Shown: one piece after another, positions 1 to 64,000 of the stretch
Layout of the letters: every line of letters begins with the position of its first letter
Numbering within the stretch: the first letter of the stretch is position 1
NCBI GenBank assembly: GCA_037783545.1
Contig: JBBELK010000402.1
Location: 310,001-374,000, forward strand
From: Henricia sp. BOLD:AAB3569
Taxonomy: Eukaryota; Echinodermata; Asteroidea; Spinulosida; Echinasteridae
DNA length: 64,000 bases
Direction: 5' to 3'
Program-made: the position numbers and the translations under genes
The notes under the pieces: model-generated
The model's input: the letters and a program-made list of their open reading frames with translations, nothing else
What the model was told of the DNA's origin: nothing
Database searches by the model: none

Positions 1-99
1 GAATAACGACAATGATGTACATGTATAAGCAGAAATAACCAATAAACCATTTGTCTAATCTTAATGTAATAAATCCCACAATGGAGGAATTATCTATAG

Positions 100-1130
100 A
101 ATATGCACTAAAGGGTACAATCCTGCTGAAATATCGGCTGCATTGCATACAGTCAGTGCAAATTATTTGAACACTTGACATATTTTAAAATCCCTGTACT
201 GGAAAGTTAAATATAAAAAAGATGGCGGGAGTGGACTATACCAGATACTAATAATGGGAGCCACGATGGCGACTGAACTTTTTATACAATACCGGTGGAA
301 ATGTAATCATTTTGCACAACTTTTCCGGAAGTTCCAGTTTTGCGACCTCAAGTGCGGTGAAAACAAACACCCGCTCGCATGTTACTCTAATACCCCTGTC
401 ACACCTACCCGCGATCGCGATCAGCCAGCGACTGCGCTCCGAGATTTTGGAAATGTTAACTAAGGCGTAATGACATCGCAAAAATTTGTGAAATCCACGA
501 AACCACGTAGCTTATTAGTAGCTTTAATACAGTACGCTATTGATCGGCTTATAACACTCTCACTGCGACCCTTGCATTCTCAGTGTGCCCTCAATGTGCT
601 CCCACTGCGCTACAATACATATGTATGTGCGCTCTCAGTGCGTCCAACTTCTGCAGGATAGTTTACCAACATTCTTCTTTGGATATACATGTATGTCGCT
701 GTGCAATGGTGTCTAAACAAGTTTCATCTGCAAATGACACTATGGGCTTTTCATACGGTTACAATCGATCTTGTTTGAAAGATAGTATACATGATTGGTA
801 AACTGTTACAAATTGTTTTATCCCCCTGTGTGATTGAAGATATGCATGATTAAAACCAACCTGATTAAACAGTCAAAATTGGGTTTGCAGTCATTTCGCT
901 CTGAACCATTTGGGCGATGTAGTGTTTGGACGAAGTGGTTTGGGAGCGAAATGGTTTTGGGGCGAATTAAATTTTCGTCTCATGAGACGAAAACTAATTG
1001 TTTTACTCATTTCTCAAAGACTTTAGACAAAACCATTTCAGGTGAAGTTTTCTATACGGTCATCATGTTTATATTGTGTAAGTTAGGCGTAAATCTGTGA
1101 ATAGTTCTGATTTTCGAGATGTATACTGCC
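100..1130. repeat. Duplicated block S1, copy 1
   Basis: Non-coding block that recurs at 40060-41440 and, for its right half, at 60690-61215. Shared landmarks are the stretch around 130-180, the stretch around 450-560 with CCACGTAGCTTA, and the run of GCGAAATGGTTTTGG-like words around 900-970. The copy at 40 kb carries two extra insertions that are absent here, so this copy serves as the empty-site reference. Open frames here are short and not conserved. Bases 1-100 hold nothing further that I recognise, apart from a short match (about 20-60) to 49355-49395. Confidence 0.7.
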
Positions 1131-3660
1131 TTTAAAGTCAGGCTTTATTTCACCAACCTTTAATCCTTTGGTGCCCTTTTTCAGAGGCTTTCCCCTGGTT
1201 AGAATCCACATTCTCCGCCAATAGTCCGCCAAAGAACCGGACATCCTGAATAACGAAAATGATGTATATATATATATATATAGACCATTCTGGTACATAC
1301 AGCGGACCTTTGTACACCCAACATGTACACCCAACACAAGAAGTTAGTTCCCACCTAATACTTGTTTATGTCACTCAAACTATTTTATTGATTTTTGTCA
1401 TTCAAAACGTGACATGTGCACCGATGTTGTTACGCACACAATAAGTGGTTTCTTTGGACATACACATGTACATACATGTACATGTACATGTATGTCGTTG
1501 TGCAAGGGTGTCTAAAAAGTTTCATCTGCAAAAGACACTGTGGGCTTTTCGTACGATTACAATCGATCTTGGTTTAAAGTCAGCCTTTATTTCACCAACC
1601 TTTAATCCTTTGGTGCCCTTTTTCAGAGGCTTTCCCCTGGTTAGAACCCACATTCTCTTTAAATAGTCCGCCAAAGGACCGGACATCCTGAATAACGAAA
1701 ATGATGTATATATATTGACCATTCTGGTACATACAGCGGACCTTTGTACACCCAACATGTACACCCAACACAAAAAGTTAGTTCCCACCTAATACTTTTG
1801 TTATGTCACTCAAACTATTTTATTGATTTTTGTCATTCAAAACGTGACATGTGCACCGATGTTCTTATGCACACAATAAGTGGTTTCTTTGGATATACAT
1901 GTATGTCGTTTGTGCAAGGGTGTCTAAACAAAAGTTTAATCTGCAAATGACACTATGGGCTTTTCGTACGGTTACAATCGATCTTGGTATAAAGTCAGGT
2001 TATATTTCACCAACCTTTAATCCTTTGGTGCCATTCTTTAATCCTTTGGTGCCATTCTTTAGCCGCAGGGCCTTTCCCAAAGGCTTTCTTTTTGTTAGAA
2101 CCCGCATTCTCTTAAAATAGTCCGCCAAAGGACCGGACATCCTGAATAACGAAAATGATGTATATATATATACCATTCTGGTACATACAGCGGACCTTTG
2201 TACACCCAACATGTACACCCAACACAAAAAGTTAGTTCCCACCTAATACTTGTTTATGTCACTCAAACTATTTTATTGATTTTTGTCATTCAAAACGTGT
2301 GCACCGATGTTCTTACGCACACAATAAGTGGTTTCTTTGTATATATATATATACATGTACATGTACATGTATGTCGTTGTGCAAGTTTCATCTGCAAATG
2401 ACACTATGGGCTTTTCGTACGATTACAATCGATCTTGGTTTAAAGTCAGGCTTTATTTCACCAACTTTTAATCCTTTGGTGCCCTTCTTTAGCTGCAGGG
2501 CCTTTCCCAGAGGCTTAAAATCCACAGTCTTTTGAAATATTCCGCCATAGGACCGGACATGCTGAATAACGAAAATGATAGACCATTCTGGTACATACAG
2601 CAGACCTTCGCACTATGAGCAACTAACAATGGAAATTGGGCACAAACCATTGTTATTAACAATGGTGTGTGCCCAATTTCCATTGTTAGTTGCTCATAGT
2701 GTCGACATGTACACCCAACACAAAAAGTTAGTTCTCAGTTTTATCTTCAGTGAAATGATGTGCTCTCAAGGTGCTCCCACTGAGCTCTGTGCGCTTTCAG
2801 TGCGTCCAATTTCTTCATGCTAGTTTACCAACATTCTTGTAATCTTTGAATATACATGTATGTCGTTGTGCAAGGGTGTCTAAAAATTCTCATCTGCAAA
2901 TGACACTATGGGCTTTTTGTACGATTACAATCGATCTTGGTATAAAGTCAGGCTTTATTTCACCAATCTTTAATCCTTTGGTGCCCTTCTTTAGCCGCAG
3001 GGCCTTTCCCAGAGGCTTTCCCTTGGTCAAAATCCACAGCCTTTTGAAATATTCCGCCATAGGACCGGACATGCTAAATAACGAAAATGATGTATATAGA
3101 CCATTCTGGCATACATACAGCGGCCCTTCGACATGTACACCCAACACAAAAAGTTAGTTCTCAGATTTATCTTCAGTGAAATGATGTGCTCTCAAGGTAC
3201 TCCTACTCAGCTCTGTGCGCTTTCAGTGCGTCCAATTTCTTCAGGCTAGTTTACCAGCATTCTTCTAATCTTTGAATATACATGTATGTCGTTGTGCAAG
3301 GGTGTCTAAAAAGTTTTATCTGCAAATGACACTATGGGCTTTTCATACGATTATAATAGATCTTGGTTTAAAGTCGGGCTTTATTTCACCAACCTTTAAT
3401 CCTTTGGTCCCCTTCTTTAGCCGCAGGGCCATTCCCAGAGGCTTTCCCTTGGTCAAAATCCAGTCTTTTGAAATATTCTGCCATAGGACCGGACATTCTG
3501 AATAACGAAAATGATGTATATAGACCATTCTGGGACATGTACACCCAACACAAAAAGTTAGTCCTCAGTTTTATCTTCAGTGAAATGATGTGCTCCCACT
3601 GAGCTCTGTGCGCTTTCAGTGCGTACAATTTCTTCAGGCTAATTTACCTACATTCTTCTA
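1115..3660. repeat. Tandem array of ~440-bp units (S2)
   Basis: Five to six head-to-tail units. The landmark CCGGACATCCTGAATAACG or a close variant recurs near 1236, 1680, 2131, 2554, 3066 and 3491, which is 423-452 bp apart except where a 91-bp insertion lengthens one unit. Each unit also has GGGCTTTTCGTACG, TACATGTA clusters and short TA runs. Diverged single units occur near 5560-5870, 27480-27770 and 41430-41700. On the minus strand most units keep an 80-90 residue open frame containing VGEIKPDF-like and RKAHSV-like words. No protein family is recognised. A satellite-like array is the conservative reading. Confidence 0.85.
2611..2701. mobile_element. CACTA-like hairpin MITE with 3-bp TSD
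   Basis: A 91-bp near-perfect hairpin. Two 44-nt arms (2611-2654 and 2658-2701, one mismatch) flank a 3-nt loop. It begins CACTATGAGC and ends GCTCATAGTG, with TCG on both sides (2608-2610 and 2702-2704). The neighbouring array units read straight through this point (CCTTCGACATGTACACCC near 3127), which gives an empty site. CACTA/EnSpm transposons are known for CACTA ends and 3-bp target duplications. No transposase is encoded, so this would be a non-autonomous derivative. Confidence 0.75.
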
Positions 3661-5060
3661 ATCTTTGGATAGTCTATGTGGTGCAGTTTCGGTCTTCGTA
3701 AAATAATCATGATTTAATTTTATTTTGTCAACATTTGTCATTATTATAACCATTACCTGGAGCATTACTACTCCCCCTGGATGGAATGCAAGTCCATCAC
3801 AGGTTTTACTCCCAGCAGTTAGTTTGGTTATATTCTATAGCAAGGAGTGACTAGGAGCATTGCTACTTCCCCTTGATGGGATACTAGTCCATCGCAGGTT
3901 TACCCCCAGCAGTTAGTTACATTTCCATGGCATACAGTGACTAGGAGCATTGCTATTCCCCCCTGGATGGGATGCCAGTCCATCACAGGTTTACTCCCTG
4001 CAGTTAGTTTGGTCATTCTGAAACTAATAATGACTGAATTTGTGACATTTATAATTATTATATAAATGTGTGTAATTCGAATCCGGGGCGTGTATGTATG
4101 TAATCAGAGTGCGGAATTATTTCCCTAAAACCGTATATATATATATAGTTGATGGCATAAAGGGCCTTGCCGAAGATGCCATACAATTAACAACACTCAC
4201 ACACTTGACAAAGACAAAATTAAATTGACACTCTTGGAAATCTCTTGGAATATTTTAATTATTTTATTAGTTTCCGAACCGGTTTTAATTAAAATAAAAT
4301 AATTTTGTTGATTTTCCTTGAATGTAAAACTTAAGTGAACTTTGATAGAGATTGAGTTATATTACTTTAGTTTTTAAGTGCTACCTTAATTTCGAAATTG
4401 TACTCATTCCTGTTGTCTCGGACATGTTATGTACCACCGTCTTGCAAATGCTTTAAATGAAAGCAACAAATTTAACTGTCATTTATACAGAACAAAGTAA
4501 GGGTTTTTTTGGTGATAAGTTTATGCAGTGTATTTTGAAATTTATTTAAACGTTTTAGTTGATGGTTCCAAAAGGCATTAAATTCTGGTCAGGCTGCTAA
4601 ACTTAAGTCTAATTAACCAATCGCAATTGTACTTATCCCCGTTGTCTCGGACATGGAGTACCTATAGCCCGAGGGCATTGCTACTCCTCCTGGATGGGAT
4701 GCTAATCCATCGCAGGTTTACCACCAGCAGTTAGTTGGGTTCCTGTAAAAGGTAATTAGTTTCCATAGCAAAGGGTGACTTGTAGCATTGCTACTCCACC
4801 TGGATGGGATGCCAGGCCATCACAGGTTTACCCCTTGCAGCTAGTTTAGTTAGCATGGAGTGACTGGGAGCATTGCTACTCCCCCTGGATAGAATACCAG
4901 TCCATCACAGGTTTATACCTAGCGGTTAGTTGGGTTTCCCGAACAGGTTGTTAGTTGCCTTGTCATGGAGTGACTTAGAGCATTGCTACTCCCCCTGGAT
5001 GGGATGCCAGTCCATCGCAGGTTTAACTCCATCAGTTAGTTGGGTTTCCCAAGCATAGGC
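3660..5060 (+). repeat. ~110-bp satellite units flanking a shared AT-rich module
   Basis: About three satellite units lie at 3755-4015 and about four at 4663-5045. Each has the core GGATGGGATGCCAGTCCATC followed by GCAGGTTTACCCCCAGCAG. Within the core, GATGG and CCATC form a 5-bp inverted repeat around a 9-base loop. Between the two clusters, 4020-4650 is an AT-rich module that recurs at 22990-23410 plus 23990-24110 and at 34240-34440. No gene is seen. Confidence 0.8.
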
Positions 5061-5129
5061 CTATACAAGTTCGAAATGTATTTTTTTGTAATTTCTTCTT
5101 CTTTATTTGTTCTTTATTTGGATTTGCTC

Positions 5130-5530
5130 TGCTGTGTTGTCTACTGTGGAAAAATAAGAAAATTGGGATAAAGAGATTATGGAATAATCCACTTTTCATC
5201 ATTTCCAAAAAAGCAATGTTTGGTATGTTGGGGGAGGGGTTCCCTTTTCTAACCTCGAAAATTGTCTTCAATCGTGTATGTTTGACAACAGCACAGACCC
5301 TCCCCCCGCCACTCCCACCGCCACTCCCACCCCCGCCCCCACTCCCACTCCCACCCCCCGCCCCCACTCCCACCCCCCGCCCCATGCTGCGAAATACAAA
5401 CATGAACGACCAAATGCGAAATTTAACATAGGAAATGCAAAGTGGGAAATTTTGGAGACGAAACCTGTATTAACTTTAATCCAAAAACCATGCACGGATT
5501 TTACAGGTTTTCTGAAACATGCTGCATGAC
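5130..5530. repeat. Duplicated block S4 with C-rich microsatellite
   Basis: The stretch 5140-5300 (GGGATAAAGAGATTATGG and following) recurs at 27220-27480 and 39455-39905. Bases 5298-5383 are a CCCGCC/ACTCCCACC run, purine-rich on the minus strand. It keeps several frames open and yields Pro/Arg- or Gly-rich translations, which I read as low complexity and not as coding. Confidence 0.7.
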
Positions 5531-5559
5531 TATGTAGCCGGCCAAATTTCTGCTGGCTA

Positions 5560-5930
5560 GTTTACCAACATTCTTCTTTTTCTTCCTCCATGTTTGGATA
5601 TACATGTATGTCGTTGTCTATAGAGTTTCATCTGCAAATGATACTATGAGCTTTTCGTACGGTACAATGGATCTTGGGCTTGGTATAAAGACAGGTTTTA
5701 TTTCATCGTGACCATGGAGGAAGGAAAACGTCCGCCATGATTTCACCTACTTTGAATCCTTTCCGGAGGTCCTTGTTAGTTTCCACAGGCGGGTAAAGTA
5801 TTCGGCCATTGGACCGGCCTTGCTGAATAACGACAAAGGATATGTATGTATAGGCCTAGACCTGTTGGAAGTTTGTCGCACACAATAGAATCAGCATATA
5901 CTCGACTCATGTATATTGCGGTTCAGCGGA
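5560..5930. repeat. Diverged S2-type unit
   Basis: Single diverged copy of the ~440-bp unit, with GGATATACATGTATGTCG, GCTTTTCGTACGG and GACCGGCCTTGCTGAATAACG in the same order. It is closest to 27480-27790, and both carry an extra palindrome around CCATGGAGGAAGGAAAA that the array at 1.1-3.7 kb lacks. Confidence 0.7.
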
Positions 5931-6432
5931 CCTTTACCATGTATAGATTGGTTTCCGAGCGCGCCTGATCCCCGATCACCTATTGTTTTGTATTGGTCCG
6001 TTGCCTTTCCCCATCTACTTCTGTTTTTTTTCACTGAGAAACGATTCCAAAGCTTCTGTAAATTCAACGTTACAATATAATCAGGTCAAAACGTGGTTGG
6101 GTACAAGTGTGTCATGATGACGTCATCGAATGTCAAATTACTCAACAAATAATTAAAGTTTATTATTTAAAAACTATAAAAATCATATCTCGGGGACCGT
6201 AATAAATATTTGAACAATTCTTTAACAGCATGATAGGTCTCCATTAACTGAACATATGACACAATATTAAAACACAGATGACATGGTTACTGACCAAAAT
6301 GTACAATGCTCTTCAGTCACATTCGTGTGACAAATTTAAAGTGAACATTTTAAGATTCTACGGGTAGGTCATAAAAATCCTGCATCGGACAGTTAAGTAT
6401 AAAAATGAATTTGAAATATCTGATTTCTTTAC

Positions 6433-6474
6433 CCAGTGTCGACGTCCGAGTCTGACGGCGCTAAGTTCGTTTTG
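6433..6474 (-). CDS. Putative exon A1 (acidic juxtamembrane exon)
   Basis: A 42-nt candidate exon on the minus strand between TTCTCTCTGCAG and GTAAAG, both good splice consensus. In the frame that joins exon B it reads KTNLAPSDSDVDTG, ending in a split GG codon (phase 2). The acidic SDSDVDT stretch is the conserved part of all A exons. No B exon lies downstream before the block ends, so this copy may be an unused relic. The joining partner is inferred. Confidence 0.4.
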
Positions 6475-7077
6475 CTGCAGAGAGAACACGAAGCAAAAGT
6501 CACATCGTGAAAACGCAACCAATAACTATATAATTATTTGAGGAAATTCATAGAAAAGGGCAAGCTGTGTTTTTTGTTTTTTTAAAAGAAAACTCCAACT
6601 AAATTGTTTCGAGTGATTTTTCGACCTTCAATGATTTTCGTGTTTTTGTAGTGATTGATAACGGATGTGTTTATTCAAATATGCCCTATTTAATTTACTG
6701 TAGAAAAAAATTCAAGGCCGAAAACAAAACTTGGGAATCTGGGGAAAATTTTGTGCGAGTCTTACAAATCGCTGTATGTTATTTTCTTCTGCCATAACAG
6801 AAACAACTGTCCAGGGAATAAACTTTTATTGGAACTCCAAATCACCAATAAAAGTCTTAACTGTATTCTGAGAAGTGGCTGAAAACAAACTTGCCAGTAT
6901 CGCAAGGTGCCCTCCTTGTTACAAAAATACAGCAATGTTTAATGTGCACAGTTTCTTTTGTTGCCGAGTATGGTATTATTTTTTAAAAATTAAATTATAA
7001 TTGGACCAATTAATGAGAAAAGGTGTATAGGCATAGGCAAATCGATCTTATCTTAAATAGAAATTGTGACATCTAAC

Positions 7078-7197
7078 CTCGTTTCCTTTTTAAATTTCTT
7101 TATCTCCGAGTCTGACGTACATTTGAAATACCATGCGGTGCCTGCCGAAAAAGCGACAGCGGTCCCTGCTGCCGCCATGGCATAGTATTCAATTTTT
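7078..7197 (-). CDS. Putative exon B1 (transmembrane exon)
   Basis: A 120-nt minus-strand exon bounded by ...CATGCAG and GTTAGATGTC, phase 2 at both ends. It starts KIEYYAM, continues as the hydrophobic AAAGTAVAFSAGTAWYF, and ends in a basic tail (KCTSDSEIKKFKKET). This has the shape of a single-pass membrane span with a stop-transfer tail. The acidic upstream exon and the basic tail predict a cytosolic C-terminus by the positive-inside rule. Six B exons in the window share this pattern with lengths divisible by three (99, 117 or 120 nt). The family is not recognised and the N-terminal exons are not identified. The internal Met is replaced in exons B2 and B3, so it is probably not the start. 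Confidence 0.55.
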
Positions 7198-7525
7198 CTG
7201 CATGTTCAAACACAGTATACGAGATTGTCATTAAGGGCTATGCAGCGTGTCCCCTCCCCTCCCATAAAGCTCTTTAGCAGAAAAACTTGCATAATCCAAA
7301 ATTAATTTGTTTTTGAAAAATGGGATAACAGTCAAAATCTTAATGTAATGTGTATTGACATGGTGTTCTGCTATTCTTGCTGAGAACACAAGTTTACATA
7401 CAATTTTGAATGCTAACCCATTTTTCTAAATACAAAAATTTGGCATTAGGCAGATTATTTCCTGCCTAATGAATTTGAAATATAATTGAAGTATAAAATG
7501 AATTTGAAATATATAATTTCTTTAC

Positions 7526-7567
7526 CCAGTGTCGACGTCCAATTCTTCTGACTTGAAGTTCTTTTTG
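7526..7567 (-). CDS. Putative exon A2
   Basis: A 42-nt minus-strand exon between CTCTCTGCAG and GTAAAG, reading KKNFKSEELDVDTG in phase 2. It is followed on the minus strand by exon B1 about 330 bp away, so A2-B1 is a possible splice pair. A plus-strand open frame also covers this spot, but the conserved splice signals are all on the minus strand. Confidence 0.45.
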
Positions 7568-7727
7568 CTGCAGAGAGAACACGAAGCAAAAGTCATATTA
7601 AAAACGAAACCAATAACTAGAATTATTTGGAAGAAATTCATTGAAAAGGGCAAGCTGTTTTTTGTTTTGTTTAAGAAAACTCCAACTAAATGTTTCGACC
7701 TTATTTCGAAATATCTGATTTCTTTAC

Positions 7728-7772
7728 CCAGTGTCGACGTCGGACTCTGACGGTGCGGCGAGGTTTATTTTA
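7728..7772 (-). CDS. Putative exon A3
   Basis: A 45-nt minus-strand exon between CTCTCTGCAG and GTAAAG, reading KINLAAPSESDVDTG in phase 2. It is one codon longer than most A exons, which keeps the frame. It lies about 160 bp upstream of A2 in transcription order, so the two may be tandem or alternative. Confidence 0.4.
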
Positions 7773-8072
7773 CTGCAGAGAGAACACGAACCAAAGAAAT
7801 TTATTGAAAAGGGCAAGCTGTTTTTTTTTTTTAAAGAAAACTCCAACTAAATGTTTCGACCTACAATGATAGGTCGTGTTTTTGCAGTGATTGATAACGG
7901 ATGTGTTTATTCAAATATGTCCTTTATCATTTACTGTAACAAATAATTCAAGGCCGAAAACAAACTTGGGAATTTGGGGAAAATGTTGTGCGACTCTTAC
8001 AAATCGCTGTATGTTTATTATGCCATAACAGAAACAAAATGTCCAGGGAATAAACTTTTATTGGAACTCCAA

Positions 8073-8079
8073 TTAACCA
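8073..8079 (-). CDS. Truncated terminal exon C2
   Basis: After a strong acceptor (CTTTTGTTTATCATTTCAG, minus strand) the sequence is TGGTTAA. Joined to a phase-2 donor this gives Ser-Gly-stop, whereas C4 and C7 read GELEFQ before their stop. A single GAA-to-TAA type change explains the early stop. AATAAA follows within 20 bp. Confidence 0.35.
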
Positions 8080-8319
8080 CTGAAATGATAAACAAAAGAA
8101 AGTCTTAACCGTGTTCTAAGAAGTGGCTGAAAACAAACTTGCCAATATCGAATGTTAAAAGCAGGTGCCCTCCTTGTTACAAAAATACAGCAGTTTCTTT
8201 TGTTGCAGAGCATGGTTATGATTTTGTTTAAATTAAACTATTATAAGACGTTTAAATGAGAAAGGTTGTAGGCATATAGGCAAATCGATATTTTAAAAAT
8301 AGAAATGTTGACATCTAAC

Positions 8320-8439
8320 CTTTTGTCCTTTTTGTTCTTTTGCTTGGCATCTCTACTTTTAAGGCCGCACCAGGCAGTGATGCCAAATGTCGCAATGGCG
8401 GCCGCAGCTCCAGCCGCAATGGCGTAGTATTCAAATGTT
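8320..8439 (-). CDS. Putative exon B2 (transmembrane exon)
   Basis: A 120-nt minus-strand exon between ...ACATGTAG and GTTAGATGTC, phase 2 at both ends. It reads TFEYYAI, then AAGAAAAIATFGITAWC, then GLKSRDAKQKNKKDK. The Met seen at the seventh position in B1 and B4 is Ile here, which argues that translation does not start in this exon. The terminal-exon acceptor lies about 240 bp downstream on the minus strand. It shares the membrane core with B4 and B7 and differs in the tail. Single-pass membrane role inferred; family unknown. Confidence 0.55.
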
Positions 8440-8629
8440 CTACATGTTGAAACACAGTATATAAGATTGTCATTAAGGGCTATGCAGCGTGTCCCCTCTT
8501 AACCGTGTTCTGAGAAGTGGCTGAAAACAAACTTGTTGCAGAGTATGGTTCCCGTTATTATTTTTTTAAATTAATTTATTATCTGACCAATTAATGATCT
8601 TATCTTAAATAGAAATTGTGACATCTAAC

Positions 8630-8728
8630 CTTGTTTCTTTTTCGATTTCCTTTTGTGACCTCGCGTACCACGCGGTGAAGGCTACGGCCCCAACAGCGGC
8701 AGCAGCCGCCCCGACGTATCCCAATTTA
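8630..8728 (-). CDS. Putative exon B3 (divergent transmembrane exon)
   Basis: A 99-nt minus-strand exon between ...ATGTACAG and GTTAGATGTC, phase 2 at both ends. It reads KLGYVGAAAAAVGAVAFTAW followed by YARSQKEIEKET. It is the most diverged B exon at the base level, yet it keeps the splice sites, the frame, the hydrophobic Ala/Gly core, the TAW motif and a charged tail. That pattern is the best hint that selection has acted on the protein. It lies just upstream of B2 in transcription order, so B3 and B2 could be mutually exclusive. Confidence 0.6.
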
Positions 8729-9897
8729 CTGTACATGTTCAAACACAGTATATAGGATTGTCATTAAGGGCTATGCAGTGTGTCCCCTTCCAAAAAAGTC
8801 CACGGGCTAACTTCATTAAGCTCTTTAGCAGAAAAAAACTTGCATAATCTAATTTTTTTTTTATGTGTATTAAAATGGTGTTCTGCTATTCTTGCTGAGA
8901 ACACAAGTTTACAGAAGATTTTTACTTTAGCCCAAATTTATAAAGCAAACAAAATCTTGCATTTGGGCAGATTTTCCCCCCTGCTAAACAGCATTATGAA
9001 ATCGGCGCCTGGTTACACCTGTCAACCTCAGAATCTATGTTTCCCCTGATCCTAATGGGGAACTAACTTATTTGTGTTTTGGTTCCCGAGTAGGAACCGG
9101 TCCATTATAGTATGTCAAAGGTCTACTGTACCAACAAATAAATGAGTAGGCCTATGCTAATTCTATTTAATTATGTTGCAGCAAACCTATAAGAATACCG
9201 AGTAATTTGCGTAACCTTGTTCTGATTACTATATGATTGCCTATAAAAACATACGTAAAACACAATTTAATGGCGCTAGAAAAAGTTACCATAACGTTAT
9301 TTTGTTTCTGGTATATGATGTCAAATTATCAATGTGAAATTTTCAAAAAAGTTGCTCCCGATCCCCTGTGGGTGAACTTACTAGGTACAGCATCATGGTT
9401 TAAACAAATTTAAATATTTGTAAGTGGTCACCTAAAAATAGGGGTTCGTTGCCTTCCCCCTTCATCTTCCTTTTTTTTTTCCACTGAGAAACGATTCCAA
9501 AGCTTTTCTTCAGAACGTTACAAAATAATCAGCTCAAAAGGTGGTTACACGTGGATACAAGTGTGACGTCATGATGACGTCTTCGAATGTAAGATTACAA
9601 AACAAATTCAAAGTTGATTATTTCAAAAATATATATCTCGATAACTATAATAAATATTTGAACAATTCTTTCACAGCATGATAGGTCTCAATTAACTCAA
9701 CAGATTACACAATATTAAAACACAGATGACATGGTTACTGACAAGTTTTTAGCCAAAATGTCAATGCTCTTCAGTCACATTCGTGTGACAAATTTAAAGT
9801 AAACATTTTAAAATGTTAAGATTCTACGGCTAGGTCATAAAAATCCTGCATCGGACAGTTAAGTATAAAATGAATTTGAAATATCTGATTTCTTTAC

Positions 9898-9942
9898 CCA
9901 GTGTCGACGTCGGACTCTGCAACCGGCTTGAAGTTTATTTTG
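9898..9942 (-). CDS. Putative exon A4
   Basis: A 45-nt minus-strand exon between CTCTCTGCAG and GTAAAG, reading KINFKPVAESDVDTG in phase 2. The next B exon on the minus strand is B3, about 1.2 kb away. The acidic ESDVDTG end is identical to A3 and close to the others. Confidence 0.45.
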
Positions 9943-10270
9943 CTGCAGAGAGAACACGAAGCAAAAGTCATTTTGAAAACGAAACCAATAACTAAAATTA
10001 TTTGGAAGAAATTCATTGAAAAGGGCAAGCTGTTTTTTGTTTTGTTTAAGAAAACTCCAACTAAATGTTTCGACCTTCAATGTTTTTCGTGTTTTTGCAG
10101 TGATTGATAACGGATGTGTTTATTCAAATATGCCTTATTTCATTTACTGTAACAAATAATTCAAGGCCGAAAACAAACTTAAGAATTTTGGGAAAATGTT
10201 GTGCGACTCTTACAAATCGCTGTATGTTTATTCTGCCATAACGGAAACAAAATGTCCAGGGAATAAACTT

Positions 10271-10292
10271 TTATTGGAACTCCAATTCACCA
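10271..10292 (-). CDS. Putative terminal exon C4
   Basis: Minus-strand exon start after the acceptor CTTTTGTTTATCATTTCAG. Joined to the AG| end of exon B4 it reads Ser-GELEFQ-stop. The TAA stop lies inside an AATAAA hexamer (10270-10275), an economical 3' end, and a second AATAAA follows. An identical coding end occurs at 44640-44661. The frame agreement of donor, acceptor and stop supports a real terminal exon, although a polyadenylation site has not been shown. Confidence 0.5.
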
Positions 10293-10530
10293 CTGAAATG
10301 ATAAACAAAAGAAAGTCTTAACCGTGTTCTGAGAAGTGGCTGAAAACAAACTTGCCAATATCGAATGTTGAAAGCAGGTGCCCTCCTTGTTACAAAAATA
10401 CAGCAGTTTCTTTTGTTGCAGAGCATGGTTATGATTTTGTTTAAATTAAACTATTATAAGACCAATAAATGAGAAAAGGTGTAGGCATAGGAAAATCGAT
10501 ATTTTTAAAATAGAAATGTTGACATCTAAC

Positions 10531-10647
10531 CTTTTGTCCTTTTTGTTGTGTTGCTTGCCATCTCTACCTTTTAGACACCAGGCAGTTATGCCAACTGTCG
10601 CAATGGCGGCCGCAGCTCCAGCCGCCATGGCGTAGTATTCAAATGTT
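10531..10647 (-). CDS. Putative exon B4 (transmembrane exon)
   Basis: A 117-nt minus-strand exon between ...ACATGTAG and GTTAGATGTC, phase 2 at both ends. It reads TFEYYAM, AAGAAAAIATVGITAWCLK, then the basic GRDGKQHNKKDK. With A5 upstream and C4 downstream, this is the only place in the window where an A-B-C order is complete at sensible distances. The combined product would be an acidic stalk, one membrane span and a short basic cytosolic tail. The upstream ectodomain, if any, is not found. Confidence 0.6.
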
Positions 10648-11334
10648 CTACATGTTGAAACACAGTATATAAGATTGTCATTAAGGGCTATGCAGCGTGT
10701 CCCCTTCCAAAAGAGTCCAGGGGCCAACTTCATAAAGCTCTTTAGCAGAAAAAAAACTTGCATAATCCAATTTTGTTGTGATGTGTATTAAAATGGTGTT
10801 CTGCTATTCTTGCTGAGAACACAAGTTTACATAAGATTTTTACTTTTGATTGTCCCCCTGCTAAACAGCATTATGAAATTGGCGCCTGGTTACACTCTTC
10901 AACCTCATAATTTATGTTTCCCCTGATCCTAATGGGGAACTAACTTATTTGTGTTGGGTGTACTTTGGTTCCTGAGTAGGAACCGGTCCATTATAGTATG
11001 TCAAAGGTCTACTGTGCCAACAAATAAATGAGTATGATAATTATATTGTGTACGAAAAAAACACCGAACATGTCTATTTAATTATGTTGCAGCAAACATA
11101 TCGAGTAATTTACGTAACCTTGTTCTGATTACTATATGATTGCCTATATAAAAACATACGTATGTAACACAATTTAATGGCGCTAGAAAAAGTTACCATA
11201 ACTTTATTTTGTTTCTGGTATGTCAAATTATCAATGTGAAATTTTCAAAAAATTAGCTCCCCCGTGGGTGGACTTACTGGGTACAGCATCATGGTTTAAG
11301 TATAAAATGAATTTGAAATATCTGATTTCTTTAC

Positions 11335-11376
11335 CCAGTGTCGACGTCGGAGTCTTCCGACTTGAAGTTCTTTTTG
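11335..11376 (-). CDS. Putative exon A5
   Basis: A 42-nt minus-strand exon between TTCTCTCTGCAG and GTAAAG, reading KKNFKSEDSDVDTG in phase 2. Joined to B4 the split codon becomes GGA (Gly). This is the consensus A exon: basic start, acidic centre. The polypyrimidine tract is good. Confidence 0.5.
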
Positions 11377-11473
11377 CTGCAGAGAGAACACGAAGCAAAA
11401 TGCATATTGAAAACAAAACCAATAACTATAATTATTTAAAAGAAATTAATTGAAAAGGGCAAGCTGTTTGTTC

Positions 11474-11502
11474 CTGCCCCCATGGCGTAGTATTCAAATT
11501 GT
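11474..11502 (-). pseudogene. Truncated exon B5
   Basis: Only the 5' end of a B exon survives after the acceptor ...ACATGTAG, reading about QFEYYAMGAG before homology stops near 11473, where sequence from next to exon A abuts. Probably a deletion junction between two P units. Confidence 0.5.
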
Positions 11503-11554
11503 CTACATGTTGAAACACAGTATATATAAAGATTGTCATTAAAGGCTATGCAGC

Positions 11555-12150
11555 GTGTCCCCTCCCCAAAAAAAATCTGTCAACGATCCGTTCAAAATTC
11601 TTCAGAGGACTGTAGAAAGAGATCCTTTTGCGTGTAGCGCTTGTGGAGATGTGCTTCTTGAGCTGATTTTCGGGCCTACCCCATATCTGTCCGTTCAAAA
11701 TTCTTCAGAGAGACTGTATAGCGATCCTTTTGCGTGTAGCGCTTGTGGAGATGTGCTTCTTGAGCTGATTTTCGGGCCTACCCCATATCTGTCACGATCC
11801 GATCAAAATTCTTCCGAGAGACTGTATACAGAGATCCTTTTGCGTGTAGCGCTTGTGGAGATGTGCTTCTTGAGCTGATTTTCGGGCCTACCCCATATCT
11901 TTCAAAATCAGTTTGACGCTTCTTGGAGAAACTATATAAAGAGAAGCTTGCACGCTGAGAATTATATAAAACGAACCCTCCGTTGTTAGCGCTTGTGAGG
12001 ATGTGCTTCTTGAGCTGATTTCCAATAGAAAAAAAAAATTAATTTAAAAAAAAAAATTACCACATTCTTGTCGCAATCAGTTGCATGCCGATAATTCCAT
12101 AAAACGAAGCTTCCGTTGGTAGCGCTTGTAAGGTCCTGAGGATGTGCTTC
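11555..12150. repeat. Tandem repeat of ~102-140 bp units (S5)
   Basis: Four to five units, each with GCGCTTGTGGAGATGTGCTT (near 11637, 11739, 11849; diverged near 11989 and 12123) and, in the first three, CCTACCCCATATCT. Single units recur at 30301-30400 and 46527-46620. On the minus strand the junction ATGGG|GTAGG resembles a phase-2 donor, so these may be relics of an upstream exon. The plus-strand frame through the first three units is repeat-driven. Confidence 0.8.
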
Positions 12151-14140
12151 TTAAGACTGGTTCCCGCTCCACATATTCAACATACAATGACTAAATATGA
12201 GGACCGGCTACTGTGATGTTTAAAATAGCACTAAGTATTACGTCATGCATTTATTTTTAGGAGCGCATAACCGTTAATTTTCAAAAGAGTGTATAACAAT
12301 TTGAAAAAGGTAATTATTCCATATTTGGCCAATAAAACACATGCCCATTATAGCATCAAAATTCAAATTCAAACCTTGTCTGCATAATCGTAAAATAAAC
12401 ACGCGGCGAAACACTGTCCACGAATCGTATACCAACGATAACGACCGGACGTGCATTCGGGTAACTTCGGGAATTAACATGTATACTGGCGGTTGCCGGA
12501 CCTAAAGATCAGTCCGGAATCTTTAGGTCCGGGAACAAGACTAACTGAAAACATCCAGGTTGAACCTCGGTGTTCCCGTGAAGCAACTCAACGAGATTCA
12601 GTACGAATGTTCTCCCCCGCATTCTATAGCGGCTTGCGCCAACACCAATTATCCCATTAAAAAAAACAAGCGAAAACACTGATCGGAATAAATGTTCCGA
12701 CAAAACGGTTCTGACAGGAAACTGACAGACAGTGCTCGTGTGTGTGGTTGCGCGTCATGACTGCGTGACATTATAAAGATGCGAAATGACCGAACCAGGT
12801 GTTTTTTTTCCAAATCTCGACTTGGGCTCAGGCTGAGGCTCCGGCTCGATGTAAACCACATGGAGACGGAGCCGGAGACGAAGGCGAAGGTGTAAAGTTT
12901 GTTTTAATTGGATTTGTTTACAAATAATTTGAAATATACGTTTTCTCCTTTGTTTTTGGTCTTATTTTTGATTTTACAAATTGTAATAATAATTACCAAA
13001 ACATTGAGAAATAATTTATTGTATCAAAACTGTACAAATAAATAATTATAACTGCAGTTGAAAATTGATAATTTATTCCTCTTCTTTTCCCAATCGTATG
13101 TGATGATTTTTACTGATATTTAGCTCCTGTTTCTAAAAATACAATTTGACATACAATTTTGGCTGGTAACTCATTTTACAGAGCAAAGAAATTATGTGCT
13201 AAACAAATTTTTGTGCTAACGGGTTCCATGAAATTGGGCCCAGTACAGTACAATAATTGTCTCATTTGTTTCAATTGTATACCTGTGCTAAAAAATTAAA
13301 GAAATACGAACCCACTTTAAAACAGGAAAAAACGTCAATTATTACACCACTTTACCATGTTTTAATACATTGCAGTTGTTAATGTATCTGCAATACAGTT
13401 TACAAACAAGGAGACAGGCTAAATTAAAAAATAATATAATAATGTAGCCTTTAAAAGAGCTGTACAATGATATTTAATCAGAAGACATTATGAAATACTG
13501 TACAAGTTTTTAAAATATATAATAAACAATAGATGTGCTTTGCTTGGAAATATATTTTCTAAAATGTCTTAATGCACCTTTAAATTGTTCCTCCCACGTG
13601 CTGCCCCACCCCTTAGATGAAGATTTGGTAACGTTTTTGTATGCCCCAGGGTGGAGAGTTATTAAAATAATGTCTGTGCATCTCATGATCTGAGAGCTAG
13701 ACGCGCATTTTAGGTGCATAATAATCACTAACCACAATAATCACAAAAGCCGCTTCGCCCTCCCGATCCCCCGCACGTAAACCACACCCCTAACCCCCTA
13801 CCAGGTCCAGGACACTACCTTGCCACTCGACCCATCAAACTTACACTGGGCATGGCAACACCATTCCCAAACAAACTGTAATTAAAGTTTCATGATGTTT
13901 CTTTGTGGAATATCGCCTTATGCACATTTTTACACCGGAAGTTTATTCGGCAACGTTTCCTTATTCGTAGTTTTCCCGGACTGGCACTGCAACCATGGCA
14001 ACTGATGTTTAGAGGAATTAGTTTTAAATTTAAAAAACAGTGCAAACTATGCCCGTTCGTTATCAACAGCAGCGATACACTCGTTTTACGCGAACATGTT
14101 GTGTACAAATGTATTCTCATATCACGCATACACGTACGGT
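12150..14140. other. No gene recognised; one hairpin and one dispersed motif
   Basis: Mostly AT-rich single-copy sequence. Bases 12496-12531 form a hairpin with arms CCGGACCTAAAGAT and ATCTTTAGGTCCGG. Bases 13135-13255 match a motif dispersed through the P blocks and 33190-33305, ending near ATGAAATTGGGCCC. Short open frames on both strands around 13890-14150 overlap and look like chance. Confidence 0.6.
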
Positions 14141-14144
14141 CATA

Positions 14145-14770
14145 CTAATTGCCGTCAACTGCCACCAAATACCACATTTTAATCGGAAATCAATAGATTC
14201 TAGCATACTGACATACATATTGCACATTAAATGTGTAACATTTCACTCTACATTTTACATTTTTGTAACAGGTTAACTGTTTTCCAGATAAATTGGCATT
14301 TCCCAGGGGGGGGGGGACTTATTTCTTTTGACCTGTTTATTATCACCATATGGTATATGTGAATGCGAGCTACAAAACAGTACACACCCCTCCTCCATTA
14401 ATGGTTTGACCCACACAGCTAGGGCTGCTTTCGAGCGCGGCACCAGGTGCTCCATGGTGCTCCATGGTGCTCGCCCGAAAGCGTGTGTAAGCATGTGTGT
14501 GACGTAACGTTTCCACCACCTGGGAGCACCAGGGACGAGCGCTCGAAAGCAGCCTAGCTGGCAGCAGCAACAAAATGGCTGCCACCGCGCGCACCGCGGA
14601 AAATTAAAACAACCTCACAAAAAAGTAATATTTTTAGTCATTTTTAGTCAGCTTTACACCATAAATACGGCATTTACTTTGTCAGTAGGTGCCAGAATCT
14701 ATTGATTTCTGATTAAAATGTGGTATTTGGTGGCAGTTGACGGCAGTTGACGGTAGTTGACGGCAATTAG
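14145..14770. mobile_element. 626-bp element with ~60-bp terminal inverted repeats
   Basis: The left end (14145-14203) starts CTAATTGCCGTCAACTGCC. The right end (14692-14770) is its reverse complement, with the CAGTTGACGG part repeated three times. A second inverted-repeat element (14417-14559) sits inside. No transposase is present and no clear target duplication could be seen. Confidence 0.7.
14417..14559. mobile_element. Nested 143-bp MITE
   Basis: Ends AGCTAGGGCTGCTTTCGAGC and GCTCGAAAGCAGCCTAGCT are inverted repeats with one indel. The interior has a doubled GGTGCTCCAT and its complement. A G-run lies just outside at 14308-14316. No target duplication is obvious. Confidence 0.6.
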
Positions 14771-14799
14771 TCTGACACGTACGTAGCCCATGTAGCTGT

Positions 14800-16373
14800 G
14801 TCAGACAAGTCGACCGTTGAGACAACTCGACTCGAGACAAGTCGACCGTTGAGACAACTCGCCCGTTGAGACAACTCGCCCGTTGAGACAAGTCGACCGT
14901 TGAGACAAGTCGACCGTTGAGACAACTCGACCGTTGAGACAACTCGACCGTTGAGACAACTCGACCGTTGAGACAACTCGACTCGGGACAACTCACCCGT
15001 TGAGACAGCTCGACTTAATGTATACACGTGGAGCGGAATAAGTTGCATATCTGTTGCAGGACCGGTCCCGGCCGGGCGCGGGCACACTCGATGCACGGAG
15101 GGCGCTCCGATCGGCGCTGGCCGTCGCGTCGGGTCGGCGCGCCCCGCCCGCGAGGACCGGGCCCGGCCCCGGCACACGTCAATGCACAGTGAGCGCTCCG
15201 GTGGCCGTCGCGTCGGGCCGCCCGCACCCCTAGCCCTGCGCGGCGACGCGGCATTCAGTCGTCCAACCGGGGTCCTCAATGTACATATCTACACAGGCCT
15301 GTTGTGTTACTACTAGTGCATTAATGATGGTCAGTAATGTCCAGGAAATGTAATATACAAAAAATAAGGTAAGTATAGGCCTAACATGATTGTTAATTGA
15401 TACTTTTTGATATCAGGCAAAAAAAATAAAAAATATGTTCTGCTTTCGATTACATGGCATTCGAAAATAGGGTAGGTAGGTATTATTTGGCCTATTTTTT
15501 TGTACTAACATGGGGTCTGTGTGTAGTCAAGGGTAAAACTTAGAAATTGATGGTTTTGGGTGTTTTCCCCCCTCATTTTCCCCATAAAATGTAGGTAGGA
15601 GCTCTCGGAATATAGAGTAGGTATATAGGGAAACTGGAAGCAGAACTATTTTGTTTCAAGGCCCAATTTATTTCACTCAATTTTCAATTGCAGAGAGAGA
15701 AATTAATATGAATATTTAGAAAACTCACTGTAGGCCTACCGCAATAATAGAATACCCATAAAACTGTTGTTGATGATACTTTAATGGGTTTTTAAATACT
15801 CGCAGACAAAAGCAAACTTTCTACGTTTCTCCCGACAGTCTGCGATGTTCAACCCTTGAAAACAGTGATGCCTCGAAAACAGGTACGATGAAGTCACAAT
15901 TTATATCATTACATTTTCTGAGTGATTTTGTTCTTCCATCTTATTTTTATGACAATTTATTTTTCAGTAAATTAAAAACATAGGAAAGCCGGGTTCAAAG
16001 TCCTCATCGCACTCTTTTGGAAATAAAACTGTTGTGTAAGTTTGATTTTGCTATTTTAGCCTACTTTGTTTACTAAAATAAAAAAAATTGTTTAACAAAC
16101 AAAGGCCCTCATACTCCTCGTTTTCTTTTAATAATCGGACGATCCACTGGTGGTTTGTTCTACTTGTACTGGCCTTAATATGTTCTGTTCAGGCTATAGC
16201 TTTAATATCAATCATGATTCGACAAAATTGAAAAACAAGCATGCACCATCAATTCATTCTTTTATTTCACGGTCGACTTGTCTCAACGGTCGACTTGTCT
16301 TTCCATTTATCTCACATACGGTCGACTTGTCTCAACGGGCGAGTTGTCTCAACGGTCGACTTGTCTGACCCCC
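14800..16373. mobile_element. 1.57-kb element with subterminal 17-bp repeats
   Basis: The left end carries about a dozen 17-bp units (consensus CCGTTGAGACAACTCGA, 14805-15011). The right end carries the same units inverted (16271-16369). Outer ends are TCAGACAAGTCGACC and GGTCGACTTGTCTGA. GCTGTGT occurs on both flanks (14795-14801 and 16374-16380), a possible 7-bp target duplication. The interior has a GC-rich segment (15058-15270) with an internal duplication, then AT-rich sequence to 16270 with no gene seen. Subterminal motif arrays are typical of transposase binding regions. Family uncertain. Confidence 0.65.
15058..15270. other. GC-rich island with internal duplication
   Basis: About 210 bp of GC-rich sequence in an AT-rich neighbourhood. 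GGCCGTCGCGTCGGG occurs twice (near 15118 and 15201), each time near a GCGCTCCG word. Open frames here follow from base composition. Its origin is unknown; it could be captured cargo of the surrounding element. Confidence 0.55.
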
Positions 16374-16379
16374 GCTGTG

Positions 16380-17080
16380 TAGTACGCGTTACTGAGCCCA
16401 ACCTGGGCTAGCATTACACGGTGACATGTACTGATGTAGTTAACAACGATGGGCTATAAAATCGAACACCCGATGACAAAGAATTACATTGAATTATCGT
16501 CCATCGCCTGGACAAATGTTCATGAAACTCAACACCCAGGTTCTACGTAATATGGGGAAAATTCTCAGACACATGTAGCATTAAATCAATAGGTTATATA
16601 TAAATTGTACAAAATATGACCCTCACCGTGAATTTCGGTCCACCACCGTTGACTGAAAGGACGCTAATAAAAGAGACCGCATCTCCGATTCAACTCTTAT
16701 ATCCATGTGCCTCATTGGCGCGACAGACCCTAGTTTTATTATTATTTAAGTGAATCAACTTGGACAATAAATCTAGAAGGGTGCTTTCTACAATATAAAT
16801 CACCAATACATGAATTTTACAATATATAAAGAGCAGAGTGTTCACAGAATATCGGGGCCTACATTTTCCTTTGCGGAGGGCGATTACCGCACTTGTCGCT
16901 ATGCGGCTTACGCAGTGCGTACGTACATTAAAGGTACACACCGGCCTACTGTTTACATTATTTAGTGATGTAGCAGCATTGACAATACATTTTTGATGGT
17001 CGTTGTGAAAAAAGATCTTGGCATCAAAATAGCAGGATACTGCATGCCGTCTCTAGATCACCTCGGGACGATACTATTAT
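16380..17080. other. Unassigned, with a fragment of a TTAA element
   Basis: 16380-16925 holds nothing I recognise. From 16928, TTAAAGGTACACACCGGC and the following ~100 bp match the left end of the element at 51697, so this is a truncated relative. It runs into the fold-back structure starting at 17082. Confidence 0.5.
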
Positions 17081-17081
17081 A

Positions 17082-17764
17082 CAAATATTGACTGCTTCGA
17101 GTGGTATAGTAAAACTAGCCTCCCGAGGTGACCCACGGAGCATTCTACTTTCCCTCGGCTTCGCCTCGGGAAAATAGAATGCTCCGTGGGTCACCGAAGG
17201 AGGCTAGTTTTACTATATTACGAGAATAAAGCAGTCAATATTTGTTTTATAACACCTCTCCCACAGATTCTGCTTAATTTTGGCTTATATAAAAATGAAA
17301 TCAGTTTCATCAATATTTGTTTTGCATTCACTTTCCCACAGTGTCCACCGCGTTCGTACAAATGCTAGCTGTGCGTAAAGTCGTTTTTGTTCGATTGCGC
17401 GCGTTACGCGTAATGCAGGGGGCGGGGGGTTTGCGCCCACACATACACGACCGAGATCCGCGCGCGGGAGTTGCTAGGGGTGTAGTACTTTTCGGAATGC
17501 ATGGTATAGTCTTTTTGGAGCACTTGTACAAAGATAGCAAAAATAGCCAACGTCACGTGACACGCTCTCTACCAACCACGATACAGAATCTGTGGGCGAG
17601 GTGTTATAAATACAAATATCACATGGTTTGAGGGTGGATAGTCGATATTAGCTCCCCGAGGTATTGGAAGTTGAGACGCTAGATCCCGAGGCGGAAGGCC
17701 GAGGGAACTAGCTTGTCAACTTCCAATACCGAGCCACCCGAAATGAACCATGTGATATTTGTTT
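17082..17764. mobile_element. Fold-back structure: two hairpins around a core
   Basis: A 163-bp hairpin (17082-17244, arms with AAAACTAGCCTCC and CCACGGAGCATTCTA and their complements) is followed by a core. The core ends are inverted repeats (ATAACACCTC...CAGATTCTG at 17248-17275 and its complement at 17564-17592). A second hairpin follows (17602-17764, arms with CACATGGTT and TATTGGAAGTTGA). Both hairpins have ATATTTGT-type outer ends. The core word GTTTTTGTTCGATTGCGCGC recurs, slightly changed, at 55352 inside another element. No gene. Confidence 0.6.
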
Positions 17765-18383
17765 TACCATATACCTCATACATATTCTTCGTCAGTTTAA
17801 AATCACTGACCGCAGGAGAACTTAGTAAAAGTTTGCTTGTGCCAGCTTGTGCAGCCATCTTTTCCATTCAGCTCGTGTGCGTGCACGCATATCTGAATCC
17901 TGTCTCCGTCCGAAACAAACACGCCCTATTATAGATAATTATTTGTGGTTTTTGTGTTAGGTGACTTATAAAAAATGAGCGCGCACACTAATTTTTAAAA
18001 CCAACTTCAATGGTAAATTTTCTACAGAACGGTATCATGAAATCGTGCGGTGTTTGTTACCATTGCTACAACTCTTCGAGTAGTTTTTCTTGTCAAATCA
18101 TGAAGTAACATTTCGAATAAAATCTCAAAGAATTCCAAAAATTGTTGAGACACAAAGTTTAGGCTGAGGTCGCTGAGTTATATCGTGTACAATGTATATA
18201 TCTCAAATGTACTTTGTGCATTCTTTGGTTGAGTCCAGGAATATCTATACCCAGCACGATATGTGACAAAGGCACTCCGTACCTCCCCCATTTCTCCCAT
18301 TTCCCCAATACATCAACACACTCCTTGGAGACAATGCATAGAAGGGCGTATCCTCTCAGTTATTATCGTACTGCATGAGGTCA

Positions 18384-19041
18384 TTTTTCAGATTTCGGAA
18401 GTTTCTGGTCTTAAATTTAGTTCTTTTGAATATTCAGAATGGGTTTTGAAACATGGTAAATTTTTATGTAGACTTGTAATTGTTTACAGACCGCCTTATT
18501 CATCTAAGCATCCTGTAACAACTGCTGTCTTTTTGAATGAGTTTAGTACATACTTGGAGTCCATTGTATTGTCGCCGGAACCAATTTTTATTACTGGGGA
18601 TTTCAATATCCACATGGACCGTGATAATGGGGATGCATTAGGTTTTTCTGACATGTTAACATCTTTGGGTCTTGAACAACATGTTGATACACGTACACAT
18701 GAAAAAGGTCACATTTTAGATTTAGTTATCACACGACAGTGTGATAACCTTTTGGCAGATAAACCAGTTCCTGATTACTTGTTTTCAGACCATTTCTCTG
18801 TTTTGTCAAAGTTAAATCATTGCAAGCCACCTTTGCCTGTGAAACATTTATCATTCAGAAAAATCAAATCTATAAATCGCAATGACTTTTTACATGACTT
18901 GGCCAATAGTCGATTATGTTCCAATCCACCAAATGAGCTGAACGATCATGTCCATTGTTACAATTGTACTTTAATGGACAACCTCGATGCTCATGCGCCT
19001 GTTGTTACTAGAACTGTTAATATAAGGCCACCGGTACCCTG
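18384..19041 (+). pseudogene. Partial endonuclease domain of the LINE
   Basis: The C-terminal part of an exonuclease-endonuclease-phosphatase (APE-type) domain, which nicks target DNA for target-primed reverse transcription. Visible motifs are VIVYRPPYSS, the GDFN motif (FITGDFNIHMD, Asp at about 18599-18601), THEKGHILDLVI and the SDHFSVL catalytic His near 18788. The N-terminal third with the first catalytic Asn and Glu is missing through 5' truncation. The open frame upstream of 18384 is flanking host sequence. Near 19041 a one-base loss shifts the frame, after which the element continues in another frame into the polymerase region. Confidence 0.85.
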
Positions 19042-21024
19042 TTTAATAGTGAAATTAAATCCAGTAAACAATTACGTCGTAAGGCCGAGAAAAAATGGAG
19101 GCTTACTAGTAACGAAAACGATCTTAAACATTTTCACAAACAGAGAAACCATACTAATTTGTTAATGAATGAAGCACGCCAATGTTTTTATACGAACCTC
19201 ATTAAGGAAAACAGTTCAAATCATCGGAAGCTTTTTGGTTCAATCAAAAAGTTATTGAAACCTAATGGTGGAGATAGGCTTTTGAGTGTGGATAACTGCG
19301 CTTTTGCCAATAAACTTGGTAATTTCTTTATTCAGAAGGTTGCAAGCATACATTCCAAGCTGGATGACATGTCCGTTGAGAGTGCCAGCAGGGGAGTGGT
19401 GGGCCGGTTGAAGACGGGTGCTGGTGCCTTGTTAGAGCGTTTTTCGCCGGTCACTTCTCACGATGTTGGCAATCTCATACGTTCGGGTCCCAAGAAATGT
19501 TATTCTTTGGACCCCATGCCTACCGGTTTGGTTGTTGATTTTTTGGACACCTTGTTGCCAGTTATTACGAAAATTATAAACTTATCACTGCAGTCTGGTA
19601 TATTTCCTTCGAATTGGAAAGAATCATTGGTTATTCCGCTCTTAAAGAAAGAAAGTTTAAATCCAACAGATTGCAAGAATTATCGCCCGATTAGTAATTT
19701 ACAGTATATTTCCAAAATTACGGAAAAGGTAGTCTTTAATCAAGTGCATTGCCATATGATGACCCATTCCTTATATCCTTTGTTGCAGTCTGCATACAGG
19801 CGGAATTACAGCACTGAAACTGCATTGTTGAAAGTGCAAAATGACATTTTATTGAACATGAACTCACAGTGTGTTACTTTGCTGGTACTTTTGGATCTCA
19901 GCGCAGCATTTGATACAATTGACCATAAAATTTTATTTGACCGGCTTTATTCCAAAATAGGCATATCGGGTGTGGCACTTGAATGGTTTCGGTCTTATTT
20001 ATCGGGAAGGGGCCAACGGGTTTTATTCGGAGGTGCAACGTCAGACAGATTTAATGTTAAGTGTGGTGTTCCACAGGGATCATGTTTGGGGCCACTGTTA
20101 TTTAATATATATGCCTCTGAGTTATTTGACATTGTTGAAAAGCATTCACCAAGCATTCACTGTTATGCAGATGACACCCAGTTATATATCTCGTTTAAGC
20201 CTTCTGATAATATAAATCAACAACAAGCTGTAATGTCGATGGAACGCTGTATTGATGACATACGTCAGTGGATGACTAGGGACAGGTTGATGATCAATGA
20301 TTCAAAGACAGAATTAATTGTTATTGGGACGAGACAGCAATTATCTAGGGTTACCATCGCTAATTTAAAGGTTGGTGGTGCTAATATTTCACCGTCATTG
20401 GCTGTTTGTAATTTAGGTGTTTGGATGGATTCAAGGTTTAATATGGGTAAACAGATCAGTAGTGTTTGTTCGGCAAGTTTTTATCACCTTCATAACATTA
20501 GGCGTATTCGTAAATATTTATCTCGAGATACCCTAAATGTTCTAACACATGCATTGATAACCAGTCGATTAGACTATTGCAATAGTCTATACTATGGCTT
20601 ACCAAAGTTGTATTTGGACAAATTTCAGCGTGTACAAAATGCTGCAGCCAGACTTGTGTCCGGTGCTACGAGACGTAGCCACATTTCACCTATACTAAAA
20701 CAGTTACATTGGCTTCCTATTTCTGTTCGTATTCATTTTAAGATAATGTTATTGACCTTCAAGGCACTTCATAATCAGGCACCTAAATATCTCTCTGACT
20801 TATTAAAAATGCAAACAAACTCTGGTTATTCATTACGATCAGGAGCTACTCCTTAGTTATGTCATCCGATGGGAAAGATGTTGAAGACATCAGGTGACAG
20901 GGCATTTTCAACAGCAGCTCCCACACTGTGGAATAAGCTGCCACAAAGCATTCGCTGTACTCAGTCACTTGCAGAATTCAAGCGAAAGCTTAAAACACAT
21001 TTGTTTTTTACTGCTTGTGAGTGA
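19042..21024 (+). pseudogene. Reverse transcriptase of the LINE (in-frame stop)
   Basis: Reverse transcriptase of the L2/CR1 group. In the frame starting at Met 19159 the motifs in order are NYRPISNL, LLDLSAAFDTIDHKIL (Asp at residue 246), GVPQGSCLGPLLFNIYAS (residue 303 on), the catalytic YADDTQLY (residues 336-343), and the thumb-like region SRLDYCNSLYYGLP. An in-frame TAG at 20854-20856 interrupts the C-terminus. The same frame continues with the typical GDRAF and LWNKLP ending to TGA at 21024. With the frameshift near 19041 and the missing 5' end, the copy is dead. All catalytic residues of the polymerase core are still present, so decay is recent or light. Confidence 0.9.
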
Positions 21025-21178
21025 ATAGGCAAGTGGGCCCACGCTTTGTTGTATTTGTCTAGGTTTGTGCCAGTGTAAGCATCCTGTAACAACTGCTGTC
21101 TTTTTGAATATTTTAATGTAATTACTGTAATTATTGTAATGCGCATTTGAACATGTACATGGAATTTGCGCAATATAA

Positions 21179-21228
<50 letters not shown>
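21025..21228 (+). repeat. LINE 3' UTR and (ATT)n tail
   Basis: The short 3' UTR ends TTTGCGCAATATAAG followed by about 48 bp of ATT repeats. Bases 21076-21109 are an exact 34-nt copy of 18505-18538 in the endonuclease-coding region, which is unexpected in a 3' UTR. The GCGC-ATATAA end resembles the tail of the SINE at 62534-62865. Confidence 0.75.
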
Positions 21229-21230
<2 letters not shown>

Positions 21231-22185
21231 GCAAGATACTCGTGCATGCACGACGCACAGCGACAGTCCCAGATATGAGACCGAGTGACTCCCCTTCCAT
21301 TGTTCCCATATTATTGTGTGTAAAACATCCAAGGAATTTCCTTTCAGGTTTTAGGGGAGAGTCGTACGTTAACAAAAGGGAAGAGTGTGTTGAGGTATTT
21401 CTCGACGACAAACATGGAAACTTACAAAAATGTACTGACCTCTAACAACGTAGAAACAAGTTGCATTTGGATTTTGGAACGAATCAGTGAGCCGTGGAAC
21501 TTGCGCGATCAAGTTGGGCGTAATTCGGTAAAATCATGATCAAATCAATCAAATCTTCGGTCAACCTATGATAGCGAACGGACGCGTGTAGGCCTATCCA
21601 CCGGCTTTCCTAATGTTTTTGGAATTGAAGTCGACCCCAGGCTGAAGAAAATCGTCCTGAATCTAAAGGATCGTCCTTCACTGGTTCATATCAGGACAAT
21701 CTCGACCTAGTGATATTGCCATGGATGAATTCTTGCAAGCCAGCAGGAAAGCGATTTTTGAGTGTGCGAAGAGAAGTTATAGTGAGGATCCAAGATGGCA
21801 CAGAAACACCAACAGAGTCATCAAACGAAAAGATAAGTACCCCTTCCAAATTGTAACCTAAAAGCTCGCAGATCTGTAGATACTGCAGCCGATGGTTTTA
21901 TATTAGCACACTATGCCTTTATGTGTTTAGTCATAGGAAAGGTTTTCCCAGGTGCTGCCAGTCACGGTGTTCAACCCGTGTACCTAAGGCCAAGCAATCC
22001 CCACTCAACTCGACTGTTAGCCCGAGAGTTGTGACGTTTAATTACCCATTTGATATACCAGCCATTGTCTGTAACAGGGCAGTGCTGAAATCATCCTCTT
22101 GCAACATTAATTACCCCTTTAACCCTTTGCATAACGCAATGTTTATTGCCACATGTTTATTGTTGCATCAAATTTCTCACGACTG

Positions 22186-22484
22186 AAGGGGAGTTCACAC
22201 TATCGCGGAAAAATCACACTGTTCCATTGGTCTGTACACAAACTGGTTTGCCGCTTGTGCGCGGCCTATCGCGACGCGCAAAACGTTTTGAGCTGGTTCT
22301 AATCTGTTGAACTTTGACCGCGGTGCGCTGACCTTTCCAATGCGCAGCCAATGAGGTATCAGAAAAGCCCCAAGTTATCAGAGTGGAATTTTCTATTTTG
22401 GAATAATCGGCGATTGGGAGCTCATGCAATGCGGTGAGCGCAGCGCGAAAGTGGGATTTTCCGCGATAGTGTGTATCCGCCTTT
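22186..22484. mobile_element. ~300-bp TIR element (ACACTATCGCGG ends)
   Basis: Left end CACACTATCGCGGAAAAATC (22196 on) and right end GATTTTCCGCGATAGTGTG (22455-22473) are inverted repeats, extending weakly to AAGG/CCTT at the outside. Copy B of the duplication lacks this sequence at the corresponding place. The open frame on its minus strand is not conserved with anything visible. Confidence 0.65.
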
Positions 22485-22679
22485 ACGGTCTGTATTTTCT
22501 TCAGTTTCTTGTGAGCAGTGAAACATCGTTTTTTTGTGTAGTCATGGCAAGAGACCGCCATCTTGACTGATGGCCATTCGCGCATGCGGACTGAGGACTT
22601 GCCGTTCGCGTAATGTGACCCGAGTGCAATGCGCACGCATTACTCGGAAGTAGCGAGAACTGCACGCCCGAACGCAGCC

Positions 22680-22880
22680 CAAGAAAGTACTATCCTTTGA
22701 CATGACGCAAAAGGTCAAACAATAGTACTGTTTTCAGTTGCCCATGAAATGGTTGAACTAATCCATGTCCCGTAATCTGCTTTTAACCAATCAGTGAACG
22801 AGAATTAATGTATGAGGTATATCATTAAAAATGTACTATCGTTTGACCTATGACGCGAAAGGTCAAACAATAGTAGGTTT
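22680..22880. repeat. Pair of short hairpins (TTTGACC/GGTCAAA)
   Basis: Two hairpins about 150 bp apart, near 22687-22729 and 22831-22876, with arms TACTATCSTTTGACC and GGTCAAACAATAGTA. Both recur in copy B at 33935-33978 and 34081-34126. They may be small palindromic MITEs inserted at TA. Confidence 0.6.
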
Positions 22881-23399
22881 TTTTCAGTTGCGCACGGGGA
22901 TGCCTGAACTACTCCATGTCGCGTGATCTGCTTTTAACCAATCAGTGCATGAAAGACAATCAATGTATGGGGTATGTATAAAGTCGACTGTAGTAGACAC
23001 ACTTGACAAACAAAATAAAATTGACACTCAAAACCTCTTGGAGTTTTCATCACTGATTTTATTAGTTTCCTAACCGGTAAATAAATGTTTCCTTTTTAAT
23101 TAAAATGAAAAAAATTTCGTTGATTTTTCTTAAATGTAATGACCAAAACTGAATAATAAGTGAAATTTGATAGTGAATTTTTTGAATGAATGTGGAATTA
23201 ATGACCATGCATGTATAAAAAGAACCATTGGGGAGACTTTTTTGCCCCGAGTAAAATACTATTTGACTTATATAATTAAATTCTGGTGGAGTTATGTACC
23301 ACTGTCTTGCAAATTAAAGCAACAAATTTAACTGTCATTTATACAGAACAAAGTAAGTTTTTTTTGGTGATAAGTTTATGAAGTGGTTATAAAAAAGGA

Positions 23400-23985
23400 C
23401 AGTTATTCCACAGGCAAGTTGCAGATAACACTGATGAATAGTAATCATAATTATTGCCTAAGTTTATTTTTTACATGAACACAATTGGTTTGAATCTTGA
23501 ATGGTCTCAAGAAATTGTATCGCTATTTGTTCGGGAGAATTGATAAGTGAGCTAAAAGTACTATAATTGACAGGCTAACCAATAGCTCCGTTAACTATTT
23601 AGAAGTAGGCCACATTTTCGGCTTCGAATTGCATATGGATTTGCAATGTATGGCAAATATTTCAGATGAATTCTGTCGGATTAACCAGTGACTTGGTGGA
23701 TACATGTACTAAAGTGTAACGTTACTTGCTAAGGAAATGAGTCTAAACATTAGGTGGTCGGTTAAAACCATCATTGAAAAAGCACTGGGAACTAATTGAC
23801 TGGTTTTAGCGTAGACCCAGTAACCTTAGCGATGTAGGCGACAGATTCACTTTAGTACACTGTGTACTCTCCACCCAGGAGTAAATGGGGACCTGTGAAG
23901 GGGATCTGTGGCAGAGTTAAATCCAAGGGCAGGCTGCTAGGTGTGGCTGAGCCCAATGGCCAGGGGTAGTAATATTAGTGCCATT
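23400..23985. other. Copy-A-specific insertion, unidentified
   Basis: About 590 bp that interrupts sequence continuous in the related module at 4440-4640. It contains no long open frame, no obvious terminal inverted repeat and no tandem repeats that I can see. Confidence 0.5.
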
Positions 23986-24104
23986 TGTTACATTGTATTT
24001 TAAAATTTATTTGAACTGTTTAGTTGATGGTTGCAAAAGGCATTAAATTCTGGTCAGACTGCTGAACTTGGGTCTAATTAATCCATCGCAATTGTACCCG
24101 TTCC

Positions 24105-24850
24105 CAGTGTCTATGGCATGAAGTGACTAATAGCATTGCTGCTACTCCTGGACGGGATTCCAGTCCATCACAGGATTACCCCCAGTAGTTATAGTTGGGT
24201 TTCCCTAAAAGATTGCCAATTTCCATGGCATGGAGTGACCATGAGTGTTGCTATAGTCCCCCTGGATGGGAAGCCAGTCCATCGCAGGTTTACCCCCAGC
24301 AGTTAGTTCGGTTGGCCTAACAGGTTGCTACTTTCAATGGCATGGAGTGACCAGGAGCATTGCTACTCCACCTGGATGGGATGCCAGTCCATCGCAGGTT
24401 TACCTCCAGCAGTTTGGTTTCCAAAACAGGTTGTTAGTTGTCTTGGCATGGAGTGACTTGGAGCAATTGCTACTCCACCTGGATGGGATACCAGTCCATT
24501 GCAGGTTTACCCCCAGCAGTTAGGTGGGTTTCCCTAACTGGTTGCTAGTTTCCATGGCATTAAGTTACTGAGTATGAGCATTGCTACTCCCCCTGGATGG
24601 GAATCCAGTCCATCGCAGGTTTAACCCCAGCAGTTAGTTGGGTTTCCTGAACTGGTTGCTAGTTGCCTTGGCACGGAGTGACTGGGAGCATTGCTACTCC
24701 ACCTAGATGGGGTGCCAGTCCATCGCAGGTTCAACCCCACAGGTTAGTTGCGTTTCCCGAACAGATTGTTAGTTGCCTTGGCACGGAGTGACTTGGCGCA
24801 TTGCTACTCCCCTGGATAGGATGCACAGGTTTACCACCAGCAGTTGTATT
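24105..24850 (+). repeat. ~110-bp satellite array, copy A
   Basis: Six to seven units with the core GATGCCAGTCCATCGCAGG followed by CCCCAGCAGTTAGTTGGGTTT and a GGCATGGAGTGACT spacer. Open frames across it are repeat-driven. The corresponding copy-B array (34515-35650) is longer. Confidence 0.85.
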
Positions 24851-25084
24851 TCCCAAGCAATATATTTGTCAGTACCCAATCTTACATCCAGGTTTAGAGA
24901 AACAGCGTGTAGTAAAGTGTTTCGATCTATAAGGACACAACACAACAGTGGTGACCAGGCCTGAACCATGCACTTACTGCCCAAAAGTCTGACATTCTAT
25001 TCACTAGACTATTGCGCCTCCACGCAAGATTGTTGTATTTGTATTAAACATAGAAACAAAATCAAAGGTCATGAACACTATATT

Positions 25085-25310
25085 ATGCAATAACCTAAAA
25101 AACGCGACCCGACTAAAGACCTGACAAAATTTACCGACTGAAATGACTGGCTGACAAACTTGCATGCAAAGACCCGACCAAATTGACCGGCTGAAATGAC
25201 TGGCTGACAAACTTGCATGCAAAGACCCGACCAAATTGACCGACTGAAGTGACTGGCTGACAAACTTGCATGCAAAGACCCGACCAAATTGACCGACTGA
25301 AATGAGGCAT
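25085..25310 (+). repeat. 53-bp minisatellite, short array
   Basis: About four units of GACCCGACCAAATTGACCGG followed by CTGAAATGACTGGCTGACAA and ACTTGCATGCAAA. The paralogous array at 36290-36725 has about eight more diverged units. Confidence 0.8.
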
Positions 25311-25475
25311 GGTAATCTACTGAACAGAACGTCATACTTCTGGCCAATAAGTTCATGGTTTGTGGCCTGGCCATTGCTGTTGCATTGTGTCCTTATAGAC
25401 AGGATACTTCACATACTCTCTCTCTCAACTCAATTGTATAAATGGGTACCAGCAAGTATTGCATGGGAAATACAA

Positions 25476-25625
25476 GTACTGCTGGGGGTAAACCTGCGAT
25501 GGACTGATATCCCATCCACGGGAGTTGCAATGCTCCTTATAGTCACCAGGGTTGTAACGAATCTGCTAGAGTCCCAAGTCGAGTCAAACTGCCTTGGAGT
25601 CCCAAGTCGAGTCAAGTGGGAGTAG
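25476..25625. repeat. Reversed satellite core and about two 33-bp units
   Basis: 25476-25555 is one satellite core in reverse orientation (GGTAAACCTGCGATGGACTG). At 25565-25620 there are about two units of the 33-bp repeat (GTCCCAAGTCGAGTCAA, CTGCCTTGGA). The equivalent place in copy B has about 25 units (37125-38058). Confidence 0.75.
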
Positions 25626-25629
25626 CACT

Positions 25630-26390
25630 TCTTCTCTTTGCTCCATGCTATTGAAACTAACAACATGTAGAAGAAAATCAACACCAACTACCCAACTAAC
25701 TGGAAATGCTGCCAATGGACTTGGATGTCACCTGATGCAAATTGAGAAAGTGTTGATTTTGTCATTTTTGATGTAGAATGAATTTAGTTCGCCTGACCAT
25801 CATTTAACGCTTTGTTTGCAAAACCTGAGACTAGAAAAAAAAAAAAATAATAATAATAATAATAACATTTAAAATCAAATTAAAAAAAAAATAATAATAA
25901 TAAAAGGTTTTTAATAAGAGTACGAAAAAAGTTTTGGACTTTTTCACGAAATATGCATGGTAAGTTTGTACAAGTATAACGTAAAATACTACCCTGTGCC
26001 AACTCCCAAGGGCAACTCATGCCATAGTGTGTTTATTATTTGCTAGCGCAAATGGTAGACACCATTTGGTTTTCCCCCCAAGAATGTTTGTAGTTTCCAT
26101 ATGTGAAAAAAGCTGCCCGGCGTTCTGTTTCTATACTTTGATATGGTTCGTCATTGTCCACGCAAGCCACTGGTTAATGCTGGTGACATTTTTTTACCAA
26201 GAATTTCTCCGTTCGCCATATAGTTATGAAAATAATTGACCTACACTCATGATATGATTTTTATTTTGTTTTGTTTTGGTCGTTGTTGTTTTTGTAACTA
26301 CATTTGCCTTGTGGAATAACTGCCCTGAAAACGCCAAGTACAATTGTACACAAACACAACCACTTGTGTGCTATGTCGGGTTGGTAGAGG
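25630..26390. other. Unassigned; A-rich/TAA low complexity at 25837-25906
   Basis: No gene seen. 25837-25906 consists of A runs and TAA repeats, perhaps tails of retroelements. The rest is AT-rich single-copy sequence. Confidence 0.5.
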
Positions 26391-27790
26391 TTTTAGTCTA
26401 CGTGTTGCGGTTTCGGTCTTCTTAAAATAATAATGATTGAATTTTATTTTGTCAACATTTTAAAATCGAGCATTACTACTCACCCTGGATGTAATGCCAG
26501 TCCATCACAGGTTTACTCCCAGCAGTTAGTTGGGTATTATTCTATAGCAAGGAGTGACTAGGAGCATTGCTACTCCCCCTGGATGGGATACTAGTCCATC
26601 GCAGGTATACCCCCAGCAGTTAGTTACATTTCCATGGCATAGAGTGACTAGGAGTATTGCTACTCCCCCTGGATGGGATACCAGTCCATCGCAGGTTTAC
26701 TCCCAGCGGTTAGTTTGGTAGTTAGTTTCCGTACCATGGAGTGACTATAAGGAGCATTGCTACTCCTCCTGGATGGGATGCCAGTCCATCACAGGTTTAC
26801 GCCCAGCAGTTAGTCGGGTCATTCTGAAACTAATAATGACTGAATTTTTGACATTTATAATTATTATATAACCGTCACCAAGCCTAAACACCACATAGAA
26901 TTGCGATACAGTAAAATTTTGAATGTCTTCATGATGCAAATAGCTGTGTATTTTTTCTTGTCAATATGTTAGCATTTTATACTTAATGCTGCATCGGGCC
27001 TGTTGGCAAAACCTCTACACAACACCACATGCACTCATGGTTGGTTTTTTTTAATATATAATTTTTGAAAATCTAAAATAATGCAAGTATATTTTTATTT
27101 TGTATTACTATGGTTAGCATAGTATTTGTGGAGCATAGTATTACTATGGTGAGCAATGTATTTTGTTGTAATTTGTTTCTCCGTTCTTTATTTATTCTTG
27201 CTCTATGGTGCATGTTTGCTGTGTTGTCTGCTGTGGAAAAATAAGAGAATTGGGATAAAGAGATTATGGAATAATCCACTTTTCATCATTTCCAAAGAAG
27301 CAATGTTTGGTATGTTGCCTAACAAAAAATTTGATGAAATGTGAAGTCCAACTCCTGACAAGCCGAGGTCTTCAAGTCCAGTCAATCAGCAGAGGGGTGG
27401 GTGGGGGGTTGTGGGTCCCTTTTCTAACCCCCTCAAAATGTTTATTCAATCGTGTACGTTTGACAACAGCACAGATCAAACCGCAAATTATACTATGGGC
27501 TTTTCGTACGATACAATGGTTCTTGGACTTGGTATCAGGTCGGGCTTTATTCCATCGTGACCATGGAGGAAGGAAAATTTCCTCCATTATTTCACCAACC
27601 TTCAAGTTGAATCTTTTCTTTACCCGCCGTTTCTCCAGGGCATTTTGGCTGCTCCCGGGGGTCCTTGTAAGTTTCCAGAGGCGGAAAAAATGTTCGGACA
27701 TTGGACCAGCCTTGCTGAATAACGACAAAGGATATGTATGTATAGGCCTAGACCTGTTGGAGGTTTCTCGTACACAATAGAATCAGTATA
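26390..27790. repeat. Duplicated blocks: satellite plus S4 and S2-like unit
   Basis: 26462-26820 has about three 110-bp satellite units. 26830-27190 is AT-rich unassigned sequence. 27220-27480 matches 5140-5300, and 27480-27790 matches the diverged S2 unit at 5560-5930, including the CCATGGAGGAAGG palindrome. The overall order copies 3660-5930. A minus-strand frame through 27372-27728 keeps the VGEI and RKAHS words seen in the 1.1-3.7 kb array. Confidence 0.75.
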
Positions 27791-28192
27791 TATTCTGGTT
27801 CATCTACTTCTTTTTTTCACTGAGAAACGATTCCAAAGCTTTTCTTCAGAACGTTACAATATAATCGGGTCAAAACGTGGTTGGGTACAAGTGTGACGTC
27901 ATGATGACGTCATCGAATGTTAAAATTACCAGTTTATTATTTAAAAAACATAAAAATCATATTTCGAGAACCGTAATAAATATTTGAACAATTCTTTCAC
28001 AGCATGAGAGATCTCCATTAACAGAACAAATCACACAATATTAAAACACAGATGACATGGTTAAGTTACTGCCCAAAATGTACAATTCTCTTAATTAGTC
28101 GTATTCCAGTGACAAATTTAAAGTGACAATTTTATCTGTCGTGCATCTGACAGTTAAGTATAAAATAAATTTGAAATATCTGATTTCTTTAC

Positions 28193-28234
28193 CCAGTGTC
28201 GACGTCCGACTCTTCGGACTTGAAGTTCTTTTTG
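28193..28234 (-). CDS. Putative exon A6
   Basis: A 42-nt minus-strand exon between CTCTCTGCAG and GTAAAG, reading KKNFKSEESDVDTG in phase 2. It lies downstream of B6 in transcription order, so B6 cannot use it directly. It would belong to a neighbouring or decayed unit. Confidence 0.4.
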
Positions 28235-28679
28235 CTGCAGAGAGAACACGAAGCAAAAGTTCATTGAAAAGGTCAAGCTGTTTTTTTGTTTTTTTAAAGA
28301 AAACTCCAACTAAATTGTTTCGAGTGATTTTTCGACCTTAATGTTTTTCGTGTTTTTGTAGTGATTGATAACGGATGTGTTTATTTAAATATGCCTTATA
28401 TCATTTACTGTTAACTTTTATTGGAACTCCAAATCACCAATAAAAGTCTTAACTGTATTCTGAGAAGTGGCTGAAAACAAACTTGCCAATATCGAATGTG
28501 GAAAGCAGGTGCCCTCCTTGTTACAAAAATACAGCAATGTTTAATGTGCAAAGTTTCTTTTGTTGCAGAGTATGGTTATGATCTTTTTTTAAATTAAATT
28601 ATTATAAGACCAATTAATGAGAAAAGGTGTAGGCATAGGCAAATCGATCTTATCTTAAATAGAAATTGTGACATCTAAC

Positions 28680-28796
28680 CTTGTTTCCTTTTTTAATTTC
28701 TTCATCTCCGTACATTTGAAATACCATGCGGCCGTGCCTGCCGCAAAAGCGACAGCGGTCCCTGCTGCCGCCATGGCATATAAGTATTCAAATTGT
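28680..28796 (-). CDS. Putative exon B6 (transmembrane exon)
   Basis: A 117-nt minus-strand exon between ...ACATGTAG and GTTAGATGTC, phase 2 at both ends. It reads QFEYLYAM, AAAGTAVAFAAGTAAWYF, then KCTEMKKLKKET. It is a close relative of B1 with compensating in-frame length changes (one extra codon pair in the core, fewer in the tail). Membrane topology as for B1. A possible upstream exon is at 30305-30492, about 1.5 kb away, without an A exon between them. Confidence 0.55.
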
Positions 28797-28980
28797 CTAC
28801 ATGTTCAAACACAGTATACAAGATTGTCATTATTAAGGGCTATGCAGCGTGTCCCCTCCCCTCCCATAAAGCTCTTTAGCAGAAAAACTTGCATAATCCA
28901 AAATTTATTTTTTGATAAAAATGGGATAACAGTCAAAATATTAATGTAATGTGTATTGAAACGGTGTTCTGCTATTTTTG

Positions 28981-29076
28981 CATCCTCTTGCAACAGTGCC
29001 CCTTTAACGCACTCCCTAACTCCTGCGTAGTGTCACGTCGCTTTGCAGAGTAGAAATTCCCTGAGATCTCAGGATG
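28981..29076. mobile_element. MULE-like MITE with 9-bp TSD
   Basis: Starts CATCCTCTTGCAACAGTGCC and ends CCCTGAGATCTCAGGATG. CTATTTTTG (28972-28980) and CTATTCTTG (29077-29085) flank it as a 9-bp target duplication with one mismatch. The paralogous place in module 3 (45167-45175) has the sequence once, with no element. A 53-bp internally deleted relative with a perfect 9-bp duplication is at 48916-48968. A 9-bp duplication suggests the Mutator superfamily; the 6-bp inverted ends are short for it. Confidence 0.7.
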
Positions 29077-29249
29077 CTATTCTTGCTGAGAACACAAGTT
29101 TACATACAATTTTGACTGCTAACAGTCAATATGGCATTAGGCACATGTTTTCCTGCTAAACAGCGTTATGAAATTGGCCCTTTTTAAACCTGGCAACCTC
29201 ATAATAATGTTTAATCGGATCCTGATAGGGAATCTTCTTATAACATGAA

Positions 29250-29550
29250 AAAACAGTCTTTATTGCATCAAAATCCATCAAGCGAATCAAAGGTTATGTC
29301 ATCTTTGGTATAGTAATGTCAACAATCAACTATAGGAGTGCATGACTGCCTATTGACTAATCCTAAACTGGGTGGCCATCTCTTCTTGTTATACCTGGTC
29401 TTTGGTGCATCGAACATGACATACATTGTAACTTTATATTCGCTTGACTGATTTTGATGCAATAAATGTCAGAAATTTCTCTATCAAAATCCAAGGAAAC
29501 TATTGATTCTGAGGTTGCCTAGTTTGATCTGGACATTTTTGGGACACCAT
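29250..29550. other. Duplicated non-coding stretch (matches 45340-45650)
   Basis: Continues the module-2/module-3 duplication. Short minus-strand open frames differ between the copies. No gene called. Confidence 0.6.
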
Positions 29551-29555
29551 GTATA

Positions 29556-29696
29556 GAGCTTCTGCACCGGCGGCCATGACAGGGGGCAGGTTTCCATATT
29601 TAAATAATGTAACAATAGAACCACAAAGCACCTACTCATGCATGACACACGGTGACAAAGGGACTGCCCCCTGTCATGGCCGCCGTGCAAAGGCTC
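29556..29696. mobile_element. 141-bp MITE inserted at TATA
   Basis: Ends GAGCTTCTGCACCGGCGGCC and GGCCGCCGTGCAAAGGCTC form long inverted arms that also include ATGACAGGGGGCAG. TATA is on both sides, and the paralogous module-3 sequence near 45650-45660 is uninterrupted. A relative with different arms but a similar core (TTTAAATGATGTGACAATAG) is at 49797-49943. A TA-targeting Tc1/mariner-like origin is possible. Confidence 0.7.
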
Positions 29697-29732
29697 TATA
29701 CTCTCTACTGGCATATAGGCTTTTGTTACTTT

Positions 29733-30078
29733 CGACGAAGCCTTGAAATATTTGCGTGCACACGGTGTCATTCCAGCTGAAGTTATTTGTACAACGTGCA
29801 ACAAACAAGCCTGGTTCTTTACGAGTGTACAAGTGTAAAGGTGATTCGAAAAACGAAGAAGAGGAGAAAGTGCACATCTACCGCAGTGGCGGATACAGCC
29901 TCATTAAAATACAGGAATACAATGGATTTCAGGGGGTCCGACCCCCTGAAATCTATTAGTATTCCTGTATTTGAATGAGGCTGGATCCGCCTCTGCACCG
30001 TTTCCGAAAAAGGGCACCTTCCTGTCGGTTCTCGTCTTCATCCATGAAAACTGGTACCGTTTTCAATCTCCATTGTAA
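29733..30078 (+). pseudogene. Broken transposase-like fragment, possibly ISXO2/IS1595 type
   Basis: A conceptual frame reads FDEALKYLRAHGVIP and CTTCNK, then after a frameshift near 29808 continues RVYKCKGDS, an acidic stretch and KVHIYR. A MITE (29884-29995) then interrupts it. Beyond it KKGTFLSVLVFIH follows to a stop at 30076-30078. The Cys-x2-Cys pair, the later Cys and the KGTF-like motif recall the N-terminus of animal ISXO2-like transposases. I am working from remembered motif shape, so this stays tentative. The same fragment with the same breaks is at 45948-46297, so the damage predates the duplication. Confidence 0.35.
29884..29995. mobile_element. Palindromic hAT5-like MITE, copy 1
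   Basis: A 112-bp palindrome beginning CAGTGGCGGATACAGCC and ending GGCTGGATCCGCCTCTG, with arms through AAAATACAGGAATAC. Flanks TACCG and CACCG suggest a 5-bp target duplication. Relatives are at 38403-38512, 40832-41071, 46105-46214 and 51673-52540, two of them with perfect 5-bp duplications. Ends starting CAG and 5-bp duplications fit the hAT5 group. Confidence 0.7.
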
Positions 30079-30299
30079 ATAATAACTACCATTCAACATT
30101 TACACACTGGCATTTCTTTAAACAAATGAATATCGGCAGCAAATACTCATTTCAATTTGACGATAACCTTAATATTTCACGGACTGGTATAACTTTCACA
30201 TCCAATAGCTAGCACGGCTATACGGAATTCAAGAGCCCCGCGTGGTTATTTTGTACGCAAATGATCCATAAATACTCAATAGAAAAACAAAGAAGTTAA

Positions 30300-30500
30300 A
30301 TTACCCCATATCTGTCGCGATCTGATCAGAATGTATACAGCGATCTTTTCGCGTGTAGCGCTTGTGGAGATGTGCTTCTTGAGCTGATTTTCCAAACAAA
30401 ACACACGTGCAGTTACTAGGGGTCTGAATCGCGCGCGCCCGGTCGCTCATACCAGGGGATTGTGACGTCACAAAACGTTTATCTGCGCGCAATGTACGCG
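30300..30500 (-). repeat. S5 unit and candidate first exon
   Basis: A single S5 unit fused to upstream CpG-rich sequence. On the minus strand an ATG-initiated frame starts at 30492 (MRADKRFVTSQ) and runs to DQIATDMG, where ATGGG|GTAATT could be a phase-2 donor compatible with exon B. The module-3 copy (46526-46717) keeps the frame and donor. All four base differences I find between the copies in the frame change amino acids, so there is no sign of selection for the protein. Treat as a hypothesis only. Confidence 0.25.
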
Positions 30501-30620
30501 CGCGTGTATACAGTTCGCGCTACTGTGACGCATTAGCGTGTCCAACGTGTACGCATTGTGATGTTTTTCCCCACAGCAGATCCGAATCCACATCCCGAGA
30601 TGTTTCACCGCGCGGAAACA
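30430..30620 (-). promoter_or_regulatory. CpG-rich segment with CRE-like site
   Basis: CpG-dense sequence (CGCGCGCGCC, TACGCGCGCG) with a perfect CRE palindrome TGACGTCA at 30471-30478. The copy at 46640-46830 conserves it. It lies upstream, on the minus strand, of the candidate first exon and of B6. A promoter role is inferred from composition only. Confidence 0.3.
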
Positions 30621-33390
30621 AACGAAACTCTCTCTAAAATCTTGTGAATAGCAATATATTTACCACATTTGTAACATTTCTGTATAATATTTCACTCTTG
30701 ATATTTATCTGAAATAAAAAAAAGCATGAACATCTTCGCGCGCAACGTTCACATCGCACTTTTTGGATCTCCTGCTTAACCACCTTCCGAGAAGAATTCC
30801 AGCAGAGAGTCACACAGATCTCGATCAGATAATCTGCGCGAAAATAACAGATCTGAATCCTGGCTCCGTCTGAAACAAACACGCCCTATTATAGAGAAAT
30901 ATTAGTGGTTTTTGTGTTAGGTGACTTGTAAAAAATAAGCGCACACTAATTTTTAAAACCAACTTCAATGCTTTATTTTCTACAGAACGGTATCATGAGA
31001 TCGTGCGGTGTTTGTTACCATTGCTACAACTCTTCGAGTAGTTTTTCTTGTCAAATTATGAAGTAACATTTCGAATAAAATCTCAAAGAATTCCAAAAAT
31101 TGTTGAGACACAAAGTTTAGGCTGAGGTCGCTGAGTTATATCTTGTACAATGTATATATCTCAAATGTACTTGGTGCATTCTTTGGTTGAGTCCAGGAAT
31201 ATCTATACCCAGCACGATATGTGACAAAGGCACTCCGCACCTCCCCCATTTCCCCAATACATCAACACACTCCTTGAAGACAATGCATATAAGGGCGTAT
31301 CCTCTCAGTTATTATCGTACTGCATTAAGTCAGTACTAACAGATGAAAGATACTCGTGCATGCACGACGCACAGCGACAGTCCCTTGTCAACATTTGGTG
31401 CGAGATATGAGACCGAGTGACTCCCCCTTCCATTGTGTGTAAAACATCTAAGGAATTTCCTTTCTGGTTTTAGGGGAGAGTCTGTTAACAAAAGGGAATA
31501 TTGTGTTGGGGTATTTCTCGAGGACAAACATGGGAAACTAACAAAAATGTACTGAATTGTAAAAACGTAGAAACAAGTTGCATTTGGATTTTAGAACGAA
31601 TCAGTGAGCCGTGAGCCGTTCGGTAAAATAATTTCGGAGTGAAAAATTGTTTTCTTCGGTCAACCTATGATGGCGAACGGACGCGTGTAGGCTTATCCAC
31701 CGGCTCTCCTATTGTTTTGGGAATTTAAGTCGACCCCAGGCTGAAGAAAATCGTCCTGAATCTAAAGGATCGTCCTTCACTGGTTCATATCAGGACAATC
31801 TCGACCAGTGATTTTGCCATGGATGAATTCTTGCCAGCAGGAAAGCGATTTTTGAGTGTGCGAAGAAGAAGTTATAGTGAGGATTCAAGATGGCGCCGAA
31901 ACACCAACAGGGTCATCGAATGAAAAGATAAGTACATGTACCCTTCTAAATTGTAACCTAAAAGCTCGCAGATCTGTGGATACTGCAGCCGATGGTTTTA
32001 TATTAGGAAAGGTTTTCCTAGGTGCTGCCAGTGTTCAACCCGTGTACACAAGGCCAAGCAATCCCCACTCAACTCGACTCAACATTAATTAGTTTGAGCT
32101 CGAGAAAAGCAAACCGAGCTCGTTGAAAGCGTGTTACATGTACATGTATTTTCGAGCCCAGAAAAGCCAGTGAACTAGACTGGTCCCCGTTCCCTACGCA
32201 TTCTCCAGACGTCTTGTCGAATGTAGGGACTGGTAGCGGGTAATGAATAGTGGAGGAATTCCTTCACTCTTATGTTAATGAGGAAATTAGCATAATACTC
32301 CCACAATGCAATAGTTTTCATGTTACAGCAAATATGGCGTCCAGTTTTTAGATCGAGGTACGTGTAGGCCTACGTACAGTATAGTGTGCCTTAACTTTAC
32401 GGCGTAAAACGTTCTTCGTCGGAGTTTTTTCATAGATTATCGAATGATAATGAGCGTCGGAAACGGTGGCTAATCAAAATTAGGAGAGACGAAGGACAGT
32501 TCTTCGAAGAACATTTAAAAAAATTAATTTCGGCGCGTTCGAACTGTGTCCGGAAATTGGGCCGTGCATGCTCTTTTTCCTTCATCAGTGGACAAATGGT
32601 GGATGATGTCACGGGTGAGAATTTACAAGTCGTATATCACTCTTCCTTAAAACGATTAATTTGCCAATTGTAGCCGTCTGTAAGTGCCGATCTGATAGAA
32701 AAACAACAATTTTGCAGGAAAAAAAAAACTATTTTACTTGGAAAAAAACTTGTTTAGCCAATCTCATATGTTTTGTAGTTCATTATGGTCTTGTCCGACT
32801 TGTAAATTCTTTCCTTTTAACATGTAAAATAAAATGGCACCTTTGATAAGAGTTGACAAGTTCATCGGATTTTTTTCTTCTTTAAAGTGACTTAACAAGC
32901 ATTGGAATGTGCAGATTATTTTTGATGGAATAACCCAAATATGTTTTGCAGATTTTGTTCTATTTTTTTCCCTCAATGCTGGAATTATTGTTTTATAATC
33001 TGTTTTTTTCCCCTTAAGAATTGTCAATTACATGTGTTACAATAAAGAATATAATACTTGTATTGCGAACATGACGTTTGTGTAAAATTGAGGTCTGCCA
33101 AAAGTGCACATTGTCCGCGTGAACGCGAACACCACTGCTGGGCTGCGTTGCAAACACGCGAACGGTTAGCAGATAATAGCAGATATTCTTGTAAAAAAAC
33201 GCAGGTTGACATACAATTTCGACCATAACCCATTTTATATAATGCAAACAAATTATTGATCAAGCAAATTTTTCTGCTAAACAGCTTGATGAAATTGGAC
33301 CCAGGTTTCTTCACGCGAACGCGTCTCCCGCGCGCGCGCGTGCTGGAACATACTCGCGCGTATTCCGTACGCACTGTTAAATAGTACTTT

Positions 33391-33929
33391 AGGCTGCGTT
33401 CGAGCGTGTACTCGTGTTCACACGAGTATACATGGAAACATGCCAAATGAAAATCAGTAAACTAACAAGTCACTACTTGGGGTTGTTTCAAAGCCATATT
33501 TGTCTTTAATGACAGTACACCTTTAACGACACTCGGGTCAGTGAGAGTATGCTCTCGCTACTCCCCGACAAATGGGGAGTGTGCTCTTACTCCTGACGAG
33601 TGTTATGTGATTTGTACGAAGATGGTGGAATATGGGTGGGATTTTTTGTGAATTTGCTTACCGTGTCAACTCTATAACTGAAACAACAACTTACTAAGGT
33701 TTGTTTCAGACAGCATCAAATGTTCTCACGACTTACGGTCTGTGTTTTTTTTCAGTTTCTTGTGAGCAGTGAAACAGCGTTTTTTGTGCAGTCATGGCTA
33801 GAGACGCCATCTTGACTGATGGTTATTCGCGCATTCGGACTGTGGACTTGCCGTTCGCGAATTGTGACCCGAGTGCAATGCGCACGCATTACTCTGAAGT
33901 AGCGAAAACTGCACGCCCGAACGCAGCCC
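33391..33929. mobile_element. ~540-bp TIR element (GGCTGCGTTCG ends)
   Basis: Left AGGCTGCGTTCGAGCGTG and right CACGCCCGAACGCAGCCC are imperfect inverted repeats. The inverted similarity continues outside as AGTACTTT/AAAGTACT. Its right part (33730-33929) is shared with copy A (22490-22680), where the left end is replaced by the 22186 element. No coding capacity. Confidence 0.5.
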
Positions 33930-34440
33930 AAGAAAGTACTGTCCTTTGACATGACGCAAAAGGTCAAACAATAGTACTGTTTTCAGTTGCCCATGAAATG
34001 GTTGAACTAATCCATGTCCCGTAATCTGCTTTTAACCAATCAGTGAACGAGAATTAATGTATGAGGTATATCATTAAAAATGTACTATATCCTTTGACCT
34101 ATGACGCGAAAGGTCAAACAATAGTTGGTTTGTTTTTCAGTTGCGCACGGGGATGCCTGAACTACTCCATGTCGCGTGATCTGCTTTTAACCAATCGGTG
34201 CATGAAAGAGAATCAATGTATCAGGTATGTAAAGTCGACTGTTACAGTAGACACACTTGACAAACACAAAATAAAATGTACACTCAAAACCTCTTGGAGT
34301 TTTCATCACTGATTTTATTAGTTTCCTAACCGGTAAATAAATGCTTCCTTTTTAATTAAAATGAAAAAAATTTCGTTGATTTTTCTTAAATGTAATGACC
34401 AAAACTAAATAATAAGTGAAATTTGATAGTGAATTTTTTG
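33930..34440. repeat. Hairpin pair and AT-rich module, copy B
   Basis: Hairpins at 33935-33978 and 34081-34126 (TTTGACC/GGTCAAA arms), followed by the AT-rich module with AACCGGTAAATAAATG that also occurs near 23070 and, diverged, near 4270. Confidence 0.7.
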
Positions 34441-34514
34441 AATGAATGTGGAATTAATGACCATGCATGTATAAAAAGAACCATTGGGGAGACTTTTTTG
34501 CCCCGAGTAAAATA

Positions 34515-35650
34515 CTATTTGACTGGGAGCATTGCTACTCTCCCTGGATGAGATGCCAGTCCATCGCAGGATTACCCTAGCAGTTAGTTGGGTTTCCCAA
34601 ACAGGTTGTTAGTTGCCTTGGCATGGAGTGACTGGAAGCATTGCTACTCTCCCTGGATGAGATGCCAGTCCATCGCAGGATTACCCTAGCAGTTAGTTGG
34701 GTTTCCCAAACAGGTTGTTAGTTGCCTTGGCATGGAGTGACTGGAAGCATTGCTACTCTCCCTGGATGAGATGCCAGTCCATCGCAGGATTACCCCAGCA
34801 GTTAGTTGGGTTTCCCAAACGGGTTGTTAGTTGCCTTGGCATGGATTGACTAGGAGCATTGCTACTCTCCCTGGATGAGATGCCAGTCCATCGCAGGATT
34901 ACCCCAGCATGTTAGTTGAGTTTCCCGAACAGGTTGTTAGTTGCCTTGGCAAGGAGTGACTGGGAGCATTGCTACTCTCCCTGGATGAGATTCCAGTCCA
35001 TCGCAGGATTACCCCAGCAGTTAGTTGGGTTTCCCGAACAGGTTGTTAGTTGCCTTGGCATGGAGTGACTTGGAACATTGGTACTCTCCCTGGATGAGAT
35101 GACAGTCAATCACAGGATTACCCCAGCAGTTAGTTGAGTTTCCCGAACAGGTTGTTAGTTGCCTTGGCATGGAGTGACTGGGAGCATTGCTACTCTCCCT
35201 GGGTGGGAATCCAGTCCATCGCAGGTTTAACCCCAGCAGTTAGTTGGGTTTCCCAAACAGGTTGTTAGTTGCCTTGGCATGGAGTGACTGGGAGCATGAT
35301 CTCCCTGGATGGGATGCCAGTCCATCGCAGGTTTAACCTCGGCAGTTAGTTGGGTTTCCCGAACAGGTTGTTAGTCTCCTTGTCATGGAGGGACTGGGAG
35401 CATTGCTACTACCTCTGGATGAGATGCCAGTCCATCACAAGTTTAACCCCAGCAGTTAGTTGGATTTCCTCAACAGGTTGTAAGTTTCCATGGCACGGAG
35501 TGACTGGGAGCATTGTTACTACCCCTGGATGGGATGCCAGTCTATTGCAGGTTTACCCCCAGTAGTTGTTTGGGTTTCCTCAACAGGTTGTAAGTTTCCA
35601 TGACATAGGGCTACTAGGAGCATTGCTACTCCCCTGGATAGGATGCACAG
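34515..35650 (+). repeat. ~110-bp satellite array, copy B
   Basis: About ten units at a period of 109-110 bp (GAGCATTGCTACTC near 34527, 34636, 34745, 34854 and on). The first five are nearly identical, while the last ones resemble copy A. This suggests recent homogenisation or expansion of the left end of the array. Confidence 0.9.
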
Positions 35651-35705
35651 GTTTACCATAGTTGTATTTCCCAAGCAATATATTTGCCGGTACCCAATCA
35701 TACAT

Positions 35706-36082
35706 GAGTCTTTCCACGGTAAAGGGGGCATTTTTGCAACACAGACCATATGGTCTCAAAATAAAAGAAATAAGTTTCAGTTGTTCTGAAGAGATAACTT
35801 AGGCCCAAAAAGGGTTACAAATAGTGTGACAACATGCCTTTATAAAAACACCGTGTACAAATTTCCAATATACGCTCGTAACCGGGACAGCCTAAAATGT
35901 AACACAATTGTCCGTCCCGGTTACGAGCGTATATTGGAAATTTGTACACAGTCAGGGTTTTTAGAAAGTTATCTTTTCAAAACAACTAAAACTGATTTCA
36001 TTTATTTTGAGACCAGACAAAGGTATTTCCTTGAAAATATGGTCTGTATTGCCAAAGTGCCTCCTTTACTGTGGAAAGACCC
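35706..36082. mobile_element. 377-bp fold-back element with ACAT TSD
   Basis: Ends GAGTCTTTCCACGGTAAAGG and CCTTTACTGTGGAAAGACCC are inverted repeats that continue imperfectly to a perfect central hairpin (ACGAGCGTATATTGGAAATT and complement). ACAT flanks both sides (35702-35705, 36083-36086). Copy A reads straight through (ATCTTACATCCAGG near 24888). The right half recurs at 57890-58109. Its GGGTCTTTC-like end and 4-bp duplication match the element at 45683-45941. Confidence 0.8.
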
Positions 36083-36289
36083 ACATCCGGGTTTAGAGAA
36101 ACAGTTTGGAGTAAACAACAGCGGTGACCAGGCCTGAACCATGCACCTACTGCCCAAAAGTCTGACATTCTATTCACTAGACTACTGCGCCTCCACGCAA
36201 GATTGTTGTATTTGTATTAAACGTAGAAACAAAATCAAACTTCATGAACACTATATTATGCAACAACTTCAAAGAAATGTCTGAGTTAT

Positions 36290-36725
36290 CTGGAAAAGCC
36301 AAACGACTGAAATGACCATCCAACAAACTTGACTGCAAAAAACGGAAAAAATATGCCAACCTATATGATAATCTGAAAAACTTCCAGGCAATGACCTGAC
36401 CAATTTGACCTAGTGAAATGACCGTCCAACGTGCAAAGACCTGACCAAATTGACCTACTGAAATGACCGCCCGACAAATTTGCATGCAATGACCCGACCA
36501 AATTGACCAACTGAAATGACTGTCTGACAAACTTGCATGCAAAGAGATGACCAAATTTACCGACCGAATTGTCCTTCTAACAGACTTGCCTGCAAAGACC
36601 CGACCTAATTGACCAACCCAAATGACCATCCGACAAACTTTCGTGCAAAGACCTGACCGAATTGACCGACTAAAACGGCTGGCTGACAAACTTGCATGCA
36701 AAGACCCGACCAAATTGACCAACTG
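36290..36725 (+). repeat. 53-bp minisatellite, long array
   Basis: About eight diverged units of the repeat seen at 25085-25310, with TGACCAAATTGACC and TTGCATGCAAAGA words. Open frames across it follow the period. Confidence 0.75.
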
Positions 36726-36726
36726 T

Positions 36727-37110
36727 TAATTGTATTATTTTTTATCCAGGATTGGTAACTTATACCTTTTCTTTTTTAGTTGTTGCAAATTGTATAATAC
36801 ATTTAATTTAATTTATACGCTTGAAATCAGATTATACAACAATCTTACTCGCAGGCATGGTAATCTACTGAACAGAACATCAGACTTTGGGGCAAAAAGT
36901 TCATGGTTTGTGGCCTGGGCATTGCTGTTGCATTGTGTCCTTAATAGACAAGTCACTTCACTCCACATACTATCTCTCTTAACTCGGGTGTATAAATGGG
37001 TACCAGCAAGTATTGCATGGGAAATACAAGTACTGCTGGGGGTAAACCTGCGATGGACTGATATCCCATCCACGGGAGTTGCAATGCTCCTTGTCACCAG
37101 GGTTGTAATG
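36727..37110. repeat. Copy-B flank of the minisatellites
   Basis: 36727-36850 is an AT-rich insertion absent from copy A. 36850-37110 matches 25305-25565, including a reversed satellite core (TAAACCTGCGATGGACTGAT). No gene. Confidence 0.6.
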
Positions 37111-37124
37111 AATCTGCTCGAGTC

Positions 37125-38058
37125 CAAAGTCAAGTCAAGTCAAGTCAAATTGCCTTGGAGTCCCAAGTTGAGTCAAGTGAGACAAGTCAAACTGCCTTGG
37201 AGTCCCAACTCAAGTTAAGTCAAATTGCCTTGGAGTGCCAAGTCAAGTCGAGTCAAGTCAAACTGCCTTGGAGTCCAAGTCGAGTCAAGTCAAACTGCCT
37301 TGGAGTCCCATGTCGAGTCAAGTCAAACTGCCTTGGAGTCCCATGTCGAGTCAAGTCAAACTGCCTTGGAGTCCCAAGTCGAGTCAAGTCAAACTGCCTT
37401 GGAGTCCCAAGTCGAGTCAAGTCAAACTGCCTTGGAGTCCCAAGTCGAGTCAAGTCAAACTGCCTTGGAGTCCCAAGTCGAGTCAAGTCAAACTGCCTTG
37501 GAGTCCCAAGTCGAGTCAAGTCAAACTGCCTTGGAGTCCCAAGTCGAGTCAAGTCAAACTGCCTTGGAGTCCCAAGTCGAGTCAAGTCAAACTGCCTTGG
37601 AGTCCCAAGTCGAGTCAAGTCAAACTGCCTTGGAGTCCCAAGTCGAATCAAGTCAAACTGCCTTGGAGTCCCAAGTCGAGTCAAGTCAAACTGCCTTGGA
37701 GTCCCAAGTCGAGTCAAGTCAAACTGCCTTGGAGTCCCAAGTCGAGTCAAGTCAAACTGCCTTGGAGTCCAAAGTCGAGTCAAGTCAAACTGCCTTGGAG
37801 TCCCAAGTCGAGTCAAGTCAAACTGCCTTGGAGTCCCAAGTCGAGTCAAGTCAAACTGCCTTGGAGTCCCAAGTCGAGTCAAGTCAAACTGCCTTGGAGT
37901 CCCAAGTCGAGTCAAGTCAAAGTTCCGTGGTGTCCCAAGTCGAGTCAAGTCATTCGTGTAAGGTTTATTTGTTGTTCTGGCCAAGAATGCTTCATGTTAA
38001 AAGTCCCACAAGTCATTTGAGGGTCGAGTCTCAAGTCAAGTCAGTACAAATTTGGACT
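37125..38058 (+). repeat. 33-bp minisatellite, ~25 units
   Basis: Units of GTCGAGTCAAGTCAAACTGC plus CTTGGAGTCCCAA, 33 bp, nearly identical in the centre. Because 33 is divisible by three, four of the six reading frames stay open for over 700 bp, giving artificial 11-residue repeat proteins such as VESSQTALESQ. The paralogous site at 25565-25620 has about two units. I do not call a gene. Confidence 0.95.
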
Positions 38059-38084
38059 CGAGTTTGAATCATTACAACACTGGC

Positions 38085-39300
38085 TCCTAATCACTCCATG
38101 CCATGAAAACTAACAACCTGTTGGGTAACCCAACTACCTGCTTGGGAGTAAACTTGCAACGGAATAGCATCCCATCCAGGGAGAGTAGCAATTCTCCTAG
38201 TCGCTCCATTCCACAAAAACTAACAACCTGTTGAAGAAATCCAACGAACTGCTAGGGGTAAACCTGCGATGGAATGACATCCAATCCAGGGGGAGTAGCA
38301 ATGCTCCTAGTCAATCCATGCTGTGGAAACTAACAACCTGTTGGGGAAACCTAACGAACTGCTGAAGGTAAACCTGCGATGGACTGGCATCCCATTCACG
38401 GGCAGTGGCGGATCGAGCCTCATTAAAATACAGGAATACTATGTATTTCAGGGGGTCGGACCCCTGAATTCCATTGTATTCCTGTATTTTATTAAGGCTT
38501 GATCCGCCTCTGACAGGGAGTAGCTATGCTCCTAGTCATTCAATGCCACAGAAACTAACCTGTTGGGGAAACCCAACTAACTGCTGGTGGTAAACCTGTG
38601 ATGTAATGACATCCCATCCATGGGAGAAGCGATGCTCCTAGTCTCTCTGTGACATGGAAACTAACGACCTGTTAAGGAAACCCAACTAACTGCTGGTGGT
38701 AAACCTGTGATGTAATGACATCCCATCCAGGGGGAGAAGCGATGCCCCTAGTCTCTCCGTGTCATGGAAACTGACGACCTGTTAAGGAAACCCAACTAAC
38801 TGCTGGTGGTAAACCTGTGATGTAATGACATCCCATCCAGGGGGAGAAGCGATGCCCCCAGTCTCTCCGTGTCATGGAAACTAACGACCTGTTAAGGAAA
38901 CCCAACTAACTGCTGGTGGTAAACCTGTGATGTAATGACATCCCATCCAGGGGGAGAAGCGATGCCTCTATTCTCTCCGTGCCATGGAAACTAACGACCT
39001 GTTAAGGAAACCCAACTAACTGCTGGTGGTAAACCTGTGATGTAATGACATCCCATCCAGGGGGAGAAGCGATGCCTCTATTCTCTCCGTGCCATGGAAA
39101 CTAACGACCTGTTAAGGAAACTCAACTAACTGCTGGTGGTAAACCTGTGATGTAATGACATCCCATCCAGGGGGAGAAGCGATGCCCCTAGTCTCTCCGT
39201 GTCATGGAAACTAACGACCTGTTAAGGAAACCCAACTAACTGCTGGTGGTATAAACCTGTGATGTAATGACATCCCATCCAGGGGCAGTAGCGCTGACCA
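38085..39300 (-). repeat. ~110-bp satellite array, reversed
   Basis: About ten units in reverse orientation (GGTAAACCTGTGATGTAATG, ATCCCATCCAGGGGGAG). The units from 38590 on are nearly identical, with a period of 110 bp. A palindromic MITE interrupts one early unit at 38403-38512. Confidence 0.9.
38403..38512. mobile_element. Palindromic hAT5-like MITE, copy 2
   Basis: A 110-bp palindrome with CAGTGGCGGATCGAGCC and GGCTTGATCCGCCTCTG ends inside a satellite unit. Flanks ACGGG and ACAGG are a weak 5-bp duplication. Confidence 0.7.
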
Positions 39301-39454
39301 TGATATAATATAAAATGAGTGATATGAACACTGTATCCTTGTTTGCAAAGCTAAAATTTCTTTGGATGAGTTTCTTGATGTCTTTCTTTTGATTTATAAT
39401 GGTTTTATTCGCAGAATCGCTCAAAAACAGATCAGCTACTGGGCCTTTAAGCTG

Positions 39455-39905
39455 GTGTTGTTTGCTGTGAAAAAAAAAGAAAATTGGGATAAAGAGATTA
39501 TGAAATAATCCACTTTTCATCATTTCGAAAAAAAAAACAATGTTTGGTACGTTGCCTTATTTACATGGAAATAAAATAAGCAAATATTGGATCAGAGAAA
39601 ATTCATGTGACCTCATGGGCATTGGCTGGTTTGGTCGGTGGGGTGGGGGAGGGGGGGGGGGGGGGGGGGGGTGGGGGGGGGGGGTAATGGGGGGGGGGGG
39701 GGGTGGGGGTGGGGGTAATGGGGGGGGGGGGGGGTGGTTAGCGATTTTCATGAAAACTGAAGTCCAACTCCTGACAAGCCGAGATCAGCAAGTTCGGTGA
39801 TCGATCCAGTCAATTAGCAGAGGGGGTGGGGGTGTGTGGGGGTTCCCTTTTCTAACCCTCTCAAAACGTTTCTTTAATCGTGTTTGACCACAGCACAGAT
39901 CCATC
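39455..39905. repeat. S4 block, third copy, with long G run
   Basis: Matches 5140-5300 and 27220-27480 at both ends. In the middle, 39638-39735 is almost pure G on the plus strand, including 21 consecutive G (39651-39671) and two TAATG interruptions. It is a strong quadruplex candidate and also a place where sequencing or assembly length may be unreliable. Poly-Gly or poly-Pro frames here are not genes. Confidence 0.8.
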
Positions 39906-40207
39906 AGTAACGGGTATCATGATCCAAAAAAGCGGAACATCATGCTGCTAGCGGAGAGGGTCATGTATACCGCCTCCCCCCTACTCCCATCACCTCCACC
40001 ACCACATCGTCAGCCCATTTTAATCAGTTGCAGAGAAATTTATTTTACAGATTCCTAAAAAATGCACTAAAGGAAACTATCCTGCAGAAATATCAGCTGC
40101 AATGCATACAGTCAGTGCAAATATGTCACTTGACATATTTTAGAATACATGTGGTTGAAAGTTTAATATAAAAAAGATGGTAGGAGTGGACTGGCAGATA
40201 CTATTAA

Positions 40208-40340
40208 AGGCACAGGCTCGTCAGCAATGCGCGCGCGCTAAATTGGTGCCACAAAATACGCAGCTCCATAGCAAAGGCATGGAGATGCGTAATTCGTGGC
40301 AAGAATTTGGCGCGCGCGCATTGCTGACGAGCCTGTGCCT
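40208..40340. mobile_element. 133-bp TTAA-flanked palindromic MITE
   Basis: Ends AGGCACAGGCTCGTCAGCAA and TTGCTGACGAGCCTGTGCCT are perfect inverted repeats. TTAA is on both sides (40204-40207, 40341-40344). The uninterrupted site in copy 1 is near 243-262. TTAA duplication is the hallmark of piggyBac-type insertion. Relatives are at about 41843-41959 and 57795-57880. Confidence 0.8.
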
Positions 40341-40831
40341 TTAATGGGAGCTATGCTGGTATTTATTTAATATAGGTGAAAAATTTAATAATTTTGCGCA
40401 ACTTTACTGGACGTTCCAGTTCTGCGACTTCGAGCGCAGTGAAAACAAACGCCCGCGCCGCTCGCATGTTGCTTTGATACCCATGCCACACCTACCCGCG
40501 ATCAGCCAGCGACCGCGATTCCGGTTCCGAAGTTTTCACCATAAGCGCAATGACATCGCCAAAAGGTGTGAAATCTACGAAACCACGTAGCTTACCAGTA
40601 GCTTTAATACAGTACGCTATTGATCGGCTTATTACGCTCTCACTGCGACCCTTTGCATTCTCAGTTTGATCTTCAGTGTGCCCTCAAGCTGCTCCCACTG
40701 CGCTATAATGTATGTGCGCTCTCAGTGCGTTCAACTTCTGCAGTCTAGTTTACCAACATTCTTCTTTGAATATACATGTATGTCGCTGTGCAAGGGTGTC
40801 TACAAAAGTTTCATCTGCAAATTACACTATG

Positions 40832-41071
40832 CAGGGCGGATCCAGGAATTTTGTCAAGTCATTCGTGTAAGGTCCGCCACTGCCCGTGAATGGGATGCCA
40901 GTCCATCGCAGGAGGGGGTTTTGTCACCAGGGAGGGGTTTTGCCCGTCAGATTTTTAAGTCGGCTTGTTTCGGACAGGCGGAAACACAAAAAATACGTTA
41001 CATTATATTTGTTGGTGTCTGAGCAGGGAGGGGTTTTGACCCCCAAAACCCCCCCTCTGGATCCGCGCCTG
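40832..41071. mobile_element. 240-bp hAT5-like element with satellite filler
   Basis: Ends CAGGGCGGATCCAGG and CCTCTGGATCCGCGCCTG, flanked by CTATG on both sides (40827-40831, 41072-41076), a perfect 5-bp target duplication. Copy 1 near 740 has the empty site. Inside are a 19-nt piece also present after the 33-bp array (CAAGTCATTCGTGTAAGGT) and one satellite core (GATGCCAGTCCATCGCAGG), so its interior is a patchwork of local sequence. Confidence 0.75.
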
Positions 41072-41429
41072 CTATGGGCTTTTCGTACGGTTACAATCGA
41101 TCTTGGTTTAAAGATAGTATATACATGATTGGTAATTACTGTTACAAGTAGTTTTATCCCCCTGTGTGCCTGAAGATATGCATGATTAAAACCAACCTGA
41201 GCAAAAACCAGCTCCGTACTTCGTCTAACGTTTGAAAAAAAAACAGCCAAAAAGGGGTTTGCAGTCATTTCGCTCAGAACTACTTCGCCCTGAACCACGG
41301 CGTGTGCACGAAGTGGTTTTGGGACGCAGTAGCATTTAGGCGATGTAGTGTTTGGACGAAGTGATTGGTGCGAAATGGGCGTGAATCTGTGAATAGTTCT
41401 GATTTTCGAGATACCAATCATGTATACTG

Positions 41430-41700
41430 CCTTTAAAGTCAGGCTTTATTTCACCAACCTTTAATCCTTTGTTGCATGCCCTTTCGCCGCAGGGCCTTTC
41501 CAAGAGGCTTTTTTTTTGTTAACACCCAGAGTCTTCTAAAATGCTCCGCGAGAGGACCGGACATGCTGAATAACGAAAATAATGTATATAGATCATTCTG
41601 GTACATACAGCGGACCTTTGACACAAAAAAGTTAGTTCCCACCTAATACTTTTTGATGTAACTCAAACTATTTTATTGATTTTGTCATTTAAAACGTGAC
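41430..41700. repeat. S2-type unit, single copy
   Basis: Carries the landmarks CACCAACCTTTAATCC, GACCGGACATGCTGAATAACG and the ATTCTGGTACATACAGCGG stretch of the 1.1-3.7 kb array. It flows into the left arm of a long inverted repeat. Confidence 0.75.
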
Positions 41701-41842
41701 ATGTGCACCGATGTTCTTACGCACACATTAAGTGGTTTCATTTGGCAAGTAGAGCAATTTTGCGCCAAAACAGAAGTTGCACTTTTGTCGAAATGTTCAC
41801 TTTCACAACCTGAAAAACTGTTTTCTGGTCATTATTACCCCT

Positions 41843-41959
41843 TGTCGCGCGCGCCAAATTCGTGCCACGAAATACGCAGCTCCATGCCTTTGCTACACGG
41901 AGCTGCGTATTTCGTGGCACAAATTTGGCGCGCGCATTGCTCACGAGTCTGTGCTTTTA
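41843..41959. mobile_element. Relative of the 40208 palindromic MITE
   Basis: Long inverted arms through GCGCGCCAAATTCGTGCCAC and GTGGCACAAATTTGGCGCGC. The right end reads GAGTCTGTGCTTTTAA, while the left end is degraded. Confidence 0.65.
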
Positions 41960-42095
41960 AGTAACGGAGTGCTTATCTGCAAGAACTGTTCGATAATGAG
42001 TGGTACTGTTCCGCCGTCTTTTTAAATCACCTAAAAGACATTATTTGCATATGTCTATCAAACTCGAATGCGCATGCTAATAAGTTTGCCCAGAC

Positions 42096-42815
42096 CAGGG
42101 CTGCGTTCCAAACACGCGAACGGTTCGTTACATCCCGTTCACACATATACGCCGCTTCTACTACGATTAAAAAGTGGCCGAGATCGTGGCCAATCGTGGG
42201 CCAAACGTAGGAGGATCTCCATGATCGATCTTCTAGGTCGGGAAGCTGCACGCTCTCCTCACGCTTATTTTGAACGTGCACAAAATAAGCGTAGCCGGGT
42301 CGTGGCCAACTGCCCCGATTTGATAACTTTTTCAGATCGGGAATGATCGAGGTGATCGGCATGGTCTTCGTAAGGTCGCAGAGCTGTGTGAACGGGGTAT
42401 TAACGTTAGACCAACGTTTGCTCAATGTGGAATGGATTATTTGCCAAAATACATTGTCAAGATGGCGGCCCCCACAGTCGCAGCAGTCGTACGGACGTTG
42501 CAATGTGGCTCTCCGCTGCTTGCCACATTTTTGAAGAAATGTGACAGGTTACTGTTGATTGTGTATCGCCAGCAATAAGGCAGACAACCACAAAAGGTAC
42601 AATTTATTTGTTATTTTTCAAACTGCAAACCATCGTCTGCCATCTTTCATGTCGCGTTTGCCATTTTGAAATGACTCGCAACAATCGCGAACAAAACAAA
42701 AGTTCGTTGGCCAACGTTGGTGAACGTTGGTGGCGCACAATGCGTTCCACTCGAAAATGTTGTCCAACGCGTTGCCAACGTTTGCAAACGTTCGCGTATG
42801 TGGAACGCAGCCCTG
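42096..42815. mobile_element. 720-bp TIR element (CAGGGCTGCGTTCC ends)
   Basis: Ends CAGGGCTGCGTTCCAAACAC and GTGGAACGCAGCCCTG are inverted repeats of about 27 bp with few mismatches. The CAG...CTG ends are hAT-like, but I see no target duplication. A similar left-end word (GGGCTGCGTTGCAAACACGC) occurs near 33139. No transposase found. The open frames inside are on both strands and unrelated to known domains. Confidence 0.6.
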
Positions 42816-42961
42816 CTGTAAAATGCGTACTTGCAAATCCTGCAAAAAAAGTGTCGTCATTAACTTATTGTTGGCCTTTCGCTTAACGTCATCCCAGAGG
42901 TTCTCTATAGGATTTCGGTTGGTAATAAGTCCTGTTGGCCATTCCTCACGCTCAATTATCG

Positions 42962-43048
42962 TTCAATAGCACAATACGTACGCCGGTATTTTCCTGTACC
43001 TTCACGGTTGAAGGTATTGTCGGTATGCATACGAATTGTGCTATTGAA
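42962..43048. mobile_element. 87-bp hairpin element
   Basis: Arms TTCAATAGCACAATACGT and ACGAATTGTGCTATTGAA, interior with CCGGTATT and its complement. Small palindromic MITE-like structure of unknown family. Confidence 0.55.
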
Positions 43049-44266
43049 CGCGCCCCCGTTGTATTCCAAATACCGGTTGGTGACTTGAGAAATGTTGGAT
43101 TTACATGTGTATATCTTTTTAAGTGTCCTCTTTTTTTGCTATATAAACCCTGTTATGTTAAAATTATTTGGGATAACAATGGTCAGAAAACAAATTTCAG
43201 TGTGTAGAAGTGAACATATATTGACAAAAGTGCAACTTCTGTTTTGGCGCAAAATTTCATAAAATGTCTGATCTCTTATAGTGAAAACGGTGTCTACTGG
43301 CAAAAAAAACCACTCATTGTGTGCGTACGACATCAGTGCACACATCGCTTTTTGAATGACAAAAATCAATAAAATAGCCGGGAATAGTATTAGCCGGGAA
43401 CTGTTTGTGTTGGGTCTACTTTGTGAAAGATATGGACCAGTCCATAGTATGTCAAAGGTCCACTGTACAAAAAATAAATGAGGATGCTAATTTCATTGTG
43501 TACGAAAAACACCGAACATGTCTATTTAAATATGTTGCAGCAAACCTATAAGAATATCGAGTAATTTACGTTGTTATGATTACTATATGATTGCCTATAA
43601 AAACTTGCGTATATGTAACACCAGTATAAAACACAATTTAAGGGCGCTAGAAAAAAGTTACCATAACGTTATTTTGTTTCTGGTATATGATGTCAAATTA
43701 TCAATGTGAAATTTTCAAAACATTGCTCCCGATCCCCCGTGGGTGATGAACGTATACTAGGTACAGCATCATGGTTTATAACAAATTTAAATATTTTTAG
43801 GTGGTCGACCTGATCACCTAAAAATAGGAATTCGTTGCCTTCCCCGTCCTCTCCTTTTTTTTCACTGAGAAACGATTCCAAAGTTTTTCTTCAGAACGTT
43901 ACAAAATAATCAGCTCAAAACGTTCTTGGATACAAGTGTGACGTCATGGTGACGTCATCGAATGTAAAATTTAAAAGAAAATCCAAGTGCTGTTGATTAA
44001 ATAAAAAATATATATCTCGAGAACCGTAATTAATATTTGAACAATTCTTTCACAGCATGATAGATCTCAATAAACTGAACAAATCACACAATATTAAAAC
44101 ACAGATGACATGGTTAAGTTACTGCCCAAAATGTACAATGCTCTTCAATCGTATTCGAGTGACAAATTTAAAGTGAGCATTTTATAGTTTTGAGATTCTA
44201 TGGGTAGGTCATAAAAATCCTGCCTCGGACAGAATAAAATGAATTTGAAATATCTTATTTCTTTAC

Positions 44267-44308
44267 CCAGTGTCGACGTCCGATTCTTTGGTAACAGTTG
44301 TCGTATGG
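44267..44308 (-). CDS. Putative exon A7
   Basis: A 42-nt minus-strand exon between CTCTCTGCAG and GTAAAG, reading HTTTVTKESDVDTG in phase 2. The first half is replaced relative to other A exons while length, frame and the ESDVDTG end are kept. Confidence 0.45.
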
Positions 44309-44639
44309 CTGCAGAGAGAACACGAAACAAAATGCATATTGAAAACGAAACAATCAATATATAATTATTTGAAAGAAATTTATTGAAAAGAGCAAGCTGT
44401 TTTTTGTTTTGTTTAAGAGAACTCCAACTAAATGTTTCGACCTTTAATGTTTTTCGTGTTTTGGCAGTGATTGATAACGGATGTGTTTATTCAAATATGC
44501 CCTATATCATTTACTGTAACAAATAATTCAAGGCCGAAAACAAACTTGGGAATTTGGGGAAAATGTTGTGCGACTCTTAGAAATCTCTGTATATGTTTAT
44601 TCTGCCATAACAGAAACAAAATATCCAGGGAATAAACTT

Positions 44640-44661
44640 TTATTGGAACTCCAATTCACCA
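44640..44661 (-). CDS. Putative terminal exon C7
   Basis: Identical coding end to C4: acceptor CTTTTGTTTATCATTTCAG, then Ser-GELEFQ-stop with the stop inside AATAAA. It lies 238 bp downstream of B7 on the minus strand, matching the B4-C4 spacing. Confidence 0.5.
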
Positions 44662-44899
44662 CTGAAATGATAAACAAAAGAAAGTCTTAACCGTGTTCTA
44701 AGAAGTGTCTGAAAACAAACTTGCCAATATCGAATGTGGAAAGCAGGTGCCCTCCTTGTTACAAAAATACAGCAGTTTCTTTTGTTGCAGAGCATGGTTA
44801 TGATTTTGTTTAAAGTAAACTATTATAAGACCAATAAATGAGAAAAGGTGTAGGCATAGGAAAATCGATATTTTTAAAATAGAAATGTTGACATCTAAC

Positions 44900-45016
44900 C
44901 TGTTTTCCTTGATGTTGTGTTGATTGCCTTCTGTACTTTTTAAACACCAGGCAGTTATGCCAACTGTCGCAATGGCGGCCGCAGCTCCAGCCGCCATGGC
45001 GTAGTATTTAAAGGTT
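44900..45016 (-). CDS. Putative exon B7 (transmembrane exon)
   Basis: A 117-nt minus-strand exon between ...TTTCAACAG and GTTAGATGTC, phase 2 at both ends. It reads TFKYYAM, AAGAAAAIATVGITAWCLK, then STEGNQHNIKEN. The membrane core is identical to B4 even at synonymous positions, apart from a Leu codon at its end. The tail, by contrast, differs at most positions. C7 follows at the correct distance. A candidate first exon is at 46530-46717. Confidence 0.6.
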
Positions 45017-45682
45017 CTGTTGAAACACAGTAAAGATTGTCATTAAGGGCTACGCAGCGTGTCCCCTCAAAAAAAAAGTCCCCTCCAAAAAAAAGTTTTT
45101 CCTTTAAAAAACAAAAATGGGATAACAGTCAAAATCTTATGTGATGTGTATTAAAATTGTGTTCTGCTATTTTTGCTGAGAACACAGGTTTACATACAAT
45201 TTTTACTGGTGACCTATTTTTATAAAGCAAAACAAAGTTGCATTGGGCAGATTTTCTCCCTGCTAAACAGCATTATGAAATTGGCGCCTGGTTACATCTG
45301 GCAACCTCAGGATCAATGTTTCCCCTGATCCTGATAGGGAATCTTAATTCTTACATGGAAAACAGTCTTTATTGCATAAAAATCCGTCAAGCGAATCAAA
45401 AGTTATGTTATTTTTGGTATAGCAAGGTCAAGCATGTAGGAGTGCATGACTGCCTATTGACTAATCCTAAACTGGGTGGCCATCTCTTCTTGTCATACCT
45501 GGTCTTTGGTGCATAGAAAATGACATACATTGTAACTTTAGATTCGCTTGACTGTTGATGCAATAAATGTAGGAAATTTCTCTATCAGAATCCAAGCAAA
45601 CTATAGATTCTGAGGTCGCCTGGTTTGATCTGGACATTGTTGGGACACCATATGTATACTCTCTACTGGCATATGGGCATTT

Positions 45683-45941
45683 GGGTCTTTCTATAAATTA
45701 GGGGACCAGCTTTGGGGTCCAATGTTGATGTCCCCCGTTACATTTTACATCTTGTTTTTGTAAATTCAGGACACATTATTTAAATACTTTTCATCTCAAA
45801 GAGTGAGTACATAAAGTACAATTCATACAAAATGGTTTAAAAGCCATTTTATTGATTTTTGTACGAAAAAATAACACATATCAGGTGTAACGGGGGACAC
45901 CAAATGTCACACTTTTGGACCCCTAATTTATAGAAAGACCC
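45683..45941. mobile_element. 259-bp MITE, 22-bp perfect TIR, ATTT TSD
   Basis: Perfect 22-bp inverted ends starting GGGTCTTTCTATAAATTAGG. ATTT flanks both sides (45679-45682, 45942-45945). The paralogous sequence in module 2 (near 29715-29725) is uninterrupted. The interior repeats GGGGGACA-type words near both ends. A 4-bp duplication and GGGTCTTTC end are shared with the fold-back element at 35706-36082, hinting at one superfamily. Confidence 0.85.
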
Positions 45942-45947
45942 ATTTGT

Positions 45948-46297
45948 TACTTTCGACGAAGCCTTGAGATATTTGCGTGCACACGGTGTCATTCCTGCTG
46001 AAGTTATTTGTACAACGTGCAACAAACAAGCCTGGTTCTTTACGAGTGTACAAGTGTAAAGGTGATTCGGAAAACGAAGAAGAGGAGAAAGTGCACATCT
46101 ACCGCAGTGGCGGATACAGCCTCATTAAAATACAGGAATACAATGGGTTTCAGGGGTCCTACCCCCTAAAACCCATTGTATTCCTGTATTTGAATGAGGC
46201 TGGATCCGCCTCTGCACCGTTTCCGAATAAGAGCACCTTCCTGTCGGTTCTCGTCTTCATCCATGGAAACTGGTACCGTTTTCAATCTCCATTGTAA
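45948..46297 (+). pseudogene. Broken transposase-like fragment, second copy
   Basis: Same fragment and same lesions as at 29733-30078: FDEALRYLRAHGVIP, the CTTCNK pair, a frameshift, YKCKGDSENEEEEKVHIYR, then a MITE at 46105-46214, then a KSTFLSVLVFIHGNW ending. An ISXO2/IS1595-type origin is a tentative reading. Confidence 0.35.
46105..46214. mobile_element. Palindromic hAT5-like MITE, copy 3
   Basis: Orthologous to the insertion at 29884-29995: same position, same flanks (TACCG/CACCG). It was present before modules 2 and 3 duplicated. Confidence 0.75.
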
Positions 46298-46525
46298 AGA
46301 ATAACTACCATTCAACATTTACACACTGGCATTTCTATAAACAAATGAATATTGGCAGCAAATACTCATTTCAATTTGACGATAACCTTAATATTTCACG
46401 GACTGGTATAACTTTCACATCCAATAGCTAGCACGGCTATACGGAATTCAAGAGCCCCGCGTGGTTATTTTATACGCAAATGATCCGTAAATACTCAATA
46501 GAAAAACAAAGAAGTTAATTAAAAA

Positions 46526-47163
46526 TTACCTCATATCTTTCGCGATCTGATCAGAATGTATACAGCGATCTTTTCGCGTGTAGCGCTTTTGGAGATGTGC
46601 TTCTTGAGCTGATTTTCCAAACAAAACACACGTGCAGTTACTAGGGGTCTGAATCGCGCGCGCCCGGTCGCTCATACCAGGGGATTGTGACGTCACAAAA
46701 CTTTTATCTGCGCGCAATGTACGCGCGCGTGTATACAGTACGCGCTACTGTGACGCATTAGCGTGTCCAACGTGTACGCATTGTGATGTTTTCCCCCACA
46801 GCTAATCCGAATCCACATCCCGAGATGTTTCACCGCGCGGAAACAAACGAAACTCTCTCTAAAATCTTGTGAATAGCAATATATTTACCAAATTTGTAAC
46901 ATTTCTGTACAATATTTCACCCTTGATATTTATCGTAAATAAAAAAGCGACATCTTCGAGCGCAACTTTCACGTCGCACTTTTTGGATCTCCTACTTTTT
47001 AGATCAAAATCTGCGCGAAAATAACGAGTTCATCACATATCTGAATCCTGAAACCGTCCGAAACAAATAGTTAATTTTCTACAGAACGGTATCATGTTTG
47101 CTACAACTCTTCGAGTAGTTTTTCTTGTCAAATCATAAAGTAAAATTTCGAATAAAATCTAAA
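46526..47163 (-). repeat. S5 unit, CpG-rich block and U-block start, module 3
   Basis: 46526-46717 carries the candidate first-exon frame on the minus strand (MRADKSFVTSQ to DQIAKDM, donor ATGAG|GTAATT). 46640-46830 is CpG-rich with TGACGTCA at 46688-46695. 47039-47163 matches the start of the U duplication, after which homology stops. Confidence 0.65.
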
Positions 47164-47345
47164 AGGTAAAAGGTCATCTATCATGTCTATGGAGAGTCAT
47201 AGAAGCATAGATCAAAATATTATATTAGTTGCTCATTGTTTTATTCCCGAGTATTATTTCAAAAGTTATTTGGCATTTTCTGTAATACATGTCGTTTCAA
47301 TAGTGGTTATCATTTTAGGTCTTTCTGTATTTGGTACTGTGGAGT

Positions 47346-48491
47346 AAGTATTCAAGGGCAACTTTTAACGGACCTCAGAGATCCCTTAAAAATTGCCCTT
47401 AAATATTGGGAAATTAAGGGATTCACTTACACTTAAAATGTTTGGTTAATATCACTTAAACAGCTAGAATCCCCCCTTCCACATTTTTTTAGTTTTTCTG
47501 TTTATCATGGAGGTGTATGTGTCTACAATACCATCACAACTTGTTTTTCACAAAAAATCGACAGACTTTTGCTTAAAACGTAAAGCAGTTCCGACCCTCT
47601 TCACCCAAATTCTGAAACGCTCGAGGTCACTCGGCTTGTTTATCAACAGGGTGTTGACGTCGTCCTGAGAAACATACAAAACGGTCTGTGCAGTATTGAA
47701 TGGGAAAATACACGAAGTGAATGTTTATCATGCCTATTTTGTCCTTGTAATTCAAAATACAAACGTGAAAAACACTTCATGTAATATGACAGCAATCTAC
47801 TATTACCTGTTTTGTTAAAAAACGATGAAATTGTGGCTCACAGTGACTCTCTTTTGAAGTAAATACTGGTGCATTGCGACGGGTGGTTTTGTCAGGGAAC
47901 GAACGGCATTCACAGCGGTCTGTGTACGGTCCACTGCGGCGTAGTTTCCACGTGTTTGGACATCGGCCGTACAAGTTATAGAATGAGCGACTCATTTTTC
48001 TCTCTCTTGGTAATAGAAAGAAAATCTTTCTGCTCTTTTTTTTTCATAGTGTCTGGTAAAACATGCAACCACGCAGCTACTGGGCATATCGCTGGCTTTT
48101 TGGAACAACAAAATTCTTCAAAAAACACCATCTAAAAGAGACGGTTTTCTAATTTTGTTGCGTGTAAACGTATGGAGCTAACTATCGTGCTGACTTCTCT
48201 TTCTCAGGATTGCGTCACGGGGTCACGCGCATATCGTGAATACCTAATGAGCGTTTCAGAAATCGCGAAAATCTCATTTTCGAAAAACGCACTTTTGCTT
48301 GCAATTTATCCACTTAAAACCGACAATTAAAAAATAATAAAAATCCACGTCGGCAAGAGGGATGTTTGGACTATCGAAAAAAGCCTAAATGCTGGATTTT
48401 CGTCAAGGGGGATTCTTCCTCTTTAAGTGAATGAAATCCTGAAAATTTCCCACATTTAAGGCAATCCCTGAGCCAAATCGCCCTTAAGTAT
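47346..48491. mobile_element. Possible 1.15-kb element with weak inverted ends
   Basis: GTATTCAAGGGCAAC with the following CCTCAGAGATCCC and GGGAAATTAAGGGATTCACT words is matched in reverse near 48420-48491 (AAGTGAATG, TTTCCCACATTTAAGG, CGCCCTTAAGTATC). The match is imperfect over about 75 bp and no target duplication is clear. The interior (47500-48400) has no recognised gene. Confidence 0.35.
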
Positions 48492-49450
48492 CTGTTATGA
48501 ATACGGCCCATGGCCCTCCGCGGCCGCATATGCGCAGCTTGCTTTCTTTCCGCGGAACACATCAAACCATTTGCAGGACTGGCTCTGCTCGCTATGGCCG
48601 TCGATCGGCTACCGTTTGTCCTGATGACTTCATCTTTCGTCCTGGGTTTCTCTTTGGAAACAGTGGTTAACATTGTCATAGCACACCTCCGCCCCCTCAC
48701 CCCCTAAACTTAGGGGGCGGTGGGACGTAAGGGGTGGCCGTGCAGGTGGGGGTGCGGGGAAGAGAGGGAGGGAAGAACGCACTTCCCTTCCCATAGTCCG
48801 GGTAACTTGGACCATAAAAGCACGTTTTCAACATTGGGATGGGTTTCATTACACGAATTCCTAGGTTGGTTTTCCTCCCACCTTTAAAATGTCTTGGTGT
48901 TCTCTCGCACTTCGTCATCCTCTTGCAACAGTGCCCCTTTAGTAGAAATTCCCTGAGATCTCAGGATGGCACTTCGTGGGCGTGCTGAAGAACCCAATTA
49001 ATTGGCTATAGATGGCAATGGCTAAGGTATCGTGATGGAATGGGACCACCAGGGGCACTCACACCAATTTCTCCAATTTGAGATTATTTACAAACCAATA
49101 TCAAGAATGCTTAGTACATGTACATAATACAGGCTGAAGTCGATTTGAATCAATTCTAAGTTAGGCCATATACTGTCTCTGGACTCTCTGATCTCAAAAG
49201 GTAACAATTTGCTTTTTTTGTTGCCTAGTAACTTAGGCTAGTTGTAGGATCTTCTCGTTGGTATTTTTTTTTTATCGACAGATGTCATACACGTATCTCG
49301 TTCGAATAAGTAGCTTCAGTTATTATTTTCCAAGCGAAATCAGGGCACTTTTGCCACGACTATAAGCAGAAATAACCATTAAACCATTTGTATATATCAT
49401 AACAGTTTCCGATTACGCTGACCGCTTCTTGAATTCAAAGCCGCAAACAT
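48492..49450. other. Unassigned; contains a 53-bp MITE
   Basis: A minus-strand frame of 109 codons (48371-48700) and a shorter plus-strand frame overlap here. Neither resembles a known family and I do not call either. 48690-48720 has a small palindrome of CCCCCTAA/TTAGGGGG. Confidence 0.4.
48916..48968. mobile_element. 53-bp MULE-like MITE with perfect 9-bp TSD
   Basis: Starts CATCCTCTTGCAACAGTGCC and ends CCCTGAGATCTCAGGATG, like 28981-29076 but missing about 43 internal bases. GCACTTCGT flanks both sides exactly (48907-48915, 48969-48977). Confidence 0.8.
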
Positions 49451-49796
49451 GTTTCTGGTTATGTTCGCGAAAACGGCCTCCTGGTTTGACAATGGAGGGC
49501 GCACTCTTTGATCTCGTGCGCGCCGCGCCAGCGCTTATATATATAATGCAGACACACGTGTGCGCTGGCGGCAGACGAGACAAGTAAGACGTCAGCCTCC
49601 ATCATGCTCCGCAAACAACATGCCAATCGTTGATAAAAACATGGAGGAGGTTCAAGATTAGAAGCAGGAATCTTTCATAAATATTATCAATCAGGTAACA
49701 CATTTGTATTTACGTCGGGGTTGTTATCCCCGATTTTTGGCAATTGGTATTTTTGCAAAACTTGCAGAACTTTGCAGAAGTGAATGCCAGATTTAC
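49450..49796. other. GC-rich segment with TATA-like run; no gene seen
   Basis: 49500-49580 is GC-rich (CGCGCCGCGCCAGCG) and contains TTATATATATAAT at 49535-49547. It could be a promoter, but no downstream open frame of any length supports this. Confidence 0.2.
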
Positions 49797-49943
49797 ATAG
49801 AGCTTATGCGTAGCGGCCATAATATAGAGCACAGGTTTTCATATTTAAATGATGTGACAATAGATCCACAATGTGCCTACTCGTGCATGGCGCACTGTGA
49901 CAATGTGACTGCCCTCTATCATAGCCGCTACGCATGATAAAGG
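49797..49943. mobile_element. ~145-bp MITE related to 29556-29696
   Basis: Arms ATGCGTAGCGGCCAT and ATAGCCGCTACGCAT. The core (TTCATATTTAAATGATGTGA, CTCGTGCATGGCGCACTGTG) matches the 29556 element core while the arms differ. Confidence 0.65.
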
Positions 49944-49980
49944 TCGATTGCAGGGTGCTAGAACTTAGAACTACATGTAC

Positions 49981-50138
49981 CGGCTGTAATTTTTTAGCTC
50001 GCTTTTTAAATCCGACTTATTACAGTCGCAAATTACAGCCCTACTACGAGGGCGTACGTAGATGCTTAGCCCTAAAAATAGGGCTGTAAATTGCTCGCTT
50101 TTCAAATCTGACTTATTACAGTCGCAATTCACAGCCCT
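49981..50138. repeat. Two palindromic 60-bp units (GGGCTGTAA...TTACAGCCCT)
   Basis: 49981-50042 and 50080-50138 are related units, each with inverted ends (GGGCTGTAAATTGC and GCAATTCACAGCCC) and the shared middle ACTTATTACAGTCGCAA. Probably a tandemly duplicated small MITE. Confidence 0.6.
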
Positions 50139-50349
50139 AATTGAAGTATGTACGACAATACCAAGTCTCAAACTGCTCAAATCTGACAAAGTTTCACTAC
50201 AAATATCGTCCGAAGCACATCAGACCAGAGCACTTTCACATACACCATTGCAATCCTGAGAGTCTAGTGTTTCATAAAATAACGGTAACGCTTACGGAAT
50301 CGTCAATTTGGCCATCTACGATGTCTGGAAACATTAGACAAAATTCAGA

Positions 50350-50443
50350 CACGTGTGTTTATCCCAGCTGGCAGGTACGTCACTCGCACAGTTCGATGAC
50401 TGCACTGCGCGCGTGACGTATTGCCAGCTGAGATAAACACACG
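50350..50443. mobile_element. 94-bp inverted-repeat element
   Basis: Arms CGTGTGTTTATCCCAGCTGG and CCAGCTGAGATAAACACACG with ACGTCAC/GTGACGT inside. The family is unknown. 50139-50349 between this and the previous element shows nothing. Confidence 0.6.
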
Positions 50444-50569
50444 CGACGTCAATATGAATATTGCACAGTTAGCCGGGCTCCTTGACGTCTCATGATCGAG
50501 AAGCGCCACCATCGTCCAGTGTATCAGACTCCTTTGCTGTTCGACACGTTCGCAAAATTGAAAATGATA

Positions 50570-50853
50570 TAAGGCATATTTGAATAAACACATCCGTTAT
50601 CAATCATTGCAAAAACGCGAAAAACATTAAAGGTCGAAAACATTTAGTTGGATTTAAAAAAAAAAAAAACAGCTTGCCCTTTTCAATGAATTAATTTAAA
50701 ATAATTATAGTTCTTGGTTTCATTTTCAACATGACTTTTGCTTCGTGTTCTCTCTGCAGCAAAAAGAACTTTGAAGACTCAGACGTCGACACTAGGTAAA
50801 GATATTTCAAATTCATTTTATACTTAACTGTCCGATGTAGGATTTTTATGAAA
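50570..50853 (+). repeat. Inverted fragment of the P block
   Basis: Reverse-orientation copy of the part of the P block around exon A (compare 9840-10130), including AATAAACACATCCGTTATCA and the polypyrimidine tract before exon A. It ends shortly after the donor. Confidence 0.75.
50760..50795 (+). CDS. Putative exon A8 (plus strand)
   Basis: A 36-nt exon between TTCTCTCTGCAG and GTAAAG, reading KKNFEDSDVDT then a split AG codon (phase 2). Two codons shorter than A2 and A5, still in frame. No B exon is nearby on this strand, so it is probably a stranded copy. Confidence 0.35.
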
Positions 50854-50898
50854 TTTTAAAATTATCTCCCTAGTAACGAGTGCAGTTACTAGAGCAAA

Positions 50899-50998
50899 GA
50901 GGTCAACACTAGACTGGTTCCCTGTCTTCATATCTACTTCCCGTTCGTCGTATAGGAAATAAATAGGACAGGGAACCAGTCTAGCTCATGTTGACCTC
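50899..50998. mobile_element. ~100-bp inverted-repeat element
   Basis: Arms GAGGTCAACACTAGACTGGT and ACCAGTCTAGCTCATGTTGA with TCCCTGTC/GACAGGGA. Small MITE-like hairpin, family unknown. Confidence 0.6.
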
Positions 50999-50999
50999 T

Positions 51000-51672
51000 C
51001 CGCTCTCGCGCATGCGCATATTTGATTATGGGACAAACGGCCTGTATTTTACATCACGGAGGGTCTAAATTTTGCCCCACATTTTCACCTAAACTAGACA
51101 TCGGATCGATGTGTACTCGTCGGAATATTTGAACGTTGGGGCGAGTGCACTTACTGAGCAAGTATCAGAGCCAAGGGACAAATTTTATTTGCGTGAGTTT
51201 GCCACAGATTTTTGGTTGGAAACGGCACCAGGGCTGAGGTACGATGCCCTCTTCACGGGTCTACTCCTAGGCTAGCTAAGGTTACTCCTACTAGAATCGG
51301 AGGCTCTCTCCGTGAGCCTCCTACTCCCAGCATGCCTAGGAAATATAGGCCTAACTCGAACACTGTTGTTGATAGTATTTTAGGTTACCGCAGCCCTAAC
51401 TTATCATGTGGTTATTTGTACTAGGGCTAAGGAAAATAGTCAACATGGACCCATATTTTTTTAAGAAAATACTAATAAAAGGTGAATTTTTATAAATTAT
51501 GCGTGTGCACACATAAAGAGATCCTCATGAGAATAAAACGAGGCCCCTGACTACCTTGGTATCATTGCTCCTTTTTCCCATGCCGGGAACCAGCCTAAAA
51601 AGGACGGTGGCTTCGCACAATTTATTGAACGCATAAATAGTTTTTTCATTGTTTTTTCGGAACGTAGATGAG
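51000..51672. other. Nothing recognised
   Basis: Only short open frames. One TAGGCCTAA word at 51349. No repeats or motifs I can name. Confidence 0.4.
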
Positions 51673-52540
51673 CAGTGCCGGATCCAGCCTCATTAAAGGG
51701 ACACACCAGCTGACTGTTTACATAATGTAGCAATCTAGCATCCTCGACAATAATTGTTCGATGGTCGTTGTAAAAAACAAAATTCTAAATGTCACGTAAT
51801 TAACTAGAAATGTTTAAAATTAACAAAAGACACAAATGTTGGGCTGTACGCTTTACCAGCCGTCGCAATGTATTGTGTATCATGTGTTCGTAAATAAAGG
51901 TGGCGTGTTCAACCTCGATTCCTTGTTATCCCCGACTCATTACACCTTGCATGATCCCCGAGGTCAGTGCTGACTCGAGAAAGCAACTCGAACGCAACGT
52001 GTTGGTCTCTTTAGCGCCCTCAATAGGCCTATGTTGTTTTTTTCTTTGGATATTTTTTATCGAAAATCTTTTACCCAGAAATCCTTCTTATGAAATCTGT
52101 TAGCAGAGTTGTGTACAAATTGGAAAAAACGGTATGAACATAGTGTTCGTAGGACATTACTTTCCAACAAAAAGAGAAACCAACCGCGAATGACAAAAGC
52201 AACTTGCACTTTGCGCTGAGATCCATACGGCTGGAAATACAACTACGGTAACTCACAAGACCACGTGACTTTAGAATCTAGTTCCAAAAAGTCACGTGAC
52301 TTTGAATTTTTAAACAATTCTCAAACAGCCAAATTTGACGGCTCCTTTTTAGGATATATCTAATTTACTTTGGAAAGCGCTTTAGAATAATGTATGGGTC
52401 TATTTCGAGCCCAAAATAGCCCAACAAAGCCGGTGTGTCCCTTTAATATACAGAAATACAAAGGAAAAGTGGGGGCTTTGCTACAGTCCCCTGAAATTGA
52501 TTGTATTCCTGTATTTTAATAAGGCTGGATCCTGCCACTG
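51673..52540. mobile_element. hAT5-like element split by a TTAA insertion
   Basis: Ends CAGTGCCGGATCCAGCC and GGCTGGATCCTGCCACTG, with ATGAG on both sides (51668-51672, 52541-52545). Without the inner 746 bp it would be a ~118-bp palindrome of the same family as 29884-29995. Confidence 0.8.
51697..52442. mobile_element. 746-bp TTAA element (AGGGACACACC ends)
   Basis: Ends AGGGACACACCAGC and GCCGGTGTGTCCCT are inverted repeats. TTAA flanks both sides (51693-51696, 52443-52446). It sits inside a hAT5-like MITE. The interior includes a doubled CACGTGACTTT region near 52262-52301 and no transposase. Fragments of the family are at 16928-17040 and 59306-59350. TTAA duplication fits piggyBac-type insertion. 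Confidence 0.8.
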
Positions 52541-52573
52541 ATGAGATACCGGTACTAAGCTGATGGTTTTTAT

Positions 52574-54212
52574 TACTGCTGGGCGAATAGCACCATTAAT
52601 TGATTAATCGTGAGTAGTAATCGGTACTCATACTCGTGTCTACCGGTATCATTTTTAAACTACTCCATTAATCACGGCACCGCGAGTACCATTACATACT
52701 CGCGATTAATCACGATTATATGCTACTCAGGGCTCGAAATACCCACTGGACCGGTGGACCGAGGCCAGTAATTTAAGCCTCGGTCTAGTGCTTTCTCTAC
52801 CGTACTAGACCAGTGGTCCAGTGCATTTTTAAACTAACGAACAGTAAATCCACGTTCCTTGTGGCTTTGGTCTTGTAAAAATAGCGTCGGTCCAGTAAAT
52901 GATTTAAGCTACTAACCCTGTGGTCTAGCAGATTATTTCATGAAATTCGAGCCCTGCTACTAGTATAATATTGTTACACTATAACAGGCCTGTTTCCCAG
53001 CACACTTAAAAGGTGACCTGTGTGCAGGTGACGCATTTGTTGTGTATGCCGACTATTTCAATTAATTGTGTCCTTTCTAGTTTGTGCTAGCCAAAAGTCC
53101 GACAAGCATGTTTCGAACCACAACGATCGAGTACAACGACTGTAGATCTCCACGTGTAACTGTCATCTGCCGCATACGCCCGGTTCAATAAACAGTTTCA
53201 TTGCGCTACTGGTAAATTTGTGATTACTCGCGATTAATACATGCTATGTTACATATGTAACAGTAGCTACATGCACGGGTTCAAGGAGAAATTAATATGG
53301 CAAACTAGTATGCCGTCTAATCAGGGAGCAAGACCATTTGATTTTTTATTACTCAAAGGTAATCGAGGTAGTTTTTTAGGAGAGAAATACGAAATAATTC
53401 TTGCTGAAGTTTACCATCTACGCATTGTTTGAAACAGAATCGGGGCGGCACAGATTAGGCAAATATCCGCTGTACAGTTGGTTACTTATGCATGTATTGT
53501 TGATGTCCCCCATCGTGGCGCGGCCCCTAACGTGGCGGGTTTTACTTTCCGTTCTCTCTTGGCGCAATAAACAATCTGTTGCACTTGGCATTAAATGGAA
53601 ATAAAGTTCTCAAGTACCTTCATAAATTCCAAAACTAAAATACGGAGAAGAATCATTCAGTTACTAGAAATTCACCGGAATGTGAAGGAATCGCCGTTCG
53701 CTTCAGGTTGTCATGACACCATACACGGAAGCCCGTAATCGGCATTTCACGTAAATAAAACCAGGCATACTGGCGTTGTGTACAGTGTCACAGTGTGCGC
53801 GTGCAAGTGGTCTTTGTGGGCCATCGTAGTAAGGCATCAAACCGTTTCAGCCAATCAGCGACGCGCTCCACGTTACGGGACAGTCCGGGCGATTTCGGGA
53901 AAAAAGTGTTCATCGTTTTGTCCCGATTGTTCGTGTTATTTTGTACTTGTTGATGAGTCAAAATATTAAAGTATTACTTTTTCTTGGAGCCTATGAATTA
54001 TACTACAAGGTGTGTAAGTTTCAACTAATTCTGCTAGGGGGTTTTGCTATAAGGTGAGCGGATTTCCAGTGAGTTGTCGAAGTGCGCCAAGTTAGGGGAC
54101 ATGACTATATACAAACGTGCATTTTGTGTTGCTACTCGCGATTAATCGATTACTCGCGAGTAATTGCTGCAACTACTCGAGAGTAGCAAAATCCACTAGT
54201 CGCCCAGCGGTA
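52574..54212. mobile_element. 1.64-kb hAT-like element with 8-bp TSD
   Basis: Ends TACTGCTGGGCGAATAG and CTAGTCGCCCAGCGGTA are inverted repeats. GTTTTTAT flanks both sides (52566-52573, 54213-54220). Subterminal regions are full of ACTCGCGATTAATCG-type words in both orientations. The interior has several 60-70 codon open frames and no recognised domain, so it is probably non-autonomous. An 8-bp duplication is typical of hAT. Confidence 0.75.
52728..52956. mobile_element. 229-bp hAT5-like MITE (CAGGGCTCGAA ends)
   Basis: Ends CAGGGCTCGAAAT and AATTCGAGCCCTG, flanked by CTACT on both sides (52723-52727, 52957-52961). The interior is built of GGTCCAGTG/CACTGGACC words. Nested in the 1.64-kb element. 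Confidence 0.75.
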
Positions 54213-54220
54213 GTTTTTAT

Positions 54221-55023
54221 CATACACATCCCAAGCCCTTTTGCAACAGTTTTCTAATGTACTACACATGTATCTGTAGGCATAAGCCATGGGAATTCAT
54301 ACAGTATGGGTAATATATGCCCGCTAGAAAATAAACATCGTACTTAAATGACTGGCCCATTTGCTGTGTATTATGTCAATATACTTCTCAGCAATCTGTA
54401 TTCTGTAGGTCAGAACGCCACAACGTTAATTTATTCCTGATTGATTTTCTATCATGTTGCGTTGATGGCATGTCCCATCCAGTCAATACTAGTCAGATTT
54501 CAGTACACCACACACACGTAGCGTGTGCATCAAATGGTCTCTGCCTGCATGACAGTGACTTGGGCACACAAACACACACCTGTGGCCGATGTACATTACA
54601 TCCCGTGTGTTGTTGCTGTGTCATTGCGTTATGCACACAGACATCAAGACATCCCTCATTCGCTTTCAGTGTTGTTCTCTGCAAGACGTTTTGGCACGTA
54701 CATGTACAGTGTGAATCTCGAGTGGTGTCACAGTGCATATTATGGTATTTCCAGATATTTACAACATTAACTGCTTGGTGAGTGTACGTACATGTAGCTT
54801 TCTTTGTTTTTAATAGGTGATATGCGTGTGCCATTAAACGGTCGATTTAAACGGGTGCACGCATGCACTGGTGCATGTACTTTTCTAATATCTGTGCATG
54901 TAAGGATTTGTATTTACGTGCACACTGTGCACATACTTTGTTTAGGCCTAATTATGTACCGGAACCTGGTATATTTCCCCACGTTAAACCAACCATAGAC
55001 CAACTTGTCATCAACTTGTTTTA
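54221..55023. other. TACATGTA-rich, no gene recognised
   Basis: Open frames of 60-110 codons lie on both strands between 54470 and 54840 and overlap each other. They are rich in Cys/His because of CA/TG dinucleotides. None has family resemblance. Confidence 0.4.
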
Positions 55024-55602
55024 GACCGATCCAGTAAGCTCCGCCCATTTTGGAATTGACCAATCACAGCCTCAGGTAACCAAAATCTTTGGTTACCCGA
55101 GTCCTCAAAATTTTGTGCACATACACAGCTACGGACAATGCAGCACGAGTGACGCAAAAACACCATAAAAATCATTTTTATCAGCGCAGAGGAGGCTAGC
55201 GGGTTTAAAACGGATTGTTATGACTATACTAACCTACATGTACTTTTAATCCCTTCATAAATGTGTTTTTGTGTAAATGTGAAAAACATACCAAAATTAG
55301 CTTGTCGTTTTGCTAAGTTTTGCATTCACTTCGTTCTAGATGTGTGTCCAGGTGTTTTTGTTCGATGGCGCGCGTTACGCGTATTGCAGGCGTGTTGTAC
55401 GTGCACGCACACGACTGGATACTTAAGTGCACATTTTGCTTTCGAGCGTGCAGTTTCTGTGTGCGTGTGCATGTTTCAATACGCGCTGACCAGGGCGCAG
55501 ACGCTGACGCACGGCACGGCCACGCGACTCTTCTACACGTGCATGGCACGTGTGGCATGTTACTAGGCAATTTCTAAATGGGCGGAGCTTACTGGATCGG
55601 TC
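55024..55602. mobile_element. 579-bp TIR element with TA TSD
   Basis: Ends GACCGATCCAGTAAGCTCCG and CGGAGCTTACTGGATCGGTC are inverted repeats of about 30 bp, flanked by TA. Subterminal GGTAACCAAAA/TTTGGTTACC is another inversion. The interior shares GTTTTTGTTCGATGGCGCGC and the following ACGCGTA-TGCAGG with the core of 17082-17764. A one-ended fragment in reverse orientation is at 61680-61885. A Tc1/mariner-like origin is possible. Confidence 0.75.
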
Positions 55603-57790
55603 TATTGTGCACACAATGCATGATTGATTGACCAGCGCTAGTACAGCATTGACAAGAATGAGTGTGGCCGTTTTTTAATCACTTCCTTCGTCTATACATT
55701 CCGGCAACATGCAATTCACCGTCCGAGCAAAACAGCGTGTGAGCGCGTACCATTAAAACGACCGGGAAAAAGAGTAGGGGGTATAGCAATTGAGCAATTG
55801 GATATACCCCTCTAGGCCACCGCTGTATGTTGTGCACAGATACGTGTTCATTTACAAACACGTGCATGACTTGTACTGTGTAGCGATCGCAGAGGATCAT
55901 GAATGCGCTGTAAGTCCATACGTAAATTTGCGCTCGATATTGTGAATCATAGTGACTTCTAAAACCAGGTGAGGGTATCACACTTTTGAAGTTTTATTTT
56001 ATTATATTATTGTGAAATAAACAAACAGCGAGTTCCAATAGTGACTGTACAAAAAATGCATTTTATTGAACAAAACAAAACACCACCATTATTAAACAGC
56101 GAATAGGCGTACATGTGTACACTACGGTATGTACATGTACATAAATAATACTCTTTTTATGTTATGATTTGTGTGCACACTTTTTTGTGCATTTAAAAGT
56201 TGTAACTTCTTTAATCTACATGCGTGTAATTTTTGTTTTCTAAGTCGACCCCTGGCTTGTTGTGCTGATGGACAATACAATTGTTTTGCCAGTATTATAC
56301 TGTACGTTTAAGACCGCTGCAACGATAAACTTCACTATTTCACCATTTTGCAGTGTACATGTACAAATGTACTTTCCTACACACACATGTATGCATCACG
56401 TTTGTTTAAAGTGCTGTGCGTTAAGTTGTTTTTGTTCAATCGCACGCTAGCGAATTGCACGTGTGCTGTATGCGCAAGCGTGCTGTATGCACAGGCGTGC
56501 TGTATGTACAGGCGTGCTGTACAAGCGTGCATTAATTTTTAGCTCAGTTAAAATTTTATGAATAAGTTATTATTTTTTTAGATATTGTAACCCAGGGACC
56601 ACCGGGATGTAGATGTACGGTAGACAAAAAATGAGCATTGTGCTTTCCACAATTGTAAGTTTTCGGTTTTTTGGGGGTTTATATTTTTCCTTTACCCAAA
56701 TTGTAAAGACCTCGACCGAATTTCATGGTGTTTTTTAGCAATAATACTGCTTTGCAAATAACACAGATCACAATGTTTTAGCTAGTAATCATGCGTACTA
56801 AAGTGCACTGGACATGTATGCATCGATAAACGTGTGAAATATTATGGTTTTCACAATTGTGACTTTAAGGCCAGTTGTTATTGCCATCCATGCCTGTAAA
56901 CCATTAACCGGACTTAATAATTCACCACCGAAGATAACTCTCTGGCACCGCCGATGTTCATGTGTGCGTGAAATTGGGCGTGTCGTGATGGTAACATGCA
57001 GTGTCAATTTGCATTCGGCCAGAAAGCCGCCCAATTATCAACTCATTTGGTTTGCTCGTAATATGTAAATGAATGGTGTTGGTCCTCGCTAGCGATAATT
57101 TGACACGTGGGGTGAATTACAATGAAGACATTTCAGATGTCTTAACTCTTACAGCGTCTTACATTGAAACTCTAGCATCACCATAGACATCAGGGATTAT
57201 TTTGTCTTGCAAAGAAATTTTCATTTAAAGGGCCTGTGACATCCTAAACAACTTTTTGCCTAATCTTTGCTTTATATGATGGATCATTACTTGTTCAGCA
57301 AGACATACTATTGTTCGTTTGGATGTAAAATCAATAAAAGGTGGCATTTTTCAACTTTGAAGATTTCATTGCAATAAATCACAGACAGAGGGCGCTGTTT
57401 TGAGTGCATCACATAAGGAAGACAGAAGGGAAAAGTTAAGAAAAAACATAAGACTTCAAATTGGACTTGTGGCAAATTGCTGCAGTTTATACCCCCCGTT
57501 TTGTCATGGCTTACAGCAGGCAACATGTAAAACAAACTCAAACAGCCATGGATTACAAAAGTTTAAGGAAAATTGAGAAAAAAGTGGAATCTTTTGTGCA
57601 CAGTTGAATGTGAATTTCCTGTGTTTGCCTCTTGTGACATCGTGACCTTGGTCATGAATATGCATATTCTCATTAGCATAAAAACTAAAAACCTTTGTTT
57701 CAACCCCCAAAGCAAGCTCCAAATAGGATTTTTATGACTTTAACTGAGTAAAGCGGTTTTAAAGCATAGATTTCATTGATAAAAATCCTA
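55603..57790. other. No gene recognised
   Basis: AT-rich, with TACATGTA clusters near 56110-56150, a repeated GCGTGCTGTATG word at 56466-56527 and a small palindrome around AGCAATTGAGCAATTGGATA near 55787-55806. Open frames are below about 100 codons and mostly overlap on both strands. Confidence 0.4.
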
Positions 57791-57794
57791 AATA

Positions 57795-58109
57795 AGGGGC
57801 CCTAGGCACAGGCTCGTCAGCAATGCTCGTGCGCCAAATTCGTGCCACGAAATACGCAGCTCCATGTCTTTGCTATGGAGCTGCGTATTGACAAATTTCA
57901 AGTTGCATGTAGAACTGGAAATTTGTACACGGAGTTTTGAGAAATGCATGTTGTCATCACACTATTTGTACCTAACCCTTTTTGGGCCTATAGGTTATCT
58001 CTTCAGAACAACTGAAACTAATTTCTTTTATTTTGAGACCAGACAAAGTTATTTCCTCGAAAGAATGGTCTGTGTTGCCAAAATGCCCCCTTTACTGTGG
58101 AAATACCCA
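57795..58109. mobile_element. Fragments of two MITE families, fused
   Basis: 57795-57888 is the left half of the GGCACAGGCTCGTCAGCAA palindrome. 57890-58109 is the right half of the fold-back element seen at 35706-36082 (GGAAATTTGTACAC through TTTACTGTGGAAATACCC). Confidence 0.65.
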
Positions 58110-59305
58110 TGTACATATGGTAACCATCATCTCCAAAAATCCTGACATTATTTTTGGCAGTCCTTCAGACCACCCCTTCGTTCATGCCATTTCAGTGCAC
58201 CACATTACAGTGAAGTTAGAATTTAATCATTTCTTCGGCGTCCCGTCTTCGCCTAAGGATACGTGGAATGAATACTGTTACAAACATGTCGTTACTTGCA
58301 ATTTTCGCGACAGCTAGATTACCAAAGGCATTTTAGCTTCATGCATGTGTCGCCATAGCGCTGTAATAAGACCACCGCCTGTCATGTTTGTTTAAAATAG
58401 ACAGTTTTCAGTAGTACATACATGTAGGTCACTTCTGAAGGATTCTGCCCTCGACGTGCGCCGCATCTTTGAACTAGACTGTGCCTTTCGGGATTACAAT
58501 TTGTACGGAGTGCTTAAGGAAATGATTTCCAGGGTGACTGAAATCGCGATAAACCAGTGCATGTTTGCTTTCAACTTCAACGCTTTTAGCTATTTTTGGT
58601 TCTTGTTTTCTCAGTTGTAAGCTGTGGGGACACTTCATAGCTTTAAGTGAATGCATGCATGGCTGTTCTGAAAACATAAAAGTGCTGGTGTGTCGTACAT
58701 GTACATGTAATGTGATTCGATGTGATGAATGATGTGCTACATGCATGTCCACATGTAATTTTAAGAAATGTAGTATACTTGAGGGGATCGTGCATTCAAC
58801 TAATTTCTCAGTTATTTATTAACTGGAAAATCTCCTCCCATATTTTAAAAAGTAGAAAAATTTCAGGACTTTTATTTTCACAAATTTTCCAAGTTTTGTT
58901 TTTTTGCAAAAATGAAAACTAGTGAAAAACAATGTACCAGTATTAAACAGCACATAAGTCCCACTATTAAACCAGGAAAACCTACAAAATGAAAAACACA
59001 AACAATAACATACGTTTCAAACTTACAAAAATATTGCTGTATACGTACACTTACTTTCTGCTCTTTTTTAGAACACCGAAAAAGAACACGATAAATTTGT
59101 AATTTTTTCCAAATGAGCACGTACGGTAGCATCGCATTACACCAGAAATGACCAAGTCGGCGACATCCAGAATGCTTTATTATGGCACCCATTTCTTGCG
59201 GTAAGATAGAGTGACTATTCTGTGCAAAGTGCCTGCATTTGATATATTGTTACAGGGTACATATAATTGTCTGACTAGCATAAATTTTGCAACACTCCAA
59301 ACCAC
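58110..59305. other. No gene recognised
   Basis: AT-rich sequence. The 104-codon minus-strand frame (58878-59192) is hydrophobic in part but has no homologue in the window and no family resemblance. Confidence 0.4.
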
Positions 59306-59350
59306 TTAAAGGGACATACGTGCTTTGTTAGGCTATTTTGGGCCTGAAAT
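59306..59350. mobile_element. Fragment of the TTAA (AGGGACACACC) family
   Basis: TTAAAGGGACATACGTGC and GGCTATTTTGGGCCTGAAAT match one end of the 51697 element. The rest is absent. Confidence 0.55.
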
Positions 59351-59454
59351 AGACTGAACAGAACCCGAAAAGAAACCACAATTTGGCCGGGGGTGCGTGT
59401 GTATTTGCCTCCAATCGTGGACCTTCATAGCAATAAATACATTTAAACCGTGGA

Positions 59455-59950
59455 CCCTCAACGAACATGGACTGTCCACCATTCTAAACCTGTGGTTCTC
59501 AAGCCTATATAATAGGTTTGAGAACCAATTATAATTATTATTGGTTCTCAAACCTATATAGGTTTGAGAACCAATTAACCCTAACCCTAATTGTTATAGG
59601 TTTGAGAACCCTAACCCTAATTTATTTATTTATTTTTATTTATTTATTTATTCACCACATCCAACAGCGGAGGGACCGCCAATTACAGGAATGGGAGCAA
59701 GTGTGGTTGAGTGCCTTGCTCAAGGGCACAGGTGCCACAACCCGTCGCGGCCCGGAATCGAACCTACATTCTAGTACTAGCACAGGAACTTAAGTTCGAC
59801 GCACTAGACCGCTCGGCCATAGGTTTGAGAACAAATTAAAATTATTATTGGTTCTCAAGCCTATATAGGTTTGAGAACCAATTACTAGTTCTCAAACCTA
59901 TATAGGTTTGAGAACCAACTATAATTATAGGTTTGAGAACCATTTACGTT
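59455..59950. repeat. Palindromic GGTTTGAGAACC cluster
   Basis: About eleven copies of the 13-nt word AGGTTTGAGAACC or its complement, in alternating orientation and separated by TATA or TTATAATTATTA spacers. Two short telomere-like stretches (CCCTAACCCTAA) lie at 59579-59590 and 59609-59620. A SINE interrupts the cluster. Confidence 0.8.
59623..59820 (-). mobile_element. tRNA-derived SINE 1
   Basis: On the minus strand it starts ATGGCCGAGCGGTCTAGTGC (A-box-like, tRNA-Leu/Ser type), has a B box GGTTCGATTCC (59754-59764), then CTTGAGCAAGGCACTCAACC, and ends in an (AAAT)n tail (59623-59652). Pol III internal promoter boxes and the conserved GCAAGGCACT motif mark it as a SINE and not as a tRNA gene: an acceptor stem cannot close. 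Confidence 0.85.
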
Positions 59951-60690
59951 TAAATTTCATCTCTCTAGCTTTAGGTAAAATTTAGTTAGGTGTCATTAAA
60001 GAAATTCTTCCCTACAGTATAAAGTAAAATCGAGTTAGGTGTCATTAACTAAAATTCTTCCCTACAGTAAGGTCCACGATTGCCGGCAAATACAAGTGTG
60101 TGTGTGTGTTCTTTAAGTTATCTAGGTTAACGTGTACGTGTGCAATATGTCCTATTCTCTTGATGGGAACGCGGCATTAGGTACAGTTGTTAGAAATTTG
60201 AGTTATTGAGATTTCGCTGCATCAAAACGGCCTCCATTAATCTGACAGGTGGGATTGCGTGGGTGATTTACATACTGTACTACACTTATGCATGCACTGG
60301 TACATGCAGCTCATTTGACCATGCTTGTGTCAGTTTTCACACAGGCGTAGGCCTCATTAACGAGAGCTGCTTGAAGATCATTCGTCAAAGGAAAACCATC
60401 TTGCCACGTAATTAGGTTCTCCGGATAGAATGTTAGAAATCTGAAGAGATGTCCGGAAATGAGTTTGTCATGTGATAGATGATTAGTCCCGCGTGTCCGT
60501 ATATTATCTTACAATGCTAAGTGTTGTCAAACACATGTACATTAAGCTAGGCCCCTGCCGTATGTGCGTGTTTAGTAAAACACTTTCATAAATGTACATG
60601 TAACAACGTCCTTGGGACTTTAGAAATTCCTGTGCAATAGACCGTATCGAATAGCTGCCATCTTGTGTGGCAGTTCGTACTTTAATACAC
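59951..60690. other. Short direct repeat, otherwise nothing recognised
   Basis: 59975-60070 contains two ~52-bp direct copies (GTTAGGTGTCATTAA, AATTCTTCCCTACAGTA). A (TG)n run lies at 60098-60110. No gene. Confidence 0.5.
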
Positions 60691-61215
60691 TGTGACAGTT
60701 TAAAGACATATGATTGGTAAACTGTTACAAATAGTTTTATCCCCCTGTGTAATTGAAGATATGCATGATTAAAACCAATCTGAGCAAAAACCAGCTCCGT
60801 AGTTCGTCCAACTTTTGAGAACTATTAAAAAAAAGGGTTTGAAGTCATTTTGCCCCAAAACCACTTCACCCTGAACCAAGGCCTGTGCACGAAGTGGTGT
60901 TGGGGCGAAGTGGCATTTAGGCGAGGTAGTGTTTCAATGAAGTGATTTTGGGCAAAATGGCACTTAGGCGAAGTGGTTTGGGGGTGAAATGGAATTGGTC
61001 GAAATGGTTTTGGGGCAAATTGAATTTACGTGTCGCGAGACAAAAAGTTATTATTTTGCTCATTTCTCAAAAACTATAGCACTTCAGACAAAACTATTTC
61101 AGGGGAAGTTTTCTGCCGTCATGTTTATATCGTGTAAGTTATGTGTAAATCTGTGAACATTTCTGATTCTTCAAGATACCAATCATGTACATATATATAC
61201 TGCCTTTAAAGACAG
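60690..61215. repeat. Block S1, third (partial) copy
   Basis: Matches 785-1130 and 41120-41440 (ATTGGTAAACTGTTACAAAT, TATGCATGATTAAAACCAA), with more of the GCGAAGTGG-type short repeats. Confidence 0.75.
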
Positions 61216-61342
61216 ATTACAAGATTTGAAAAACTCTTGTAAAACGGCGTCATCTCCACATTTGATTAAAGATGTGTGTGATAAAAATCAACGTGTGTAT
61301 TCATACTTACGAGAAATTAAGCAATGCCACTGTATTGGACCC

Positions 61343-61535
61343 CGTTCTCACTAGAGAAATCGCTTCCTTCGACGATTCAAAGAAGAGTTTTACTGATGTG
61401 AACGCGCGCACGTCTCATCATTCGATGATTAAAATTGCTTCATTTGATTAAGCAAATAGCTTCATTTGACGAAGACATCGCTTCATTCGATAAAGAAATC
61501 GCTTCATTCGATGAAGCAAATTTGTAATGAGAACG
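61343..61535. mobile_element. ~190-bp element with CGTTCTCA ends and CTTCATT repeats
   Basis: Ends CGTTCTCACTA and TAATGAGAACG are inverted. The interior has five or six copies of a ~20-bp unit (ATCGCTTCATTCGAT and variants). Probably a MITE with internal tandem repeats. Confidence 0.6.
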
Positions 61536-61679
61536 CTCCCTTCGTTTGAACAAAAACAAGTAGATGCACAGCTAGCAGTTCATATACTAGCGCGGTACGG
61601 TGTAGGAAAGCGAATACCTCTTTACACAAAAAGTAATTGATGAGGGGATTATAAGTAGGTTTGGCCAGTCTCAAACAAA

Positions 61680-61885
61680 CTGTTTAAAACCGGCTAGGGT
61701 TCTAGAGGCGCTGATAAAAATGATTATTGTGTTTTTGCGTCTCGTACTCGTGTTGCAGTTCGCGTATCTCTGTGCACAAAATTTTGAGGACTCGGGTAAC
61801 CAAAATGGAGATCAACTTTTTGGTTACCTCAACCTGGGGCTGTGATTGATCAATTCCAAAATGGGCGGAGCTTACTGGATCGGTC
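61680..61885 (-). mobile_element. Truncated copy of the 55024 TIR element
   Basis: Reverse complement of 55024-55215, ending CGGAGCTTACTGGATCGGTC then TA. The other end is missing. Confidence 0.75.
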
Positions 61886-61889
61886 TATT

Positions 61890-62533
61890 GGTGAACATCT
61901 GCAAATTAAGCAGAAGGTCAAATCGCGGCGGAGCTAAATTGGTTTTTCTCTGCATCCAGATTCCCCATCCAAACTCGGGGACATATTTGTTAACGTTTCT
62001 AAAAAAAAGAAAAAAAGAGTAGCAGTAATTGTTGTCGTACATTGTACGTGGGATGAAGAGTCATTACATACTGTACAAGTAAGATGTTACAGTCTGCCAC
62101 CTGATGGACTTCCGGTGTGTTCCATTAAATGTTGTTTTGCGCACACCACCTGGTCGTACCCAAATACGCTGGCAAATCTTCAAATAAACCGGCGCATCGT
62201 CAAACACAAATGCTTTTAGCAATTAGGGGTGGCCTTGTGCTTTGAGTGTATCGCACAGCATTAACCTGATATGCGTCAAACATACAGTAGGCCTATTTTA
62301 GTGGGTCGTGGCGGTAGTTATGCACCATGTATTAAGGCAATTCTGAGAATCATCTGAATCAAGGTTGACAAAGACCATGGAGGAAGACCAAGCATGCCAA
62401 GTAACATAAGACTTGTTTTTTTAGACTAATTTGTTTGTGGTTCATTCTTAGCATCTCATTTTCCGTTCAAGTTGCACTGTCCATGTTTTGGTGAAAGGAT
62501 TTAAAAAATTAATTCACACAAGCGAATGAATTT
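61890..62533. other. No gene recognised
   Basis: Single-copy AT-rich sequence with one TAGGCCTAT word and no open frame of note. Confidence 0.4.
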
Positions 62534-62865
62534 AATAATAATAACGATGATAATGATTAGATTTGTATAGCGCACATATCCAACCTGCAGGGTGCTCAAG
62601 GCGCTGTTACCATTATTACCGCTGCCATCAGGGAATCACCAGAACCATTTCGCTTCAACTAGGTGGCTGCTGGTCAGGCGCACAACCCTATCAGCAGTTA
62701 GATTGTGGCATTCCCCTTAACAGTTTCCCATACATCGCTTGGGTTGACGAGGCAACTGGGATTAAGTGCCTTGCCCAGGGACACAGACACGTCAAAGTGG
62801 GGCTGGAACCCCTAACCTCTGATTGGGAGTACCGCTTCATACCCACTAGACCACACGCGCTCCCA
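62534..62865 (-). mobile_element. tRNA-derived SINE 2, LINE-type tail
   Basis: On the minus strand it begins TGGGAGCGCGTGTGGTCTAG (A-box-like), with B-box-like GGTTCCAGCCC (62800-62810), TGGGCAAGGCACTTAATCCC, and a 3' end GCGCTATACAAATCTAATCA followed by imperfect ATT repeats. The tail resembles the 3' end of the LINE at 18384-21228, as expected for SINEs moved by L2/CR1-group LINEs. The 146-codon frame on the plus strand is its shadow. Confidence 0.85.
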
Positions 62866-62939
62866 TTTAGAAAGCTTGTGTGTCTTAAACTTAAATTTCC
62901 AACGTCTGGAATTGGAGATACATGTACAAGCCTTTTTCT

Positions 62940-63065
62940 TGAAACCGGCTTCACATGTTGTACATGTATGTACGAATACTCTTTATGTACATATACAATG
63001 TAGTACATGTATGTGTACATGTACAATGTACACATGTACGCGCACATGTACATTTATGTCATAAC
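62940..63065. repeat. TACATGTA-rich low-complexity cluster
   Basis: Repeated GTACATGTA words in a ~120-bp stretch. Open frames are composition-driven. Confidence 0.6.
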
Positions 63066-64000
63066 CCTGTCAAATGAAAGACGGGGGCCCGTCTTTTATT
63101 ATTTCTTGTTTTTAATCGACTGGCATTAATCCTTGACGGAATTTTACGTTATTGGTACCAAATGAAAGCTGATAACTTTTTCTATTCTAGAAAAATGGCA
63201 ATTTAACTTCAAATTTTAATGCTCAAATTGGCCTAAAATCGGACAGTGCAACTTTAAAGGAAGAGAAAACACTTGCAGAGGGCTGCATAATTTTAAAGAA
63301 TATTTCTAGCATAACAAATTTGTCACAAAAATAGCACATAGTATGGAACCTTATTTCAAAACTTCTCATGTACATGTAAACATTTGAAAAATCTATTTTA
63401 ATTTTCGTCTAAATGCATGTCATCAGTGTTTCCCGCTGCTAAATGTTTTGTCCAGGCGCGGTAAGCAGCGCCCTCATGCGGCGAACACATTTGCCGCGTG
63501 AGAATGCTGTTCAAAACAAATGCATGTAACTGCCATGGCCGTAATCGACCGCAGATTGGGTTGCCGATGCGATAGATATATGTGGTAAGTGAACGATAAT
63601 AACACCAGTGGCTAGCGAATCATATCATGTTTAACATGTTTAGTGACTTCACACCTAATTTTGGAATAAAGATAAGAAAAATAGTCAGCAATAAAGATAA
63701 GAAAAATGCAACTTTATCAAGTAACATCCGTTTTATAAAATAACTTTCTTCCTCGCCAAGTACATGTAGCTTCAAGCTTTCAGCCCGGCTTTATTAGCAG
63801 TGGATTTTAAAATTCTGTAAATTCTACTTGTGTGTCATAAACACTGTACTCCTTCAGTACAGCTGTGACATAAAAACAACCATTGCGGCTGCACGTGCCT
63901 GGGCATTTAAATTTGAGGGGAAACAGTTGTAAATAACAGTTAAATGTCATGCCTGCTTCATCATTGCCTGCAGTGTCTTTCTTGACGGAGAGACTAATCC
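63066..64000. other. No gene recognised; one small hairpin
   Basis: AAAGACGGGGGCCCGTCTTT at 63078-63097 is a perfect palindrome with 9-10 bp arms, possibly a tiny fold-back. A pair of direct repeats (AAAGATAAGAAAAATAGTC-like) lies near 63668-63707. Nothing else stands out. Confidence 0.45.

What the first reader, a model, noticed from the sequence alone, without database searches (positions are those of the whole stretch)
6433..11376. Tandem phase-2 exon cassettes for an unrecognised single-pass membrane protein
On the minus strand, short acidic exons (A), transmembrane exons (B) and a terminal exon (C) recur. All have consensus splice sites, every A and B length is a multiple of three (36-45 and 99-120 nt), and every junction is phase 2. 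Any A can therefore join any B, and any B can join C, without a frame change. In B3 the DNA has diverged strongly, but the hydrophobic Ala/Gly core, the TAW motif and the charged tail persist. This looks like a protein whose stalk, membrane span and tail can be swapped by duplication or alternative splicing. Sequence features are seen directly; function is inference.
Basis: partly seen in the sequence, partly recalled or inferred. Interest (0 to 1): 0.75.

Follow-up and report, generated by a model that had tools for sequence, protein, structure and literature searches.

The report
Tiny membrane-protein genes, fast-changing exons

Summary
On the minus strand, 6 intact B exons (99-120 nt) and 7 A exons (42-45 nt), plus a lone plus-strand A (36 nt), are all multiples of three and phase 2. 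But TAA follows every A in frame (8 of 8), inside the 'donor' GTAAAG. In both complete copies (G2, G3) the order is exon 1 (ATG GG or ATG AG) - B - A. So A is most likely the terminal exon, and the product a 49-57-residue protein: short start, Ala/Gly helix, basic stretch...DVDTG end. 'C' lies in a dispersed element and is not conserved. Unexpected: between the three B types the exon differs by 35-45%, its flanks by 5-15% (11 of 11 non-independent pairs, p<=2e-5). Synonymous sites differ by 58-81%, yet dN/dS is 0.20-0.38 where defined (9 of 11). Old, frame-kept exon types thus sit in a homogenised framework. Pfam and PDB gave no usable match; genome searches, which score only best candidates, found family copies on this contig alone. 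No transcript data were available: splicing, expression, membrane anchoring and function are inference.

The parts
46530..46626 (-). G3 exon 1: probable 5'UTR and ATG AG| (ATG at 46534), phase-2 donor GAG|GTAATT; transcription start unknown
44900..45016 (-). G3 B exon (hydrophobic helix), 117 nt
44640..44661 (-). 'C' of G3: SGELEFQ*, inside a dispersed repeat
44267..44308 (-). G3 A exon (C-terminal), ...ESDVDTG then TAA
43833..44266 (-). G3 tract after A (stop and probable 3'UTR), shared with three other A copies
30305..30401 (-). G2 exon 1: probable 5'UTR and ATG GG| (ATG at 30309)
28680..28796 (-). G2 B exon, 117 nt
28193..28234 (-). G2 A exon, ...ESDVDTG then TAA
27801..28192 (-). G2 tract after A (probable 3'UTR)
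11680..12032 (-). Array: tandemly repeated exon-1-like copies with ATG GG|GTAGG at 11896, 11786 and 11684
11472..11502 (-). B0: truncated B exon fused to the intron that precedes A (not intact)
11335..11376 (-). A1
10531..10647 (-). B1, 117 nt
10271..10292 (-). 'C' after B1: SGELEFQ*, inside a dispersed repeat; probably not a conserved exon
9898..9942 (-). A2, 45 nt, followed by a probable 3'UTR to about 9448
8630..8728 (-). B3, 99 nt, the most diverged type
8320..8439 (-). B2, 120 nt
8073..8079 (-). 'C' after B2: reads only SG*
7728..7772 (-). A3, 45 nt (downstream tract truncated)
7526..7567 (-). A4, 42 nt
7078..7197 (-). B4, 120 nt
6433..6474 (-). A5, 42 nt, the last exon of the array
6000..6432 (-). 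Tract after A5 (probable 3'UTR; its middle part carries a dispersed element)
50760..50795 (+). Lone A exon copy, ...DVDTR*; no B or exon 1 found beside it

Best explanation
A cluster of very small genes, about 41 kb long (45 kb with a lone A copy), in an echinoderm genome. Each complete copy has three exons: exon 1 (probable 5'UTR plus ATG GG or ATG AG), B (one hydrophobic helix and a basic stretch) and A (a short acidic end, ...SDVDTG, stop and probable 3'UTR). The product is most likely a 49-57-residue single-pass membrane protein; by the positive-inside rule (recalled) the C-terminus would face the cytosol. Two copies (G2, G3) are complete. A third holds one exon-1 cluster, four intact B exons and five A exons; because every junction is phase 2 it could make several isoforms by choosing one B and one A, or could contain dead modules. 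Between copies the exons are old, distinct types kept in frame, while introns and flanks have been made alike by recent duplication or gene conversion. Inferred mechanism: selection keeps several versions of the membrane helix, which would act by pairing with different partner helices or lipids, and recombination spreads the shared surroundings. Shown: anatomy, frame, divergence pattern. Inferred: splicing, expression, membrane anchoring, topology, partner choice.
For: Anatomy and frames. TAA in frame after A in 8 of 8. Exon gaps are multiples of 3 in 14 of 14 (six unit pairs, not independent), other gaps in 36 of 117. B exon against flanks: 0.35-0.45 against 0.05-0.15 in 11 of 11 cross-type pairs (p 2.4e-12 to 2.0e-5), still p<=6e-4 with CpG columns masked. 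The B exon holds the top 90-nt divergence window in 4 of 4 cross-type unit pairs. Synonymous 0.58-0.81; dN/dS 0.20-0.38 in the 9 of 11 pairs where it is defined. B and A histories are discordant. In the genome searches the exons matched only this contig, and none was found in 40 kb on either side of the window. G2 and G3 are 95.6% identical over 1062 nt around exon 1 but 38% different in B.
Against: No transcript or protein evidence. dN/dS within B types is 0.54-0.95 (4 pairs), so recent constraint is weak or not measurable; in the same 4 pairs the exon excess over flanks is absent or slight (p 0.03-0.63). The A-exon excess is clear only where G3's A is involved: of 10 pairs tested (5 of the 8 copies), 5 reach p<0.05 and 4 of these involve AG3; pooled over all 28 pairs A exons are 77% identical, the upstream flank 85% and the downstream flank 77%, the last including copies with truncated downstream tracts. 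The array has a broken B0 and truncated parts. G3 reads MR, not MG. A longer upstream frame with an earlier ATG exists in G2 and G3, and part of its peptide is kept in frame in one of three array copies, so the N-terminus is uncertain. The longest hydrophobic stretch of B4 averages only 1.10 on the Kyte-Doolittle scale. No signal-peptide predictor was at hand, so a cleaved, secreted form is not excluded.
Confidence: 0.58

Rival explanations
1. A decaying tandem array: only G2 and/or G3 are genes, and the array's extra B and A exons are relics without function.
For: B0 and A3 are truncated; B2, B3 and B4 have no exon 1 of their own; within-type dN/dS is 0.54-0.95.
Against: All four array B exons are open and keep both splice borders; exon gaps are all multiples of three. 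With flanks only 5-15% diverged, intactness by luck remains possible.
Confidence: 0.3
2. The hydrophobic stretch is a cleaved signal peptide, not an anchor: the conserved Ala-Trp would mark the cleavage site and the product would be a secreted basic-acidic peptide of about 30 residues. Added when the report was checked.
For: The stretch begins at residue 4-9 and (T/A)A-W is kept in 6 of 6 B exons; small residues before a cleavage site are usual (recalled).
Against: The helix is as diverged as the rest of the exon, whereas signal peptides of diversified secreted families are usually the conserved part (recalled; also said of serine proteases in a passage of PMC2711939). Three of the six proteins have no basic residue before the stretch (sequences and N-side charges).
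Confidence: 0.12
3. One reading: A is an internal cassette exon whose GTAAAG donor removes the stop, so A joins the next B and then a shared C.
For: Phases fit; in the array A1 precedes B1 and A4 precedes B4; GT follows every A, and the plus-strand A donor scores 6.3.
Against: TAA in frame after 8 of 8 A exons; the donors of the 7 minus-strand A exons score lowest, 4.2; no A was found between exon 1 and B in G2 and G3; C is a repeat piece with the acceptor in 3 of 5 copies.
Confidence: 0.1
4. B and A are the last exons of a larger surface receptor whose ectodomain lies upstream.
For: A membrane exon followed by a charged tail is a usual receptor ending (recalled).
Against: The shared 5' exon has an ATG five bases before its donor. 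Pfam gave nothing above its cut-off on the minus strand in 12001-26999, 29001-44000 and 49001-64000, three frames each (E<=0.01 listed); the other minus-strand stretches were not scanned, and short divergent exons can be missed.
Confidence: 0.06

Closest known systems
Snake-venom multigene families with accelerated segment switch in exons (ASSET; PMC2474615 and PMC2711939, passages read)
   Same: Short three-exon genes in which introns are highly alike while exon segments differ strongly.
   Different: Venom toxins are secreted; here the variable element is a hydrophobic helix, no cysteine is conserved, and nothing points to a venom role. This is a resemblance of evolutionary pattern only.
MHC class II DRB genes (recalled; only a listing and abstract starts seen)
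   Same: Old exon types kept beside homogenised introns (recalled).
   Different: No Pfam domain matched here; allelic there, paralogous here.
Sp185/333 / He185/333 immune genes of sea urchins (abstract start seen; gene structure recalled)
   Same: Echinoderm, clustered, highly diverse small genes.
   Different: 185/333 genes have a leader exon and one large second exon built of elements; these have three tiny exons and one hydrophobic helix.
Mutually exclusive tandem exons (Dscam type; recalled)
   Same: Several homologous same-phase exons downstream of one 5' exon.
   Different: Stop-bearing A exons are interleaved with the B exons; splicing is unknown.
Single-pass micropeptides such as sarcolipin (recalled) and NEMEP (abstract start seen)
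   Same: Small, one hydrophobic helix.
   Different: Not compared by sequence one to one; no usable Pfam or PDB match. As recalled, those are single conserved genes rather than a diversified cluster.

Membership tests
ASSET-type multigene family (as a pattern) | Exons more diverged than introns between paralogues | tested here: met
   B exon 11 of 11 cross-type pairs, not the 4 within-type pairs; A exon only partly
ASSET-type multigene family (as a pattern) | Secreted toxin scaffold with conserved cysteines | tested here: not met
   No cysteine among the invariant columns of the six-protein alignment; best weak Pfam E-value 0.055. Secretion itself was not tested
Mutually exclusive tandem exon cluster | Tandem homologous exons of equal phase between constant exons | tested here: inconclusive
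   Four B exons of equal phase downstream of one exon-1 cluster, but stop-bearing A exons are interleaved
Mutually exclusive tandem exon cluster | One and only one exon used per transcript | not testable with these tools
   No RNA data held
Sp185/333 | Leader exon plus large element-mosaic second exon | tested here: not met
   Exon sizes 36-120 nt; the definition is recalled
Single-pass micropeptide | Under 100 aa with one membrane-spanning helix | tested here: inconclusive
   49-57 aa with one hydrophobic stretch, KD19 1.10-1.72; the G2 B peptide alone is modelled as one helix, residues 2-36, mean pLDDT 78. A longer N-terminus and a cleaved signal peptide are not excluded
Known Pfam or PDB family | Match above the curated cut-off or E<0.001 | tested here: not met

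The most novel reading that the evidence does not exclude
A locus in which the transmembrane helix of a 50-residue protein is itself the diversified, selectively maintained element: several ancient helix types are kept as phase-compatible cassettes in a homogenised gene framework, giving individuals a repertoire of membrane micro-proteins, for example for defence or self-recognition.
Probability: 0.2. Interest if true: 0.78.

Novelty: new variant of a known kind. Interest (0 to 1): 0.5.

Why it matters
Exons that differ about three to four times more than the rest of their own gene unit are an unusual signature, known to me mainly from venom and immune genes (partly recalled; ASSET passages). 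Here it falls on a hydrophobic helix in a protein of about 50 residues, a size class that gene finders often miss (recalled). If expressed, it would be a diversified micro-protein family in echinoderms and would allow a direct test of whether transmembrane helices can be the target of diversifying or balancing selection.

Tried and rejected
A-B-C order: rejected as the main reading (TAA after 8 of 8 A exons; order in G2 and G3). C as a family exon: rejected (repeat). Transposable-element origin of A and B: not supported; A, and B with about 60 nt of upstream intron, matched only this contig, whereas the intron further upstream, the B-A intron, part of the post-A tract and the region before exon 1 carry dispersed elements (the tool scores only the best 40 candidates). 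CpG decay as the cause of exon divergence: not sufficient. Start at the internal GCCATGG of B: unlikely; that Met is absent in B2 and B3. Ordinary positive selection alone: does not explain synonymous divergence about 4.6 to 14 times that of the flanks. Literature: no paper on such a family appeared among the listed titles (open-access library only, general terms, no peptide sequence; one search listed 10 of 44,030 papers, one search listed 8 of 66, one search found none). Weak Pfam hits (DUF4307 E 0.068; others E 0.055-0.25) and PDB hits (best E 0.098) are below any useful threshold. One sub-threshold Pfam hit in the read-through scan (ASFV_P17, 18.4 bits against a cut-off of 27) falls about where an isoleucine run encoded by a TTA repeat lies (21180-21228) and is taken as chance. 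Rfam: none at gathering scores.

Changed when the report was checked: the secreted-peptide rival was added and the confidence of the best explanation lowered from 0.62 to 0.58 for it; several ranges were corrected.
Full report
WHAT IS THERE. The window is part of contig C402 of a 740.7-Mb genome. The mitochondrial COX1 in that assembly is open under NCBI table 9 and has AAA codons at places where COX1 usually has Asn (the usual residues are recalled), so the animal is taken to be an echinoderm; the residues resemble sea cucumbers as far as I recall, which is weak. On the minus strand there are six intact B exons and seven A exons, with one more A on the plus strand at 50760. The B translations share G-x-x-x-Y, an Ala/Gly helix, (T/A)AW and a charged, Lys-rich end; B3 is the most diverged.

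In G3 and G2 a conserved stretch ends in GATATG(A/G)G|GTAAT, ATG at 46534 and 30309; the array has three tandem copies with ATG at 11896, 11786 and 11684. Read on into B this gives M-G-B (M-R in G3). A follows B and runs in frame into TAA in 8 of 8 copies. The sequence taken for A's donor scores 4.2 bits in 7 of 7 minus-strand copies, below B (5.4-6.4) and exon 1 (5.5-7.9); 9% of all GT sites in the window score 4 or more (matrix recalled and approximate). Against this, the single plus-strand A scores 6.3. No A was found between exon 1 and B in G2 and G3. Four A copies (A2, A5, G2, G3) are followed by a shared tract of about 400-460 nt, which I take as 3'UTR; no poly(A) signal is shared by all four (my reading). 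The products are 49-57 residues with one hydrophobic stretch (Kyte-Doolittle 19-residue mean 1.10-1.72). A single-sequence model of the G2 B peptide is one helix, residues 2-36, mean pLDDT 78; this says little beyond helix propensity. In G2 and G3 the frame before ATG GG (AG) is open for 70 codons and holds an earlier ATG, so a longer N-terminus is possible. Of the three array copies, one (ATG at 11684) keeps part of that peptide (KSAQEAHLHKRYT) in frame, after a stop and without an earlier ATG; the other two do not.

C IS A REPEAT. The stretch called C (10292-10271 after B1; similar after B2 and in G3) lies inside an element with copies on other contigs. In the five such copies that I aligned (L032-L036) the AG of the acceptor is absent; in the locus it is present in 3 of 5 copies, and the peptide is SGELEFQ* in two and SG* in the third. 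It may serve as an occasional alternative end, but it is not a conserved exon. Other dispersed elements end about 60-70 nt before B, fill much of the B-A intron, lie in the post-A tract and before exon 1. The A and B exons themselves matched nothing off this contig in the searches made (only the best candidates are scored by that tool), and no copy was found in the 40 kb on either side of the window.

EXONS DIFFER MORE THAN INTRONS. B exons fall into three types: {B1, B2, G3}, {B4, G2} and {B3}. I compared each exon with 60 nt upstream and 88 nt downstream, chosen to lie largely outside the dispersed elements. In 11 of 11 cross-type pairs the exon differs by 0.35-0.45 and the flanks by 0.05-0.15 (Fisher p 2.4e-12 to 2.0e-5); in the four within-type pairs p is 0.03-0.63. 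Masking CpG columns leaves p between 1.5e-9 and 5.6e-4 in the 11. Along aligned units of about 1.1-1.3 kb the B exon differs by 0.36-0.39 against 0.10-0.14 for the rest and holds the top 90-nt window in 4 of 4 cross-type unit pairs. These pairs share sequences and are not independent. Synonymous sites differ by 0.58-0.81, nonsynonymous by 0.33-0.40; both exceed the flanks in 11 of 11 pairs (p 5.8e-12 to 7.4e-7, and 4.4e-8 to 1.3e-3, counts rounded for the test). dN/dS is 0.20-0.38 in the nine pairs where it is defined (two are saturated), and 0.54-0.95 within types. All 14 exon gaps in six unit pairs are multiples of three, against 36 of 117 gaps elsewhere.

READING. Synonymous change far above the flanks cannot come from amino-acid selection alone. 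Either the exon types are old and the surroundings were made alike by duplication and gene conversion that left the exons distinct, or old exons were moved into a common frame. Both make exons the unit of inheritance. B and A are not linked: the B1 and G3 units have B 9% and A 45% different; the B4 and G2 units have B 5% and A 21% different, with the rest at 9% and 8%. G2 and G3 are 95.6% alike over 1062 nt around exon 1, yet 38% different in B. For A the excess is weaker: of 10 pairs tested, 5 reach p<0.05, four of them with G3's A; pooled over 28 pairs the A exon is 77% identical, its upstream flank 85% and its downstream flank 77%, the last lowered by copies with truncated downstream tracts.

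LIMITS. The array holds a truncated B0 and a truncated A3, and only one exon-1 cluster. The extra B exons may be alternative cassettes or survivors not yet decayed; with flanks only 5-15% different, luck is not excluded. No RNA or protein data were at hand, and no signal-peptide predictor: the conserved Ala-Trp at the end of the helix could also be a cleavage site, in which case the product would be secreted. Pfam found nothing above its cut-off for the proteins or for the parts of the minus strand scanned (12001-26999, 29001-44000, 49001-64000, three frames each), which argues against an ectodomain upstream; the best PDB E-value was 0.098.

COMPARISON. The pattern resembles what was described for viperid three-finger toxin genes, where intron segments are more than 85% identical while exon segments switch (PMC2474615, PMC2711939; passages read). 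It also recalls MHC class II genes (recalled). Membership in either is not claimed: no cysteine is conserved and no shared domain was found. I rate it a new variant of a known kind.

Noticed in passing
18233-20856 (+): Two overlapping long frames that look like endonuclease and reverse transcriptase of a non-LTR retrotransposon (named by eye from the translation; not searched).
   Followed up: no
34520-35646 and similar arrays at 3759-4009, 4675-5025, 24106-24824, 26468-26814, 38086-39293: Tandem repeats of about 85-195 nt with a similar unit (GAGCATTGCTACTCC...CCTGGATG..., the last array in reverse) recur at several places in the window.
   Followed up: no
37174-37952: A 33-nt minisatellite of 23.5 copies, 95% matches, open in several frames.
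   Followed up: no
10708-10890 and matching sites at 29148-29180 and 45252-45291: A short inverted-repeat element ends about 60-70 nt before the B exons; related copies occur on many contigs.
   Followed up: partly
46805-46948 and 30577-30721 (-): The region before exon 1 carries part of a very common dispersed element (911 first-look candidates for the 381-base query; bounds), close to the presumed promoter.
   Followed up: partly
contig C955 (G000): Mitochondrial COX1 appears three times at 16,221-base spacing, so this contig looks like a head-to-tail assembly of the mitochondrial genome; a fourth match lies on C2104.
   Followed up: no
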